Source: a virus
Length of the DNA: 55,574 nt
Direction: 5' to 3' (one strand)
IMG/VR virus record: IMGVR_UViG_3300010885_011380
Coordinates: 1 to 55,574 of that record
This document shows positions 1-55,574 of this stretch, piece after piece. The translations under genes were made by a program, and so were the position numbers. A model generated the notes under the pieces. The model saw only the letters and a list, made by a program, of their open reading frames with translations. It made no database searches and was not told where the DNA came from. The stretch's first letter is position 1; the number at the start of each line of letters is the position of its first letter.

Positions 1-2
1 CG

Positions 3-3000
3 GGTTCGATTCAGATTCATTCGTTCACGGTCGGAGGGGTCAGCGACTTCGTCCTCGGCGGCAAGTTGGTGGTCACGGGTGCGGCGGTCACTAGCGTCCT
101 CACCGTCACTAGCAGTCCCGCCGAACACACCGACTACTACAGCGACGAACTGCTCACTCCCGCAGGTGTCGAGATCAAGGGCGCATCGGGCGACAAGACC
201 TTCCTGTGGAACTACAGGACACCCGACACGCTCTCGACTTGGAACGCCTTCATGGCGAACACCAACCTCGGAGTGACGGGAGCGGCGAATTCGATCATCT
301 CGTCCCGCTTCTCGTCGGTGGGCTACAACTCGGCAACGAACAACACCTTCACCTTCCAAGGTCAAGGTTCGTCGTACTCGAAGTTTGCGGTCGGCAGCGA
401 GTTGTCGATGGAACACAGCCCTGCGGGTGCTGCGGGTGTCACCTTCGGCATCGTCGCCATCGGAAGCACGGGCACCACCTATCCGAACTCCACCGTCTAT
501 GCTTGGGTCAAGCGGTTCAACGCCGACCAACTCGACGGCGCACACGCATCTACGGCGGCTACTGCATGGACGATTCCCGTCTCCCTCACGGACGGGCGTG
601 TGCATGAGGACTTCATCCGTGCGGACGGCGTTCGCAAGGTGTTCTCGGTCACCAACAGCGGATTCGCCGTGGGCGATGTCGTCCGCATCTCTAGCGACGG
701 TTCTCTCACCTTCGCCAAGGCGGACACGGTCGCCGCAGCCGAGGTCTTCGGCATGGTCGAGACTGTCCACGGCAGCAGGATTTCCGTCCTGAGCGAGGGA
801 TACATCAGGGGACTCACGGGTGCGAGGATCAATGCCCTCAGGCCGCTTGTCACGGGAAATGTCTACTACCTGAGTGCCGCCGTGGGCGGAGGTCTGATCA
901 CGAATCCCGACGCAGGTGCGTATGCGCTCACCATCGGGCAGGTGCGCAGGGCAGTCCTCCTCGCCACCGATGGGGACAGGGGATATGTCACGGCATATGC
1001 GGGAACCGTCATCGGCGGCGGTGCGCAGACCGATCTTGTCTACCTGCCCACCGTTGCGCCTGTCGGCAGCATTCAGCCCTATGCGGGTCTGACGAGCGGA
1101 ATCCCGCAGGGTTGGCTCATGTGCGATGGTGCCGCCTATGAGCAGAACAGCGTCCCCGACCTGTTCGAGGCTATCGCCCACACCTACTATGCAGTCGGCA
1201 CGGTCGTCAACTCCTCCGTTCTCACGGTTGCGGACGATACCCGTGGACTCGCCGTGGACGATGCCCTCAAGATCACTTGGAGTACGGGATCGGTCGATGC
1301 CTTGGTGACTGCCGTCGATACGGTGACCCGTGAGGTGACCATCGACTCGTCTGCGTTCACCTCGCTTGCTGCGGGTACTGCGCTGAAGGTCTACGGGCGC
1401 ACCGTCTCGTCGGGTTCGGGTCGTTCTGTGTTCTTCCTCCCCGATCTCCGCCGCAGGACGGTGTTCGGAACCTCGTTCGGTGATGGACTTGCGGGCAGCG
1501 GCACGGTCACTCCGTCGATCTCGCTTGGAAACATCGGCGGTGATAGCGAAGTCGTGCTTGCTGCCGACAACCTCCCGCCGCACAGCCATAACTTGAATTC
1601 CACGGTTCAGACGGGTTCGGGTAGGTACGGTTCCTCGTCCGCACAGACGGGAACCACCGTCACGGGAACGGGCACCGAGCCGAATCCCTTCGACATCATG
1701 CCTCCGTATGTGTCGATGTATTGGGTGATCCGCAGCGTCAAGACGCTTCCCGCCATCATCATCACGGGTCACAACCACGACAACTCGTACATCCGCTACG
1801 ACATCCCGCATACCACGGGTGCAGGTGCGGCAAGGACGCTCGACTCGACCGACCGTGGGCAGTTCCGCTCGAACGCTATGGCGTTGAGCAAGGAGAGCGA
1901 CGACTCGACCTCGGGAAGCCTCGGTGTAGAGGGTGATCTTCAAGTCACGGGTGGGGTGTTTGTCGGCAACATTTTGGATGTCGCTTACACGGGACGCTTT
2001 GGTTCCAATGTGACTATCACGGGCAACAACGCCGTGCTTCGTGTGCTGTCAAATAATGGATATGCACAGGATTCGTGGGAAAACTACACCCCAATCGGCA
2101 CGGATGTCAACACACTTGAGTATGCGAACGCCAAGATAGGGATCTTGGGTAGCAAACCCGTGATCGCTCTGTTCTCGCCTACGGGTGGACTTGAATCGCC
2201 ATACGGATCGAACGGTCGCATTTCGTTCTACGGTCCACAGCAAGGTTCTGAAGCCCCGATTTACAATTCAAGCCTAGGTCAGAACATGCTGACCATTGGA
2301 GCGACAGTCCCTGAGACGGGGGATCTCATAGGAGCGGATCAGTATCAGTTCCGCATCGGCTTCAATTTGGCGGGTCGAGCGAACCAGACATATTATGACG
2401 AATCGACTTTCGTGCAGACACGCAAGGTCGGAGATGGTGTCGGGGAGGGAAGCGTCCGAACTTTCTTCCCCAAATCACTTCGTTCTAGGCAAACTGGAGA
2501 TACAACGGCACCTGTTGTTATCGACACTACTACTAAGGAACTGAAGATTGGGTCTTCTTACACCCCATCTCCTACTTTCCTTACTACTCCGATAACCGTG
2601 TACAACCAATCGACCGAAGGTACTTTGAATGCAGGATCTACATGGCTGCTTTCGGAAATTAATAATGGTGTTATCAATCCGAATGCCACCACGGTGATTG
2701 TGAATTGGTATTTCAACTGCATATGGACTACGGGCACCTATGGTTCGATGTTGTGGGCATCGGCAACAAACACGGGATCGGTATTGCCCAATAACTCCTA
2801 CTTGATTGGTGGTGTCGCAAACAATAACAGTAATATTTCTGGGGTGATCCAAAATGCGGCAGGGGGATCATCCATGGTGCCATTGGATAAACGAGTTCCA
2901 GGCACTTATAATGGAGTACAAGTCACTACAAATCAAAGGTTGTGGCTGCGGTGGGCACCCGCACACGACCTTCAAAATTGGTATGTCAACGGTTCAACTG

Positions 3001-3047
3001 CGCTTGGAAACGCCACATACATGGTCAGAATCGTCGGATACATTTGA
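3..3047 (+). CDS. Tail fibre with phage tail collar domain (5' end outside window)
   Basis: Probable distal tail fibre or short-tail-fibre protein of the virion, likely acting in host attachment. The frame is open from the first bases and reads sensibly upstream of the first possible start (TTG at 66), so the gene begins outside the window. A tail collar domain lies at about nt 1050-1740: VGSIQPYAG, then GWLMCDGAAY, FFLPDLRRRTVFG, and the closing MPPYVSMYWVIR motif. An unusual insertion separates the CDG part from the LPDLR part. The C-terminal third is Ser/Thr/Asn-rich beta-type sequence with no recognised domain, and its base composition is less GC-rich than its neighbours, as often seen in exchanged receptor-binding tips. 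The fold assignment is firm; the exact receptor role is inferred. Confidence 0.85.
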   Translation, partial: GSIQIHSFTVGGVSDFVLGGKLVVTGAAVTSVLTVTSSPAEHTDYYSDELLTPAGVEIKGASGDKTFLWNYRTPDTLSTWNAFMANTNLGVTGAANSIISSRFSSVGYNSATNNTFTFQGQGSSYSKFAVGSELSMEHSPAGAAGVTFGIVAIGSTGTTYPNSTVYAWVKRFNADQLDGAHASTAATAWTIPVSLTDGRVHEDFIRADGVRKVFSVTNSGFAVGDVVRISSDGSLTFAKADTVAAAEVFGMVETVHGSRISVLSEGYIRGLTGARINALRPLVTGNVYYLSAAVGGGLITNPDAGAYALTIGQVRRAVLLATDGDRGYVTAYAGTVIGGGAQTDLVYLPTVAPVGSIQPYAGLTSGIPQGWLMCDGAAYEQNSVPDLFEAIAHTYYAVGTVVNSSVLTVADDTRGLAVDDALKITWSTGSVDALVTAVDTVTREVTIDSSAFTSLAAGTALKVYGRTVSSGSGRSVFFLPDLRRRTVFGTSFGDGLAGSGTVTPSISLGNIGGDSEVVLAADNLPPHSHNLNSTVQTGSGRYGSSSAQTGTTVTGTGTEPNPFDIMPPYVSMYWVIRSVKTLPAIIITGHNHDNSYIRYDIPHTTGAGAARTLDSTDRGQFRSNAMALSKESDDSTSGSLGVEGDLQVTGGVFVGNILDVAYTGRFGSNVTITGNNAVLRVLSNNGYAQDSWENYTPIGTDVNTLEYANAKIGILGSKPVIALFSPTGGLESPYGSNGRISFYGPQQGSEAPIYNSSLGQNMLTIGATVPETGDLIGADQYQFRIGFNLAGRANQTYYDESTFVQTRKVGDGVGEGSVRTFFPKSLRSRQTGDTTAPVVIDTTTKELKIGSSYTPSPTFLTTPITVYNQSTEGTLNAGSTWLLSEINNGVINPNATTVIVNWYFNCIWTTGTYGSMLWASATNTGSVLPNNSYLIGGVANNNSNISGVIQNAAGGSSMVPLDKRVPGTYNGVQVTTNQRLWLRWAPAHDLQNWYVNGSTALGNATYMVRIVGYI

Positions 3048-3062
3048 ACTTCGAGGCAGCAA

Positions 3063-3404
3063 ATGGCGATCACGATCAACAGAGACATGGATCAGGGTGC
3101 CAACTTCTCCTTCACCCACACGGTGAAGGGGACGGACGGATATCCCATCGACCTCTCCTCGGGCTACACCGCCTATGCGCAGATGCGGAAGTTTTACTCG
3201 TCTTCCACGGCGGTGAACCTCGACGCTGCGATCACGGGAACCACGGGTCAGGTTACGGTCAGCCTCGGTGCGACCGCCACCGCAGCCGTGAAGGGCGGGG
3301 TTTGGTTCTACGACCTCGAACTCCACTCGAACGGCAGCGCAAGCGTCACTCGTGAGGTGCAGGGCATGATCACCGTGTATCCCGAGATCACGAAAATTCC
3401 GTGA
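3063..3404 (+). CDS. Small virion structural protein (BppU-like N-terminal type)
   Basis: Protein of 113 residues starting at ATG 3063, 15 bases after the fibre stop. It is rich in beta-strand pattern: an initial NRDMDQGANFSFTHTV strand pair, then alternating hydrophobic strands and a central A/T/G-rich stretch, ending ITVYPEIT. The pattern resembles the small immunoglobulin-like N-domains (BppU type) found next to fibre genes in marine T4-like phages. No catalytic motif. Position between fibre genes suggests an adhesion-complex accessory. Function is inferred from pattern and context only. Confidence 0.6.
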   Translation: MAITINRDMDQGANFSFTHTVKGTDGYPIDLSSGYTAYAQMRKFYSSSTAVNLDAAITGTTGQVTVSLGATATAAVKGGVWFYDLELHSNGSASVTREVQGMITVYPEITKIP

Positions 3405-3485
3405 GTCGGTGAGTTTTGGGCGGGTCTTTCGGGCGAGTTCCATACATAACGGCACAGTCCGTTTTGCAATGGAGAACGCATCGCA

Positions 3486-4682
3486 ATGAGCCAAGCCACG
3501 CTTGCCCCCGCCGCCCCCGTCTCTGCCGCCACCTTCGCCCCGACCGCCAACAGGAACAAGACGATCACGCTCTGCATGATCGTGAAGAACGAGTCGCATG
3601 TCATCGAAAGGTGCCTCGCCTCGGTTCTTCCCGTGATCGACCATTGGGTCATCGTGGATACGGGTTCGACTGACGGGACGCAGCAGAAGGTCAAGGACTT
3701 CTTCGAGCGCAACGGCATCGACGGCGAACTCCACGAGATTCCGTGGAAGGACTTCGGCTACAACCGCTCCGAGGCACTCCGCCTCGCCCAAGCCACGGAC
3801 ACGGACTATGCGTTGATGATCGACGCAGACGAAATCCTCGTCTTCGAGCAGGGCTTCGACCCGATCACCTTCAAGAACAACCTCACCGCCGACCTGTACA
3901 ACATCTTCGCACAGTTCGGTCAGACCCGATACCACCGTCCCCAACTGACGAGCAACAAGAAGCGGTTCTACTACCGTGGCATCCTCCACGAGTATGTGGA
4001 CTGCCACGATCCCATCGGAACCCGTGACTTCGCCCGTGGGTTTATGAACACCCCGATTCAGGACGGCGCACGGTCGAGCGATCCCGAGAAGTACAAGAAG
4101 GATGCCGTCCGCTTCGAGGAAGCCCTTGCATCGGGCACGGTCGAGGAGAAGGACTTCAACCGCTACCACTTCTACCTCGCTCAGTCCTACCGTGACTCGC
4201 AGCAATGGGAGAAGTCCCTCGAAGCCTACCTCAAGAGGGCTGACCTCGGCGGTTGGAACGAGGAGGTCTTCTACTCGCTCTATCAGGCGGGTCGAATCAT
4301 GGAAATCCTTGAGAAGCCCGTGGACAACATCATTCAACTCTACTTCAAGGCGTATCAGGTCGCCCCTTGGAGGGCGGAGAGCCTGTGGGCTGCGGCTCGT
4401 CTCTGCCGTGCGTTCAGCCGCTTCGACCAAGGCTACCGCTTCGCCAAGCAGGGACTCAAGATTCGATACCCCGAGGGTGCGCTCTTCGTGGGTCAGGGCA
4501 TCTACGAATGGGCTTTGCTCGACGAGTTCGCCATCGCCGCCTATTGGACGGGCAACTACCGTGAGGCGAGGATTGCGGGAGGTCAGTTGCTCAACGACAA
4601 GAAGTTCCCCGAGGATCAGAGGGAGCGCATCGAAGCCAACCTCAAGTTCTCCACCGATGCGCTTCTGTCAGAGGGCGGCTGA
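3486..4682 (+). CDS. Glycosyltransferase family 2 with C-terminal helical repeats
   Basis: Predicted GT-A fold transferase that moves a sugar from a nucleotide donor to an unknown acceptor. The N-terminal domain shows LCMIVKNESHVIERCL (residues 29-44), the DTGSTDGT nucleotide-binding loop (58-65) and the metal-binding DADE (113-116). After about residue 200 the sequence becomes TPR-like helices (YHFYLAQSYRDSQQWEKSLEAY and later SLYQAGRIME), the arrangement of the bacterial TPR-GT2 family. ATG 3486 follows GGAG at a long spacing. It is embedded between fibre genes, so glycosylation of a fibre or of the host surface is plausible. A GDP-fucose pathway is encoded at 31-33 kb and could supply a donor; that link is inference. 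Confidence 0.85.
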   Translation: MSQATLAPAAPVSAATFAPTANRNKTITLCMIVKNESHVIERCLASVLPVIDHWVIVDTGSTDGTQQKVKDFFERNGIDGELHEIPWKDFGYNRSEALRLAQATDTDYALMIDADEILVFEQGFDPITFKNNLTADLYNIFAQFGQTRYHRPQLTSNKKRFYYRGILHEYVDCHDPIGTRDFARGFMNTPIQDGARSSDPEKYKKDAVRFEEALASGTVEEKDFNRYHFYLAQSYRDSQQWEKSLEAYLKRADLGGWNEEVFYSLYQAGRIMEILEKPVDNIIQLYFKAYQVAPWRAESLWAAARLCRAFSRFDQGYRFAKQGLKIRYPEGALFVGQGIYEWALLDEFAIAAYWTGNYREARIAGGQLLNDKKFPEDQRERIEANLKFSTDALLSEGG

Positions 4683-4687
4683 CAGCC

Positions 4688-4695
4688 GCTAAATA
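4688..4695 (+). promoter_or_regulatory. Late promoter motif GCTAAATA
   Basis: Match to the recurrent late motif of this genome, 31 bases before the second fibre gene. It is preceded at once by a perfect inverted repeat, GCGGCT-GAC-AGCCGC, at the end of the glycosyltransferase gene. Confidence 0.7.
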
Positions 4696-4726
4696 GTGGG
4701 AGCCGCCCAATGAGGAACTACCACTA

Positions 4727-7700
4727 ATGGCATTCAGCGCAATCCCGATCTTCCCCACCGAGAGCAGCAGCGTCAGGGGCAGCAGGATACTCAAGACTTG
4801 GACGGTGCCCCTCGGGCATCCGTTCGTGGTCGGCAGCATCGTGACCTACACGGGCGGCGTGACGGGATTCGCACTCGGTCGTGCGAACAGTCTCGGCGGC
4901 AGTCAGACGGTCGGTGTGGTCGAGGAGATCGGGGATCAGACCATAACGGTCGTGTATCAAGGCGACATCGACTTCTCGGGCTACAGCCTGAATGTCGATG
5001 ACGGCAACACGAGCCTCACCGCAGGAACGGTCTACTACCTGTCCCCGACGAACTCGGGATACCTTGCGGCGCAGCGTCCTTCGGATGGGTTGTCGTATGT
5101 GCAGCCTGTCCTCGTCGCCACGAACTCGAACAAGGCTGTGGTGGTCAACTCGCTCTCTCAAGCGAGTTCCTCGGCATCGGTGTTCAGTCCCGTGGGCACC
5201 ATGCTCCCGTGGGCGGGCAGTCAGTACACGGTTCCCTCGACTTGGCGCATGTGTGACGGCGAGGCTGTTCGCAAGACCGCAGCCAATCCCTCCGACAATG
5301 TTGACTACTCGACCCTCTACGGAGTAGTGGGGGACAAGTACAGGGTCACGGGAATCGCATCCTCTACCACGGGACCAAGTGGGAACCCGTACCGTGACAT
5401 CGTCATTTCGTTCTCTAGCGAGGGTCACGAGGACTATACGCCGATCTCGGCGCACGGACTCGTGAGTGCCTACGGCAACGACACCTACAAGGACTACAAG
5501 ATCGGATGGGGCGGCACGAACGACTATGCCGTGGCAAGCCTCACGGCGGCTTCCTCGGGAACGGTCAGGTTCCAATTCCGCTCGGCATACCCAGGCACCT
5601 CGGTTGTCAACTTCCTCGGAGCCTCGCCTAGCGGCATCGTCACGGTCCAATCGCTCTCGACGGGAGAGGTTTCGGGCTACACCTCGCAGCGGTTCTTCAT
5701 CCCCGACATGCGGGGTCGTACCGTGTTCGGCGTGGGCTATTCGTCGGGTCTGTCGGAACTGAACCGTGGTCAGATCGGTGGAGACGACACGCACCTCCTC
5801 ACCACGGACGAGATTCCCGACCACAACAACAAGTACTACGCCTCGCAGTCGGTGGGTAGCGGTGGTGCAGGAACCCGCCGCACGATTGATGCGGGCACCC
5901 GAACCACGGATTCGTTCGAGACGCTCGACGCAGCGTACACCGCAGACAATGTGGCGATCAGCATGATGCCGCCGTATGTGGCGGCGAATTGGATCATCCG
6001 CCACCGTCAGTTCGAGGGAGTGGGGATCGAAGTCGGTCCCCAAGGAGCGCAAGGCGCAACGGGAAGCGGTGCCACGGGTGCGATTGGCTCCACGGGTGCC
6101 ACGGGTCGTGGGGTGCAGAACTTCGGTCTGTCGGGCGGCGGCTACCTCGTGGGCGAGTACATCTTCGCCAACGGAACCACGCAGGGCTTCATCGTCGGAT
6201 GGGTGGTCGGTTCAACGGGCACGAACGGAACGAACGGAACGACGGGACCAACGGGACCGAAGCCGCCGATCATCTTCAGCGGTCAACCGACCCTCGACCG
6301 AATCTACTTCGCAGCCTCCTCCAACTTCAAGGATGGCATCCTAGGCAACCCCGCTGCGGGGATTCTGCCTCCGTACAACCTCTCGACGGATGGGCTGTTC
6401 CCAACCGACTTCACCTACGGAATGTCGGTGCTGAGTGCCACGGGCATCGCACCCGAGGCGAGGGGTGCGTTCTACTTCCGTGACCCTGCCAACATCCCGA
6501 ACGAGTACACCTTCACCTACGGCTCGACCGAGGCGAAGCCGAGCAATCCGAATGAGCCGATCAGCCGTGACAGGGTCAACAACCTGTCCGTGATCAACAA
6601 CGGTGCGGAGGCTTTGGGAACCCCCCTCGCCATCATCTTGACTCCAGGCGTCTACACGATGGACAAGCCGTGGTTCAACCACATCTCCCGTGACCTCTAC
6701 ATCGGGGCGGAGAACAACACGGTCGTCACGCAGACGGTCAAGGGAGTCACGATCCTGCCCTCGTATCTCTCCACGGGTGCGACGAGCGTCAGCGGATTCG
6801 CCATGCGTTTCAACATCGGCACGGGTCAGTCGATGGTCGCCGCCACGGGTTCGGCTCTCGTGGTGAAGCCTCCCTTCACGATCACCAACGGTCTGACGGG
6901 CGCATTCGGTCTTTCCGCATCCATCGACGGAATGACGGCGGGAGTTGCGGGCTTCTTCAACCGTGTTGCGGGCGCATATGTCGTGAGGGGCATCAGCGGC
7001 AGCACGATGACCGTCGATGTCCGAAACGAGGGTGGGTTGACTTGGACGGCGTACCTCAACAACACCTACACGAACTACCTCAACACCCTTGATGTGTACC
7101 GTGTGACCGTCCATACGACCTCGCAGGGCGGTGCGCTCTTCACAGACCGCAACACCCGCACATTCGTCGGAGATTGGTCGATCCTCGGAACCGACATGGA
7201 CGGTATCGCCCTCGTCAACGATGCGGGTGCCACGACCCTCAGCGATCCGAGCCTGTCGGGGACGAACCCAAACGGACAATGGTCGAACGCCACCGCCATT
7301 CAGACGGACGGAGGCATCGTCCGTGCCAAGGGCTGCGCCATCGTGGGCTATCCCGTTGCGGCACACGCCTACAACGGGGGTTCGATCACGCTCGGACATT
7401 GTGCGGTCAGCAACTCGTACTACGGATTCGCCCTCGACAGCGGTGCGAACGGCAGGGTAGAGGGAACCGTCATCTCCCATACTGCGATCCCCGTGATTGC
7501 GGAGAACGCCACGAATGTGACCTTGACGCACGACCTCGTCAACGGCGGCAAGACCGCCTTGGTCGGCAACAAGGGTTCCGTCTGCGCCATCAACTCCAAC
7601 CTTGAGGTCGGTAGCACCAACATCATCGGTGCGGGCATCTTTGCGGAGAATGCGAATGTCAAGATTCGACCGTTCACCCGCATCCTCTCGACGCTCGACA

Positions 7701-7993
7701 CGGGCAAGGGCGGATTGCAGGAGGGAGTCGTCGATGCCGTACTCTCGAACAAGTTCGCCGTCCTCGGGATCAACTCGAATGTGAGCAGCCCCGACATGTA
7801 CGGTGTCCCGAGCATCAGCGGAATCGACCCTGTCACGAACATCAAGACGACCAAGTTCGTCGGTCAGGGAACGATCCAAGGCATCAACTCCAAGATCGTC
7901 GTCACCTACGACAGGACGGCGTTCACCCCAATCGTGGACAGCACCTTGGGCGATGCCATCAAGGGCAACAACACGCAGATTCCGATTCAGTAA
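4727..7993 (+). CDS. Large tail fibre: collar domain, collagen-like linker, beta-helix tail
   Basis: Protein of 1088 residues, probably a trimeric adhesin. The N-terminal part is beta-rich. A collar domain follows: PVGTMLPWAGSQ, WRMCDGEAV, FFIPDMRGRTVFG and the closing MMPPYVAANWIIRH (about nt 5200-6010). Next come collagen-like Gly-X-Y tracts (GPQGAQGATG, then GTNGTNGTTGPTGP, nt 6030-6265). The remaining ~570 residues have the periodic short strands and Asn/Gly turns of a right-handed beta-helix, as in phage depolymerases, though no catalytic residues can be named. The ORF has its own late motif upstream, and its stop overlaps the next start (TAATG). Fibre assignment is firm; enzymatic activity is only a possibility. 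Confidence 0.88.
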   Translation: MAFSAIPIFPTESSSVRGSRILKTWTVPLGHPFVVGSIVTYTGGVTGFALGRANSLGGSQTVGVVEEIGDQTITVVYQGDIDFSGYSLNVDDGNTSLTAGTVYYLSPTNSGYLAAQRPSDGLSYVQPVLVATNSNKAVVVNSLSQASSSASVFSPVGTMLPWAGSQYTVPSTWRMCDGEAVRKTAANPSDNVDYSTLYGVVGDKYRVTGIASSTTGPSGNPYRDIVISFSSEGHEDYTPISAHGLVSAYGNDTYKDYKIGWGGTNDYAVASLTAASSGTVRFQFRSAYPGTSVVNFLGASPSGIVTVQSLSTGEVSGYTSQRFFIPDMRGRTVFGVGYSSGLSELNRGQIGGDDTHLLTTDEIPDHNNKYYASQSVGSGGAGTRRTIDAGTRTTDSFETLDAAYTADNVAISMMPPYVAANWIIRHRQFEGVGIEVGPQGAQGATGSGATGAIGSTGATGRGVQNFGLSGGGYLVGEYIFANGTTQGFIVGWVVGSTGTNGTNGTTGPTGPKPPIIFSGQPTLDRIYFAASSNFKDGILGNPAAGILPPYNLSTDGLFPTDFTYGMSVLSATGIAPEARGAFYFRDPANIPNEYTFTYGSTEAKPSNPNEPISRDRVNNLSVINNGAEALGTPLAIILTPGVYTMDKPWFNHISRDLYIGAENNTVVTQTVKGVTILPSYLSTGATSVSGFAMRFNIGTGQSMVAATGSALVVKPPFTITNGLTGAFGLSASIDGMTAGVAGFFNRVAGAYVVRGISGSTMTVDVRNEGGLTWTAYLNNTYTNYLNTLDVYRVTVHTTSQGGALFTDRNTRTFVGDWSILGTDMDGIALVNDAGATTLSDPSLSGTNPNGQWSNATAIQTDGGIVRAKGCAIVGYPVAAHAYNGGSITLGHCAVSNSYYGFALDSGANGRVEGTVISHTAIPVIAENATNVTLTHDLVNGGKTALVGNKGSVCAINSNLEVGSTNIIGAGIFAENANVKIRPFTRILSTLDTGKGGLQEGVVDAVLSNKFAVLGINSNVSSPDMYGVPSISGIDPVTNIKTTKFVGQGTIQGINSKIVVTYDRTAFTPIVDSTLGDAIKGNNTQIPIQ

Positions 7994-8433
7994 TGTTCAA
8001 GCACTACGGGGACACCATCTACCTCGACGGCATGGAGATTCCCCTCTCCACCTTCATGCGGCTTGAGCCTTCGTATCAATACCCGAGCGACCTGGTGGTC
8101 ATGTTCTACGACGGTCAGCGGAGGAACTACAGGACGAAGCACCGCTCTTGGTCGCTCAACGGCGCATGGGCGGAGGGCGACCGCTACCTCTCTAGGATCG
8201 GTGAGTTCTCACGGCTCCTAGCGGAGGAGAAGGTCGAGGAGGTAGCCGTTGCCGAGGCTGTCGCCAAGGCGAAGTCGGAGGTCGAGTCGGCGGCTTTGGC
8301 TAAATACCCCGTGAAGGGGGGAAAGCCTCATGTCGAGTTGCACGAGCGGACTGATCTCAACGAGGGCGGAACTGAAGGAGTACGCTCTAAGGGCAAACGG
8401 TCATCCCGTAGTCGAGATAAACATAGCGGATGA
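7993..8433 (+). CDS. Hypothetical protein between fibre and neck genes
   Basis: 146 residues, not recognised. The start overlaps the fibre stop (TAATG), so translation is probably coupled. The N-terminal half is compact (FKHYGDTIYLDGMEIPLSTFMRLEP). The middle is a Glu/Ala/Val helix, and the tail is Lys/Arg/Ser-rich. Its last ~100 bases overlap the gp13 gene in another frame, an unusually long overlap for this block, so the basic tail may be under little constraint. Context suggests a minor virion or assembly protein. Confidence 0.6.
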   Translation: MFKHYGDTIYLDGMEIPLSTFMRLEPSYQYPSDLVVMFYDGQRRNYRTKHRSWSLNGAWAEGDRYLSRIGEFSRLLAEEKVEEVAVAEAVAKAKSEVESAALAKYPVKGGKPHVELHERTDLNEGGTEGVRSKGKRSSRSRDKHSG

Positions 8434-9184
8434 GCAACTTGAGGATCGCATCAACGATGCCCTCCAATTCTTCTCCGAGTACCACTTCGACGGTGTCGAG
8501 AAGGTCTACCTGAAGTACAGGTTGTCGCAGACCGACATCGACAACGGATACATCTCCTTCACCGCTGACAACACGGTCACGCAGAACGCCGATGGGTCGG
8601 GCTTTCAGGATGCCGAGGCTACGCAGACGAGCGTCGATCCCGACTGCCCCGAGAATGTCCTGCTTCAGAACCTCATCGTCAGCGTGACCCGCATCTTCCC
8701 GTTCACGCAGCAATCGGTGGGCATGTTCGATGTGCGCTACCAATACGCCCTGAACGACCTGTACACCTTCGGCACCATCGACTTGGTGCAGTACGACATG
8801 ACGCAGCAATACCTTCAGTTGCTCCGTCAATTCCTCTCCCCCGACAAGAGCATCCGCTTCAGCCGTGTCGCCAACAAACTCTACCTTGACAGCGACAAGC
8901 GGCAGTTGAACCCTGGGATGTACCTCATCATTGAGGCGTACCGCATCCTCGACCCCCGTGTCTACCCCGAGGTCTACAACGACCGCCTCCTCAAGAAGTA
9001 CTGCGTCACGCTCGTGCGGTGGCAATGGGGCGTGAACCTCTCCAAGTACAGCGGGATCAAGTTGCCTGGCGACATCACGCTCGACGGACAGTCGATGATG
9101 CGTGACGCATGGCAGCACAAGGACGAGATTGAGAAGGAGATCATCTCTAGGGGCGAACTCCCCGTTGACTTCATCGTCGGATAA
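8330..9184 (+). CDS. 13: Neck protein gp13-like (head completion)
   Basis: T4 gp13-type neck protein that caps the packaged head and joins it to gp14 and the tail. The conserved N-terminal core is visible: RAELKEYALRANG, PVVEINIADEQLEDRINDAL and QFFSEYHFDGVEKVYLKY. Length is 284 residues against about 309 in T4. ATG 8330 has an upstream AAGGGGGGA ribosome site inside the preceding gene, which favours this start despite the overlap. It is followed 8 bases later by gp14, as in T4. Confidence 0.88.
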   Translation: MSSCTSGLISTRAELKEYALRANGHPVVEINIADEQLEDRINDALQFFSEYHFDGVEKVYLKYRLSQTDIDNGYISFTADNTVTQNADGSGFQDAEATQTSVDPDCPENVLLQNLIVSVTRIFPFTQQSVGMFDVRYQYALNDLYTFGTIDLVQYDMTQQYLQLLRQFLSPDKSIRFSRVANKLYLDSDKRQLNPGMYLIIEAYRILDPRVYPEVYNDRLLKKYCVTLVRWQWGVNLSKYSGIKLPGDITLDGQSMMRDAWQHKDEIEKEIISRGELPVDFIVG

Positions 9185-9192
9185 GGAACAGC

Positions 9193-10086
9193 ATGGCTCT
9201 CAACCCGTACATCAGGGTCAACAGCAAGACCTACCAACCCGAGAGGAACCTCATTGAGGAACTCACGGTGGAGGCGATCAAGATTTACGGTCACGAGATG
9301 TACTACATCCCTAGGGACTTGGTGAAGCGGGACGACCTCTTCGGTGAGTCGAGGTACTCACGCTTCGTCACCTTCAAGATGATTGAGATGTACATGGACA
9401 CGACCACCGCCTTCGAGGGCGGGGACACCTTCACGAAGTTCGGCTTCGAGATTCGGGACAGCGTGAAGTTCACCGTGTCTAGGAAGCGGTTCAAGCGTGA
9501 GACGGGGATGGATCGACCGCTTGAGGGCGACCTGCTCTACTTGCCGATCAGCAAGGGTCTGTTCGAGGTCAAGTTCGTCGAGCATGAGAACCCGTTCTAC
9601 CAACTAGGCAAACTGTACTCGTACCAACTCACCTGCGAACTGTTCCAATACTCGGAGGAGGACTTCGATACGGGGGTGCCCGAACTCGACGCAATCAACG
9701 ACGAGACGGGGTTCAAGGTCAACCTCGACTTGGGAGGACTCTATGGAGGAGGAACTTTTGCAGAGGGCGACCTCGTATACCAACACGAGGATGGAGCGGC
9801 TACGGGAGGAACTGCGGGAGCGTCTGCAAGGGCGGTGGTCTTCTCGTATGACTCTTATGAGAATCCGAACCGAATATCTCTATCCGATGTTGTTGGTACT
9901 TGGCTCTCGGAGACGGCAGCGGGAGCAACCGCCTACATAGCCAAAGCCGACAACAGCGTCTATGCGCCAATCGTCGGCAAGGACGACACGATGGGCATCC
10001 TCGACGAGGCGAAGAACGAGCAGATCGAAACCGAGTCGGACACGGTCTTCAACTTCGACGAGTCCAACCCGTTCGGGGACCCGTGA
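9193..10086 (+). CDS. 14: Neck protein gp14-like
   Basis: T4 gp14-type head completion protein that works with gp13 at the portal vertex. Recognisable core: QPERNLIEELTVEAIKIYGHEMYYIPR near the N-terminus, then FTKFGFEIRDSVKFTVSRKRF and the LGKLYSYQLTCELFQYSEEDFDTG segment. 297 residues against about 256 in T4; the extra length is a Gly/Ala/Thr-rich region near residues 190-260. The C-terminus is acidic (ETESDTVFNFDESNPFGDP). Confidence 0.88.
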   Translation: MALNPYIRVNSKTYQPERNLIEELTVEAIKIYGHEMYYIPRDLVKRDDLFGESRYSRFVTFKMIEMYMDTTTAFEGGDTFTKFGFEIRDSVKFTVSRKRFKRETGMDRPLEGDLLYLPISKGLFEVKFVEHENPFYQLGKLYSYQLTCELFQYSEEDFDTGVPELDAINDETGFKVNLDLGGLYGGGTFAEGDLVYQHEDGAATGGTAGASARAVVFSYDSYENPNRISLSDVVGTWLSETAAGATAYIAKADNSVYAPIVGKDDTMGILDEAKNEQIETESDTVFNFDESNPFGDP

Positions 10087-10089
10087 TCC

Positions 10090-10935
10090 ATGCTTGAGTA
10101 CTACTACCACGGCACGGTCAGGAAGGTCGTAGTCGCCTTCGCATCGCTCTTCAACAGCATCTATGTGTCGAGGAGGGACGAGGGCGGCAGCGAGATAGAG
10201 CGCATCCGTGTCCCCATCGCATACGGTCCGCAGCAGAAGTTCCTGCGGAGGCTCGACAGGATCGGCACCGACTTCGACCAACAGGCGGTGAGGGTTGAGA
10301 ACTACCTCCCCCGACTGTCCTTCGAGATCAACACGCTTCAGTACGACTCGTCTAGGAAACTGAACAGCATCCAACAGACCGTGGCGTACAACGCCGCCGA
10401 CAGGGGTTCCCTCAAGCGGCGGTACGAGCGTGTCCCGTACAACATGAACATGACCCTCGGTGTCATGGCGAAGACGATGGACGACTCGCTTCAGATCGTG
10501 GAGCAGATCATCCCGTACTTCACCCCCGAGTATGTGTTCACGATCAAGGCGATAGACGGGATGGACATGGATGTGGACATCCCCATCGTCCTCTCGTCCG
10601 TCTCGCTGACTGAGGGCGACGATGGCTCCTACGGCGACTACTCGACGAGGAAGATCAACTTCGCCAACCTTCAGTTCAGCGCAAAGATGTACCTCTACGG
10701 ACCGATCAAGACGGCACCCGTGATCCTGAACTCGGATGTGAACATCTACAGGATAGAGGACTTCGGGAAGGACACCGCCGACATCAAGAAGTACGCCGAT
10801 GTGGGCGTTTCGGCTGCGGCGGGCATGACTGCGGGCGGCTATGCGCCGTCCCTCACGGCGGGATGGACGGGGGCGGGTGCCACCCATGCCGAGGTCTTCA
10901 TCCGTGAGTACCCGCCGACACCTTGGGGAACATGA
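10090..10935 (+). CDS. 15: Proximal tail sheath stabiliser gp15-like
   Basis: T4 gp15-type protein that forms the ring at the top of the tail and connects it to the neck. The segments YYYHGTVRKVVVAFASLFN, VPIAYGPQQKFLRRL, LPRLSFEINTLQYDSSRK and RVPYNMNMTLGVMAK are typical. 281 residues, close to T4 (272). The C-terminus is a Gly/Ala extension. The stop overlaps the gp16 start (ATGA). Confidence 0.9.
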   Translation: MLEYYYHGTVRKVVVAFASLFNSIYVSRRDEGGSEIERIRVPIAYGPQQKFLRRLDRIGTDFDQQAVRVENYLPRLSFEINTLQYDSSRKLNSIQQTVAYNAADRGSLKRRYERVPYNMNMTLGVMAKTMDDSLQIVEQIIPYFTPEYVFTIKAIDGMDMDVDIPIVLSSVSLTEGDDGSYGDYSTRKINFANLQFSAKMYLYGPIKTAPVILNSDVNIYRIEDFGKDTADIKKYADVGVSAAAGMTAGGYAPSLTAGWTGAGATHAEVFIREYPPTPWGT

Positions 10936-11411
10936 TGGAGGACGGAGTGAACGACATCGACATGAACATCGCAAGGACATTGGGGATCGACCCCTCGCCC
11001 GTGCCCGTGGGCGCACCCGTGCAGGAAGTGCTTCCCGTGCGCACGGGCGGGTACACGGCGCAGGATGCCGACAGGGACTACTCCGAGGTGCGCAGGAACC
11101 TCAAGTGCCTCATTGAGAAGTCGCAGGAGGCGATTGAGGGCATCGTGGAACTCGCCCGTGACAGCCAACAGCCCCGTGCCTACGAGGTCGTGGCGCAGTT
11201 GGTGCAGTCGAGCCTTGAGGCGAACACACGGCTGATCGACCTCCACCGCAGGATGAAGGACATCCGCAGGGAGGAGGTCACGAACAAGACCACGAATGTG
11301 ACCAACAACTCCATCTATGTGGGCAGCACCGCCGAGTTGCAGAAGATGATCAAGGCGCAGCGGAAGGCGATTCAGGACGGCGAGGAGGCTGCGGGTGACA
11401 AGGGCGACTGA
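10932..11411 (+). CDS. 16: Terminase small subunit gp16-like
   Basis: DNA-recognition/regulatory subunit of the packaging motor. The family hallmarks are the central helical region (YEVVAQLVQSSLEANTRLIDLHRRMKDI) and the C-terminal TNVTNNSIYVGSTAELQKMIK. 159 residues, like T4 gp16 (164). I chose ATG 10932, which overlaps the gp15 stop; a TTG nine bases earlier is possible but less likely. The 3' end overlaps the gp17 start region. Confidence 0.88.
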   Translation: MMEDGVNDIDMNIARTLGIDPSPVPVGAPVQEVLPVRTGGYTAQDADRDYSEVRRNLKCLIEKSQEAIEGIVELARDSQQPRAYEVVAQLVQSSLEANTRLIDLHRRMKDIRREEVTNKTTNVTNNSIYVGSTAELQKMIKAQRKAIQDGEEAAGDKGD

Positions 11412-13083
11412 CCATGAGACATACATGGGCAACCCGCTCCTCAAGGGCGAGTATGTCCAGCAGGAGTTCACCAAGGAGCAACTTGAGGAATACATCAAGT
11501 GTTCCGAAGACCCCGTCCACTTCATTGAGAACTACATCAAGGTCGTGACCATCGACCACGGTCTAGTTCCGTTCACGATGTACGATTGGCAGAGGCAGAT
11601 CGTCAGGTCGGTCTTCGACAACCGATTCGTCATCTGCAAGATTCCCCGTCAGAGCGGCAAGACCACCACCTTGGTGTCCTGCATCCTGCACCTCGTCCTG
11701 TTCAACTCGGACTACAAGGCTGCGATCCTCGCCAACAAACTGAAGACGGCGACCGAGATCATGGACAGGGTCAAGATCGCCTACGAGAACCTGCCGAAGT
11801 GGCTGCAACAGGGCGTGAAGGAATGGAACAAGACCTCGGTGACCTTGGAGAACGGCTCCAAGATCATCTGCTCGTCCACCTCGTCCTCCGCCGTCCGTGG
11901 CTCGGCGTACAACTTCCTCCTCCTAGACGAGTTCGCCTTCGTCCCCGATCAGATCGCAGAGCAGTTCTTCGCATCGGTATACCCGACGATCACCTCGGGA
12001 AAGACCTCCAAGACGGTGCTTGTCTCCACCCCAAACGGGCTGAACCTGTTCTACAAGATGTGGCAGAACGCCAAGAACGGGAAGAGCGAGTTCAAGGCGG
12101 TCGAGGCGCATTGGTGGCAGGTTCCAGGTCGTGACGAGAGGTTCAAGCAGACGACCATCGCCAACACCTCCGAGCGGCAATGGATGTCGGAGTACGAGTG
12201 CGAGTTCCTCGGGTCGCAGGAAACCCTGATCAGGGCTTCCAAGATCGCCGCCCTCGCCTTCGCCACCCCGATATTGGAGACTGAGGACGGTCTTGCGGTC
12301 TACGAGCATCCGATCAAGGGTCACATCTACGCCACCTGCGTGGATTCCTCCCGCTCAATCGGTCAGGACTACAACGCCCTAACGGTCGTGGATGTGACCG
12401 CCGTCCCCTACAAGGTGGTCGCCAAGTACCGCTCGAACACCATCCCCGTCCCGATCTTCCCCGAGATGATCAGGACGATAGCCACGAAGTACAACGAGGC
12501 GTACTGCCTCATAGAGATCAACGACACGGGACAACAGGTGTCGGACATCCTCAAGGACGAACTCGAATACGAGAATGTGATCACCATCTCCATCAAGGGC
12601 AAGAAGGGTCAGCGGGTGGGCGAGGGCTTCGGCGGGGGCAGGGTGTACGGCGGCGTGAAGATGTCGAGTCAGGTCAAGAAGACGGGGTGCCTGATCCTGA
12701 AGGAGATGATCGAATCGGACAAGTTGATCGTCAACGACTTCGACATCATCGCTGAAATCTCGACCTACATCCTCAAGGCGGGGTCATACGAGGCGACCGA
12801 GGGCTACCACGACGACCTGATCGCCACCTTGGTCATGTTCGGGTGGCTGACCACGCAGGAGTACTTCAAGGACTTGGTCAACCTAGATGTCCGCAAGCGG
12901 CTCTTCGACGAGAAGATCAAGAAGTTGGAGGAGGACATGGTTCCCTTCGGCTTCATGGATATGGGAGAGGACGAGTTGGTCGAGGCGGCGAGGATGCTGT
13001 CAAGCGAACCCGCCCTCAAGCCCAAGGAATCCAAGAGGAGCAGGTCTTGGATGGACGATGCCGACGAGGTCTTGCGGGAGTGA
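11395..13083 (+). CDS. 17: Terminase large subunit gp17-like (packaging ATPase/nuclease)
   Basis: ATP-driven DNA-packaging motor with a headful nuclease. Numbering from GTG 11395: Walker A PRQSGKT at 84-90, Walker B LLLDEF with D178/E179, coupling motif VLVSTPNG near 208-214. The RNase H-like nuclease shows CVDSSR (D317), CLIEIND (E374) and YHDDL (D473/D474). 562 residues against 610 in T4. The GTG start has a GAGGAGG site six bases upstream; the in-frame ATG at 11425 lies after the gp16 stop and has no good site, so either could be used. No intron or inserted homing endonuclease is present. Confidence 0.95.
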   Translation: MTRATDHETYMGNPLLKGEYVQQEFTKEQLEEYIKCSEDPVHFIENYIKVVTIDHGLVPFTMYDWQRQIVRSVFDNRFVICKIPRQSGKTTTLVSCILHLVLFNSDYKAAILANKLKTATEIMDRVKIAYENLPKWLQQGVKEWNKTSVTLENGSKIICSSTSSSAVRGSAYNFLLLDEFAFVPDQIAEQFFASVYPTITSGKTSKTVLVSTPNGLNLFYKMWQNAKNGKSEFKAVEAHWWQVPGRDERFKQTTIANTSERQWMSEYECEFLGSQETLIRASKIAALAFATPILETEDGLAVYEHPIKGHIYATCVDSSRSIGQDYNALTVVDVTAVPYKVVAKYRSNTIPVPIFPEMIRTIATKYNEAYCLIEINDTGQQVSDILKDELEYENVITISIKGKKGQRVGEGFGGGRVYGGVKMSSQVKKTGCLILKEMIESDKLIVNDFDIIAEISTYILKAGSYEATEGYHDDLIATLVMFGWLTTQEYFKDLVNLDVRKRLFDEKIKKLEEDMVPFGFMDMGEDELVEAARMLSSEPALKPKESKRSRSWMDDADEVLRE

Positions 13084-13095
13084 AATCCTGTAGCG

Positions 13096-13103
13096 GCTAA
13101 ATA
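13096..13103 (+). promoter_or_regulatory. Late promoter motif GCTAAATA
   Basis: Sits in the 50-base gap between the terminase and sheath genes, 30 bases before the sheath start, followed by an AAGGAGAGAAG ribosome site. It can drive sheath, tube and portal as a late unit. Confidence 0.75.
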
Positions 13104-13133
13104 TCCCCGTTACCTACCAAGGAGAGAAGAGAA

Positions 13134-15014
13134 ATGGCATTCCAACTCAGCCCAGGCGTGAATGTTACGGAGAAGGATCTGACGACCATCGTCCCCTCGG
13201 TCGCTTCGACCAATGCGGGATTCGTAGGACTCTTCAATTGGGGACCTTGCAACAAGCGCATCCTTGTTGACAGCGAGAACAACCTCGTCCAACTCTTTGG
13301 CACTCCTGACGATGGGAACGCCGAATGGTGGTTCTCCGCCGCCAACTTCCTCGGCTATGGCAACAACCTTCAGGTCGTCCGTTCCAAGGTCGGCGGCATG
13401 GTGAACGCCAATCCTCTCTCGTACACGATGGGTGGATCGACCGCCTCGACCGCAAACTGCCTCATTGAGAACGATGACAAGGTCGAGTTTGCCGATGTGA
13501 CCCTCTTGGGAGCCTTCACGGCTAGGTATCCTGGTGCGATTGGCAACAGCCTCCAAGTCCAAATCTGCGGATCGGCTACTGCCAACAGCACGGGTGGATA
13601 CACCGCTGCGGGCGTTCAGTTCAGCGATTGGGACTACGGCGATCAGTTCGACCGTGTGCCGTCTACCACGGAGTATGTCAGCAATCTCGGCGGTGCGAAT
13701 GACGAGTTCCACCTCGTCGTGATCGACAAGGGCGGTCTGTTCTCGGGAACGCCTGGCACGGTGCTTGAGCGTTTCCAAAATCTCTCCGTCCTGCCGACCG
13801 TCACGGACACCCTCGGCAACAGCGTCTGCTACTACGACAAGATCAACAGGGAGTCGAAGTACATCTTCGCCCTGCCGAAGGACACCACGACTTCGTTCAG
13901 CGACATCTTCATCGGTGGAACGGGTGCATGGAGCAGCGCAACCGACAATTGGCAGTACGACCAATCGGCTGCGGGCGGTCTGTCCTCGTCGGCTGCGACC
14001 AATGTCACCAACGCCTCGTTCGGAGTCGGCGTGTTCGACCTTTCGTCGGGCAACAACGGCGATACCGCTCTTCTGAACAACTACACGCATATCGCCCTCG
14101 GACAAGACCCCGATGACGATCCCGAGGGCTACTACCTCTTCCAAGACTCGGACACCGTCGATGTGAACCTCATCATCGGCGGTCCCGAGAAGGACTTCAC
14201 GCCGAACGCCGATCTCACCCACGAGGAGACTGGTCTTGTCGGACCTGCCATCAAGGACATCGTGGATGCCCGCAAGGACTGCGTTGCGTTCCTCTCGGTT
14301 CCGAACAAGAACCCGAACGACACCGATGCGAACAAGATGAACCGTGCGATCCAATACAGGAACAACATCGGCTCGTCCTCGTACTGCGTTATCGACTCGG
14401 GCTACAAGTACATGTACGATGTCTACAACGACACCTACCGTTGGGTGCCGCTGAACGGAGACATTGCGGGACTCTGCGCCCGCTCCGATGCGAACTTCGA
14501 CCCGTGGTTCAGTCCCGCAGGGTTCAACCGTGGTCAGATTCGTGGCGTTGTCAAGTTGGCGTTCCAACCCCGTCAATCGACTAGGGACACGCTCTACAAG
14601 AACAACATCAATCCCGTCGTGACCTTCTCGGGAGAGGGCACCGTCCTCTACGGCGACAAGACCGCCCTCACAAAGTCGTCCGCCTTCGACCGCATCAATG
14701 TCCGCCGCCTCTTCATCGTGCTTGAGAAGGCGATCTCGACCGCTGCCAAGTACAGCCTCTTCGAGTTCAACGATGCCTTCACCCGTGCGCAGTTCCGCAG
14801 CCTGATCGAACCGTTCCTCCGTGATGTTCAGGCTCGTCGTGGCATCTTCGACTTCAAGGTCGTGTGCGACGAGAAGAACAACACCCCCGAGGTGATCGAC
14901 AGCAACAGGTTCGTGGCTGACATCTACATCAAGCCGAACCGCAGCATCAACTTCATTCAGTTGAACTTCGTCGCCACCAAGACGGGCGTGAACTTCAACG
15001 AATTCGGTGCCTGA
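13134..15014 (+). CDS. 18: Tail sheath protein gp18-like
   Basis: Contractile tail sheath subunit. It opens with the near-universal AFQLSPGVNVTEKDLT, then the STNAGFVGLFNWGPCNKRILVDSE and LFGTPDD segments of T4-like sheaths. The C-terminal conserved domain includes NINPVVTFSGEGTVLYGDKTAL and RINVRRLFIVLEKAI, ending with the FIQLNFVATKTGVNFNEFG strand that interlocks neighbouring subunits. 626 residues, near T4 (659). A strong ribosome site lies ahead of ATG 13134. Confidence 0.95.
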   Translation: MAFQLSPGVNVTEKDLTTIVPSVASTNAGFVGLFNWGPCNKRILVDSENNLVQLFGTPDDGNAEWWFSAANFLGYGNNLQVVRSKVGGMVNANPLSYTMGGSTASTANCLIENDDKVEFADVTLLGAFTARYPGAIGNSLQVQICGSATANSTGGYTAAGVQFSDWDYGDQFDRVPSTTEYVSNLGGANDEFHLVVIDKGGLFSGTPGTVLERFQNLSVLPTVTDTLGNSVCYYDKINRESKYIFALPKDTTTSFSDIFIGGTGAWSSATDNWQYDQSAAGGLSSSAATNVTNASFGVGVFDLSSGNNGDTALLNNYTHIALGQDPDDDPEGYYLFQDSDTVDVNLIIGGPEKDFTPNADLTHEETGLVGPAIKDIVDARKDCVAFLSVPNKNPNDTDANKMNRAIQYRNNIGSSSYCVIDSGYKYMYDVYNDTYRWVPLNGDIAGLCARSDANFDPWFSPAGFNRGQIRGVVKLAFQPRQSTRDTLYKNNINPVVTFSGEGTVLYGDKTALTKSSAFDRINVRRLFIVLEKAISTAAKYSLFEFNDAFTRAQFRSLIEPFLRDVQARRGIFDFKVVCDEKNNTPEVIDSNRFVADIYIKPNRSINFIQLNFVATKTGVNFNEFGA

Positions 15015-15058
15015 TCGTGATGATGGAAACCCCGCTACATAAAGAGAAGGAGTCCTAA

Positions 15059-15685
15059 ATGTCACAGTTCAGCATCGACGCATTCCGTGCCAACCTCATC
15101 AACGGTCTTGCGAGGAACAACCTGTTCCTCGTCCAAGGCAACTTCCCTGGGAACAGCGTCGGCGCAATCCAAGGTGCGGCGGCTGTCGCAGGTGCCCTCT
15201 TCGGGGGTGCGGTCGGCGGTGCGGTGAACAACACCATCGCAGCGGTCGGCGGAGGCAACCCGAGTTCGCAGATTTCGTTCCTCTGCAAGTCTTCGAGGAT
15301 TCCCTCGTCCACGATAGGCGTGAACAACGCCTTCTACATGGGTAGGGCTTTCAAGTACCCAGGCGACAAGTCCTTCGCTGATTGGTCGATGACTTGCTAC
15401 AACGACGGCACCTACGGTCTGCGCAAGGCGTTCGAGTCGTGGATGAACCTGATGAACACGAACCGAACCAATGTCGGTCCGAACGCCATGAATGGCTTTA
15501 TGACCGATTGGACGGTGACTCCGCTCACCCGTGAAGGTAATCCCATCGCCCGCTACAAGTTGGTCGGATGCTGGCCGACCACCATGAACGAGATCACCCT
15601 CGACATGGCTGCGCAGTCCGAGCCTTCCACCTTCGATGTCACGATCTCGTATCAGTACTTCGAGGTCGATGGCGTGACCACCTAA
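15059..15685 (+). CDS. 19: Tail tube protein gp19-like with Gly/Ala-rich insertion
   Basis: Main subunit of the inner tail tube. Tube-fold strands are visible: NNLFLVQGNF, ISFLCKSSRIPSSTIGV, FKYPGDKSFADWSMTCYND and the closing FDVTISYQYFEVDG. 208 residues against 163 in T4. Most of the excess is a Gly/Ala-rich hydrophobic insertion between the first two strands (about residues 38-66), which could enter the tube lumen or protrude outside. A weak TACATAAA motif and GAGAAGGAG site precede ATG 15059. Confidence 0.9.
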   Translation: MSQFSIDAFRANLINGLARNNLFLVQGNFPGNSVGAIQGAAAVAGALFGGAVGGAVNNTIAAVGGGNPSSQISFLCKSSRIPSSTIGVNNAFYMGRAFKYPGDKSFADWSMTCYNDGTYGLRKAFESWMNLMNTNRTNVGPNAMNGFMTDWTVTPLTREGNPIARYKLVGCWPTTMNEITLDMAAQSEPSTFDVTISYQYFEVDGVTT

Positions 15686-15707
15686 CCCCACGGAGGGACT
15701 CTACATC

Positions 15708-17210
15708 ATGGAACTCTTTGGCTTCAGCCTAGGGCGCAGCAAGAAGCAGAAGGCACAGGACAAGGCGACGAAGTCGTTCGTCGTGCCCACCTTCGACGAC
15801 GGAGCGATCCCCGTCGAGGCGGGCGGCTTCTACGGTCAGTATGTCGATCTCGACGGCACCGTCCGCAACGACTTTGAACTCACGATGAAGTACCGTGAGA
15901 TGGCGCAGGACCCCATCGTGGAGGTCGCCATCGACGACATCGTGAACGAGTCGATCATCATGGGCGAGAAGAAGTCGCCCGTGAAGATTCTCCTCGACAG
16001 GCTCGACACGCCCGACTCGGTCAAGCAGAAGATTCACGACGAGTTCCGCAACCTCCTGCGGGTCATGCAGTTCGAGACGAAGGGTGCCGAAATCTTCCGC
16101 CGTTGGTATGTGGACGGCAAGATTTTCTTCCACATCATCATCGACGAGGAGAACCCGCAGAAGGGCATCCTTGAGATGCGGTATGTCGATCCGATGAACA
16201 TTCAGAAGATCAGGGAGTACAAGAAGGAAACCCTGAAGAACGGCACGAAGGTCATCACGGGGTACAAGGACTTCTACCTCTACAACAAGGACAACCCCCG
16301 TGCGGGCGGCAACGCTGCGGGCATCAAGATCAGCGAGGATGCAATCGCATTCTGCTCGTCGGGACTCATGGACAGCCGCTACAAGCGCACCGTGGGCTTC
16401 CTCCACAAGGCGATCAAGCCGCTGAACCAACTGCGGATGCTTGAGGATGCCATCGTCATCTACCGCATCTCCCGTGCGCCCGAGAGGCGCATCTTCTACA
16501 TTGATGTCGGCAACCTCCCCAAGACCAAGGCGGAGCAGTATGTCAAGGACCTGATGAACCGCTACCGCAACCGCCTCGTCTACGATGCGGGCACGGGCGA
16601 GGTGAGGGACGACAAGAAGTTCATGTCGATGCTTGAGGACTATTGGCTCCCCCGCCGTGAGGGTAGCCGTGGAACCGAGATCACAACCCTACAGGGCGGG
16701 GCGAACCTCGGTGAACTCACCGATGTCATCTACTTCCAGAAGAAGTTGTACCGCTCCCTCTGCGTCCCCGCAAGCCGCCTTGAGCAGGACAAGAGTTTCC
16801 ACCTCGGTCGCTCGACGGAGATCACCCGTGACGAGGTTCGGTTCACGAAGTTCGTCCACAGGCTCCGCACCAAGTTCAGCGAACTGTTCTTCGACATCCT
16901 CAAGAAGCAGTTGATCCTCAAGAAGATCATCACTCAGGACGAGTGGCTTGAGATGAAGGAGGCGATCTACTTCGACTTCCTCAAGGACAACCTCTTCACG
17001 GAACTCAAGAACGCCGAGGTCCGCAAGCAGCAGGTCGAGGAGTTGGGGAACATCAAAGCCTACATAGGTAAGTACTACTCGCACCAATGGGTGCGGAAGA
17101 ATGTGCTTGGATTCAGCGAGTCGGACATCAAGCAGATGGACAAGGAGATCGAAGCCGAGCGCAACCAAGGCAAGATCGAACCCGACAACAGCCAATTCGG
17201 GCTTGCATGA
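15708..17210 (+). CDS. 20: Portal vertex protein gp20-like
   Basis: Dodecameric portal through which DNA enters and leaves the head. Conserved T4-like segments: KYREMAQDPIVEVAIDDIVNESI, the MRYVDPMNIQKIREYKKE wing, RAPERRIFYIDVGNLPK, then GTEITTLQGGANLGE and VPASRLEQDKSFHLGR. 500 residues, close to T4 (524). It follows the tube gene by 22 bases with a GGAGG site, and precedes the core-protein genes as in T4. Confidence 0.95.
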   Translation: MELFGFSLGRSKKQKAQDKATKSFVVPTFDDGAIPVEAGGFYGQYVDLDGTVRNDFELTMKYREMAQDPIVEVAIDDIVNESIIMGEKKSPVKILLDRLDTPDSVKQKIHDEFRNLLRVMQFETKGAEIFRRWYVDGKIFFHIIIDEENPQKGILEMRYVDPMNIQKIREYKKETLKNGTKVITGYKDFYLYNKDNPRAGGNAAGIKISEDAIAFCSSGLMDSRYKRTVGFLHKAIKPLNQLRMLEDAIVIYRISRAPERRIFYIDVGNLPKTKAEQYVKDLMNRYRNRLVYDAGTGEVRDDKKFMSMLEDYWLPRREGSRGTEITTLQGGANLGELTDVIYFQKKLYRSLCVPASRLEQDKSFHLGRSTEITRDEVRFTKFVHRLRTKFSELFFDILKKQLILKKIITQDEWLEMKEAIYFDFLKDNLFTELKNAEVRKQQVEELGNIKAYIGKYYSHQWVRKNVLGFSESDIKQMDKEIEAERNQGKIEPDNSQFGLA

Positions 17211-17228
17211 GCCGCACAAGGGGAACGG

Positions 17229-17975
17229 ATGGGATCGAACGAAGGTCAATCTCTCAACTCGGCAATCGACGCTGCGGGCGAAGGCAACGCATCGGGGTTC
17301 AGGGATGCCGTCCGTGCCGAACTCTACGGCAGGGTGAAGTCCCACCTCGACGGTCTGCGGGTCGAGATGTCGGAGTCTGTGCTAGGTGAGAACCTCACGG
17401 GCGCACCGTCAGCCCCGCCGACCACGAAGCCGATCAAGGCGGGCGACCTCCGAATCGTCCCCACCGCTGCGGGTGCCGCCAAGGACGACATGAGCCTCGA
17501 CCCGAACTTCGAGAAGGAGTTCTTCGTCAAGACCGTGCCGTACAAGAATCAGAAGATCACCATCAAGCAGTTGGGGACGGGCTTCGGCAAGCCCGTGAGG
17601 ATGTACATCAACGACCGCAGGTGGGAGTTCTTCCCAGGCCCGAAGGTCGGCATCAAGGCTGCGCAGCAATACATCGACGAGTTGCTCAAGGATGTCAAGA
17701 AAGACCCGCAACTCGCCGCTGCCATGACCCAGCAAATCAAGCAGGACAAGGCTGCGGGCGTATCGACCGTCGCCGCCCCCGTGGATGCGGGCAAGCCGAA
17801 CGAGGTGGCTGACGCTGCCGTCAAGCATGCGGATGCGGCACTCAAGCACAAGGAACTGAAGACGGGCATCCCTGCGGGCGGCAAGAAGCCCGCCGCAGCC
17901 CCCAAGGCTCCGAAGCCCCCTGCCGCACCGAAGCCGCCCAAGCCGAAGCCTACGAAGGAAGTGAAGCCGCAATGA
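17229..17975 (+). CDS. Probable prohead core protein (gp67/68 position)
   Basis: 248 residues between portal and protease genes, the place of T4 core genes 67 and 68. The N-terminus (NSAIDAAGEGNASGFRDAVRAEL) resembles core proteins of T4-like cyanophages. Residues ~45-55 read VEMSESVLGENL, containing an L-G-E site that fits prohead-protease specificity. A middle globular stretch (FGKPVRMYINDRRWEFFPGPK) is followed by a tail made almost only of Lys, Pro and Ala, suited to contact DNA or acidic core proteins. Its stop overlaps the next start (ATGA). Core assignment comes from position and composition. Confidence 0.65.
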   Translation: MGSNEGQSLNSAIDAAGEGNASGFRDAVRAELYGRVKSHLDGLRVEMSESVLGENLTGAPSAPPTTKPIKAGDLRIVPTAAGAAKDDMSLDPNFEKEFFVKTVPYKNQKITIKQLGTGFGKPVRMYINDRRWEFFPGPKVGIKAAQQYIDELLKDVKKDPQLAAAMTQQIKQDKAAGVSTVAAPVDAGKPNEVADAAVKHADAALKHKELKTGIPAGGKKPAAAPKAPKPPAAPKPPKPKPTKEVKPQ

Positions 17976-19288
17976 GCCACATGGACGACCTCAACGCCCT
18001 CATGTCGAGGGTCAACAAGAGCGGGGACAAGGATTCGATCAAGTTCGTCAGGAAGTTGATCGCAGCGGTCAAGGAAGGCGACAAGGGTGCCGTCAAGGGC
18101 ATCGTCCACTTCAACAGGGATCGGGCGAACCTAGTCCCCTCATCGGTCACCAAGTGGCTCAAAGAGGAAGCGATGGGAGAAGGTTGGGGTGATTTGGGTA
18201 GAACGCAACTAGGCACGATCACGCTCAAGTTCCACTTCGATGGCAACGAGAAACTCGCCACCTTGAGGACTTTCGTCAAGAGGTTCGGAGCCAAGGTCGA
18301 GGTCACGAAGAGGCGGAGCGGCGGCAGCGGCTACACGGAAGGTCTAGTGGTTCGTCCACCCGACCGTGCCATGAGTACCCAGCAGGACTTCGACTCGCTG
18401 AAGCCGATCAAGCACCAACTCATCGACGCAATCAGGCAAGCGGGGGCTACTTACGAAGACCCCGAGGGAATGTGGACAAGGGGAGGAAACATGGCGAACT
18501 CATACGAAGCAGAAGGCGATGACATCCAAGAGGACGAGTGGGGCGGCGGCTTTCAGAGTTCCGCAGATGCCCACAGGGAAGTCCAAGCGGGTCTGAAGGC
18601 TGACTTCAACCGCAATCGGGCAAAGACTCTTGCGCTCATGGTTCAAGTCATCCGTGGGGAAATCAGCAAGCAGAAGTTCAAGAAACTCACGGGCAGCAGT
18701 TTCGATGACCTGATGAAGAACGCTACATGGTACATCAACCAAATCAAGAGGATGCCGAAGTCGAAACTCGCTCCCGTCGCTCCCGCTGCGCCTACCGCCA
18801 AGGAAAGCGTGGACACGGACATCCAAGAGAAGGTCGAGATCGACGGTCGCACCCGCATGTACAGGGAAACCGTGATGCGGCTTGAGCAAGCACGGAAGAT
18901 CAGGGAAGGAAGGGCTAAGGCTATGCAGGAGAACCGATTCGGTGGTCTGTACGACGATGGCAGCGGCAAGGGAGCGATGATCCCCGCCCCCGTGGACTTC
19001 AACTTCCACGAGGCGATGAAGGCGGTCGAGAAGTACCGCTCCCTCCGTGAGAAGAAGAAGACCCTCTTCGGTGCCCCCAAGGGCAAGATGGAGGACTTGA
19101 ATGCTGCTGTCGCCATGAAGGACGGCAAGTTCTCCATGCAGGAGACGAAACTCTCCCCGAAGCAGAAGGAGTACAGGCAGTTCTTCGCCAAGGCTCTGAA
19201 GAAGTTCGGGCACAAGTCCCCCGCCGACATGGATGACGGCGAGAAGAAGAAGTTCTTCAATTGGGTCGAGAAGAATTGGAAGGGCTGA
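17972..19288 (+). CDS. Putative head/core protein with KKFFNWVEKNW tail
   Basis: 438 residues, not a named T4 homologue. It is helical and strongly charged. The C-terminus (SPADMDDGEKKKFFNWVEKNWKG) matches a tail seen on several virion or core proteins of marine T4-like phages. A central element, GLYDDGSGKGAMIPAPVDF (about residues 326-344), recurs in the scaffold protein encoded at 20823. TAKESVDTDIQEK shares the ESV motif found in other late proteins here. It overlaps both neighbours by a few bases, so it is translated within the core operon. Likely a core or internal protein, but no precise function can be given. Confidence 0.6.
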   Translation: MSHMDDLNALMSRVNKSGDKDSIKFVRKLIAAVKEGDKGAVKGIVHFNRDRANLVPSSVTKWLKEEAMGEGWGDLGRTQLGTITLKFHFDGNEKLATLRTFVKRFGAKVEVTKRRSGGSGYTEGLVVRPPDRAMSTQQDFDSLKPIKHQLIDAIRQAGATYEDPEGMWTRGGNMANSYEAEGDDIQEDEWGGGFQSSADAHREVQAGLKADFNRNRAKTLALMVQVIRGEISKQKFKKLTGSSFDDLMKNATWYINQIKRMPKSKLAPVAPAAPTAKESVDTDIQEKVEIDGRTRMYRETVMRLEQARKIREGRAKAMQENRFGGLYDDGSGKGAMIPAPVDFNFHEAMKAVEKYRSLREKKKTLFGAPKGKMEDLNAAVAMKDGKFSMQETKLSPKQKEYRQFFAKALKKFGHKSPADMDDGEKKKFFNWVEKNWKG

Positions 19289-19722
19289 TGCCGAAGGTCA
19301 CGGTCAAGTTCAAGGGAGCCAAGTCGGCGGGCGAGTTCGCCGCCAACTTCGCCATTTTGGATGACGGGGCGAAGGTCACCACGAGCGGCAGTTCCGCAAC
19401 GGTGACCTCGTCGAACCCCAAGACCGTGGCTCTCGTCAAGCAGATGGCGAGGGACATCGTGGAGGACAGGAGGTTCGGCGGCATGGTCGATGCCATGCTC
19501 GGAACCATCCGAACCTGCCTCTCGGAGGACAGGGCTGTGCAGATGAGCCTCTTGGACGGCTCCGTGCAGACGATGTCTCCCGCACACGCACAGGCGTTCG
19601 CCCGTGCGCACGACAGGCTGAACGAGGAAAACCAAGGGGCGTTCCTGATACTCGCATCGGAGAGCAAGGATGCGTATGCCCGATGCTTGGGCTTCGCAAG
19701 GAAGAACGAGGAAACCTACTAA
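19288..19722 (+). CDS. Hypothetical protein in head operon
   Basis: 144 residues from the TGATG overlap with the preceding gene. It has an N-terminal beta hairpin (PKVTVKFKGAKSAGEFAANFAI), a short strand set, then two helical blocks (KTVALVKQMARDIVEDRRF and SPAHAQAFARAHDRLNEE). No catalytic motif and no recognised family. The stop overlaps the next start (TAATG), so production is coupled to core genes; a minor head or assembly role is inferred. Confidence 0.6.
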   Translation: MPKVTVKFKGAKSAGEFAANFAILDDGAKVTTSGSSATVTSSNPKTVALVKQMARDIVEDRRFGGMVDAMLGTIRTCLSEDRAVQMSLLDGSVQTMSPAHAQAFARAHDRLNEENQGAFLILASESKDAYARCLGFARKNEETY

Positions 19723-20096
19723 TGGGCTACACGCAGATCGTCAAGACACAGAAGCGCATCGTCTTCTCCGCCAACGGCACGAACACGGGCATCGGGGCGA
19801 CCACCTCCGCATTCATTGATGTGGACGGACTGACCGCCACCTACGGCATCGCCAAGGGCTTGCAGTATGTGAGGGAGTCGGGAATCACCAACGGATCGCC
19901 CTCCGTGTCCCGCATCGTGTCGGGATCGACCGCCTTCAATGTGCAGTTGTCGGGTCACATCGTGTTCACGGGACAGGCTGCGGGCGAGTACAACTTCGAG
20001 CGTTGGACGCTAAAGGCTCCGCAGGGAATCGACCCGAACGGCACTATCGGCATCAATGCGGGTGCGGGCACGGTCATCGTCGAGGTAGTCCTCTGA
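19722..20096 (+). CDS. Hypothetical beta-rich protein in head operon
   Basis: 124 residues starting at the ATG that overlaps the previous stop. Almost all beta-type with Gly/Thr/Ser turns (TQIVKTQKRIVFSANGTN, VSRIVSGSTAFNVQLSGHIVF, GTIGINAGAGTVIVEVVL). The composition resembles a capsid decoration or small virion protein, but it shows no recognised signature. It precedes the late motif of the protease unit. Confidence 0.55.
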   Translation: MGYTQIVKTQKRIVFSANGTNTGIGATTSAFIDVDGLTATYGIAKGLQYVRESGITNGSPSVSRIVSGSTAFNVQLSGHIVFTGQAAGEYNFERWTLKAPQGIDPNGTIGINAGAGTVIVEVVL

Positions 20097-20104
20097 CGGG
20101 GATT

Positions 20105-20112
20105 GATAAATA
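20105..20112 (+). promoter_or_regulatory. Late promoter motif GATAAATA
   Basis: Lies 18 bases before the prohead protease start and is followed by GGGAGAAG as ribosome site. Confidence 0.7.
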
Positions 20113-20130
20113 AGCCGAAAGGGAGAAGAA

Positions 20131-20775
20131 ATGAAACTGATCTGCGAGGTAAACGAGGGTATTGAGGTGCTGACCGAGGAGAAGAACGGTCAGAGGCAGT
20201 ACTTCATCGAAGGCACCTTCCTCCAATGCGACATCAAGAACCGCAACGGTCGCATCTACGAACACAAAATGCTGACCGAGAAGGTCAACAACTACATCAA
20301 GGAGTTCGTGCAGCCCCGCAGGGCGTTCGGTGAACTCGGTCACCCCGAGGGACCGACCATCAACCTTGAGCGTGTGTCCCACATGATCATGGAACTCGCC
20401 CCCGATGGGAAGAACTTCTACGGCAAGGCGAAGATCACGGACACCCCCTACGGCAAGATCGTCAAGAACCTCATCGACGAGGGTGCGAAGTTGGGAGTCT
20501 CGTCCCGTGGTGTCGGCTCCCTTGAGGAGCGCAACGGTGCGTCCTATGTCAAGGACGACTTCAGGCTCTCGACCGCCGCCGACATCGTCGCTGACCCCTC
20601 CGCCCCCGAGGCTTTCGTGCGTGGCGTGATGGAGGGTCGGGAGTGGATCTACGAGAACGGTCTGCTCGTCGCCAAGGAGATCGACGAGATCAAGGATCGG
20701 ATCAGGAAGACCTCGGCAAGGAAGTTGGAGGAGGCGAAGATGGACGCTTTCAGGCGTTTCATCGGTCGTCTCTGA
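20131..20775 (+). CDS. 21: Prohead core protease gp21-like
   Basis: Serine protease that degrades the scaffold and trims capsid and internal proteins before packaging. Herpesvirus/phage prohead protease fold: active histidine in FGELGHPEGP (H71) and serine in LGVSSRGVG (S124/S125), with DIVADPSAPEAFV as the third conserved block. 214 residues, nearly identical in length to T4 gp21 (212). Substrates predicted in this window are the capsid protein (LRE|A at residue 47) and several late proteins with (L/V/I)-x-E|A sites near their N-termini. Confidence 0.93.
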   Translation: MKLICEVNEGIEVLTEEKNGQRQYFIEGTFLQCDIKNRNGRIYEHKMLTEKVNNYIKEFVQPRRAFGELGHPEGPTINLERVSHMIMELAPDGKNFYGKAKITDTPYGKIVKNLIDEGAKLGVSSRGVGSLEERNGASYVKDDFRLSTAADIVADPSAPEAFVRGVMEGREWIYENGLLVAKEIDEIKDRIRKTSARKLEEAKMDAFRRFIGRL

Positions 20776-20822
20776 CCACCAATCCAACCCGATGCCTACA
20801 TAACAATCACCAAGGAGTACCC

Positions 20823-21908
20823 ATGGATTACGAGAGCAATGACGAGATCGAAGAGATCATCCTCGACGAGGAGGACGATGACACCTCCATCGAAGAGGCT
20901 GATTCCAGGAGCATGCAGATGGCGAACCTGAATGCCAAGCGTGGCGGGGTCGTGAATGCGAATCCCTCTGCCGCTAGCGGTGTCGCCAACGCCTCCCCTG
21001 CGGGAGCGGGCAGCGGCAAGTACGCAGGTCTGTACAAGGACGGAACGGGTGGCGGCGTGATCGTCCCCGAACCCGTCGATACGGGTGTTCCTGCGGGCGA
21101 TGCCAAGAAGAAGTTCAGCGCAAGCGTCAAGGCGAAGAAGGCGATGCGTGGCGAGGATGTGGATGTCCACATGGATGCCATGTTCGACGGCGAGGACCTC
21201 AGCGAGGACTTCAAGAACAAGGCTGCGACCATCTTCGAGGCTGCGATCAACGAGCGTGTCGAGTCGATCCGCACCGAACTTGAGGAGGAGTACAGCAACC
21301 GCCTCGTCAGCGAGATTGAGGAGAACAAGAAGTCTCTCACCGAGCAACTCGACTCCTACCTCTCGTATGTCGTGCAGGAGTGGATGGAGGAGAACCGCCT
21401 CGCAGTCGAGAAGGGCATCCGCACCGAGATTGCCGAGGGCTTCATGGAGGGACTCCGCAACCTCTTCACCGAGCATGACATCATGGTTCCCGAGTCGAAG
21501 GTGGACATTGCCGACCAACTCGCTGAAACCGCCGATGGACTCAAGTCCCGCCTCGACGAGGAGATGCGCAAGAACATCGAACTGACCGAGCAGGTCAGGG
21601 AGTTCCGCCGCCATCAAATCCTCGACGAGATGAGCGACGACCTCACCCTCTCGCAGAAGGAGCGTTTCCGCACCCTTGCGGAGGGCGTGAGCATCGAAGG
21701 CGGCGACGACGACATCCGCAGGAAGTTGGGTGTCATCCGTGAGTCGTACTTCAACGGCAGGGGTAGGCAGACCATCCTCACCGAGGAGACTGCCGCCACC
21801 GTGGAGGAAGGCATCGACGAGGAGCCGACCTCGGCTCAATCTCAACAGTACATCAGCGAGTCGATGAAGGCTTATGCCGACACGCTGCGCAGGATTTCCA
21901 AGCGGTAA
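20823..21908 (+). CDS. 22: Prohead scaffold/core protein gp22-like
   Basis: Major internal scaffold around which the capsid forms. 361 residues, longer than T4 gp22 (269). The highly acidic N-terminus (DEIEEIILDEEDDDTS) leads to a Gly/Ala region with GLYKDGTGGGVIVPEPVD. A long charged helical region follows, and then the gp22-like VQEWMEENRLAVEKGIRTEIAE and FMEGLRNLFTEHDIMVPESK. The C-terminus is helical. ATG 20823 has AAGGAG upstream. Start and assignment are secure; the acidic leader is an addition relative to T4. Confidence 0.88.
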   Translation: MDYESNDEIEEIILDEEDDDTSIEEADSRSMQMANLNAKRGGVVNANPSAASGVANASPAGAGSGKYAGLYKDGTGGGVIVPEPVDTGVPAGDAKKKFSASVKAKKAMRGEDVDVHMDAMFDGEDLSEDFKNKAATIFEAAINERVESIRTELEEEYSNRLVSEIEENKKSLTEQLDSYLSYVVQEWMEENRLAVEKGIRTEIAEGFMEGLRNLFTEHDIMVPESKVDIADQLAETADGLKSRLDEEMRKNIELTEQVREFRRHQILDEMSDDLTLSQKERFRTLAEGVSIEGGDDDIRRKLGVIRESYFNGRGRQTILTEETAATVEEGIDEEPTSAQSQQYISESMKAYADTLRRISKR

Positions 21909-21963
21909 GCAACCGCTGCACTAGATACAAACAACCTTTTCAGACAAGGGAGAAGACAAAGCA

Positions 21964-23328
21964 ATGGAACTGACGATTTCCGAAGCCCTTCAGAAGAAGT
22001 GGCAACCCATCCTTGAACACGCTGACTTGCAGCCGATCAAGGACCCGTACCGCAAGGCGGTTACGACCATGCTCCTTGAGAATCAGGAGCAGTACCTCCG
22101 TGAGGCTGCGCCCACCAACTTCAGCGGTGCGCAGATCGGCGGACAGGAAGGCGGCGGCAATGTGGCTCGTTGGGACCCGATCCTGATCAGCCTCGTTCGC
22201 CGTGCGATGCCGAACCTGATCGCCTACGACATCTGCGGCGTTCAGCCGATGAGCGGTCCCACGGGACTGATCTTCGCCATGCGCAGCCGCTACATCAACC
22301 AAACGGGTTCCGAGGCTCTCTACCAAGAGGCTGACACGGCGTTCGGTGGCTCGGGTTCGTCGGGTTCGACCGCTCAAGGCGTGAACACGACCGATCCGTT
22401 CGACATCAGCGGCGTTGATCCGTTCGGTTCGGGTGCCCTTTCCGCCGCTACGGGTGTGAAGGGAACTGCGGGCTACACCACCTACAAGGGTGAAGCCCTC
22501 GGTGACGCTGCGGGCAATCCGTTCCCGCAGATGGCGTTCAGCATTGAGAAGACGACCGTCGAGGCGAAGACCCGTGCGCTCAAGGCTGAGTACACGATGG
22601 AACTCGCCCAAGACCTCAAGGCGATCCACGGTCTTGATGCCGAGACGGAACTCGCCAACATCCTGTCGAGCGAAATCCTCGCAGAGATCAACCGTGAGGT
22701 CGTCCGTGTCATCTACGCCAACGCCAAGTTGGGTGCCAAGAGCGGCACCACGCAGACGCAGGGCGTGTTCGACCTGAATGTCGATTCCAACGGTCGTTGG
22801 TCGGTCGAGAAGTTCAAGGGTCTGCTCTTCCAGATTGAGCGTGAGTGCAATCAGATCGCCAAGGAGACTCGCCGTGGCAAGGGCAACTTCATCGTTTGCT
22901 CGTCGGATGTCGCCTCGGCTCTGTCGATGGCGGGTGTCCTCGACTACGCCCCCGCCCTCAGCACCAACCTCAATGTGGACGACACGGGCAACACCTTCGC
23001 AGGTGTCCTCAACGGCAAGTTGCGTGTCTACATCGACCCGTACTCGTCGATGACCACCTCATACGACTTCTTCATGGCGGGCTACAAGGGTTCGTCGGCT
23101 TACGATGCGGGTATGTTCTACTGCCCGTATGTCCCGCTCCAAATGGTGAGGGCAGTCGGTGAGCAGTCGTTCCAGCCGAAGATCGGCTTCAAGACCCGCT
23201 ACGGCTTGGTCAACAATCCGTTCGCCACTCTTGATGCCAACGGTCTTTCGGTCGCTGATCCGTATGCAAGCGGTGCGACTCGCAAGAACATCTACTACCG
23301 CATCGTCAAGGTCACCAACCTCTTCTGA
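21964..23328 (+). CDS. 23: Major capsid protein gp23-like
   Basis: HK97-fold shell protein. The diagnostic block ARWDPILISLVRRAMPNLIAYDICGVQPMSGPTGLIFAMR is complete. The prohead-protease site is probably LRE|A after residue 47, removing a helical leader (ELTISEALQKKWQPILEH). 454 residues against 521 in T4. The C-terminal part includes GNFIVCSSDVASALSMAGVLDY and the final GATRKNIYYRIVKVTNLF. It follows the scaffold gene after 55 bases that hold a weak TAGATACA motif and GGGAG. No gp24 vertex paralogue follows. Confidence 0.96.
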   Translation: MELTISEALQKKWQPILEHADLQPIKDPYRKAVTTMLLENQEQYLREAAPTNFSGAQIGGQEGGGNVARWDPILISLVRRAMPNLIAYDICGVQPMSGPTGLIFAMRSRYINQTGSEALYQEADTAFGGSGSSGSTAQGVNTTDPFDISGVDPFGSGALSAATGVKGTAGYTTYKGEALGDAAGNPFPQMAFSIEKTTVEAKTRALKAEYTMELAQDLKAIHGLDAETELANILSSEILAEINREVVRVIYANAKLGAKSGTTQTQGVFDLNVDSNGRWSVEKFKGLLFQIERECNQIAKETRRGKGNFIVCSSDVASALSMAGVLDYAPALSTNLNVDDTGNTFAGVLNGKLRVYIDPYSSMTTSYDFFMAGYKGSSAYDAGMFYCPYVPLQMVRAVGEQSFQPKIGFKTRYGLVNNPFATLDANGLSVADPYASGATRKNIYYRIVKVTNLF

Positions 23329-23375
23329 TCGGTCGTAGGACAGTCACCTGTCCAACAACAGGGAGTTTCGCTACG

Positions 23376-23407
23376 GGGCTGCATGGAGAAATCCATGCAG
23401 CCCTTTT
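23376..23407 (+). terminator. Rho-independent terminator after capsid gene
   Basis: Perfect 11-bp stem GGGCTGCATGG / CCATGCAGCCC with loop AGAAAT, followed by TTTT. It separates the very abundant capsid message from the tube-like genes and overlaps the first possible start (23383) of the next ORF. Confidence 0.85.
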
Positions 23408-23421
23408 CCATAGATACAGGG

Positions 23422-23970
23422 ATGGAACCGTTCCCCCGTGTCCCCGACGACATCGTGCAGAGTGCGCTGAACCGTCAGCCCGTCAACACGAATGTCGCCT
23501 ACTCGACCAACTTCCGACTGATGATCCCGAAGGTGCGGAGCGGCATCTACTTCTGCACGGAGGTGACCTTCCCGTCCCTCACGATGGAACCCATCAAGGT
23601 TCCCGTGCCCTTCGCACCCTCGCTCAAGTTCTTCGGCAACAGCATCGAACACGGCGACCTCACGGTCAAGTTCATCGTGAACGACGACTACAGCAATTGG
23701 AACGAGATGTCCGATTGGTTCAAGAACAGCCTCAACTACTACGGCTTCTTCAGGGACAACTCACAGGCGAGGCTCCTCAATGTGATCACGGACGGCGGGC
23801 AGTTGCTCATGCTGAACAACAAGAAGCACCCCGTGGCGAGGGTTCTGTTCGACGGGTTGATGATCACGAGCCTAGGTGCGCTTCCCATGAACTCGGGGGT
23901 CGCTGACAACACGATCCTCACCTGCGATGCGACCTTTCAGTTCACATCCTTCGACATCAAGGAACCCTAA
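23422..23970 (+). CDS. Tail-tube-like virion protein, copy 1
   Basis: 182 residues, tube-type beta architecture like gp19: STNFRLMIP, then CTEVTFPSLTMEPIKVPV, the EHGDLTVKFIVNDDYSNWNEMSDWF strand-helix unit, and a final DATFQFTSFDI strand. It is a tandem paralogue of the next gene (PVNTNVAYSTNF versus PLNTNLASSTNF). I placed the start at ATG 23422 because the upstream ATG 23383 lies inside the terminator hairpin and because this start gives the same N-terminal length as the paralogue. Possible roles are tube initiator, tube terminator or baseplate hub; the sequence does not decide. Confidence 0.7.
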   Translation: MEPFPRVPDDIVQSALNRQPVNTNVAYSTNFRLMIPKVRSGIYFCTEVTFPSLTMEPIKVPVPFAPSLKFFGNSIEHGDLTVKFIVNDDYSNWNEMSDWFKNSLNYYGFFRDNSQARLLNVITDGGQLLMLNNKKHPVARVLFDGLMITSLGALPMNSGVADNTILTCDATFQFTSFDIKEP

Positions 23971-24521
23971 TGGCATCCCCGCACCCGTCGAATTGGATAC
24001 AGACGCTCACCGACTTCGGGCAGTTGGGGAACCAACCCCTCAACACGAACCTCGCAAGCAGCACGAACTTCAGGTTCATGTGCGACAAGGTGCCTGGGGT
24101 GACCTACTTCTGCACCTCCGTGACCACGCCCTCGCTCTCGGGCAAGCCGACCTCGCTGAACCACATGTTCGCCGCCAACGACATCAAGTTCCCTGGCGGT
24201 CGGTCGCCATCCGACCTCTCGCTGCGGTTCATCGTCAACGAGGACTTCAGCAACTACATGGAGATGGTGCGGTGGCAGCGTTCGGGCGTTCCGTACCGTG
24301 ACTTCAAGGAGATACAGCCCGAGTACAGGGGCAACAGGAACGACGGGCGGCTACTCCTCCTCAACAACAAGAAGAACCCCGTGATAATGATGTCGTTCTC
24401 GAACCTCCTGCCCACGCAGATATCGGGTTTCACCCTCAGTCACTCGGAGTCCGATCCGACCCCGATCAGCGCAACGGTGACCTTCGTCTTCGATGCCTTC
24501 CGAATTGACCCCGTGTCCTAG
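23970..24521 (+). CDS. Tail-tube-like virion protein, copy 2
   Basis: 183 residues, start overlapping the stop of copy 1 (TAATG). Same domain: STNFRFMCDKVPGVTYFCTSVTTPSLSG, then DLSLRFIVNEDFSNYMEMVRW and DGRLLLLNNKKNPVIMMSF near the C-terminus. The NNKK-P-V-R/M core is conserved with copy 1 while the rest has diverged, so the duplication is old. With gp19 this makes three tube-like proteins in the window. Confidence 0.7.
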   Translation: MASPHPSNWIQTLTDFGQLGNQPLNTNLASSTNFRFMCDKVPGVTYFCTSVTTPSLSGKPTSLNHMFAANDIKFPGGRSPSDLSLRFIVNEDFSNYMEMVRWQRSGVPYRDFKEIQPEYRGNRNDGRLLLLNNKKNPVIMMSFSNLLPTQISGFTLSHSESDPTPISATVTFVFDAFRIDPVS

Positions 24522-24655
24522 GGACGGGGCTTGCGGGACTGCATGGGCGGCTTCGGACGCTTGACGGACACCCTGCTTCGGCGGTCGGACGGACTCAGGG
24601 ACTTGACGGACTGCTTCGGTCGCTTGGGCTTGACGATGGATTGGCGGCGGGGCAT
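24518..24655 (-). CDS. Candidate small, very basic protein (45 residues)
   Basis: Short open frame on the strand opposite the head genes, filling most of the gap before the lipoprotein gene. It starts at ATG 24655 and would encode 45 residues with 16 Arg/Lys, almost no acidic residues, and a loose VKPKRPK / VKRPKPP repeat. Codon choice (AAG, CCG, TCC, GTC) is like real genes here. There is no clear ribosome site, and strand and position are unusual. It might be a DNA-condensing peptide, or chance; I lean to uncertain. Confidence 0.3.
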   Translation of the reverse strand: MPRRQSIVKPKRPKQSVKSLSPSDRRSRVSVKRPKPPMQSRKPRP

Positions 24656-24669
24656 CTGCCGTATGTAGC

Positions 24670-24677
24670 CCTAAATA
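24670..24677 (+). promoter_or_regulatory. Late promoter motif CCTAAATA, unusually close to a start codon
   Basis: Motif inside CCCTA-AA-TAGGG, only five bases before the lipoprotein ATG 24683. If used as in T4, transcription would begin about at the ATG, giving a leaderless message; otherwise the gene is read from upstream. Confidence 0.45.
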
Positions 24678-24682
24678 GGGAC

Positions 24683-25609
24683 ATGAACCTGAACTCCCTC
24701 CTCGGGGTGTTCGTGGTGGCGGTGACCTTTTCGGGATGTGCATCCACGCAGAACACCCACAAGCCAACGGTCACCGAAGGCTCCTCCATCAACACGATTC
24801 AGTCGATCACCGATCACATGGATCGGGACATTTCCGACATCAAGGAGGATGCCACCTACATCCAAATCGAGTCGGAGAAGGCTGACAAGGAACTCGACTT
24901 CATGTACGAGAGGGTTCCCACCGAGGACAAGCCCCGCATGGACAACGCAATCGACTCCGTGTGGGAGATGCGCACCCATGCCGATCAGATCGTGGTCGCA
25001 TCCGACAGGCTTCAGGAGGAGAACGACAGACTCCAAGAAGTCATGGCGCAGGTCAAGCAGATGGAGGACAGGGTCGCTGAGTTGCAGAACCTCGAAAAGG
25101 AGGGTCGGGCGAAGGCGATGGAGAAACTGTACGGCTACATCACCCTGTTTTGGGCAATCGGGTTCATCGTGATCGCAGGTGGAGCCGCCGTGGCGTTCTT
25201 CGTCAGCAAGAAGATGGGCATCCTCTTGATGATGGTGGGCGGCGTGATGATCGGCTTCGCAAGCGCAAGCCAATACTACCTTCAGGAGATCGCCCTGATC
25301 GGAGGCATCCTCCTGATCGCACTCATCCTCGGCGGGGTCGGGATGCTCGTGTGGAGCATGGTCAAGGCGCAGCGTTCCTCGACGGCTATCAAGGAGATCG
25401 TGGAGATGATCGAAATCCTCAAGGAGACGATGACCGAGGACGAGAACGAGCGCATCTTCGGTGCGAACGGTGTCGCCTCGAAGGTTCAGAGCGATCTCAC
25501 GAGGGAGATCATTGGTCAGATCAAGGAACGAAACGGGTTCAACAGGCTTGCCGAGATGCGTCAGGTGGCGAAGGAGGCGGGAGTCGCCTCTGAAAACTCC
25601 CCGACCTAA
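24683..25609 (+). CDS. Membrane-anchored lipoprotein with coiled coil and three TM segments
   Basis: 308 residues. The N-terminus is a lipoprotein signal (LLGVFVVAVTFSGC, lipobox FSGC, lipidated Cys19). A long charged coiled coil follows (about residues 40-135, with IQIESEKADKEL, DRLQEENDRLQEVMAQVKQMEDRVAEL). Then come three hydrophobic segments: LFWAIGFIVIAGGAAVAFFV, MGILLMMVGGVMIGFAS, and IALIGGILLIALILGGVGMLVW. A cytoplasmic-type charged tail closes the protein. Outer-envelope lipid anchor plus inner-membrane helices would span a periplasm, a spanin-like topology, but no spanin family is recognised; superinfection exclusion is an alternative. Confidence 0.65.
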   Translation: MNLNSLLGVFVVAVTFSGCASTQNTHKPTVTEGSSINTIQSITDHMDRDISDIKEDATYIQIESEKADKELDFMYERVPTEDKPRMDNAIDSVWEMRTHADQIVVASDRLQEENDRLQEVMAQVKQMEDRVAELQNLEKEGRAKAMEKLYGYITLFWAIGFIVIAGGAAVAFFVSKKMGILLMMVGGVMIGFASASQYYLQEIALIGGILLIALILGGVGMLVWSMVKAQRSSTAIKEIVEMIEILKETMTEDENERIFGANGVASKVQSDLTREIIGQIKERNGFNRLAEMRQVAKEAGVASENSPT

Positions 25610-25612
25610 ATA
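25605..25612 (+). promoter_or_regulatory. Late promoter motif CCTAAATA
   Basis: Overlaps the stop codon of the lipoprotein gene and lies 37 bases before the first copy of the triplicated family. Confidence 0.7.
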
Positions 25613-25649
25613 ACGGCAGCACTACAGCGTTCAACGCAGGGGGCAGACG

Positions 25650-27026
25650 GTGGGAAACTACTACTGGGTCGGTGGATACACGGGCAACATCGGGGCGGGC
25701 AGCGGCTATTCGGGCAACTTCCAAGAAAGCGGAATCGCCGTTTGGACGAACCGTTTCACGGGAACCACGGGTACTGCGGGCGATCTCCACTTCGGTCCCT
25801 ATTATTGGGGCTTCAAGCAGAATTGGCTTGAGGCGATCCAAGCCACGAATTCCTCTTCGGTCTTGCTCGTGTCTGCGACTAGGACACCGAAGAACGGCGA
25901 CACCGCCACGCTCAACCCGCAGGTGACATCGGGACACACTCCCTATTCGATCTCGCTGCTGTTCGGCGGCGTGTCGGGTGCAAGCGGGTTTTGGGAAGGA
26001 ACCACTAGTCAATCCGCTCTCTCGTCGTTCAGCGTCCTGCCGATGTATGGCAAGACCACTTCCGATCTCAACAACACGACCTTCCTCTACGAGAATGGTG
26101 CCGTTGGTTGGGGTCAGTACATCAACAACGGTCCTTGGAAGGGATTGGACACCCGAAGGGTCGGAATCGAATACAACTCGTACACGGGTGCGCCCACGAA
26201 CCCGCCTCCCGAGGTGAAGTTCGTCGAGGGATATGTCGATCCGCTCGACATCAGGGCGGCGACGGTGAATTTCTCGCCCACCCGTGCCACGGGTTGGCTC
26301 CGCACCATCGGCACCCACACCACCGTGGTGAGCATGACCGAACTCGGCGGCACGGGTCAGACCTTGAACCTCTGCGGAACGGTCGGAACCATCGACCAAC
26401 GCAGCGGCTACTTCAACAGCGTCAGCCTCTCGGGCAGCAACCTCACCATCGACAGGTTGCAGGTGTATGGAAGGGTCGGAGGCATCCTCCTGAATCCCCA
26501 AACCACCGTGAACACGGTGGTCGAGTGCTTCCCGTCGAGGACGGACAGTTACATCGCCGTGTCGTGCAACTGCCCCGATCTCAAGACGCAGTCGGGATCG
26601 GCTGTCGGCAACGAGGCGGGATTGACGGGCGTGGTCTACTATGTCGGCAATCTCGGTGGATCGAACAGTTCTTCGATCACGACTTGGACGGCGAAGCAAG
26701 GTCTTGGTGCCTTCCCCCCGACCGTCTACATGTACAACTTCATCTGCGACTACATCACCGCCGAGAATGTCAAGATGTACCCGCCCTCGGGTCAGAGCGG
26801 ATTCGAGCGGTTCATCTTCCCTGTCTTCAGGGACGGTCAACTCGGTGCGAACACGCTCATCGAATGCAACAAGTCCTCCGATCCCACTTGGGACAATGTG
26901 ATCATCGGCTACAGCCCTTCGGACGAGGGTCTGCGCATCGACGATCTGACTGCGAGGATCAACTTCCACATCGGTGACAATGTGAAGATCAACGGCAAGG
27001 AGTACCCCATCGGGGTGACCTCTTGA
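25650..27026 (+). CDS. Triplicated virion-like protein, copy 1
   Basis: 458 residues from GTG 25650. First of three tandem paralogues with the shared N-terminus YYWVGGYTG, GSGYSGNF, a central beta-rich region, and the shared C-terminus PVFRDGQLGANTLIECNKSSDPTW then GYSPSDEGLRIDD. It is shorter than copies 2 and 3 (541 and 539) and more divergent. No catalytic motif is evident; the regular short strands and Asn/Gly turns suggest beta-helical or beta-sandwich structure. The late motif and location next to structural genes suggest a virion component; not recognised as a known family. Confidence 0.6.
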   Translation: MGNYYWVGGYTGNIGAGSGYSGNFQESGIAVWTNRFTGTTGTAGDLHFGPYYWGFKQNWLEAIQATNSSSVLLVSATRTPKNGDTATLNPQVTSGHTPYSISLLFGGVSGASGFWEGTTSQSALSSFSVLPMYGKTTSDLNNTTFLYENGAVGWGQYINNGPWKGLDTRRVGIEYNSYTGAPTNPPPEVKFVEGYVDPLDIRAATVNFSPTRATGWLRTIGTHTTVVSMTELGGTGQTLNLCGTVGTIDQRSGYFNSVSLSGSNLTIDRLQVYGRVGGILLNPQTTVNTVVECFPSRTDSYIAVSCNCPDLKTQSGSAVGNEAGLTGVVYYVGNLGGSNSSSITTWTAKQGLGAFPPTVYMYNFICDYITAENVKMYPPSGQSGFERFIFPVFRDGQLGANTLIECNKSSDPTWDNVIIGYSPSDEGLRIDDLTARINFHIGDNVKINGKEYPIGVTS

Positions 27027-27027
27027 C

Positions 27028-27081
27028 CCTAGCAAGCAACGGCGACGGAGGGGGGCGACCCCCTTTGTCGTTTTTGCTAGG
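27028..27081 (+). terminator. Strong terminator after copy 1
   Basis: Outer stem CCTAGCAA / TTGCTAGG encloses an inner GC stem GGCGAC..AGGGGG / CCCCCT..GTC with loop GCGA; a T-run follows the inner stem. It starts two bases after the stop of copy 1. Confidence 0.8.
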
Positions 27082-27091
27082 TTCGCAAGGG

Positions 27092-27099
27092 ACTAAATA
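27092..27099 (+). promoter_or_regulatory. Late promoter motif ACTAAATA
   Basis: Lies directly after the terminator and 30 bases before copy 2, with GGGGGAGAAGG as ribosome site. Each of copies 1 and 2 thus has its own late unit. Confidence 0.75.
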
Positions 27100-27129
27100 G
27101 CAGCAAGAACATTCGGGGGAGAAGGCAAC

Positions 27130-28755
27130 ATGGCAGTATTCCAATGGGTCGGCGGCTACACGGCGCACACGGGCTTTATGAGTGGCTACTCGGGCAACTA
27201 CAAAGGCTCGGGCAAGGCTGTTTGGATGAGCGTCTTCAACGGGCTGACGGGCATGTCGGGCGACCGTTCGTTCGCCCCCCACTATTGGGGATTCAAGGAG
27301 AATTGGCGTGAGCGTGTGCCCGCCCCCTCGGATCAGACGCAATGGGAGTACGACTACATCCCCGCCACCCGCCTTCCTAGGGGTGGCGACAAGGTCGTCT
27401 TCGGCTCGGTCTACAACGAAATTCGTGGAGCGGCGTTTGCCGAGCAACTGAGCGCATCCATCTCCCTTCTGTTCGGTGGACTCTCGGGCGGCGAATGGCA
27501 TGATGCGACCTCGGGCAAGACGAGCGACATCGAATTCGAGGTGCATCCGCACTTCGGAGGCAGGTCGAGGGTCACCGACAAGTACATCAACGCCGAGAAC
27601 TACTACGGTGGAGTTGGTCTTGGGGACTACCATTGGTATTGGTCTACGGGTTCGCAAAGCGAGACGCAGGGCAGGATTTGGTATCAGATGCACCGTGGTT
27701 CCATCGGCTTCGATGCCTCGCAGGTATCGGGACAGGCTGCATACGGCTATGGAGCGGTCATCGGTGAGCAAGCGTTCAACTTCACCTTGACGGGCGATAA
27801 AAATGACGGCAACTATCTCGTCGAGACGAACAACTACATCGACCCGCTCGACATCCGCTTCAGCGTGTTCAACAATCGCTCGACTAGGGCGAAGGTGAGG
27901 ATCAAGCAGGTTTCCGCCAACGGTGCCGACTCGATTGCGCAGTTGGTGAACTCGTACTACACCACGCCACTCGACGCACCTGATCCGCAGACCCCGAGCA
28001 TGAACCCTGCGATGGGAACCACGAGCAACACATCGCTCCTGTCGATCTGCGGTCGGGTCGGGAACATCGAACAGGACAACGGCACACTCAAGAGCCTCCG
28101 CTACAAGTCGGTCGGTCTGAGTGCGGACAACATCTACATACGGCAACGACCCGTGGGGCTTTACCTCGACGAAAGCACCACGATCTACTCATCGGTCGTG
28201 GCGGAGCCGAACAAGGCACTCTCGACCCTGTCGATCCATTGCGGTGCGCCGTACCTGAACACGACCCATCGTTTGAACTACCAAGGTTACGCTCCAGGTG
28301 GACCGCCTGGAAACAACAGCGTCGCATTCGGAGCGTCGATAGAGGGCGTGACTTTCGCCGTGGGCAACCGCTACGGTGGAATCGACGGCTACTCATGCAC
28401 CTTCGGTCGTTGGGACACCGAGACTGTCGGCGGTGTCACGAATGCAGCCAACGAGCCTACCCCAAGGGTCTTCATGTACAACCTTGAGGCTACGACCTTC
28501 TACGGCAAGGGCGGCTACCTCAAGACCGCAGCCGATCCGTTCACGGGCTTCCCCGTCTTCAGGGACGGATATCTGCGCAGCAACACGGTGATCGACCTCT
28601 CTAGGCAGGGCGATCCGACCTTCCGCAGCGGCTTGATCGGCAAGTCGGCTGAGGACGAGGGTCTGCGCATGGACAGTTACGATGCTCGGATCATCTTCGC
28701 ACAGGGACAGAACTTCTTGATTGAGAGCAAGGGCGATCCGCAGGGAATCACCTAA
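27130..28755 (+). CDS. Triplicated virion-like protein, copy 2
   Basis: 541 residues. N-terminus AVFQWVGGYT is identical to copy 3, followed by SGYSGNYKGSGKAVW and the LPRGGDKVVFG motif. The C-terminus FPVFRDGYLRSNTVIDLSRQGDP and EDEGLRMDSYDARIIFAQGQN matches the other copies. The middle is diverged, which is the pattern of conserved attachment/assembly ends with a variable core. No known domain recognised. Probably virion surface or fibre-associated; inference only. Confidence 0.6.
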   Translation: MAVFQWVGGYTAHTGFMSGYSGNYKGSGKAVWMSVFNGLTGMSGDRSFAPHYWGFKENWRERVPAPSDQTQWEYDYIPATRLPRGGDKVVFGSVYNEIRGAAFAEQLSASISLLFGGLSGGEWHDATSGKTSDIEFEVHPHFGGRSRVTDKYINAENYYGGVGLGDYHWYWSTGSQSETQGRIWYQMHRGSIGFDASQVSGQAAYGYGAVIGEQAFNFTLTGDKNDGNYLVETNNYIDPLDIRFSVFNNRSTRAKVRIKQVSANGADSIAQLVNSYYTTPLDAPDPQTPSMNPAMGTTSNTSLLSICGRVGNIEQDNGTLKSLRYKSVGLSADNIYIRQRPVGLYLDESTTIYSSVVAEPNKALSTLSIHCGAPYLNTTHRLNYQGYAPGGPPGNNSVAFGASIEGVTFAVGNRYGGIDGYSCTFGRWDTETVGGVTNAANEPTPRVFMYNLEATTFYGKGGYLKTAADPFTGFPVFRDGYLRSNTVIDLSRQGDPTFRSGLIGKSAEDEGLRMDSYDARIIFAQGQNFLIESKGDPQGIT

Positions 28756-28790
28756 TCAACACCAACGATCAGTAGGAAAGGGAACAAGAG

Positions 28791-30410
28791 ATGGCAGTAT
28801 TCCAATGGGTCGGCGGCTACACGGGTCACGAGGGCATCAACAGCGGCTACTCGGGCAACTACGCAGGATCAGGCAAGAAGGTATGGACGAGCGTGTGGAA
28901 TGGTCTGACCACGGATCGTGGCGACTTCGCATTCGCACCGTACCATTGGGACTTCACGCAGAATTGGCGTGAGCGTGTGACTTCGTCAGGGGCACTCATC
29001 CAATACTCGCCATACGACTACATCTCCGCCACCCGACTTCCCCGTGGGGGCGATCAGGTGGTCTTCGGTGCCCCTTGGGTCAGCAACGCAGCCGCAGCCG
29101 ATCTGTTCACGGGAGGACGCACGGAGGTTGACCGCCGTGCCTTGGGAATCTCCTGCCTGTTCGGCGGATGCTCGGGCGCATCGCTGAAGTGGCCTGGTGC
29201 GTCCGATCCTGCAAGCACGGGCGACATTCAGTTCGTCGTGACCGATGACTTCGGGTGGAACCACCTTGCACAGGGAGCCGCTGTGGTCAACCCCGAGAAC
29301 GATACCGAATGGTTCAAGCGGCTCATCGGGGTGGGCTATGCCCGACATTTGGTCGGAACGACCCCGTATGCGGGTTCCATGCTCAAGCGTCTGAGCATCG
29401 GTGAGATCGGCTTCGACTCATCGAAGATCACGGGAAGTGCGAATCCGACCAATCCCGCACAGGGAACCTACATCGGGAAGGATTTCTCGCTGACGGGCTT
29501 CGGATATGTCCTGACGATCAACAAGATCGCTCCCCTGCATCTTCGCTTCAGTTCCTTCAACAACCGTGGACGCAGGTCGAAGGCTCGAATCCGACAATGC
29601 TCCGCAAACGCATCCACCTCGACCGCATCCATCGACGGATGGGAGTCCCTCGTCCGTGTGATGAGTAACAACTCCACTAGCCCGATTGCGGGCGAGACGG
29701 GAAACGATTCCACGCTCCTCGTCTGCGGTCAGGTTGAAAGCATCGTTCAGAACCAAGGCTTCTTCGGCAACCTCGACCACACGGGCAACACCAACCTCGT
29801 CGTGCAAAAGGTGAATTCCAACGAGAACATCTATGGAATGCACTTGGGCAACACCGTCCAAATCATCACATCGGTTGTCTGCCAACCCAAGGCTTCGTTC
29901 AGCCCGATCAACATCTACTGTGGTGCAAGCGTCCTTGACACCAAGCACGACACCGATCAGAGGGTTGGCTACCGTGGCAGGGAGGATGGCGTGAACCGCC
30001 CGTACCGCATGACCTACCGCATCGGCTCCCTCACGGGAGTCGCAGTCGGAATCGGCACATGGACTTGCGAGTCGTTTGGTCCCACCTCGACCAACCGTTT
30101 CGCTGAACCCACCCCGAAGGTCGAGATGAACTCGTTCATCTGCGACGACTTCTACGGCAAGGGCGGCTACCTCAAGGCATCGGATATGGCGACACAGACC
30201 ACCAATCCCGTCTTCAGGGATGGCTTCCTCAAGAAGGACACCTTCCTCGACCTCAACAAGTCGGGCGACCCGAACTTCAGGAACAGTCTGATCGGCTACA
30301 GTCCTTCGGACGAGGGTCTGCGCATGGACAGCCCTCTCGCCCGTGTCGTGTTCAATCTCGGTGACAATGTGCGGACGAACGGCAGCGGCGATCCGAACAG
30401 CGAAACCTGA
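28791..30410 (+). CDS. Triplicated virion-like protein, copy 3
   Basis: 539 residues, closest to copy 2. Shared parts: AVFQWVGGYTG, SGYSGNYAGSGKKVW, YDYISATRLPRGGDQVVFG, and the C-terminal PVFRDGFLKKDTFLDLNKSGDP with IGYSPSDEGLRMDSPLARV. The start of the coding sequence is the same as in copy 2 at DNA level for over 30 bases, suggesting recent duplication or gene conversion. No late motif directly upstream, so it is probably co-transcribed with copy 2. It ends 3 bases from a convergent minus-strand gene. Confidence 0.6.
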   Translation: MAVFQWVGGYTGHEGINSGYSGNYAGSGKKVWTSVWNGLTTDRGDFAFAPYHWDFTQNWRERVTSSGALIQYSPYDYISATRLPRGGDQVVFGAPWVSNAAAADLFTGGRTEVDRRALGISCLFGGCSGASLKWPGASDPASTGDIQFVVTDDFGWNHLAQGAAVVNPENDTEWFKRLIGVGYARHLVGTTPYAGSMLKRLSIGEIGFDSSKITGSANPTNPAQGTYIGKDFSLTGFGYVLTINKIAPLHLRFSSFNNRGRRSKARIRQCSANASTSTASIDGWESLVRVMSNNSTSPIAGETGNDSTLLVCGQVESIVQNQGFFGNLDHTGNTNLVVQKVNSNENIYGMHLGNTVQIITSVVCQPKASFSPINIYCGASVLDTKHDTDQRVGYRGREDGVNRPYRMTYRIGSLTGVAVGIGTWTCESFGPTSTNRFAEPTPKVEMNSFICDDFYGKGGYLKASDMATQTTNPVFRDGFLKKDTFLDLNKSGDPNFRNSLIGYSPSDEGLRMDSPLARVVFNLGDNVRTNGSGDPNSET

Positions 30411-30413
30411 TCG

Positions 30414-30917
30414 CTACGGCAACTCTAGCGGGTCGATTCCGTCCTGCGCATATCGCTTCTCCATACCGCCGAACATCGTGTTGAGGGCGGCATCGACTTT
30501 CCGCTCGACCTCTGCGGCGACGGAGTCATCGAACTCGGCATGAATCTTGTCGAGTCTTTCCCTGCAACTGTTCAGTTCGTCGGACAGATTCCTGCTCGTC
30601 CGACGACACAGGTCGAGGTCGTAGGTCAGCCCGTCGATCTTGTTCGCAAGATGGCTCGTCCACAGGTCGAGCATGGTCGAGAACTTCGCAACGATGCTCG
30701 GGTCTGCCATGCGACCGCCCTCTCCGATGACCGTGTCCCACAGTTCCCGTGCTTCCTCGCCCGTGAACTCTCCCGCAGTCCACCGCAGACCGCACGACCG
30801 CTCGGCACCCGAGATGTGTACCTTGTTCGCACCGTGTTCCTTGACGAATAGGATCGGATCGCCGTAGCGGCTGACCACGAGGTGAATGGTGGGTTTCGGC
30901 TGTGTCGCTGCGCTCAT
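30414..30917 (-). CDS. Hypothetical protein with C-terminal coiled coil
   Basis: 167 residues, unrecognised. The N-terminal half is beta-type (TIHLVVSRYGDPILFVKEHG, GLRWTAGEFTGEEARELWDTVIGEGGRM), resembling small phage proteins that bind substrate through a strand pair. The second half is helical (LCRRTSRNLSDELNSCRERLDKIHAEFDDSV). A TTGACT-N16-TACGCT promoter lies just upstream, and the gene runs convergently into the triplicated family with only 3 bases between. Confidence 0.6.
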   Translation of the reverse strand: MSAATQPKPTIHLVVSRYGDPILFVKEHGANKVHISGAERSCGLRWTAGEFTGEEARELWDTVIGEGGRMADPSIVAKFSTMLDLWTSHLANKIDGLTYDLDLCRRTSRNLSDELNSCRERLDKIHAEFDDSVAAEVERKVDAALNTMFGGMEKRYAQDGIDPLELP

Positions 30918-30924
30918 GGCGTTG

Positions 30925-30952
30925 AGCGTAAGGTCGTAAATCCCGCAGTCAA
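30925..30952 (-). promoter_or_regulatory. Early-type promoter TTGACT-N16-TACGCT
   Basis: Minus-strand hexamers at 30947-30952 and 30925-30930. The repeat TTGACTTGACT overlaps the stop codon of the preceding gene. It drives the 30414-30917 gene. Confidence 0.6.
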
Positions 30953-30953
30953 G

Positions 30954-31241
30954 TCAATCCCGCATGATCGACTGCCATTGGGCGAAATCGTCCCCGCTCA
31001 TCCGCAGCAACCTCTCCCATAGGGATTCGTACTCCTCCCGCCATGTCACCCCGTCAACCGCATGGGGTGGTTGAGGCGGGATCGAATACACCAAACCCTG
31101 CAAGCGGTGCAGTTCGTCACGGGCATCCATGATCAACTTCGGGAGGCTCTCGGTCGTGTGTTCGTGCATCTGCGCCCGAACCCGACCGACCTCCTCCAAC
31201 GCCAAGGTGAGCCTGTCAACGATGTCGATGTTCTCGGACAT
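30954..31241 (-). CDS. Hypothetical small helical protein
   Basis: 95 residues starting at the TGATG overlap with the GDP-mannose dehydratase stop. Mostly helical (ENIDIVDRLTLALEEVGRVRAQMHEH, LPKLIMDARDELHRLQGLV), ending in WREEYESLWERLLRMSGDDF. No recognised family. Translational coupling suggests co-expression with the sugar genes, but no link to sugar metabolism can be shown. Confidence 0.55.
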   Translation of the reverse strand: MSENIDIVDRLTLALEEVGRVRAQMHEHTTESLPKLIMDARDELHRLQGLVYSIPPQPPHAVDGVTWREEYESLWERLLRMSGDDFAQWQSIMRD

Positions 31242-32251
31242 CAGTATGCCACCTGTGCGGATGCGATCATCGCCTGATCGGATCGGTACATCGACTGCGC
31301 CAACTTCCGCATGTCGTACCTCGGTTTCCACCCGAGCATCTGCCGTGCCTTGGTCGAGTCTCCGAGGAGGAACGGCACCTCGTTTGCACGGAGGAGTCGG
31401 GAATCGAACTTCACATACTCCGTCCAATGACCGAGGTCGGCGTAGGCGAACACCTCGTCTAGGAACTCACGGATGCTGTGCGTCTGCCCCGTAGCCACGA
31501 TGTAGTCGTCGCCCTTGGGCTGTTGGAGCATGAGCCACATCGCCTCGACATAGTCCTTGGCGTGTCCCCAATCACGCCTTGCGTCGAGGTTGCCCAAGCG
31601 CAGTTCCTTCTGCAACCCGTGCCTGATCTTCGCCGCCGCCATCGTGATCTTGCGGGTCACGAATGTCTCGCCACGGCGGGGACTCTCGTGGTTGAAGAGG
31701 ATGCCGCACGATGCGTGGATGCCGTATGCCTTGCGGTAGGTCTGTGTCATGTGGTGGGCGTAGACCTTCGCCACGGCATAGGGGGACACGGGGCAGAGCG
31801 GCGACTTCTCGTTGAACCCCGTCTCCTCGGTCGGGAGGGAGTCGCCGTACATCTCGGAGGAGGATGCTTGGTAGTACCTGCACTCATGGCTCGGGGTGAT
31901 CCGCCGCACCGCCTCAAGGAGGTTCAGGGTGCCACGGCAGATGCCGTCAGAGGTGTACTCGGGCAACTCGAACGACACGGCGACATGGCTCTGCGCTGCG
32001 AGGTTGTACACCTCGTCGGGACGGAACTCGTCGAAGATGCGGTTGATGCACGAGGCATCGTGCAGGTCGTAGTACCGCATGACGAAGTTGGCGTTGGGCA
32101 TGAGGTGGTCGATCCTGCCCGTGTTGATGGTGGATGTCCTGCGCTTCAGTCCGACGACCCTGTAGCCCTTGGCGAGGAGCAACTCGCTGAGGTAGGAGCC
32201 GTCCTGCCCGTTCACGCCCGTGATGACCGCAGTCTTCATGTCCATGTTCAT
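31241..32251 (-). CDS. gmd: GDP-mannose 4,6-dehydratase
   Basis: Converts GDP-D-mannose to GDP-4-keto-6-deoxy-D-mannose with NADP, the first step to GDP-L-fucose. Extended SDR fold: Rossmann motif TGVNGQDGSYL (residues 11-21), RRTSTINTGRIDHL typical of GMD, the substrate/catalytic region YQASSSEMYG, and the Y158-xxx-K162 pair in YAVAKVYAHH. The GETFVTRKIT block and LGNLDARRDWGHAKDYVEAMW are also GMD signatures. 336 residues, slightly short for the family. The start overlaps the stop of the next enzyme's gene (ATGA). Confidence 0.94.
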   Translation of the reverse strand: MNMDMKTAVITGVNGQDGSYLSELLLAKGYRVVGLKRRTSTINTGRIDHLMPNANFVMRYYDLHDASCINRIFDEFRPDEVYNLAAQSHVAVSFELPEYTSDGICRGTLNLLEAVRRITPSHECRYYQASSSEMYGDSLPTEETGFNEKSPLCPVSPYAVAKVYAHHMTQTYRKAYGIHASCGILFNHESPRRGETFVTRKITMAAAKIRHGLQKELRLGNLDARRDWGHAKDYVEAMWLMLQQPKGDDYIVATGQTHSIREFLDEVFAYADLGHWTEYVKFDSRLLRANEVPFLLGDSTKARQMLGWKPRYDMRKLAQSMYRSDQAMIASAQVAY

Positions 32252-33159
32252 GCCCTGATCGAATGGTAGTTGTCCTGCACGAAGTCGCAGGTTTCCTTGA
32301 TCGCCTTCCTGAAGTCGGTGAACTCGAAGTGCGGGTAGGCGGTCTTGAAGCGGTGGTTGATCGTCGGCTTGCGGAGGATGCCTACGGGCATTTCCGTGCG
32401 CCACACCACCGCTCCCTTGAAGTCCATCGCCTCGGTGATCGTCTGCACCACGAACCTGATCGTCCACGCCTGTGCGGGGGAGACGATCATCGTCTGCGGC
32501 ATCCCCGTCCTCTCGTCCATGTGAATCTGCCATATCGCCCTTGCGATGTCGGGCGCATAGACGAACTCACGCTCACACTCGCCCGAACCCCACACCTCAA
32601 GGGGAGTCCCGTCACGCTTGGCGATGTAGCACTTGTGGATGAGGCTCGGGATGACATGACCTGCGTCGATGTCGTAGTTGTCGTGCTTGCCGAAGATGTT
32701 GCACGGGATCACGCACCTCGCCCACACGCCCTTCCGCTCGACCAAAGCCCTCGCACCCACCTCAAGCATCCTCTTGGCGTAGGCGTAGCCGTAGTTCGTG
32801 GGATGGGGTTCCCCGTTGTGAAGCATCCACTCGTCCACGGGATACGCCACATTCACGGGGAAGACGCAGGTCGAGAGGACGAAGGTCGCTGCGAAGATGC
32901 GCATCTCGGCGCATGCTCGGATGATGTTGGCGTTGATCGTGAGGTTGTCGCTGAAGAACGACAGCATGTCCTCCGAGTTCGCCTTCACCCCGCCGACCTT
33001 CGCCGCAAGGTGGATGATCTCGGAGACATCGTTGTCCCCGATGTACTGCCGCAGCCTCGGGTAGTCCATGAGGTCGAGTTCCGCACGGGTGGGCTTGAGT
33101 GCCATGTTCGGCATCTCCGACCCGACCAATCCGCCGCCTCCTGTGATGAGTACGCTCAT
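32248..33159 (-). CDS. fcl: GDP-L-fucose synthase
   Basis: 3,5-epimerase/4-reductase that finishes GDP-L-fucose from the dehydratase product. Short Rossmann motif ITGGGGLVGSE (5-15), the family's LAAKVGGVKAN block, STCVFP (96-101), and catalytic Y125-AYA-K129. HDNYDIDAGHVIPSLIHKC and the GSGECEREFVYAPDIARA motif confirm the family. 303 residues, the usual size. It overlaps the genes on either side by four bases, so the sigma-like protein, this enzyme and the dehydratase form one operon. Confidence 0.93.
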   Translation of the reverse strand: MSVLITGGGGLVGSEMPNMALKPTRAELDLMDYPRLRQYIGDNDVSEIIHLAAKVGGVKANSEDMLSFFSDNLTINANIIRACAEMRIFAATFVLSTCVFPVNVAYPVDEWMLHNGEPHPTNYGYAYAKRMLEVGARALVERKGVWARCVIPCNIFGKHDNYDIDAGHVIPSLIHKCYIAKRDGTPLEVWGSGECEREFVYAPDIARAIWQIHMDERTGMPQTMIVSPAQAWTIRFVVQTITEAMDFKGAVVWRTEMPVGILRKPTINHRFKTAYPHFEFTDFRKAIKETCDFVQDNYHSIRA

Positions 33160-33686
33160 TCGGGTCGTCCCTCCGACCTGTAGAAAGCCATGATCATCGT
33201 CTTGATGTCGGAGATGCGGACATGAACCGAGTTGGCGGTGATCCCGACGATTCGGGCGATCTCCCTAGCGGGAATGCCACGGATGCGCATCTGAAGCATC
33301 TCAATGTCGATCCGACGCAGGTTGAACCTCCGCTTGAGGAGAAGCCAATCCTCCTCGGTAGGCTCGAAGGCGATCTCGCCCTCACGGCTCACGAAGATAT
33401 GGGTGGCGGCGTTGCCCTCCAAGTCCGCACGATCCATGTTCGATGCTTGAATCGACTTCGGCTTGTTGTAGAACCGCCTCGTGAAGAAGGTCTTCTGCTG
33501 AAGGCTTGCCTTCCGCTGCATGAACTTCGGGTCGGCGTTGTTGCGCCAAATGGCGATGGCGGCATCTTGGGCGAAGTCGTCCGCCGTCCTGCCGTCGATC
33601 ATGCGGTCGCCATGCTGCTTCCGCAGCCACTCTCGGGTGATCTTGAGGTTCCGCAGGAACTCTCCGATCCATTTCTCGTCGTCCAT
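33156..33686 (-). CDS. ECF-like sigma factor
   Basis: 176 residues with a two-part sigma70-type layout. The region 2-like part includes TADDFAQDAAIAIWRN (about 34-49), like the D-x-x-Q-x-x-F/A-x-x-x-W motif of ECF sigma factors. The region 4-like helix-turn-helix at about 136-160 reads GIPAREIARIVGITANSVHVRISDIK. It could redirect RNA polymerase to phage late promoters (TAAATA class), although it does not look like T4 gp55. It heads the GDP-fucose operon by ATGA overlap. It may instead be a non-sigma HTH regulator. Confidence 0.6.
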   Translation of the reverse strand: MDDEKWIGEFLRNLKITREWLRKQHGDRMIDGRTADDFAQDAAIAIWRNNADPKFMQRKASLQQKTFFTRRFYNKPKSIQASNMDRADLEGNAATHIFVSREGEIAFEPTEEDWLLLKRRFNLRRIDIEMLQMRIRGIPAREIARIVGITANSVHVRISDIKTMIMAFYRSEGRPE

Positions 33687-33698
33687 GCGACCCCCGAA

Positions 33699-33902
33699 TC
33701 AGGATTGCGTCTGTTCCGACTCGGGCTTGCAGGTCTTCAACTTCAGCATGGTGCGAGAGGCGATGTAGAGGCATCCAAGCACGGTGCCGCACACGATCAG
33801 CCACTTGCTGATCTCGCTATCCCCCTTCATGCCTTCGATCAGACCGATCAGCACGGGTGCGATGCTGACCCAAAACTCCGTTGTCTTCGTGCCGTCCTTC
33901 AT
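33699..33902 (-). CDS. Holin-like small membrane protein
   Basis: 67 residues. Two hydrophobic segments (TEFWVSIAPVLIGLIEGM and SKWLIVCGTVLGCLYIASRTML) and a charged tail rich in Lys and Glu fit a class II holin that forms membrane lesions for lysis. ATG 33902 has a GGAGG site seven bases upstream, which excludes longer in-frame starts. It has its own promoter and a leader with an 11-bp hairpin (33935-33969). No endolysin was found nearby, so the lysis role is inferred from topology. Confidence 0.55.
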   Translation of the reverse strand: MKDGTKTTEFWVSIAPVLIGLIEGMKGDSEISKWLIVCGTVLGCLYIASRTMLKLKTCKPESEQTQS

Positions 33903-33934
33903 TGACCGACCTCCGATGGGCATGGAATCGCCGC

Positions 33935-33969
33935 ATCGACCGTGTGCAAAGGCTGCAAACACGGTCGAT
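33935..33969 (-). promoter_or_regulatory. 11-bp hairpin in the leader of the holin-like gene
   Basis: Perfect inverted repeat ATCGACCGTGT / ACACGGTCGAT with a 13-base loop that itself contains GCA/TGC. It lies between the promoter (34007-34034) and the ribosome site of the holin-like gene, so it is probably a structured leader controlling timing or an operator. There is no T-run, so not a standard terminator. Confidence 0.6.
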
Positions 33970-34006
33970 ATGGACGGACACCTTGCGGTTGCGTTATGGG
34001 AGTGCC

Positions 34007-34034
34007 ATCCTACCTTATCGCTACACTCTGTCAA
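34007..34034 (-). promoter_or_regulatory. Early-type promoter TTGACA-N16-TAGGAT
   Basis: Minus-strand -35 TTGACA (34029-34034) and -10 TAGGAT (34007-34012). It drives the holin-like gene and probably the sigma/fucose operon behind it. Confidence 0.7.
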
Positions 34035-34185
34035 CAGGCAGTCCTAGAATTTTGCTGTGGACAACCTGTCCGTCTAGGAAGGATAGATTAGGAGAAATCT
34101 GACCGTCTGAAACGGACAGAACCCGCCCGATCTATCCCTTGGAGGATAATCGGTGACGGGTTCCTTGTCTTTAGTCCGAGGCTGT
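34035..34185. other. Structured gap without gene
   Basis: No ORF with a ribosome site. It holds GGACA-ACC-TGTCC (34059-34071), 25 bases upstream of the -35 box, an operator-like dyad. It also holds a two-tier inverted repeat with outer arms GGATAGA (34081-34087) and TCTATCC (34131-34137) around CTGaCCGT-CTGAA-ACGGaCAG. These may be repressor sites or a small structured RNA. Confidence 0.45.
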
Positions 34186-34220
34186 GAAAATGTCGAAATC
34201 CCCGACTAGGGGGAATCGAC
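34186..34220 (-). terminator. Terminator after 34222-34602 gene
   Basis: On the minus strand GTCGATTCCCC pairs with GGGGATTTCGAC, followed by ATTTTC, starting two bases after the stop codon. It isolates the downstream holin/sigma promoter region. Confidence 0.6.
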
Positions 34221-34221
34221 C

Positions 34222-34602
34222 CTACTCACGGGGGTCGTCATCGGAGGAGTTCCACGGGTCGTTCGCACCCTCGAACTTCTCGCACATCTCCTCACGGAAT
34301 TCATGTGTGGGGAACGATGCGATCAGGTGTTGCCGCAGTTCCTCGGTGGCGGGAATCTCGTTGCCGTCCCCGTCGAATGCGACGATGTCGTCGAGGTCGA
34401 TGCTCACCTGCGTATCGTCAATCGTGATCTCCTCACGGCTTGTATTCGCAGCATCGGGATAGTTCCACGAGTCGAGCGAGGCATCGAACTCCACCGTCAC
34501 CGTTGCGATGGCGAAGATTCGACTGCCATCGGGCAGGATGAGAGGGCAGGAATCGAAGTCTTCGATGACGATCTCGTACTCGTATGACTTGCGATTGGAC
34601 AT
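34222..34602 (-). CDS. Acidic hypothetical protein
   Basis: 126 residues from ATG 34602, which has GGAG upstream; longer in-frame starts lie in the promoter. Beta-rich N-terminal half (YEYEIVIEDFDSCPLILPDGSRIFAIATVTVEF), then an acidic region (IDDTQVSIDLDDIVAFDGDGNEIPATEELRQHLIASF) and a C-terminus DPWNSSDDDPRE. No recognised family. The strong TTGACT-N16-TATCTT promoter suggests early, possibly high, expression. Confidence 0.6.
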   Translation of the reverse strand: MSNRKSYEYEIVIEDFDSCPLILPDGSRIFAIATVTVEFDASLDSWNYPDAANTSREEITIDDTQVSIDLDDIVAFDGDGNEIPATEELRQHLIASFPTHEFREEMCEKFEGANDPWNSSDDDPRE

Positions 34603-34620
34603 GATTGATCTCCTGCCGAA

Positions 34621-34648
34621 AAGATACAATACCGATCAGGTGAGTCAA
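34621..34648 (-). promoter_or_regulatory. Early-type promoter TTGACT-N16-TATCTT
   Basis: Best match to the minus-strand consensus. The -35 TTGACT (34643-34648) contains the TGA stop codon of the preceding nuclease-like gene, and the -10 TATCTT (34621-34626) is followed by TTCGG and GGAG. Confidence 0.75.
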
Positions 34649-35766
34649 GCGATGCAGTTGGTGAATATCGTCGGTTGCCTCTCTAGGTTTATCGGCGTGT
34701 CCACGGACAGTTCCGATATGCGCAGGTTTGTCTCGAATGTCACGCCCCGTGTGGTGTGGATCAGGTCTGCGACGATGATCCACCCCCTGTTGCCGCCCCG
34801 TGCAGCCCCGTGGAGGCTGTGAATCGTGCCGATGTGTCCGATGACCTCCCGCTGATCGGAGGACACCACGAGGTATCTGATCCCCTCCCCTTGCAGTCCT
34901 GCGGCGGGATCGAACCCCGTTGCATCGGGAAGCCCCTCGACCCATATGCCGTCACCCGACTGCGGGGGCTTGGTTCCGATAACGAACAAGGTGCGGTTCG
35001 GCTGTAGCAATCCCTTGTCCGACTTCGAGCGACCTCCCCGCTTGAACCGTGCCTCGACATCGCCGCCCGCCTCTGCGGTGACTTGGTCGATCAGCGGAGC
35101 CTCAAGGATCGTTGCGGACGGCACGAACCACGGCTCGGGGAACGATGCGCCGTTGACCCGCAGCAATCCCTGACCCTTGATGGCGAGGAAGTGCGACCCG
35201 TGCATTGCGCTGTTGAGGTTGCGCCAATACTTTTTCGCACCCACGGCGAACTTCCACACGATGTCGGACTGCTCACGGATTTCCTGATTCGTCTCACGGA
35301 GGATGAGCGACCACACCTCGGGGACGGTCGTGAACGGCACGGTGTCGCTCTTCAGTTCGGGTATGAAGGCGGCATGCTTCCCGATGATCTTGTTGACCCG
35401 ATCCATGATTACGGGTGTCTTGAGTATCTGCGCTAGGGTGGCGCAGAAGAGCGGATCGGCATCGCAGACCGCCTTGCCGTTCTTCGATGCGTTCGAGATG
35501 TGCCATGCGGAGCCATCGTAGTTCCATGTCACGGCACCGCCTTGCGACGATCCCACCTTGCATTCGATGTTCACGGGACGGCTCGGGTAGTCGAGGTGAG
35601 TGACCGAGATGTCGGGCAGGGTCGATCCCACGGGTGCGGTGGTGATCCGCACCTTCTCACGCTGCGCAGCCGACAGGCTCCCGAGGATCATGTCAGCGAG
35701 TTCCCGTTGGAACTCATGCCCCTTCGTCTCCCCTGCGGGAGCATCCATCAACGAAGAACCGCTCAT
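34645..35766 (-). CDS. Candidate PD-(D/E)XK nuclease
   Basis: 373 residues. The N-terminal third holds a candidate PD-(D/E)XK site: a helix with Glu (GHEFQRELADMI), then LPDISV (D52), a loop, and VNIECKVG (E68-x-K70). The rest is a mixed fold with no named domain (YWRNLNSAMHGSHFLAIKGQG, RGWIIVADLIHTTRGVTF). Possible roles are host DNA breakdown, a modification-dependent nuclease, or an accessory repair nuclease. The start codon lies in one arm of a 9-bp inverted repeat (35759-35789), suggesting self-regulation. Nuclease assignment rests on one motif. Confidence 0.45.
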   Translation of the reverse strand: MSGSSLMDAPAGETKGHEFQRELADMILGSLSAAQREKVRITTAPVGSTLPDISVTHLDYPSRPVNIECKVGSSQGGAVTWNYDGSAWHISNASKNGKAVCDADPLFCATLAQILKTPVIMDRVNKIIGKHAAFIPELKSDTVPFTTVPEVWSLILRETNQEIREQSDIVWKFAVGAKKYWRNLNSAMHGSHFLAIKGQGLLRVNGASFPEPWFVPSATILEAPLIDQVTAEAGGDVEARFKRGGRSKSDKGLLQPNRTLFVIGTKPPQSGDGIWVEGLPDATGFDPAAGLQGEGIRYLVVSSDQREVIGHIGTIHSLHGAARGGNRGWIIVADLIHTTRGVTFETNLRISELSVDTPINLERQPTIFTNCIA

Positions 35767-35789
35767 GGCTGTATCTAGCGCATGAGCGG
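35759..35789 (-). promoter_or_regulatory. Inverted repeat sequestering the nuclease start codon
   Basis: CCGCTCATG / CATGAGCGG, nine perfect base pairs with a 13-base loop. The ATG of the 34645-35766 gene is inside the 3' arm on the minus strand, so the folded message would hide the start; it may also be a protein-binding dyad. Confidence 0.55.
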
Positions 35790-35810
35790 CTCGTTTTCGT
35801 CAGTCCTGCG

Positions 35811-35882
35811 TCAGATGTCCTCGTGTTCGGGGATCATCTCGTCGCATTGGATTTCGAGGATGAAGTGGTCGAAGTCGTTCAT
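35811..35882 (-). CDS. Acidic micropeptide (23 residues)
   Basis: Short frame MNDFDHFILEIQCDEMIPEHEDI with a GAGG element nine bases before the ATG, placed between two genes of the same operon with 10 bases to the upstream gene. Eight acidic residues out of 23. Too short for family assignment; coding status rests on the ribosome site and fit between genes. Confidence 0.4.
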   Translation of the reverse strand: MNDFDHFILEIQCDEMIPEHEDI

Positions 35883-35892
35883 GGGTGGTTCC

Positions 35893-36177
35893 TCACGCCA
35901 TCTCAAGGAGGGTCGCCTTGGCGAGGGCAATCGCCTTACGGGCGGGAAGGTCGGGGGTGACCCTGATCGTGCGGGTAGCCTTGCCGCATTCGACGACGAG
36001 ATCGCAGAGACGGGAGGACTTGTAGTGGTAGATCGCCGTGATCTCACCGATCAGGCGACCCTCCGTGAAGGCTCGGATGTACATCTGACATCCCCGATAG
36101 TAGAAGTCCTTGCGCTTCCACTCGACGGTCGGAGCGGCGGGGGTCGTGGTCGGGGTCGTAGTCGGGGTCGTAGTCAT
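35893..36177 (-). CDS. Hypothetical protein with TTTP repeat N-terminus
   Basis: 94 residues. It begins MTTTPTTTPTTTPAAP, encoded by a 12-base tandem repeat (36143-36178), a flexible linker-like leader. The rest is a compact beta/alpha domain (VEWKRKDFYYRGCQMYIRAFTEGRLIGEITAIYHY, then TIRVTPDLPARKAIALAKATLLEMA). The ribosome leader AAGGAGATTCAGCCATG is identical to that of the 51656-52063 gene. No recognised family. Confidence 0.6.
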   Translation of the reverse strand: MTTTPTTTPTTTPAAPTVEWKRKDFYYRGCQMYIRAFTEGRLIGEITAIYHYKSSRLCDLVVECGKATRTIRVTPDLPARKAIALAKATLLEMA

Positions 36178-36197
36178 GGCTGAATCTCCTTACCCCA

Positions 36198-36225
36198 AGT
36201 ATGGATTACGAAAACCCAAAAGCAA
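36198..36225 (-). promoter_or_regulatory. Early-type promoter TTGCTT-N16-CATACT
   Basis: Minus-strand -35 at 36220-36225 and -10 at 36198-36203, just upstream of the TTTP-repeat gene. Confidence 0.6.
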
Positions 36226-36234
36226 GTAAACTCG

Positions 36235-36546
36235 TCAAAGTTCCACACGCCGATAACCACACGCCCACAACAGGTTCGCTAGTTCGGTGGCGGAGCGATG
36301 GACGACCTCCTCGCTCTCCTCGGGGTAGATCGCATGGAGAGCCTCATGGAGGATCAGGTCCATGCGGTCGATGCCCTCCACAGCCCTGCGGATGCGTATA
36401 GTCGGCTTCGGATCGTCGGGATGCCCACAATCCCCCCATCGGTCGGAGGGGATTTCACGGGAACGCACGAAGTGGATGAGCCACTCGCCGCCCCCGAGTC
36501 GGGCAGTTAGTTTGTGGGGGTCTTGCTTGCGCTTCTTCCTCGCCAC
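36235..36546 (-). CDS. Small HExxH metallopeptidase-like protein
   Basis: 103 residues from GTG 36546, 12 bases after the stop of the preceding micro-membrane gene. The basic N-terminus (ARKKRKQDPHKLTARLGGGEW) leads to TIRIRRAVEGIDRMDLILHEALHAIYPEESEEVVHR, with HEALH as the zinc-binding HExxH and a downstream Glu/His-rich segment as possible third ligand, then a helix ending LLWACGYRRVEL. The layout is that of the short phage zincin-like family. No ATG start is available; the GTG lacks a clear ribosome site, so translational coupling is likely. Confidence 0.6.
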   Translation of the reverse strand: MARKKRKQDPHKLTARLGGGEWLIHFVRSREIPSDRWGDCGHPDDPKPTIRIRRAVEGIDRMDLILHEALHAIYPEESEEVVHRSATELANLLWACGYRRVEL

Positions 36547-36557
36547 GGGGCTATTTA

Positions 36558-36659
36558 TCAGAGCATGGCGAGGAAGAAGAGGGCGGTGTAGAGAACCATG
36601 AACTTGCGCTCGGTCATCTTTTCGTTCGGGAGGGGAAGGAGGAGGTTCGTGAGGGTCAT
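36558..36659 (-). CDS. Micro-membrane protein (33 residues)
   Basis: Encodes a 33-residue peptide with a GGAG site nine bases upstream. Polar N-terminal half (TNLLLPLPNEKMTERKF) followed by a hydrophobic helix FMVLYTALFFLAML at the C-terminus, so a single-pass membrane peptide. First gene after its promoter and directly ahead of the HExxH gene. No function can be assigned. Confidence 0.5.
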   Translation of the reverse strand: MTLTNLLLPLPNEKMTERKFMVLYTALFFLAML

Positions 36660-36680
36660 GGCTGATTTCTCCTACCGAAA

Positions 36681-36708
36681 AGATCGTATTCAAACGGTAG
36701 GAAAGCAA
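36681..36708 (-). promoter_or_regulatory. Weak early-type promoter TTGCTT-N16-CGATCT
   Basis: -35 TTGCTT at 36703-36708; the -10 is a poorer match than in the other units. It precedes the micro-membrane gene. Confidence 0.4.
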
Positions 36709-36738
36709 GTCCACCATGCAATTTTCCATAGTCCAAAT

Positions 36739-36772
36739 AAAAACCCCGAGCCATCCTTGCGAATGGTCGGGG
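36739..36772 (-). terminator. Terminator after 36794-37120 gene
   Basis: On the minus strand CCCCGACCAT pairs with ATGGCTCGGGG (one bulge) and is followed by TTTTT. Typical Rho-independent form. Confidence 0.8.
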
Positions 36773-36793
36773 CGAGAGGAGATGCGGGAGTTA

Positions 36794-37120
36794 TCAGCGT
36801 TCGGTGGCGGTCGCAATCGAACGCAAGACGACCGTGAGTCCATGCTCACGGATCAGGGTGTACATCGTGGCGACGAGGAGGTCGTCCGTAGCCTTCGGCA
36901 TGAGGCGGATGTAGTTGTTCCTCCCCTGCCTACCCCAGTCGATGCTGTACCGCTCCGAGAGGCTCGTGATCATCCACCGCTTGAATGTAGCGGCGGTGAT
37001 GGCGGGAGCGAACCGCTCCCGTGCCATCCGAGCGTTGAGGCGTTCCGAGATCAGGGCGGCTTCGACAGCCTTCCAATTGATGTCTTCGATGCGGAGGAGA
37101 TTGAGTGTGTTCGTTGCCAT
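36794..37120 (-). CDS. Hypothetical helical protein
   Basis: 108 residues with AGGAG upstream of ATG 37120. Composed of helices (LNLLRIEDINWKAVEAALISERLNARMARERF) followed by FKRWMITSLSERYSIDWGRQGRNNYIRL, reminiscent of a winged or HTH-like domain but without a scoring motif. Own promoter upstream and a terminator downstream make it a single-gene unit. Could be a DNA-binding regulator; not established. Confidence 0.6.
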   Translation of the reverse strand: MATNTLNLLRIEDINWKAVEAALISERLNARMARERFAPAITAATFKRWMITSLSERYSIDWGRQGRNNYIRLMPKATDDLLVATMYTLIREHGLTVVLRSIATATER

Positions 37121-37147
37121 GTGTGTTGCTCCTAAAGAGGTGTACTG

Positions 37148-37175
37148 ATCTTACTCATTTATCAGCGTAAGTCAA
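37148..37175 (-). promoter_or_regulatory. Early-type promoter TTGACT-N16-TAAGAT
   Basis: -35 TTGACT (37170-37175) lies inside the 3' end of the preceding gene; -10 TAAGAT at 37148-37153. A GCTAAATA late-type motif on the same strand lies just upstream (about 37178-37185), so this unit may be read both early and late. Confidence 0.7.
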
Positions 37176-37449
37176 CACTATTTAGCAAAAAACCACGATT
37201 ATCAACCATTATTCTTCTAAATCCCTTTGCGGTATACAGATACCACAATCTGCGACCCATTTTGAGGGAGGTCTTGAGGCTAGGCGTTCGGTTGCACCAA
37301 ATGACCTCCACGGTCGATCCCGTCACGATGAAGTCCACATACCCCGCCGACCCACCGTCAAGCCTGTACGAGCCGTCCTTCCGCCAATCGTTCACTTGGA
37401 TTGCTCCATCGGGGGTGGCATCCGCATGCTGCCGAACACCCGCAGCCAT
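37162..37449 (-). CDS. Hypothetical beta-rich protein
   Basis: 95 residues, GAGGAG before ATG 37449. Compact beta pattern: DGSYRLDGGSAGYVDFIVTGSTVEVIWCNRTP then LWYLYTAKGFRRIMVDNRGFLL. It overlaps the end of the upstream gene by 58 bases in another frame. The pattern is like small phage proteins of unknown role. No recognised family. Confidence 0.55.
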   Translation of the reverse strand: MAAGVRQHADATPDGAIQVNDWRKDGSYRLDGGSAGYVDFIVTGSTVEVIWCNRTPSLKTSLKMGRRLWYLYTAKGFRRIMVDNRGFLLNSVDLR

Positions 37450-37649
37450 CTGTTCTCCTCACGCAACCTGCGATTCTCCCATGCGAGTTCGGAGTTGCGG
37501 AGAGCCAAGGGAGAATCGCCGTTGCTCCTGAGCGAGTCGATCTCGGTCAATGCCCGCCGCATGATGTTGCGTTCGGTTTCCGATCCTTGGGTTCCGAGGA
37601 GGTAGGCTCTGATCTCCGCCACGATGTCCTTGGGCTTGTCCGATTCCAT
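37392..37649 (-). CDS. Hypothetical coiled-coil protein
   Basis: 85 residues. N-terminal helix (PKDIVAEIRAYLLGTQ), then ERNIMRRALTEIDSLRSNG, then a heptad region LRNSELAWENRRLREENRWLRVFG with Leu/Glu spacing of a coiled coil. Basic-plus-coil layout like small regulators. Divergent from the PEP-CTERM-like gene at 37724. Confidence 0.55.
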   Translation of the reverse strand: MESDKPKDIVAEIRAYLLGTQGSETERNIMRRALTEIDSLRSNGDSPLALRNSELAWENRRLREENRWLRVFGSMRMPPPMEQSK

Positions 37650-37723
37650 GTTTTCGTCCTAATGGGGTGTGTGCCTACATATACTGCGAGTGAAGTGATT
37701 GTCGTTGTATGGGGGAACGCACG

Positions 37724-38392
37724 ATGTCACACAAGTCACATTCGACCTGTCCGACCTGCGCCCGCATCTGCGACGATGCGAAGGCTGAAGCCAAGCGGCT
37801 GAACAAGAAGGTCTATGCCATGACCATCGCCTTGACCTCGGCGTTGACCTTGCTTGGCAAGGAAGCCGCTGAGGAGGTCATCGCTTATGTCAAGGTCGTG
37901 CAAGATAGCACCGATTCGGGGGGAGGCGAGTCTGCGGGTGCAAATTCTGCCACCGCTGCATCCTCGGACGGTGCCGATCATCCTGAACCGAGGACACGAC
38001 CGTTCATCCACAAAGAATCAACCCCTTCGGCTGACCAATCCACCGAAGCCGCCAAGGACAAGTCGAACTCGCAGGTCGGGCTGTCTGCCCCGAGGACGGC
38101 ACTCGACAAGCAACTCATGGATGCCGTGAACGGCAAGATGCCGTCGATGGGCGAGTTGGTGGAGATGCCTGTCTTGGTGCCGAAGAGCCGCCGTGCCGAT
38201 TCGGACGGGCTTGCCATGTACTACGATGTCGATCCATACAGGGACAACACCGTCATCGACCCGAATGCACGGTTCGTCACGGATTCCCCCTTCGGTGGCT
38301 ACCCCCAAGACGATGTTCCCGCCGATCTGCCCGCACCCACAACGGTAGCCGTGCTAGGGATCGTTCCCCTGATCGGCTCCCGCCGACGATGA
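37724..38392 (+). CDS. Exported protein with PEP-CTERM-like C-terminus, copy A
   Basis: 222 residues; the ATG 37724 has GGGGGAA six bases upstream. A CPTCARICDD pair of cysteines and a hydrophobic stretch (VYAMTIALTSALTLLG) lie near the N-terminus. The middle is low-complexity Ser/Ala/Glu. The end is LPAPTTVAVLGIVPLIGSRRR, that is a PAP motif, a hydrophobic helix and a terminal Arg cluster, the exosortase sorting layout. The signal peptide is less typical than in the two neighbours. It may be a virion- or host-surface-directed protein; no enzyme motif. Confidence 0.6.
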   Translation: MSHKSHSTCPTCARICDDAKAEAKRLNKKVYAMTIALTSALTLLGKEAAEEVIAYVKVVQDSTDSGGGESAGANSATAASSDGADHPEPRTRPFIHKESTPSADQSTEAAKDKSNSQVGLSAPRTALDKQLMDAVNGKMPSMGELVEMPVLVPKSRRADSDGLAMYYDVDPYRDNTVIDPNARFVTDSPFGGYPQDDVPADLPAPTTVAVLGIVPLIGSRRR

Positions 38393-38415
38393 ATCAACCA
38401 ACTAGGAGAAAGAAA

Positions 38416-39045
38416 ATGTGTAAGGTTTTTCTTACGAGCGTTGTTGCCGCAGGACTTGCTTCGACCGCCACCGCCGACCTCGTTGACGGCTCATTCGAGA
38501 GCCTCGACGCATGGGGATACGGCTTCTTCCAAGGAGGCATCGACACTCCGTGGCTGACCACCGCACCCGACAACCTGATCGAAGGGTGGTCGAGCGGATT
38601 CCTCGGAGTCCCCGCCTATGACGGCTTGAGGTTCGTGGAACTCAATGCGAACTACACCTCGACCCTGTATCAGGATGTGAACGGACTCGGGGACTTCAAC
38701 ACGATCAATTGGCACTTCGCCCACCGTGGTCGTGACGGACTCGACACGATGCGCCTCACGATCACCGATCTCGGCTTCGATCAGGCATGGGGCGGTGGCG
38801 ACGACACGGAAATCTACACGGGGGTCTTCTCCGCCGACAACACGGCGTGGCAAGTCCACTACGGCAGCATCGTCTCCATCGGCAACCTCACCCGCTTCGC
38901 CTTCGAGGCGGTGGATGCGGTCGGTGGATCGACGCAGGGCAACTTCATCGACTACTGCGGATTCGGCGTGAACGCCGTGCCCGCCCCGTCCGTGGTCGCT
39001 TTGATCGGCATCGGCGGATTGATCGTTCGCACCCGCCGCAGGTAA
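38416..39045 (+). CDS. Secreted PEP-CTERM-like protein, copy B
   Basis: 209 residues; AGGAG before ATG 38416. Clear signal peptide KVFLTSVVAAGLASTATA cut near residue 20, mature N-terminus DLVDGSFESLD. The mature part is a jelly-roll-like beta domain typical of PEP-CTERM proteins (FVELNANYTSTLYQDV, TMRLTITDLGFDQAWGGGD). It ends VPAPSVVALIGIGGLIVRTRRR: PAP, hydrophobic helix, Arg cluster. Such proteins are sorted by host exosortase and placed on the surface. An exosortase-target protein in a phage is unusual; this is either a host-derived cargo gene or a cell-surface modifier. Confidence 0.8.
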   Translation: MCKVFLTSVVAAGLASTATADLVDGSFESLDAWGYGFFQGGIDTPWLTTAPDNLIEGWSSGFLGVPAYDGLRFVELNANYTSTLYQDVNGLGDFNTINWHFAHRGRDGLDTMRLTITDLGFDQAWGGGDDTEIYTGVFSADNTAWQVHYGSIVSIGNLTRFAFEAVDAVGGSTQGNFIDYCGFGVNAVPAPSVVALIGIGGLIVRTRRR

Positions 39046-39053
39046 AAATGAAA

Positions 39054-39084
39054 GCCGCCCGATGCCGTGCTGACACCGAGCGGC
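39054..39084. terminator. Shared terminator of converging PEP-CTERM-like genes
   Basis: GCCGCTCGGTG pairs with CATCGGGCGGC (two G-U) on the minus strand and is followed by TTTCATTTTT; on the plus strand the same hairpin follows the stop of copy B. Probably bidirectional, stronger on minus. Confidence 0.6.
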
Positions 39085-39103
39085 AGGAAGTTGGATCGGA
39101 TGA

Positions 39104-39784
39104 TCAGCGGCGGCGGCGACCGACGATGCCCGCAAGCCCGAGGAGGGCAAGCGCACCAGGGGCAGGGACAGCCCCGCCGCTGTAGGTGAAGTTGTCGAGG
39201 GCGATGGCGGCACCCGTGTTGGTGCTGAACTCGACACGGGTCACTTCCATGCCCGTGTTGAACGAGCGGAACTGACCCACGGCGTACTCGACTTGCGTCG
39301 AAAGCGAGTACACCGCCGTGTCACCGACGAATCCCGTGACGGTGAGGATGCTGTAGTCACGCTCGTCGCCGTCGAAGTTGAAGTCGTCCTCTCCACGCAA
39401 TACCTGCGTGATGAACGCACCCTCGAACATGAACGCCTCCGTTCGGGCGATGCTGAATGCGTAGTCCTCGTTCGCACCCCACGGGGTGAACAAGGCACGG
39501 GAGCCGATGATGCCCTCGTCGAATCCGCCGAAGGTCGATCCCGCCCTCATCTTGTAGTAGCCCCACCGCCCGTCGAAGATGTCGGGCAGGTCGTTCTGCG
39601 AGTAGTGGTTGCTAGTGAAGGTGAAGCCGCCGTAGTTCGGGGCAAGCGATGCCACCTTGAGGTTCTGACCGACCTCGACCGTGGGGGTCGGCAAGTCCTC
39701 GAAGGTGAGCATCTCGGCATTGACGGGGACGACCGCAGAGGCGATCACGGTGGCGGCGAACAGGTTGTATGCGAAAGTCTTCAT
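39104..39784 (-). CDS. Secreted PEP-CTERM protein, copy C
   Basis: 226 residues; AGAGGA before ATG 39784. Signal peptide FAYNLFAATVIASAVVPVNA, mature start EMLTFEDLPT. Beta-rich mature domain (NYGGFTFTSNHYSQNDLPD, MFEGAFITQVLRGEDDFNFDGDERDYSI, ALDNFTYSGG). The C-terminus VPAPGALALLGLAGIVGRRRR is a textbook PEP-CTERM tail, in a form widespread in Phycisphaerae-like Planctomycetota. Convergent with copy B. Strong support that the phage host has an exosortase system. Confidence 0.85.
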   Translation of the reverse strand: MKTFAYNLFAATVIASAVVPVNAEMLTFEDLPTPTVEVGQNLKVASLAPNYGGFTFTSNHYSQNDLPDIFDGRWGYYKMRAGSTFGGFDEGIIGSRALFTPWGANEDYAFSIARTEAFMFEGAFITQVLRGEDDFNFDGDERDYSILTVTGFVGDTAVYSLSTQVEYAVGQFRSFNTGMEVTRVEFSTNTGAAIALDNFTYSGGAVPAPGALALLGLAGIVGRRRR

Positions 39785-39810
39785 TGTCCTAGTTCCTCTC
39801 CCTTTCAGTT

Positions 39811-40011
39811 TCAGACGGGACGGCGCATCCGCACGATGGCGACGAGCCAAGGTGCAACGATGGTTGCGCCGACGATGGTGGTGACGGTGTGGCGGTTGTC
39901 CCGCATCCACTCGGCGGTGGCGAACCACTTGATGCCGATGAGGAATGCGATGGCGACCGTGAGGCTGACTGCGAGGAGTGCCATGATGTACGGGATCGTG
40001 ATTCGGTTCAT
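39811..40011 (-). CDS. Small membrane protein (66 residues, two TM)
   Basis: ATG 40011 overlaps the stop of the Cys-rich exported protein (ATGA). Two hydrophobic helices: IPYIMALLAVSLTVAIAFLIGI and VTTIVGATIVAPWLVAIV, ending VRMRRPV. Lies between two exported proteins in one operon. Could be a holin/antiholin-like or export-related membrane protein; no family recognised. Confidence 0.55.
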   Translation of the reverse strand: MNRITIPYIMALLAVSLTVAIAFLIGIKWFATAEWMRDNRHTVTTIVGATIVAPWLVAIVRMRRPV

Positions 40012-40931
40012 CGGTTCGCTCCGTAATGTACGGCGGTAGGCTTGCGGATGGCGCATCCGCTGTTTGCGAGATCGGTGTAGTATTGAGCCGTTTCCCGCTT
40101 GAGGCAAGCGTCATACTCGTGTTCGTTCGCCATCATGCAGACGAGGAACGCATCCAAACCAACCAAACCTCCTATGCCGACACAAGCGGCGGCACAGGAT
40201 GCGTTAGCGGGCGGAGGCAGGACTGCGCAGGTCGAGATGCAGTACTTGAAGGTGGCGAATCCGCCGACCACGCCCGTGGGGAGACAGCCGAGCCACATCC
40301 TCGTGTACCACGAGTCGAGGCAAGCCCCGAGCCGTCCTTGCAGGGCGGCGAGATAGCCGCAGCACTCCTGCCCGTTGTTCCCGATCCATGTCGGATCGTG
40401 GCATTCGATGCCGCCGCCGCCGTTGTTGCCGCTCTCGCCCGCCGCCTCGACCGCAGCGACGAATTCGTCGGCTTCCTTGATCGTGTCGGTGGCGACCCAC
40501 GGAACGATGAGATCGGACGCTCCCTGCATGGGATTGCCGTTCGCATCGACGGTGTCGTATCGGGTGCTGTACCCGATGAACACGAACGCATGGGGTCGTC
40601 CGTTCGTCACGACCGCCCCCGATGTGAGCGAGATGCCCACGCTGTAGTTCAGCACCTTGCCCCACTCCGCCGTGTCGGTCACGGATTGGGTGCCGACATG
40701 ATGGGTGATGCTAGGCACCCACACATACGAGGCGATGTCGAGGTGCTTCTTGGGATTCGACAGGGTCAGGACATTGCCATCGACCTTGATGACCTCCGTG
40801 TCGGTGTCGATGGCACGACCCGTCACGCTGCCCCAAAGGGCGTTGACCTTGCTGTTGTCGTACTCGTCGGCGGCGTGAGCCACCGACACGATTGCCGCAC
40901 AGGCGGCGATGCAGATTCCCTTGAAAATCAT
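40008..40931 (-). CDS. Secreted Cys-rich protein
   Basis: 307 residues from ATG 40931. Signal peptide FKGICIAACAAIVSVAHA, mature start ADEYDNSKVN. Residues ~25-165 form a beta-rich domain (VDGNVLTLSNPKKHLDIASYVWVP, HAFVFIGYSTRYDTVD). The C-terminal half carries about a dozen cysteines (IECHDP, QECCGYL, GACLDSW, FKYCISTCAVL, ASCAAACVG, FLVCMM, DACLK), so it is probably disulfide-stabilised. A hydrophobic patch (AAACVGIGGLVGLDAFLVCMM) might insert in a membrane. No family recognised. Promoter TTGACT-N16-CATATT upstream. Confidence 0.65.
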   Translation of the reverse strand: MIFKGICIAACAAIVSVAHAADEYDNSKVNALWGSVTGRAIDTDTEVIKVDGNVLTLSNPKKHLDIASYVWVPSITHHVGTQSVTDTAEWGKVLNYSVGISLTSGAVVTNGRPHAFVFIGYSTRYDTVDANGNPMQGASDLIVPWVATDTIKEADEFVAAVEAAGESGNNGGGGIECHDPTWIGNNGQECCGYLAALQGRLGACLDSWYTRMWLGCLPTGVVGGFATFKYCISTCAVLPPPANASCAAACVGIGGLVGLDAFLVCMMANEHEYDACLKRETAQYYTDLANSGCAIRKPTAVHYGANR

Positions 40932-40956
40932 GGGTGTGTAACCCTCCTTGCCACCG

Positions 40957-40984
40957 AATATGCAATCGTTCGGAGGAGAGTCAA
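40957..40984 (-). promoter_or_regulatory. Early-type promoter TTGACT-N16-CATATT
   Basis: -35 at 40979-40984, -10 at 40957-40962; drives the exported Cys-rich protein operon. Confidence 0.65.
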
Positions 40985-41037
40985 GTTTGTCACCCGATGA
41001 TCCGTAAATCAAAGGGGATACAGACCATACAGACGGA

Positions 41038-41397
41038 TCAATCCCCGCAGTTGCGAGGCTGCATGGACTTGAAGTGGGCGATAACCGCCTTATGCACTTC
41101 ACGCCTAGCGTGTTCCGCAAGGTGGTCTGCAACAACCTCGGGCGGGATCGGGTGCGAGTCATCGAACTGCGCCTCCCAATGCCATGCGAGGGTCTTGAAA
41201 CCGCTGTTGGGCTGTGGGGTGATCTGCACCCCGTTCCTGCGGGACTCGTTGGCGACGAGCATCTCGACAAGGAACTTTTCGAGCCGCTTCAGTTCGCCGC
41301 AGGTTGCGGAAACTCCCGTGTGCTTCGCCCACGGGGTGCCGCACGAATAGCACCGTGAAAGGGTGTCGAGTGTGTCAGACAAGACCGTTTTCCTCAT
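41038..41397 (-). CDS. Hypothetical protein with zinc-ribbon-like cysteines
   Basis: 119 residues from ATG 41397, overlapping the upstream gene by 23 bases; a longer in-frame start at 41463 would raise the overlap to 89. LSRCYSCGTPWAKHTGVSATCGELKRLEKF gives C-x2-C and a further Cys/His, a possible zinc knuckle. C-terminal helix HLAEHARREVHKAVIAHF. No recognised family. Confidence 0.5.
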   Translation of the reverse strand: MRKTVLSDTLDTLSRCYSCGTPWAKHTGVSATCGELKRLEKFLVEMLVANESRRNGVQITPQPNSGFKTLAWHWEAQFDDSHPIPPEVVADHLAEHARREVHKAVIAHFKSMQPRNCGD

Positions 41398-41602
41398 CGA
41401 ACCGTGCAAGTCTTTCCATTGCGTATTCGGATACGATTTTCTGTAGTCGTGCCACTTCATCATGCAGTTCCCTGTTCAAGGCTCCCACGGGTTCGCAGCA
41501 CGGGCAGCATCCCTCGAAGCCCCTGTTCATGGAGTCGAGCCGCTCTCGGAGAATGCGGACTTCACGGAGCGCATCCTCTAGTTCGGGACTGTGACCGCTC
41601 AT
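41375..41602 (-). CDS. Small helical protein with CCPCC motif
   Basis: 75 residues. Coiled helix (ELEDALREVRILRERLDSMN) then GFEGCCPCCEPVG, then a second helix (LNRELHDEVARLQKIVSEYAMERLARF). The CCPCC cluster between two helices suggests a metal-bound or disulfide hairpin. The start overlaps the stop of the upstream gene (ATGA). Confidence 0.5.
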   Translation of the reverse strand: MSGHSPELEDALREVRILRERLDSMNRGFEGCCPCCEPVGALNRELHDEVARLQKIVSEYAMERLARFDEENGLV

Positions 41603-41850
41603 TTCTTGGGCTTCCTTGCCTTGCGTTCAGCCCACTCGTTCGGGTAGTTGCTCTTGAAGATGTCCTCAATCCATGTCATCGGGAACTGCTGCTCGACATC
41701 TCGCCCATCGGGGAGGGTCGCATAGAGCCAGCAGTCGTCCTCCTCGGGACGGAGGATGCGGATCTCATACTCGCCGCTGTCCTTGCCGTCTTCGAGATCG
41801 ACCTTGTCACCGATCCTGAGCCGTGTGGTCGTGCGTGTCTTCGCCATCAT
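41599..41850 (-). CDS. Hypothetical protein, SH3-like beta pattern
   Basis: 83 residues. Beta pattern with a likely SH3-type barrel: RLRIGDKVDLEDGKDSGEYEIRILRPEEDDCWLYATLPDG, then a basic helix NEWAERKARKPKK. Both ends overlap neighbours by four bases, so it sits in a coupled operon. No recognised family. Confidence 0.55.
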   Translation of the reverse strand: MMAKTRTTTRLRIGDKVDLEDGKDSGEYEIRILRPEEDDCWLYATLPDGRDVEQQFPMTWIEDIFKSNYPNEWAERKARKPKK

Positions 41851-42116
41851 TCACCATCCGTAGTTCGGAACTTCCCGTTCTGTGCTTCCGCCTCACGCCG
41901 CATCTCGTCCAACGCTGTGTCGCCCTCGACCTGCACGGCATGGGATCGCAGCCGTTCGATGCGTCTTCGCATGACACCGATCCACAGGCGCAGCCCCTTG
42001 GGGTCTTGGATAAGACTCTCGCAGTCCTCATCGACGAAAATGGCGATCTCTCGGAGCATAGCATCGCAGTCGTTCACGATGCTTCTCAATCGGGTATGCG
42101 TGGGTTGTATTTCCAT
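41847..42116 (-). CDS. Hypothetical helical protein
   Basis: 89 residues. Helical throughout (TRLRSIVNDCDAMLREIAIFVDEDCESL, GLRLWIGVMRRRIERLRS), ending in an Asp/Glu-rich tail. Coupled to both neighbours in a run of small genes. Unrecognised. Confidence 0.5.
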   Translation of the reverse strand: MEIQPTHTRLRSIVNDCDAMLREIAIFVDEDCESLIQDPKGLRLWIGVMRRRIERLRSHAVQVEGDTALDEMRREAEAQNGKFRTTDGE

Positions 42117-42117
42117 G

Positions 42118-42228
42118 TCACCTCACGGTTTTGAGGATGAAGAGGAGCAAAGAGACGAGGAGAATGGCGGAGACGAAGCCCCGCCAAAAGATGACCTGCC
42201 TCGCCTTGCGTTCGTAATCATTCAGCAT
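42118..42228 (-). CDS. Micro-membrane protein (36 residues)
   Basis: 36-residue frame: polar, basic N-terminus (LNDYERKARQVIFWRG) and a hydrophobic helix FVSAILLVSLLLFIL, ending KTVR. It overlaps the end of the upstream gene by 11 bases and ends one base before the next start. Single-pass membrane peptide. Confidence 0.5.
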   Translation of the reverse strand: MLNDYERKARQVIFWRGFVSAILLVSLLLFILKTVR

Positions 42229-42349
42229 CGTCGTCCTCCATGCGCTCCATCGTGTCGCCCATGAGTTGCCATATGCAGATGGCGAACGCCACGATCATGC
42301 CCAAAAGGAATGCGATTGCAGTCCATATCAGGGGAAACGAGAATTGCAT
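42218..42349 (-). CDS. Micro-membrane protein (43 residues)
   Basis: Starts at the TGATG overlap with the SPFH-like gene. Hydrophobic helix FPLIWTAIAFLLGMIVAFAICIWQL followed by the acidic tail GDTMERMEDDDAE. Likely a single-pass inner-membrane peptide made together with the SPFH-like protein and the next micro-membrane protein. Confidence 0.5.
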   Translation of the reverse strand: MQFSFPLIWTAIAFLLGMIVAFAICIWQLMGDTMERMEDDDAE

Positions 42350-42780
42350 CAACGCTTGCCCGATTCGAGGATCGGAAGGTTCGCCTCGGTCGGCACATAG
42401 ATGACCGAGTTCGATCCGCTTTCGAGGTTCTGAATCCACAGGTATCGGAGGTAGCCCTCGTTGCCCTGAAGACTCTCACCGATGATTCGGTTGGCTTCAG
42501 CCACGCCCTTCGCCCGTTCGATCTCGGCGGAGGCGAGTGCCTTGGCGGAGTCGAGTTTCGCCTGTGCCTCAAGCACGGCGATCTTGCGGTTGCCCTCGGC
42601 TTGGGCGAGTTCGGCTTGCCCCTCCATCTCCGCAGACCAAACCTTGTAGCGGGGAAGGACATAGGCGCAGCCGCCGATGCCGCCGCCGACGATGAAGATG
42701 CCCGCAACCACCCACACCGCCATTGCGATGTGATCTGCCCGAGTGGATTCTGCGGGTTTGCCTGACCAATGACTCGACAT
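42349..42780 (-). CDS. Membrane protein with prohibitin/SPFH-like helical tail
   Basis: 143 residues from ATG 42780 (AAAGGGA site). N-terminal TM with Gly-rich core (AMAVWVVAGIFIVGGGIGGCAYVLP), then Ala/Glu helix (AELAQAEGNRKIAVLEAQAKLDSAKALASAEIERAKG) and the conserved end VAEANRIIGESLQGNEGYLRYLWIQNLESGSNSVIYVPTEANLPIL. This is the short phage/bacterial family related to the C-terminal part of SPFH (band 7) proteins, without the SPFH core domain. Probably a membrane scaffold; its role in phages is unclear. Confidence 0.7.
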   Translation of the reverse strand: MSSHWSGKPAESTRADHIAMAVWVVAGIFIVGGGIGGCAYVLPRYKVWSAEMEGQAELAQAEGNRKIAVLEAQAKLDSAKALASAEIERAKGVAEANRIIGESLQGNEGYLRYLWIQNLESGSNSVIYVPTEANLPILESGKR

Positions 42781-42852
42781 GTGATTCCCTTTCTTCATTG
42801 AGGATATCGCCATACATGGATCGAATCCATGCGGCGGCATTCCCGATTTGCA

Positions 42853-43491
42853 TCATTGCGGTCGATTTAGTTCACGGAGCCTCGCCTCAGCCTCCTGCAT
42901 GGCAGCGGTCGCTTGAGCAAGCCGCAGGGTGAACTTCTCACGCTGCGCCGTGAACTGCCTCTCCGATGCGGCGACCTTGCGCTCGTTCGCCTCCAACGCC
43001 CTTTCGGCGGCTCTTGCCGTGGCTGCGGCGATGCGCCGCTCCTCCCTCTCCGTCACGGCTTTGTCACGGAGGGAACGCAGCATCTCGTTCCGCTCATGCT
43101 CGTTGCGGAGGAACTCGTTGCGGTTCGAGATGTGTGCGTTGTGGATCGTGATCCCGATCTCTGCGAGGATCGGATCGTTCGTGGCGACCTCACCGATGAC
43201 ACCGATCTCGCCCATCAGCATGAGCAGCCGCCTCATCTCCTCGGGAGTCACATTGACTCCGTTCACGAGCGAGATTGATGCCGTGGTCGGTTCGATGTCG
43301 GACTTGGCGAGGTGGATGGCGAGATGGACGGAGGGCGGCGAGATGCCCGATTGGTTGCCGAGCAGACCGTGATCGGTGACATGGATCACGGGATACTCGA
43401 CGCTCATCTTGACCGAAGCCATCGGTGAGAGCGAGACGATCTCAGCCAAGCGGTCGAGCGCACGGCGGTTGAGTGCGTGGATGTCGATCAT
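42853..43491 (-). CDS. Hypothetical coiled-coil protein
   Basis: 212 residues from ATG 43491, overlapping the upstream stop. The first 125 residues are a mixed globular domain (ASVKMSVEYPVIHVTDHG, EIGVIGEVATNDPILAEIGITIH). The rest is a long Ala/Glu/Arg coiled coil (AVTEREERRIAAATARAAERALEANERKVAASERQF). The longer open frame upstream of 43491 is antisense artefact. No family recognised. Confidence 0.6.
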   Translation of the reverse strand: MIDIHALNRRALDRLAEIVSLSPMASVKMSVEYPVIHVTDHGLLGNQSGISPPSVHLAIHLAKSDIEPTTASISLVNGVNVTPEEMRRLLMLMGEIGVIGEVATNDPILAEIGITIHNAHISNRNEFLRNEHERNEMLRSLRDKAVTEREERRIAAATARAAERALEANERKVAASERQFTAQREKFTLRLAQATAAMQEAEARLRELNRPQ

Positions 43492-43784
43492 TCCATCACC
43501 TCCATCACCTTGGCGACTCGCTTGCCGACGAGGATGAGTTCGGAGAGTTCGGGGGTCATCGTGTAGTACGATGCGTGGTCGGCACCCACGGTAGCCTTCC
43601 ATGCACCGTTCCTGCGGCGACCGTAGACGGTCACACGGGGAGACGAGAGCGCATAGTCGGGATTCACCCGTGAGAGTTGCACGGTGACCGCCGTGGCAGT
43701 CAGCCCGACTTCGATGCGGTACTCGCAGGTGCGGGCGCAGATGCGCTCGACTGCGTCTCGGAAATGGGGGTCGGTGGGCTTCAT
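43488..43784 (-). CDS. Hypothetical small protein
   Basis: 98 residues, ATGA-coupled on both sides. Pattern: helix DPHFRDAVERICARTCEYRIEVGL, strands ATAVTVQLSRVNPDYALSSPRVTVYGRRRNGAWKATVG, helix SELILVGKRVAKVMEVME. Alpha/beta fold of unknown function. Confidence 0.55.
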   Translation of the reverse strand: MKPTDPHFRDAVERICARTCEYRIEVGLTATAVTVQLSRVNPDYALSSPRVTVYGRRRNGAWKATVGADHASYYTMTPELSELILVGKRVAKVMEVME

Positions 43785-44149
43785 CGGTCGATCCAATTCT
43801 TGAGCCACCCGTAGTGGGTGTCGAGGAACTCGGCGGTGTACGGATTCGGTTCGTTGCACCACCTCCGCACGGCATCCGCCGATCCGTAGCAGCGGATCGG
43901 GAGGTAGTTGAAGCAGAGGATGACGATGTCCCGAATCTGACCGATGGAACGGTCGTCGGCACGGCACACGGCTGCGCTGAGGTCGTTGGACAGACAGGCG
44001 GTGAGGAACCCACCGCACGGCGTGCGGTGGTAAACCCATCGGGCGAGTGCCCCTAGGAACTGCGGGTCGATCCTCGCAAGCAGTTCGTCGTCGGGATTGT
44101 ACACGCAGGTGGTCTTGGCGGTGGTCTTGGCTTGATCGGTCATGGTCAT
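43781..44149 (-). CDS. Hypothetical protein, first gene of minus-strand operon
   Basis: 122 residues; GAGGAG before ATG 44149. Polar N-terminus then helical Cys/Trp-containing domain (PQFLGALARWVYHRTPCGGFLTACLSNDLSAAVCRADDRSIGQIRDIVILCFNYLP, ADAVRRWCNEPNPYTAEFLDTHYGWLKNW). No recognised family. Strong promoter TTGCAA-N16-TATCTT upstream; it leads the coupled run of small genes down to at least 42853. Confidence 0.6.
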   Translation of the reverse strand: MTMTDQAKTTAKTTCVYNPDDELLARIDPQFLGALARWVYHRTPCGGFLTACLSNDLSAAVCRADDRSIGQIRDIVILCFNYLPIRCYGSADAVRRWCNEPNPYTAEFLDTHYGWLKNWIDR

Positions 44150-44169
44150 GGTATAGACTCCTCGTCCGA

Positions 44170-44197
44170 AAGATACGATACTATTCCCCGCTTGCAA
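44170..44197 (-). promoter_or_regulatory. Early-type promoter TTGCAA-N16-TATCTT
   Basis: -35 at 44192-44197, -10 TATCTT at 44170-44175; starts the 43781-44149 operon. Confidence 0.75.
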
Positions 44198-44208
44198 ATC
44201 GAATCGCT

Positions 44209-44271
44209 GAAAAACACTACCGCCTCGGGATCGGCTCCGAGGCGGCGGTGCATGGGGGAAAAGATGTTCTT
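44209..44271 (-). ncRNA. Candidate small RNA A (promoter-terminator cassette)
   Basis: A promoter, TTGACT (44300-44305)-N16-TACAGT (44278-44283), is followed after about 20 bases by a terminator: stem CCGCCTCGG / CCGAGGCGG (44220-44245) and then TTTTT. The predicted transcript is ~62 nt with no ORF. Together with cassette B it shares an ATCTTTTC / GCATG / CCTCGGAGC..CCGAGG core. Could be a regulatory RNA or a transcriptional insulator. Confidence 0.5.
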
Positions 44272-44327
44272 GACACGACTGTAGGGCGGAAGTGGGTTGA
44301 GTCAAATCCAAATCATCGGATTCTTGC

Positions 44328-44371
44328 AAAAACACAAGTGCCTCGGCTTTCCGCTCCGAGGCACTCATGCA
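44328..44371 (-). ncRNA. Candidate small RNA B (promoter-terminator cassette)
   Basis: Promoter TTGGAC (44400-44405)-N16-TATCTT (44378-44383), then at once a perfect 10-bp stem AGTGCCTCGG / CCGAGGCACT (44337-44365) and TTGTGTTTTT. The transcript would be ~44 nt, essentially the hairpin. Related in sequence to cassette A, 90 bases away. Confidence 0.5.
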
Positions 44372-44405
44372 AGAGAAAAGATATGCACTACGAAGATGCG
44401 TCCAA

Positions 44406-44497
44406 ATTGTTCGATTGCAAGCACTTGCAAGCGATTCAAGCGATCCTGCGGCAGTTTCCGTTCAATCTGCGAGGGTTGTGACGGCTGTGCAGCCCAA
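44406..44497. other. Short gap upstream of RNA cassettes
   Basis: No ORF with ribosome site; contains AAGCACTTGCAAGCGATTC, a direct/inverted TTGC-rich stretch, which may hold further promoter elements (TTGCAA-N16-CATCTT). Confidence 0.3.
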
Positions 44498-44842
44498 TCA
44501 CTTCGGCGGGGTGATCCACGGCTCAGTCATCCGCATGAGATGCTCCACGACCAAGGTGTCCAGGTTGGCGATTTCCCTCGGGGTCGTGAGGTCGTCGTCA
44601 AAGTGGTGCGTGACGGTTTGAGTCGGAGGGTCGATCATGGCGATGCTGCCCGTGTAAGCCATCGACATGACCTCGTCACGCCTCCATTCGCCCGTGCCTA
44701 GGGCGACGAATTCCCTCGCCGTCACGGTGTGGTGCTGTCGGGTGAACGCATCCTGTGCGATGTAGACGGGGGCATAGCCTCCGTCGATCAGCCCGAGGGG
44801 AATGCCGTACTGTTGGAATGTGGCGTGGGTGGATGTCAGCAT
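44498..44842 (-). CDS. Hypothetical protein
   Basis: 114 residues. Mixed alpha/beta (STHATFQQYGIPLGLIDGGYAPVYIAQDAFTRQHHTVTAREFVALGTGEW, then HHFDDDLTTPREIANLDTLVVEHLMRM). It follows the hyperacidic gene by 3 bases and is probably co-transcribed with it. No recognised family. Confidence 0.55.
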   Translation of the reverse strand: MLTSTHATFQQYGIPLGLIDGGYAPVYIAQDAFTRQHHTVTAREFVALGTGEWRRDEVMSMAYTGSIAMIDPPTQTVTHHFDDDLTTPREIANLDTLVVEHLMRMTEPWITPPK

Positions 44843-44845
44843 GGG

Positions 44846-45028
44846 TCACCAATCGTCATCATCGTCATCCTCGTCCTCATCGTAGTCGAGGTTCGGATCA
44901 TCGGGCACGAAAGTGTCGTCGTCTAAATCTTCCTCATCGTCATCGTCATCGTCTTCGATTTCATCCTCGTCCTCTTCCTCGTCCTCCTCATCATCGTCCC
45001 AATCCTCGTCATCGTCCCAAGAAGCCAT
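44846..45028 (-). CDS. Hyperacidic small protein (60 residues)
   Basis: Starts at ATG 45028 (ASWDDDEDWDDDEEDEEE...). About two thirds of residues are Asp or Glu, interrupted by a few Trp/Phe/Tyr and a TFVPDDPNLDY break. The net charge and size fit DNA-mimic inhibitors of restriction enzymes or a charge-buffering peptide, but low-complexity acidic runs can also be non-specific. Downstream of the CobT-like gene's terminator, before a coupled small gene. Confidence 0.55.
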   Translation of the reverse strand: MASWDDDEDWDDDEEDEEEDEDEIEDDDDDDEEDLDDDTFVPDDPNLDYDEDEDDDDDDW

Positions 45029-45047
45029 GATCGGTTCCAACCTTTCA

Positions 45048-45082
45048 AAAAGAAGAACGCCCCCCGTGGGAAGGGGCGTTCT
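45048..45082 (-). terminator. Terminator after the CobT-like gene
   Basis: Stem AGAACGCCCC / GGGGCGTTCT with loop TTCCCACGG on the minus strand, followed by TCTTTTT. Perfect 10-bp stem. Confidence 0.85.
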
Positions 45083-45101
45083 ATCTAGTGTGCGGGACGG
45101 G

Positions 45102-47546
45102 TCACTTGCTGATCAGTTCAGCGACCCGCACGAGGAGCGGTCGGTTGCCCTTCCGCTTGCGGAGGAGGGCATCGGTCGCCGCCGCCGCATCCTCCGTGCC
45201 GTGCTGCTCCCCGCTGCCTGAGAGGCTGATCCCGATGTACTCGTCGTACCCGCCCGCCTTGCGGATTGCGCTCCACCCGTCCTTCCGCCAACGGGCGACG
45301 AACTCGTCGGCAAGCCTCGTCCGCATCTCGGGGGTCATTGCGGCTCCCTTGTCGTCCACCTGCATGACGCAGACCGCCCGATGTGCGGTGCTGCGAACCT
45401 CGTACTCGTCGGTGAGGCTCATGCAGATCGCCTTGCCGCCGACACGGTCGTGGAAGATGTCGAGAAGCACCTTCGTCTCCATGAGCGAGGAAGGCTCGTG
45501 GGGCGAGAAGGAGTTCGTCTTGTCGTTCGGCACGAGGTAGTCGTTGCCCGTGCGGGGATCGTGCCACACCATGTACGGGGTGTTGTCGGGCTTCACGGAG
45601 GCGAACTTGTTGCAGTACTCCACCGTGCTGCGGTTCGCTCTCACCAAGCGGTCGTTCGGATCGCCGTCCGTCAGCACGACGAGGTTCACCAACTGAAGGT
45701 TGCGGGAACGCTTGAAGTCCTCGCAGACCTTGAGCATCCCGAGGAGTGCGCTGTTGAGTGGCGTGTCGCCCATCAAGAGCCAATTCGGGATCATGCTCAT
45801 CGTCGGGCTGAAGGGGATCTTCGCCGCCTTGCAGAACGCCGACACGGGAGCCTGCGCCCGCACGGAAGAAGTCTCCTCCACGATGTGCGACCCGACGAGG
45901 AGAAGCCCACAAGCCTCCACGAAGTCACGCTGCGCCATCCCGTCCTGAAGCAGGGTCACGACCCTGTTGCCGATGAACTCGCCGCCGAAGTTGCCCTTGG
46001 CGAAGGAACCGCCCTTGACGGCGATCTCCCTGTTCTCACGGGAGGTGAAGCCGTAGATGCGGAACGGCTTGTTCGCACGGCGGCAGAAGTGCGCAAGCAT
46101 GATCGCTTGGCTCATCGACTCGTAGAACAACTTGCGGTCGGGCATCGAAGCACTCATGTCGATCAGCATCACCATGCCGTGGTTCTGACCGTCAGCGACC
46201 GTCTCGGTGCGGAGGAAGATGTCCTCGCTCACACGGTACGCATGGAGGCGGCTCATGTCGATCACGCCCGAATCGGAGGTCGCCGTGCGGCGGAACTCGT
46301 TCGCAGCCTTACGGAGGTCGAACTCGGTGCCGAGCATCATCACCGAAGCCCTGTTCTGCCGCAGCCACTCGGGGTAGTAAAGGCGGGCGATCTCACCGAT
46401 GGTGCAGGTCGTCTTGCCGTCCCCTGAAAGGCGACTGCCCATCGAACGCAGGTCTGCGAGTGTCGTGGAGATGTCCAAGGTGAACCCATTGGTCGGCTCG
46501 GGGATCGTGCAGTAGTGGAGGTCGTTCTTGCCCTGACTCACGCAGGACTCGACCGCAGCCTGAATCGAAGCATCAATCAGGGAGTCGAGCGAGGAATCGT
46601 CGGCATCGACGGACTTGTCATCCTTCTCGCCCTTGACCTCGTCGTCCCCCTGCGGATCGGCATCGGCATCGGACTCGCCTTCGGCATCGTCGGACTCACC
46701 TTCGGCATCATCGGATTCGGCATCGGCATCGTCCGACTCGCTCTCGCCCTCCTCGCCTTCGCCCTCGCCATCCTCATCGACCTCCACCGACATCTCCTCT
46801 TCGCCGCCCTCGCCGTCTTCCTGATCCTCGGGCTTCTCGCTCCCATCACCCTTCTCGCTCTTCTGCGACTTCGACTTGCCGCTCTCCTGATCCTCCTCGC
46901 CTTCCTGCGGGAGATCGGAGTCTTGCTGCTTGGCGAAGTCGTAGATTTCCTTCGTGAGGGCGACGACCTCGTCCCATGTCTCGGTTTCAGCGACACGGTT
47001 GACGAGAGGCATCTCCTCACGCTTGAACGGCACGGAGATGAACGCACCCTGCTTGTAGTGGATCAGGATGCGGTCGATGAGGTTGAGGTCGGCAAGGCTC
47101 TTGCCTTGGGCGGCGAGTTTCCGCAAGCCGCAGAAGTCGGCGGTCGTCCACCACTCGTACATAAGGTAGAAGAACCGCTTCGCACCTGGCAGCGACCGCT
47201 TGATCATGCGTTCGATGCGCATATCCTCGACCACATTGAGGTAGTGGTGGACACGCTTGGCGTTCTTGGGGTTTGGGTCGATGCGCTGCATGGCATCGGA
47301 GATCGCCGTGCCCTGCGGCGTGTAGAGAGCATGACCGATCTCGTGGAGGAGGAACCCGTCATGGATATCCTCGGGGACATTCAGGACGGGCATCTTGAGG
47401 AGGGGCATCTCGCCCTTCTGCGACGGGTAGAACTGCGCCGTCTTCGCCGTGGGGCTGTACTCGACCCGAAGATGTTGGGACGAGAGGAAGTTCGCCAGTC
47501 GCCGCTTGCGGGCGATGTAGGCGAAAGTCGGCAGGGTGTTGGTCAT
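45102..47546 (-). CDS. CobT-like protein: HExxH metallopeptidase-like and VWA domains
   Basis: 814 residues. The N-terminal domain has LHEIGH (zinc motif H68-E-I-G-H72) and NVVEDMRIE (about 104-112) as the third conserved block of the VWA-associated peptidase family. A Ser/Asp/Glu linker (~215-320) contains SDDAEGE repeats. The VWA domain shows MIDAS LIDMSASM (D463, S465, S467), a GDTPLNSAL threonine loop and VLTDGDPND. The arrangement matches cobalt-chelatase CobT-like proteins that work with MoxR/CobS AAA+ ATPases, which T4-like marine phages often carry elsewhere. Likely role is remodelling or protease function on an unknown target, not cobalamin synthesis. Confidence 0.85.
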   Translation of the reverse strand: MTNTLPTFAYIARKRRLANFLSSQHLRVEYSPTAKTAQFYPSQKGEMPLLKMPVLNVPEDIHDGFLLHEIGHALYTPQGTAISDAMQRIDPNPKNAKRVHHYLNVVEDMRIERMIKRSLPGAKRFFYLMYEWWTTADFCGLRKLAAQGKSLADLNLIDRILIHYKQGAFISVPFKREEMPLVNRVAETETWDEVVALTKEIYDFAKQQDSDLPQEGEEDQESGKSKSQKSEKGDGSEKPEDQEDGEGGEEEMSVEVDEDGEGEGEEGESESDDADAESDDAEGESDDAEGESDADADPQGDDEVKGEKDDKSVDADDSSLDSLIDASIQAAVESCVSQGKNDLHYCTIPEPTNGFTLDISTTLADLRSMGSRLSGDGKTTCTIGEIARLYYPEWLRQNRASVMMLGTEFDLRKAANEFRRTATSDSGVIDMSRLHAYRVSEDIFLRTETVADGQNHGMVMLIDMSASMPDRKLFYESMSQAIMLAHFCRRANKPFRIYGFTSRENREIAVKGGSFAKGNFGGEFIGNRVVTLLQDGMAQRDFVEACGLLLVGSHIVEETSSVRAQAPVSAFCKAAKIPFSPTMSMIPNWLLMGDTPLNSALLGMLKVCEDFKRSRNLQLVNLVVLTDGDPNDRLVRANRSTVEYCNKFASVKPDNTPYMVWHDPRTGNDYLVPNDKTNSFSPHEPSSLMETKVLLDIFHDRVGGKAICMSLTDEYEVRSTAHRAVCVMQVDDKGAAMTPEMRTRLADEFVARWRKDGWSAIRKAGGYDEYIGISLSGSGEQHGTEDAAAATDALLRKRKGNRPLLVRVAELISK

Positions 47547-47567
47547 CGGGCAAAATCTCCTAGTCGA

Positions 47568-47595
47568 AAGATAACATTGGAAACGGTCGATGCAA
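47568..47595 (-). promoter_or_regulatory. Early-type promoter TTGCAT-N16-TATCTT
   Basis: -35 at 47590-47595, -10 at 47568-47573; drives the CobT-like gene. Divergent from the late motif at 47632. Confidence 0.75.
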
Positions 47596-47631
47596 ACCGA
47601 ATCGGGTGCAAATCGAAGACATTGTTTGTCC

Positions 47632-47639
47632 GATAAATA
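47632..47639 (+). promoter_or_regulatory. Late promoter motif GATAAATA
   Basis: Upstream of the first gene of the right-hand plus-strand island. Confidence 0.65.
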
Positions 47640-47705
47640 CCAAACGATCAATCTGATCGGATGGAAATTGCAACTCTGCCGCTGAATGCTACCTTTTGGA
47701 GTAAG

Positions 47706-48455
47706 ATGAAAGACTTCCACGAACTTGTACGCACGATCACCGAATCGGTCAAGGTGACCTTCGGCAAGCCCGAGCGGTTCCGAGGCAAACTCGAAGGCAG
47801 GTCGATCAGGATTCCGATCCTGCTAGGCAACCTCGAAATTGGTGAGATCAAAGCGGATTTCGAGGTGCATGGTCGGACTGCCACGAGCCGTGGGGCGGGA
47901 TACGAGGTCATCGACGGGTATTCGGTCGAGTACATGGATGCCCGTCTGAGGGGTCAAGAGCAAGCCGACAGCGTCAGGGTCGGGGGACAGTTCGACTCTG
48001 CTCCGAAGGCTCTCAACGAGGTCAAGCGGCGTGTAGCCGCCCGTGTCGCCGCCCTAGACGCTCCCCCCGAGGGAGTGTCCGTGAGGAAGGTTCCGACTCT
48101 GCGAGAGCGTCTCAAGGGCGATCCGAAGGCATGGGCGCATTGGTCGTATGTCGAGGTCGTGTTGCCGCAGATGGCTGCGGGTGCGCCCGTGCGTCCTCCC
48201 GTGCGCCCCGATGTCGCAGGTGTACTCAGTTGGAGCGATGGCATGGATTCGTGGCTTGCCTACAGAATCCTGCGGGAGGCGATCCTACGCCTGACAAATC
48301 AGCGTCACGAGGCACCGTTCGCCTCGCAGATGAAGCACCTCGCCAAGGAGATATCGGACGAGGTGACGGATTCGACTGCCACCCAAATCGCCGCAGCGGT
48401 GTCGAGGGGGATCGCCCGATTCAACAAGATTCGTTCGATGATGGAGCAAGCATGA
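47706..48455 (+). CDS. Putative packaged (internal head) protein A
   Basis: 249 residues, unrecognised body. I chose ATG 47706 (GGAG four bases upstream); an earlier ATG at 47661 lies too near the late motif. The N-terminus KDFHELVRTITE|S resembles the T4 capsid-targeting leader KTYQEFIAE|A: basic residue, aromatic, Glu, hydrophobic, then an I-T-E protease site. The body is a beta-rich domain (RIPILLGNLEIGEIKADFEV) and helices (LAYRILREAILRL, AAVSRGIARFNKIRSMMEQA). Late expression and leader suggest incorporation in the prohead; activity unknown. Confidence 0.5.
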   Translation: MKDFHELVRTITESVKVTFGKPERFRGKLEGRSIRIPILLGNLEIGEIKADFEVHGRTATSRGAGYEVIDGYSVEYMDARLRGQEQADSVRVGGQFDSAPKALNEVKRRVAARVAALDAPPEGVSVRKVPTLRERLKGDPKAWAHWSYVEVVLPQMAAGAPVRPPVRPDVAGVLSWSDGMDSWLAYRILREAILRLTNQRHEAPFASQMKHLAKEISDEVTDSTATQIAAAVSRGIARFNKIRSMMEQA

Positions 48456-49096
48456 TACCGAACGCCGAACCGCACCCCGACGATCTCCCGAAGCCCAATC
48501 CGCTCTACACGGTGCCGATGGGCTACCTCTCCACGCACGGGCTGTTGCAGGACGGGTACATCCGCATCCTCAAGCCGTTGGCTCCGCACTCGTTCTGTTG
48601 GGACATCGACGGCACGGTCGCTTCGGTCGAATCGGGTCTGAAGTATGTCGGATCGGGCAGCATCAAGCGGCGAGGCTCCTATGCCTCCACCTACAAGGTG
48701 GTGGTGAGGACGAACCTAGGTTGGTCGGCATGGGGCACGGTTGGCAATCCCGAGAAGGGCGACTCTCCGCTGAAGGTCGGGGACACGGTGCGGCTGAAGT
48801 CGTTCCGACCCCAAGCATTCGAGAATGGGAGAGGGCAGTATTCGACCGTCATGTATCGAAACCAATACGGCACGAAGTTGTCGGGTGTCCTCACGAAGCA
48901 GAACCGACCGCCGTACTACCGACTGCCTCTGTTCGATCTCGTGCCGAACCGCACGGTCGAATTGCAGGTGCGGATGAGCAAGGTCGAGTGGTACGAGACG
49001 ATCCAATGGGACAAGTCCAAGAAGCAATGGACGCTGTGCCAAGGCAGCAAGTGGGTGCCGTTGGCTCCGAATGCCCCGCAACTCCTAGATAGATGA
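48452..49096 (+). CDS. Hypothetical late protein B
   Basis: 214 residues, start coupled to the previous stop (ATGA). Beta-rich domain with no recognised family (GYIRILKPLAPHSFCWDIDG, STYKVVVRTNLGWSAWGTVGN, VGDTVRLKSFRPQAF, NRTVELQVRMSKVEWYETI). It lacks the leader seen in its neighbours. Co-expressed with proteins A and C, so probably part of the same packaged or late module. Confidence 0.5.
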   Translation: MIPNAEPHPDDLPKPNPLYTVPMGYLSTHGLLQDGYIRILKPLAPHSFCWDIDGTVASVESGLKYVGSGSIKRRGSYASTYKVVVRTNLGWSAWGTVGNPEKGDSPLKVGDTVRLKSFRPQAFENGRGQYSTVMYRNQYGTKLSGVLTKQNRPPYYRLPLFDLVPNRTVELQVRMSKVEWYETIQWDKSKKQWTLCQGSKWVPLAPNAPQLLDR

Positions 49097-49108
49097 TTGG
49101 AGATTCGC

Positions 49109-50158
49109 ATGAGCAACTACTTCGACGGCACCGACCGCAACCGCAGGAACATCCCCCATTTCGGGCTTCGGGGTGATCGCATTCAGCCCTCCACGAAGGC
49201 TCTGACTGAGGCTTTGGCGAATCCTCTGACCGAGGCGAAGGAATACATCCTGTGGGCGATTCCCAAGGGCGAGACGGATGCACTCCATGCGCAGCCGATC
49301 TACACGCAGGGCAAGTCGATGGCGGATGTCGAGCGTGTGAAGGGATTGGCTGCGAAAGAAGGATGGCATTCATTCAAGGTGCAGACCCTCGACATATCCG
49401 AGCCGTTCGATGCCGCTCAGGCGTTCCGCAAGGCGATCAATCCCCCGTCGAGGTGGCGCAAACCGTCAGGCACGAAGCGTGAGTCCGTCGAGGTCAACGA
49501 GGCGGTCACGCCGAGCGACGGTGGCGACAGGAAGGCTGCAAGCATCCGTGTCAAGAACGACATCGGCAAGCAGTTGTCGAACACGCAGTACGCTATGACC
49601 CAACTGAAGGCTGACTTCGACAAGATGGTCGCCGCATATGCTCGTGGCGACGAGGCTGTCGCCCGTGACCTCAAGTCGTCGTGCATCACCTATGTCGAGT
49701 CGCTCAAGATTTGGCTCGACAGGCTCAACGGCGAGTTCCGTGCGATGGCGTTGGAGTACATGGAGCCGACCGCACCGATCCGAGGCGGCACGAACCCGAT
49801 GCAGCCGTCTGCACCCAAGAAGTCAGCCGTGCCGAACCACCCCGTCAAGGTGGGGGATGTGTGGGTGGCGACTTTCGGCTACGACGAGACTCACATCCTC
49901 TTCTATGTCGTGACGAAGGTCACGACAAGCGGGGCGTACTTCGCCAAGTGCGGCAAGACCAACACGGGCAAGTCCTACGGGATGTTCAGCACCGAGGTCG
50001 TGCCCGACCCGAAGGTGGTCGTGGGTGAGCCGAAGTTGAGCAAGATCAAGATGCACGGAGACATGAGGTACGGCAAGGGCATGTACGCAAACATCGACGG
50101 GCAGCATGCGATCCCGTGGGACGGCAAGCCGCAGGACGAGCGCAGGGGATTCCATTGA
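49109..50158 (+). CDS. Putative packaged protein C, with domain shared with next gene
   Basis: 349 residues; GGAG before ATG 49109. The N-terminal 50 residues contain ALTE|ALANPLTE|AKEY, two L-T-E|A sites like gp21 targets, and a third, ESVEVNE|AV, near residue 130. A helical middle (KADFDKMVAAYARGDEAVARDLKSSCITYVESLKIWLDRLNGEFRAMALEY) precedes the C-terminal domain VKVGDVWVATFGYDETHILFYVVTKV..AIPWDGKP, which is repeated in the following gene. Suggests a proprotein cut into domains in the head. Function of the GYD domain is unknown. Confidence 0.5.
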   Translation: MSNYFDGTDRNRRNIPHFGLRGDRIQPSTKALTEALANPLTEAKEYILWAIPKGETDALHAQPIYTQGKSMADVERVKGLAAKEGWHSFKVQTLDISEPFDAAQAFRKAINPPSRWRKPSGTKRESVEVNEAVTPSDGGDRKAASIRVKNDIGKQLSNTQYAMTQLKADFDKMVAAYARGDEAVARDLKSSCITYVESLKIWLDRLNGEFRAMALEYMEPTAPIRGGTNPMQPSAPKKSAVPNHPVKVGDVWVATFGYDETHILFYVVTKVTTSGAYFAKCGKTNTGKSYGMFSTEVVPDPKVVVGEPKLSKIKMHGDMRYGKGMYANIDGQHAIPWDGKPQDERRGFH

Positions 50159-50175
50159 CCGAGAGGGAGAGAAGC

Positions 50176-50577
50176 ATGAACTTCAACGAGAATTGGGACG
50201 GAATCGTCAGGAACCGAACGGTGGTCGAGGAGGCGCAGAAGCACTCCGTCAAGGTGGGCGACATCTTCTACACCTCGTGGGGATACGATCAGACCAACAC
50301 CGAGTTCTACATCGTCACGAAGGTGGCGGGTGGAAGCGTGGTCACGGTCGAGATCGAATCCACCGAGGAAAGACAAGGCGGGATGCCCTACGACATGCAC
50401 GGCAAGGTAGTCCCGCATCCGTCGAAGAAACCCGTTCAGGGGGCAGTACCCAAGAGGTCGGTCGTGCGGATCGACTACAAGGGTGAACCGACGATCAAGG
50501 TTCAGGATCGGATGGGTTCCGTCCACGGTGCCTATCCGTGGGACGGCAAGCCGAAGCATGTCACCCACTACGCATGA
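50176..50577 (+). CDS. GYDQTN-domain protein D
   Basis: 133 residues; AGAGAG site before ATG 50176. A single domain paralogous to the C-terminus of protein C: VKVGDIFYTSWGYDQTNTEFYIVTKVAGG, VVP, and AYPWDGKPKHVTHYA. Domains of this GYDQTN-FY type occur in many phage and bacterial proteins of unknown role. The first 20 residues contain VVEE|AQ, another possible protease site. Confidence 0.6.
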   Translation: MNFNENWDGIVRNRTVVEEAQKHSVKVGDIFYTSWGYDQTNTEFYIVTKVAGGSVVTVEIESTEERQGGMPYDMHGKVVPHPSKKPVQGAVPKRSVVRIDYKGEPTIKVQDRMGSVHGAYPWDGKPKHVTHYA

Positions 50578-50602
50578 GGCACGGATGGGAAAGGATGGCA
50601 CG

Positions 50603-51304
50603 GTGAAGGACTTCCACGAACTCGCACGGCAGATTGAGATCATCGAAATGAGTAATCCGAACAGGAGCATCGCTAGTGCCCGTGAGTCGCAGCGTCGAGC
50701 CGAGCGGTTCGCAAGCCAACAGACCGCAATGATCGGTCAGAGGATCGCTGCGGGCAAGGCTGTGCGTGGCAGGATCGACCTCATCAAGGACTTCGGCGTG
50801 AGCAGTTGGTCGGCGTTCGGACTCTCGCAAGCGTCGAATGACGAAGCCATGAACCGAGTCCTCATGTCGGTCGGCACCTCGCTTGCCGATTGGCAGTCGA
50901 GGGTGAATCAGTACTACTCGCACAAGCCCGAACGCTCCGAGAAGGAACGGAAGGTGGAGGGCAAGGCTCTTGATGCGTATCAGAAGAACGCATACATGAG
51001 GCTTCTTGCTCCGCATGCGAGGAAGATCGCAGATGCCTACATGCAGTCGTGCATCGCCCGTGGGATCGAATGGCGGCTCGTTGCCGATCCCTACTACGAC
51101 CTCAAGGACATCTATGTGAGGTATCAAGGCACCCCGCACGAGCGCAGGGATCGGAACGATGCGTCCGAACTGATCCGCATCCTCGAAACCTATCTAAAGA
51201 CGAACAGCCCGAGTTTCAACAAGGACAAGAAAGCGGTCAGCCAACTCGCCCTCCACAAACTCGCCGTGAACATCGTCCGATGGGTCATTGAGAACCCGAA
51301 CTGA
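50603..51304 (+). CDS. Putative packaged protein E
   Basis: 233 residues. I chose GTG 50603: it has AAAGGA seven bases upstream, and it gives the N-terminus KDFHELARQIEIIE, matching protein A's KDFHELVRT and the T4 capsid-targeting leader; ATG 50585 would add six residues before it. The body is helical (SARESQRRAERFASQQTAMIGQRIAAGKAVRGRIDLIKDFG, DAYQKNAYMRLLAPHARKIADAYMQSCIARGIEWRL). The 3' end overlaps the convergent gene by 20 bases. No family recognised. Confidence 0.5.
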   Translation: MKDFHELARQIEIIEMSNPNRSIASARESQRRAERFASQQTAMIGQRIAAGKAVRGRIDLIKDFGVSSWSAFGLSQASNDEAMNRVLMSVGTSLADWQSRVNQYYSHKPERSEKERKVEGKALDAYQKNAYMRLLAPHARKIADAYMQSCIARGIEWRLVADPYYDLKDIYVRYQGTPHERRDRNDASELIRILETYLKTNSPSFNKDKKAVSQLALHKLAVNIVRWVIENPN

Positions 51305-51641
51305 TCGGGCGGTACGACTTCGTCCAAGTCTTCTCGTCGGAGAACGCCACCCACAGAACCCGTGCGGATTCCTTGGGCAGGACATCGGTCTTCAACTCGC
51401 TCCACAGCGCACCCGTGCGGCGGATGTGGTGGACGGAATGGCGGACTTCGATGCGCCCGCTAGGGAGTTCGATGAACGCCACCCACCGCCGATCCTCTGC
51501 GCCGTCGAGTCCGCACCTGCGCATGAGCATGACATGGAAGGTCACCTGCGGGTCTTGGTCGAGCAGCACCCTGCGGAGGAAAACCTCGACCCCCTCTTCG
51601 GGGGTCTTCGGGTCGTTGTCGTTGGTGCGTGTGAGCGGCAT
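51285..51641 (-). CDS. Hypothetical protein
   Basis: 118 residues from ATG 51641. Mixed alpha/beta, beta-hairpin containing (PQVTFHVMLMRRCGLDGAEDRRWVAFIELPSGRIEVRHSVHHI), C-terminus SARVLWVAFSDEKTWTKSYRPIS. Tail-to-tail overlap of 20 bases with protein E. Not recognised. Confidence 0.55.
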   Translation of the reverse strand: MPLTRTNDNDPKTPEEGVEVFLRRVLLDQDPQVTFHVMLMRRCGLDGAEDRRWVAFIELPSGRIEVRHSVHHIRRTGALWSELKTDVLPKESARVLWVAFSDEKTWTKSYRPISSGSQ

Positions 51642-51655
51642 GGTCAGTCTCCCGA

Positions 51656-52063
51656 TCAGAGGTTCTTCACCTTCGCATTGGCGAAGAGGAAGCGGTCGTT
51701 GCCGTAGGCGGTATGCCACGACCACTCGACATACTCAGGTCGATGGTGGCGGTTGGTCACGCATCCCTCTTCGGTGTCGATGACACGGATGCCACGGACG
51801 ATCTCCGTCTCGTCGGCACGGAAGCGGGCGACCTTCGGGTCGCTGCGAATGTACGAGGTCACGGCAACCACGGCGATGGTGACCGACTTGCCCGTGACCT
51901 TGCGGTCGATCACGGTGACGAGGGTGCGAAACTCGCCCCCGTCCGTGCGCTGACGCTTGTACAGATAGGTCTGACCGACCTCGAAGCGGGGCTTGACTCC
52001 CTTGCGGTCGTTGACACGGGTCTTGGCGGTAAACGGGTCGAGGGTCTTGGTCGTGCGGGGCAT
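51656..52063 (-). CDS. Hypothetical protein, Tudor/SH3-like beta pattern
   Basis: 135 residues with the leader AAGGAGATTCAGCCATG, the same as the 35893-36177 gene. Beta pattern PRFEVGQTYLYKRQRTDGGEFRTLVTVIDRKVTGKSVTIAVVAVTSYIRSDPKVARFRADETEIVRGIRVIDTEEG like SH3-type domains. First gene of a unit with the promoter at 52084-52111. Confidence 0.6.
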   Translation of the reverse strand: MPRTTKTLDPFTAKTRVNDRKGVKPRFEVGQTYLYKRQRTDGGEFRTLVTVIDRKVTGKSVTIAVVAVTSYIRSDPKVARFRADETEIVRGIRVIDTEEGCVTNRHHRPEYVEWSWHTAYGNDRFLFANAKVKNL

Positions 52064-52083
52064 GGCTGAATCTCCTTACTGAC

Positions 52084-52111
52084 ATTGTGCGATATGGCGC
52101 AAGCAAGTCAA
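52084..52111 (-). promoter_or_regulatory. Early-type promoter TTGACT-N16-CACAAT
   Basis: -35 at 52106-52111, -10 at 52084-52089; drives the 51656-52063 gene. Confidence 0.6.
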
Positions 52112-52145
52112 GCAAAAGATAGCATTCCGTCCGTGACCGATAATC

Positions 52146-52460
52146 CTATGTGGGAATGCTTGCGGGTTGCTGCACGAATCCTTGGGCGACGAGGTCGTTC
52201 CATAGGTCACGGGCGGCGATCCGAATCAGGTGCTTCTTCCATGAGGATGTGAAGGTTATGTCCTCATGCTCCCATCCATCGGGGAGGACGAGGTCGGTGG
52301 GGGGCTTCCACCGCCAACTGATCATTCCCTCCCTAATCGACCACATCATCACCCCCACGGGGGACTCGGGTCGGAGCGTATCGACGGAGAACTCGAAGGT
52401 GACGCTGCGCTGCGAGTGGTGGAGCCTGTATCTGCGTCGGTTGAGCGGACTCAAGTCCAT
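52146..52460 (-). CDS. Hypothetical protein
   Basis: 104 residues. Basic N-terminus, beta segments SVTFEFSVDTLRPESPVGVMMWSIREGMISWRWKPP and a C-terminal helix (LIRIAARDLWNDLVAQGFVQ). It follows a small gene by three bases. No recognised family. Confidence 0.5.
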   Translation of the reverse strand: MDLSPLNRRRYRLHHSQRSVTFEFSVDTLRPESPVGVMMWSIREGMISWRWKPPTDLVLPDGWEHEDITFTSSWKKHLIRIAARDLWNDLVAQGFVQQPASIPT

Positions 52461-52463
52461 GCG

Positions 52464-52649
52464 TCACTTGCCTTTCTTTCGTCGCTTGGTCGGCTCGGTC
52501 GGCTTGGGTGCGTTCCCGTTCCTCTCGTCAACCACACCCTGCCTGTAGCCGCCCGTGGACTTGAAGACGGTCTGCAACGGGATCGACTTGTCCCTTGCCA
52601 TCTCCATCGCACGGTATGCGTCGAGTTCCCGTCTGCTTTCCTCGTTCAT
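52464..52649 (-). CDS. Small basic protein
   Basis: 61 residues from ATG 52649, with GGGAGG upstream. Charged helix NEESRRELDAYRAMEMARDKSIPLQTV and a basic end KPTEPTKRRKKGK. Coupled to the upstream gene by a four-base overlap. Unrecognised; nucleic-acid binding is possible from charge. Confidence 0.5.
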   Translation of the reverse strand: MNEESRRELDAYRAMEMARDKSIPLQTVFKSTGGYRQGVVDERNGNAPKPTEPTKRRKKGK

Positions 52650-52906
52650 CCCGCCTCCCCGTAGCAGTCCCAACCCCGCATCCTCGCTTCGATCTCGGGA
52701 GTCCTATCGGGATATGAGGTTCGGTTGCAGATTTCCTTGCGAACCTCGTCCCGCTCCGCACGGAGTCGGTGAATCCTGTTCGACAATGCCTCCACCGTTC
52801 GCATGAGGGAGTCACGCTCGGCGGTGAGTCGGGCTACGGCGAGGGTCAATTCTTGGTTGCGCATGAGGATGTCCTCGGGTTCCATGCTGTTCATCGGCAC
52901 CATCAT
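52646..52906 (-). CDS. Coiled-coil protein
   Basis: 86 residues from ATG 52906 (AGAGG upstream). Heptad-type helix EDILMRNQELTLAVARLTAERDSLMRTVEALSNRIHRLRAERDEVRKEI, then a short Pro/Asp tail. Divergent from protein F, sharing a 50-base intergenic region. Confidence 0.55.
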   Translation of the reverse strand: MMVPMNSMEPEDILMRNQELTLAVARLTAERDSLMRTVEALSNRIHRLRAERDEVRKEICNRTSYPDRTPEIEARMRGWDCYGEAG

Positions 52907-52922
52907 ATCGCCTCTTCCGTTT

Positions 52923-52930
52923 GCTAAATA
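52923..52930 (+). promoter_or_regulatory. Late promoter motif GCTAAATA
   Basis: 26 bases before protein F, followed by AGGAG. Confidence 0.75.
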
Positions 52931-52955
52931 CGACAGATTCACAGGAGATCGGCGC

Positions 52956-54959
52956 ATGATTCGTGACGACAACGGCAAGTTCGTTTGGGGCGGATGGCTC
53001 AAGCCCTATCAGTACATCCTCGAAGAGGCATCCCCCGACACCGTTTCCGAGGGATACGAAGGCACGGTCAACGCCGCCTTGGAGAAGGCGGGCATGAAGG
53101 ACGGCACCTACCGATGGAAGGGTGGAGTCCTCTATGTCGAGAAGTCGCAGATCAAGAGGGCGAAGGCGATCATCGGTCGGACGAAGGCAATCCACGAGGT
53201 TCCCGAGATTCGACCGATGGATCAGTACTCCACGAAGGAAGGGATCGAAGAGTCCATCGGCACCTTGGGCATGGTCATGGCGATCAGGCTCCACAAGTGC
53301 GGGCAGAAGCACAGGATGGCAATCAAGGGTGCGATCCGTGACCTCGAATCGTTCGGTTCCAAGATCGACCCCGTGCTGTTCGATGCAAAGTCGAGCCTCG
53401 ACCACCTAGTAGCCGCCCTGTTGCTCCACGAGAGTTTCATCAAGAACGACCCGAAGATGGCGGCGGAGGTCGAGAATCACTTCAACAAGGCGTTCTATGC
53501 GATCCGTGACTTCATCTCTCACACGAAGCCGAGCGAGGTGACGCTGCAACCGCAGTACGCCGCCGCCGTGAAGGTCGAAAAGGCATTGGTCGCCATGAAG
53601 AACTGCACCAAGACCATGAGGACTGAGTCGGTCGAGGAAGCCGATGCGATGACCGAGGCGACCACGGACATGAATCGCATTTCACGGAAGATCGCTGATG
53701 TGGTGAACACGATGGCGGGGGATGCATACGACGAAGACTACATTCCCCACATGCAAGCATACTCGGGCAGGGCGATGTACGGGAAGTACTGCCTCGGCGT
53801 GAGCGTGGGTCGTTACGGTCAAAGCGAATTGCTGAAGGCGTTCAAGAAGAACCGCATTCCCAACCCATCACAGGATCAACTCGGCATGGGTGCCATCTAC
53901 TATTGGCAGAACATCCCATACGATCCTGCAATTCACAAGAATTTGCATAGCAAGGACGAGAGCGTCGATCATGGGGTCGATGCCCTGACCGAGGCATTTC
54001 GGTTGCAGGATTGGGCGAGATTCAAAGCACAATACCCAAGCCCGACTCCTATCCGAATCGTCACCAAGGATCGAAAGGTGATTGATGGACGCATCAAGTC
54101 GATTCAGCGGTATGACCAAGGGTCTGCCGTTGGATACTACATAACGCTCCATCCTAGAAAACAAGGCGAAGATTCAATTGTCATCGACGATGTCGATGTG
54201 ATGAATGTCTACTTCGGTGACGATGCCATCAGGATGCGTGTTATCGCCAAGCGACTCACACAGTACCCAAGCAAGTTGAGGGCTGAGTCGGTCGAGGTGA
54301 CCGAAGCCGTGAGTGCGAACAAGGAGTTCCGCCTGAACAGGGTCAAGGAGAACCAAGCGAGGATCGACAGGATCAAGGCGTACATCCAAGCGAAGGGACT
54401 GCCTCCCGAACTGAAGGACACGGTCGGCGGTCGTCTGCCGTGGCTCACCACCTACAACCAAACGCTAGGCACGGAGGAGTACCTCAAGCAGGGCGCAAGC
54501 GCATGGCTGAACTTCGAGGGTCTGTATGTCGGTCGTGAACTCAACCGCATCGTGAATGTCCTCAAGCACCACGGCATCGTGATCCCGTACTTGGAGTCCG
54601 TGAAGATCGGCGGTTCGCTGACCGAGAACGACAGGATGGCTTTCTTCAAGGACTCGCCCCCGATGCAGTTGAAGAAGGGCAAGAAGTACGCCTTGGGATT
54701 CATCCTCGTGACGGTGAAGGACGGGGGCACCCCCTACCGCAGCGGCGACTACTCGACCAACGGGGTTTCCTACATGGTCGAGTTCCCGCATCCTGCGGAT
54801 GTGCGGAACATCGTCAAGGGAACGCTTTCGATGGAGCCGAACGGGGCGTGTAGGCTCATGGTCGGCGCAATGGTGATTGCCCAAGCCACGAGGGGCGGCT
54901 TCGGGCATGTGATCCCCACCGAACACTACGATTGGTTCCTCAAGCACTACCGCAGTTGA
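52956..54959 (+). CDS. Large putative packaged protein F
   Basis: 667 residues, largest of the late island. The N-terminus has WLKPYQYILEE|ASPDT, close to the T4 leader KTYQEFIAE|AS, ending in an L-x-E|A site. Internal sites of the same type occur as ESVEEADAMTE|AT and ESVEVTE|AV, possibly separating domains. Segments: YEGTVNAALEKAGMKDGTYRWKGG, a helical domain (LHKCGQKHRMAIKGAIRDLESFG), and later VTEAVSANKEFRLNRVKENQARIDRIKAYIQAKGLPPELKD. The C-terminal domain is compact (ALGFILVTVKDGGTPYRSGDYSTNGVSYMVEFPHP). No catalytic motif recognised. Candidate multi-domain proprotein carried in the head. Confidence 0.55.
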   Translation: MIRDDNGKFVWGGWLKPYQYILEEASPDTVSEGYEGTVNAALEKAGMKDGTYRWKGGVLYVEKSQIKRAKAIIGRTKAIHEVPEIRPMDQYSTKEGIEESIGTLGMVMAIRLHKCGQKHRMAIKGAIRDLESFGSKIDPVLFDAKSSLDHLVAALLLHESFIKNDPKMAAEVENHFNKAFYAIRDFISHTKPSEVTLQPQYAAAVKVEKALVAMKNCTKTMRTESVEEADAMTEATTDMNRISRKIADVVNTMAGDAYDEDYIPHMQAYSGRAMYGKYCLGVSVGRYGQSELLKAFKKNRIPNPSQDQLGMGAIYYWQNIPYDPAIHKNLHSKDESVDHGVDALTEAFRLQDWARFKAQYPSPTPIRIVTKDRKVIDGRIKSIQRYDQGSAVGYYITLHPRKQGEDSIVIDDVDVMNVYFGDDAIRMRVIAKRLTQYPSKLRAESVEVTEAVSANKEFRLNRVKENQARIDRIKAYIQAKGLPPELKDTVGGRLPWLTTYNQTLGTEEYLKQGASAWLNFEGLYVGRELNRIVNVLKHHGIVIPYLESVKIGGSLTENDRMAFFKDSPPMQLKKGKKYALGFILVTVKDGGTPYRSGDYSTNGVSYMVEFPHPADVRNIVKGTLSMEPNGACRLMVGAMVIAQATRGGFGHVIPTEHYDWFLKHYRS

Positions 54960-54974
54960 CTGACGGCATGGGTT

Positions 54975-54982
54975 CCTAAATA
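54975..54982 (+). promoter_or_regulatory. Late promoter motif CCTAAATA
   Basis: Lies 17 bases before protein G's ATG 55000. Confidence 0.65.
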
Positions 54983-54999
54983 TGGAAACAGGAGGACGG

Positions 55000-55452
55000 A
55001 TGGAAAAGAGAATCTACGGATACAGGTCGGGCATCGGTCGGTACGAGTACCTGCTTGAGGAGGCGAAAAAGGCGGTCGATACGCTGTACAGCATTGAGGA
55101 GTCCGCCGCTCCTCTCGTCGAGAGCCTCGACGCATACCTGTATGTCGTGCCGCCCAAACCTTCACCTGAGCGGGTTTGGGACAGGAATGTCACCCACAAC
55201 AACGCCAAGATTTGCGGTGCGGTCGATCCCCAACTGTACAAACTTCTTTGGAATTCCCCGCCCACCCCCGCCAAGAGTCTGATCCCTAGGCTCAAGGCGG
55301 CGATAGCGAAGATGGAGGGCAACATGGATAGGTACAGGAAACTCGACCCGCCGAGTGGGTGGGGCGGTGCCGACGATCTCCTCCTCTTCCTCAAGGACTT
55401 GCACTCCGCTTGCATTCGGAACCCAACGGCGACCTACGAAGCCCACGGCTGA
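55000..55452 (+). CDS. Putative packaged protein G
   Basis: 150 residues from ATG 55000, which has GGAGG close upstream; ATG 54982 overlaps the late motif and is rejected. The N-terminus EKRIYGYRSGIGRYEYLLEE|AKKAV again has aromatic residues, LLEE and an L-x-E|A site. The body is helical (DTLYSIEESAAPLVESLDAYLYVV, SLIPRLKAAIAKMEGNMDRYRKL, DDLLLFLKDLHSACIRN). Late expression; function unknown. Confidence 0.5.
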   Translation: MEKRIYGYRSGIGRYEYLLEEAKKAVDTLYSIEESAAPLVESLDAYLYVVPPKPSPERVWDRNVTHNNAKICGAVDPQLYKLLWNSPPTPAKSLIPRLKAAIAKMEGNMDRYRKLDPPSGWGGADDLLLFLKDLHSACIRNPTATYEAHG

Positions 55453-55484
55453 ACGACAAGGGCAGACAGCCTCCGTGCGCTCCC

Positions 55485-55523
55485 CGAACGAAAACCCCCT
55501 GCCTCACGGCGGGGGGTCGTTCG
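55485..55523. terminator. Convergent terminator hairpin
   Basis: CGAACGA / TCGTTCG arms with an inner CCCCC / GGGGG stem; on plus followed by TTTATT, on minus it holds a TTTT run. Serves protein G and the partial gene beyond. Confidence 0.7.
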
Positions 55524-55524
55524 T

Positions 55525-55574
55525 TTATTGCTTGTCCTCGGGTGCGATCAGCGGTTGTGGGTGTGCTTGCACGA
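55525..55574 (-). CDS. 3' end of a minus-strand gene (partial)
   Basis: Open frame from the window edge to TAA at 55525-55527, reading VQAHPQPLIAPEDKQ. Codon choice is gene-like and the terminator hairpin follows directly. Too little for identification. Confidence 0.4.
   Translation of the reverse strand, partial: VQAHPQPLIAPEDKQ

Follow-up and report, generated by a model that had tools for sequence, protein, structure and literature searches.

Among the described systems closest to the locus analysed here, the internal proteins IPI-IPIII and Alt of phage T4 are late-expressed, non-structural cargo, each a single protein behind a leader with aromatic-xx-hydrophobic-(I/L)-x-E spacing that is cut after Glu by gp21, and for T4 both the leader and the cutting steps are backed by genetics (PMC9026906). 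Polyvalent proteins of phages and conjugative elements are multidomain and mosaic, are likely delivered with the DNA, and are processed by a peptidase within the chain, which is zincin-like or, rarely, assemblin-like (PMC5512222). In the giant phages SPN3US and phiKZ, a protease distantly homologous to gp21 (gp245/gp175) cuts ejection proteins and trims the propeptides of many head proteins, always behind Glu; this is mainly propeptide removal, and release of multiple folded modules at linkers was not found in the literature searched. Among T4-like cyanophages, the S-CREM2 virion mass spectrometry report lists a SAM hydrolase, a kinase, a cytidylyltransferase and a Cas9-like nuclease as detected (PMC10665884), with contamination not excluded and the true virion location of unexpected proteins left open by its authors (PMC10665884). 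No leader or targeting signal on virion enzymes is mentioned in the available parts of the cyanophage reports (PMC10665884, PMC9602691), and the freely available published papers searched contained no description of T4-like leaders on these enzymes or of gp21-type linkers between packaged domains.

We analysed a 55,574-base metagenomic virus record (the window), which belongs to a T4-like myovirus with tail sheath, tail tube, portal (phrog_213) and scaffold (phrog_237) genes; judged by the capsid protein, it is closest among isolates to Pelagibacter phage Mosig (65% identity). All window genes described, and the late motifs, lie on the plus strand; genes are named by their first coordinate, and an arrow marks a predicted cut. 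As in the T4 internal-protein system, a gp21-type head maturation protease (20131..20775; phrog_207, E=1.6e-75), which we propose as the processing enzyme, is encoded together with a major capsid protein (21964..23328; phrog_138) bearing a site of the same kind, LRE↓A at residue 47. This capsid site had been pointed out correctly in an earlier note on this DNA: of 85 related capsid proteins, 84 keep Glu47, with P3 mainly L/V/M/I and P1′ mainly A. The site serves to calibrate, from within the window, what the protease prefers. A modular head-core gene in the interval between portal and protease (17972..19288) carries ESVDTDIQE↓K and DIQE↓D sites.

At 47.7-55.4 kb lies an island of genes whose products we interpret as late-expressed cargo proteins for the phage head. 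N-terminal T4-like targeting peptides would draw these proteins into the prohead core, and the gp21-type protease would remove the leaders by cutting after Glu at (L/I/V/M)-x-E↓(A/S); in 49109 and 52956, further cuts at interdomain linkers (ESVEV[NT]E↓A, ..LTE↓A) would yield several small folded proteins per chain. The freed proteins would remain in the head and most likely be ejected with the DNA, acting early in infection and probably on host defence or metabolism, and the linkers would double as recombination joints, so that cargo domains are swapped between phages. This combination of leader-led packaging, gp21-type cutting at leaders and linkers, DNA-coupled delivery and linker-based cargo exchange appears to us probable. 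The island resembles the T4 internal-protein system in its proposed mode of working, namely in the spacing of its candidate leaders, predicted cutting after Glu, a gp21-type protease, motif-predicted late expression and non-structural cargo, without being homologous to IPI-IPIII or Alt: its cargo domains are unrelated to theirs in sequence, and the island proteins gave no match to the IP or Alt families in Pfam or PHROGs. Whereas T4 places a single protein behind each leader, the window strings several domains along one chain, interrupted by protease-like sites. The chains share with polyvalent proteins their several distinct domains and mosaicism, which were found in 52956, 49109 and the related chains L082, L110, L093 and L095, but a separate head protease acting on repeated linkers is proposed here in place of an in-chain peptidase. 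No polyvalent or peptidase domain reached a curated Pfam cutoff in the window proteins or in the L082 and L088 chains.

The late-promoter island proposed earlier at this position proved real, with TAAATA upstream of three units: at 47634..47639 5′ of 47706, and within CTAAATA at 52924..52930 (TAAATA at 52925) 5′ of 52956 and at 54976..54982 (TAAATA at 54977) 5′ of 55000. Throughout the window CTAAATA occurs nine times (0.55 expected), mainly immediately 5′ of virion genes, and TAAATA twelve times (1.87 expected). By this motif, the three island units are predicted to be transcribed late.

The earlier note had assigned T4-like N-terminal leaders to five of the island proteins, and this held in part. 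The T4 spacing was found in 52956 and 55000. The former (52956..54959, 667 aa; ATG start, AGGAG upstream), a candidate polyprotein, has the leader MIRDDNGKFVWGGWLKPYQYILEE↓A with a predicted cut after residue 24, and its KPYQYILEEA (residues 16-25) aligns with T4 KTYQEFIAEA, the two peptides having K, Y, Q, E and A at matching positions. The latter (55000..55452, 150 aa; ATG start, AGGAGG upstream) has MEKRIYGYRSGIGRYEYLLEE↓A (GRYEYLLEE↓A, cut predicted after residue 21) and a phrog_4019 domain. Unlike the T4 leader, both begin about 15 residues in. The leader MKDFHELVRTITE↓S of 47706 (47706..48455, 249 aa; ATG start, GGAG upstream) is plausible; this protein has no family in Pfam or PHROGs and no homologue among the viral contigs searched. 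In 50603 (50603..51304, 233 aa, GTG start), the site IIE↓M is weak, and a KDFHEL stretch is common to this protein and 47706, the remainder of the two being dissimilar. For 49109, LTE↓AKEY had to be rejected as an N-terminal leader, as this site occupies residues 40-43, with another LTE↓A before it at 32-35. A further leader, absent from the earlier note and a plausible fit to the T4 type, was recognized on a phrog_37844 protein (50176..50577, 133 aa) as MNFNENWDGIVRNRTVVEE↓A, with the counterpart MRSFGDNWDGIVREA in the close relative G049. The leader pattern was tuned after some N-termini had already been seen. Its strict form matched none of the window genes, and a looser T4-spacing pattern matched two (52956 and 55000) against 0.57 expected, which is not clearly above chance. 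Thus, the case for leaders in the window rests on the looser T4 spacing, relatives and internal sites. Close-relative searches with 47706 and 52956 gave no match in viral contigs, nor did 52956 match isolated phages, and Pfam and PHROGs assigned no function to the island proteins.

Internal sites were found in the two multidomain chains. The 349-aa chain 49109 (49109..50158) consists, by its sequence anatomy, of an N-terminal extension with LTE↓A LANPLTE↓A (predicted cuts after residues 34 and 42), a KEYILW mini-domain (44-110), the linker KRESVEVNE↓A (predicted cut after 131), a coiled coil and a C-terminal domain related to phrog_37844. In 52956, sites between modules were located at ESVEEADAMTE↓A (234), ESVDHGVDALTE↓A (346), ESVEVTE↓A (450) and SLTE↓N (557), so that the predicted cuts are spaced by 104-112 residues. 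Protease-like linkers of the types ESVEV[NT]E↓A and LTE↓A separate domains in both chains. An AlphaFold model of 49109 showed a small alpha-beta domain whose first strand begins at residue 44, directly behind the site; the stretch ahead of it was modelled with low confidence. A Foldseek search with this model returned nothing significant; the model of 52956 was poor (mean pLDDT 36.5) and unusable for function. A search with 49109 against 34 capsid-bearing records gave no match.

In the five island proteins of the earlier note (1654 aa), [LIVM]TE[AS] was observed six times against 0.16 expected, [LIVM].E[AS] 15 times against 3.8, and [LIV].EA nine times against 1.95, each with p=0.0005, the lowest value that 2000 shuffles allow. 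The excess was due mainly to 49109 and 52956. No site excess was seen in the 32 window genes that belong to neither the island nor the head cluster, and [LIVM]TE[AS] was absent from all other window genes. These counts bear on the reading that the likeness is one of chance between short degenerate motifs in ordinary, never-packaged genes. Such a reading is in keeping with the shortness of the motif and with 50603 and the window strict-leader count, neither of which exceeds chance, but it would have to accommodate six [LIVM]TE[AS] sites confined to the island, the retention of E↓A in six contexts, and the dozens of contigs in which linkers and leaders recur; we therefore hold it to be highly improbable.

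The KEYILW domain was found behind both leaders and linkers. A search with 49109 retrieved contig L082, which encodes a 1184-residue chain starting MNHYQRKILAE↓A with about nine linkers. This chain unites modules that two separate genes encode in the window: one is 48% identical to the KEYILW domain of 49109, another 38% identical to the C-terminal third of 52956. Between 52956 and this chain, two stretches are shared at 38% and 54% identity, and with the C-terminal module of 52956 as query only the L082 contig was matched. In L083-L085, the 75-residue domain stands alone behind the leader MKTFAQHIREA↓KEY, in which MKTFAQHIREA comes close to a copy of MKTYQEFIAEA, the leader of T4. The domain is preceded by ..ADALTEA↓ in L082 and ..LTEA↓ in the window, and in L088 it follows ..GLGEA↓ inside a 2481-residue chain encoded in a head-gene cluster, 2.7 kb upstream of a gp21-type protease gene with the capsid gene beyond. 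Across six aligned contexts, E42 A43 K44 E45 Y46 (E↓AKEY) is invariant; the codons of E42↓A43, at the domain edge, lie at 49232..49237. Rhodobacter phage RcSalem (Casjensviridae) has the bare domain with no leader. The L088 chain, the 17972 gene and the L095 chain gave no tblastn match among isolated phages. L082 also encodes a domain of ParB-type appearance, as judged by eye, behind MYHYQRVRIAEA; its PHROG matches are unnamed only.

Two other readings accept packaging in some form and were weighed against these contexts. The leaders and sites could be real and the proteins prohead core or scaffold-like components, comparable to T4 gp67, gp68 and gp22, which are shredded and lost and never delivered; T4 core proteins are multiply cut and mostly exit the head (PMC9026906), and the multi-site 17972 gene and the L088 chain do sit in a head-gene cluster. 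We regard this reading as unlikely, since the sites lie between modules and not within folds, the modules also occur alone with a leader and, in a Casjensviridae phage, without one, and leadered relatives are enzymes (kinase, NMNAT, SAM hydrolase) found in mature virions. Alternatively, the linkers could be flexible, charged spacers of large polyvalent-type proteins that are packaged and left uncut, as is the N4 virion RNA polymerase, a packaged polyvalent protein that is unprocessed (PMC5512222), and the acidic ESVE-type sequence would suit a flexible spacer. Yet it is the (L/I/V)-x-E↓A site that is conserved rather than acidity overall, the identical site forms the junction of leader and cargo for the KEYILW domain, and the linker site is accompanied by a gp21-type protease, which makes uncut spacers a quite unlikely explanation.

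Cutting at leaders and linkers of packaged proteins, the reading we prefer, was compared with the virion proteins of T4-like cyanophages, whose enzymes (NMNAT, kinases, SAM hydrolase) have leader peptides similar to those proposed for the window, while their cargo domains differ from those of the window. In S-CREM2, virion proteins start with MKDFDSFLEE (SAM hydrolase), VKRFDAFLTE (kinase) and MKNFSSFLTEA (cytidylyltransferase), and two virion proteins of unknown kind with MKDLHSFLTE and MQTFSMFFSE. With T4 spacing over the first 14 residues, a pattern settled after some of these starts had been seen, the leader was present in 5 of the 26 non-structural or unknown proteins that mass spectrometry had detected, whereas only 2 of 98 undetected ones had it (p=0.0045); the Cas9-like nuclease, with ..RFASFMAEA 17 residues in, is a sixth case beyond these five. 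Outside the setting of the pattern, the S-SCSM1 virion NMNAT starts MKSFLQFLKEA (PMC9602691), the S-CRM01 virion kinase starts MISFDQFLSE, and the S-SCSM1 virion proteins gp89 and gp92 contain EEVENVDE↓R and EEVELDE↓R linkers (PMC9602691); the multi-site gp89 and gp92 are encoded in the same cluster as the virion enzymes, in likeness to the window island. Together, the island sites, the E↓A junctions of relatives and the leadered S-CREM2 virion proteins make packaging and trimming of the predicted island cargo likely. The idea of leader-directed packaging with gp21 trimming, put forward in the earlier note, has thus gained comparative support from the domain in relatives, the G049 island and the S-CREM2 and S-SCSM1 virions, in which published mass spectrometry places leader-bearing or linker-bearing proteins, whereas the internal linkers had been missed (MTE↓A, LTE↓A and VTE↓A in 52956; VNE↓A in 49109).

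A DNA pattern for ESVEV.EA matched 51 viral contigs, many of which carry genes with several linkers, as many as seven ESVE elements, and one domain with varied neighbours; in L093, a tandem duplication has as its unit the stretch from one cut site to the next. Some single matches among the 51 contigs are probably due to chance. In 34 collected proteins the linker occurs 55 times against 0.5 expected, partly by selection, at spacings of mainly 50-130 aa, in a survey in which P1′ was partly set by the search pattern and many contigs are near-identical. Of the alignment ends of shared modules, 30% fall no more than 5 residues from a site, compared with 11% of random positions. The clear linker records of at least 60 kb (G041, G042, G045, G050 and G051) all have a T4-type capsid and a gp21-type protease, and represent about three lineages, as two pairs among them have near-identical linker genes. 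T4-like leaders were found on 36 of 510 genes of the linker contigs (2.0 expected), a count that includes redundancy. In the Mosig genome, strict leaders were not enriched (1 of 180 genes, 0.77 expected), which indicates that not every T4-like marine phage shows the leader class plainly. We lean, with some reserve, towards widespread head polyproteins in which swappable effector domains are joined by a portable capsid-protease-site linker and capsid maturation frees proteins for injection. The proposed system, with the capsid protease as processing enzyme and the linker as recombination joint, suggests a polyprotein strategy of tailed phages. It provides a simple sequence rule for head-carried phage proteins, which would explain the puzzling presence of kinases, NMNAT-like enzymes, SAM hydrolase and Cas9-like nuclease in cyanophage virions. 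T4-like phages from the environment have many uncharacterised genes, and the rule offers a way to pick out those for injected anti-defence proteins.

The closely related G049 shares 92% identity with the window phage in the portal, 90% in the capsid and 86% in the protease, and carries its own leader island at the equivalent genomic position with different cargo. Such rapid cargo turnover in close relatives, together with the defence-related enzymes in cyanophage virions, suggests a counter-defence or host-takeover role for the predicted cargo. In the head-core gene of G049, a 97-residue module occurs in two copies, both with DIQE at their end, and the gene of the window (17972) has the DIQE sites only.

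A conserved gene bearing a leader, an N-terminal peptide like the T4 capsid-targeting sequence, was found repeatedly among the linker contigs, that is, viral contigs collected for a protease-like site between domains of one chain. Its product (MLRFGNYLTEQKNTHMTHIEDRVLYGG..) is present in L096, L099, L112, L115, L117, L118, L120-L122 and L136, and in several of these contigs the gene is flanked by or close to an NMNAT-like gene that also has a leader and a gene whose product contains a linker, the three together likely constituting a conserved head-cargo cluster. A T4-like leader, RFASFMAEA|A (| denoting the predicted cut), was also found close to the N-terminus of the Cas9-like nuclease gp12 of cyanophage S-CREM2 (L170:7704-10313, minus strand), suggesting from sequence that this protein would be packaged and possibly injected; gp12 is among the virion proteins reported in PMC10665884. 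The leader MNHYQR(K/S)IL(A/S)EA is common to L082 (IMGVR_UViG_3300014720_000036), which encodes a linker-bearing chain, and G049 (IMGVR_UViG_3300014720_000073), a close relative of the window; both derive from one metagenome and may be pieces of a single phage or two related phages.

Within the window, the products of 49109-50158 and 50176-50577 have paralogous C-terminal domains (phrog_37844, 36% identity), set in a linker-bearing chain in the former versus a short leadered protein in the latter. On the strand opposite to that of the late-gene island (minus), the 45102-47543 product is homologous to phrog_459, a T4-like phage 'peptidase' family (E=1.9e-102).

Three successive paralogues at 25650-30410, each starting with (Y/F)xWVGGYT(G/A)..G..SGYSGN and having no PHROGs match, are probably virion or fibre proteins. 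Two further proteins (38389-39781) end in PEP-CTERM-like tails, VPAP..GLIVRTRRR and VPAPGALALLGLAGIVGRRRR, with weak NCBIfam matches under curated cut-offs, and may indicate a host with an exosortase system.
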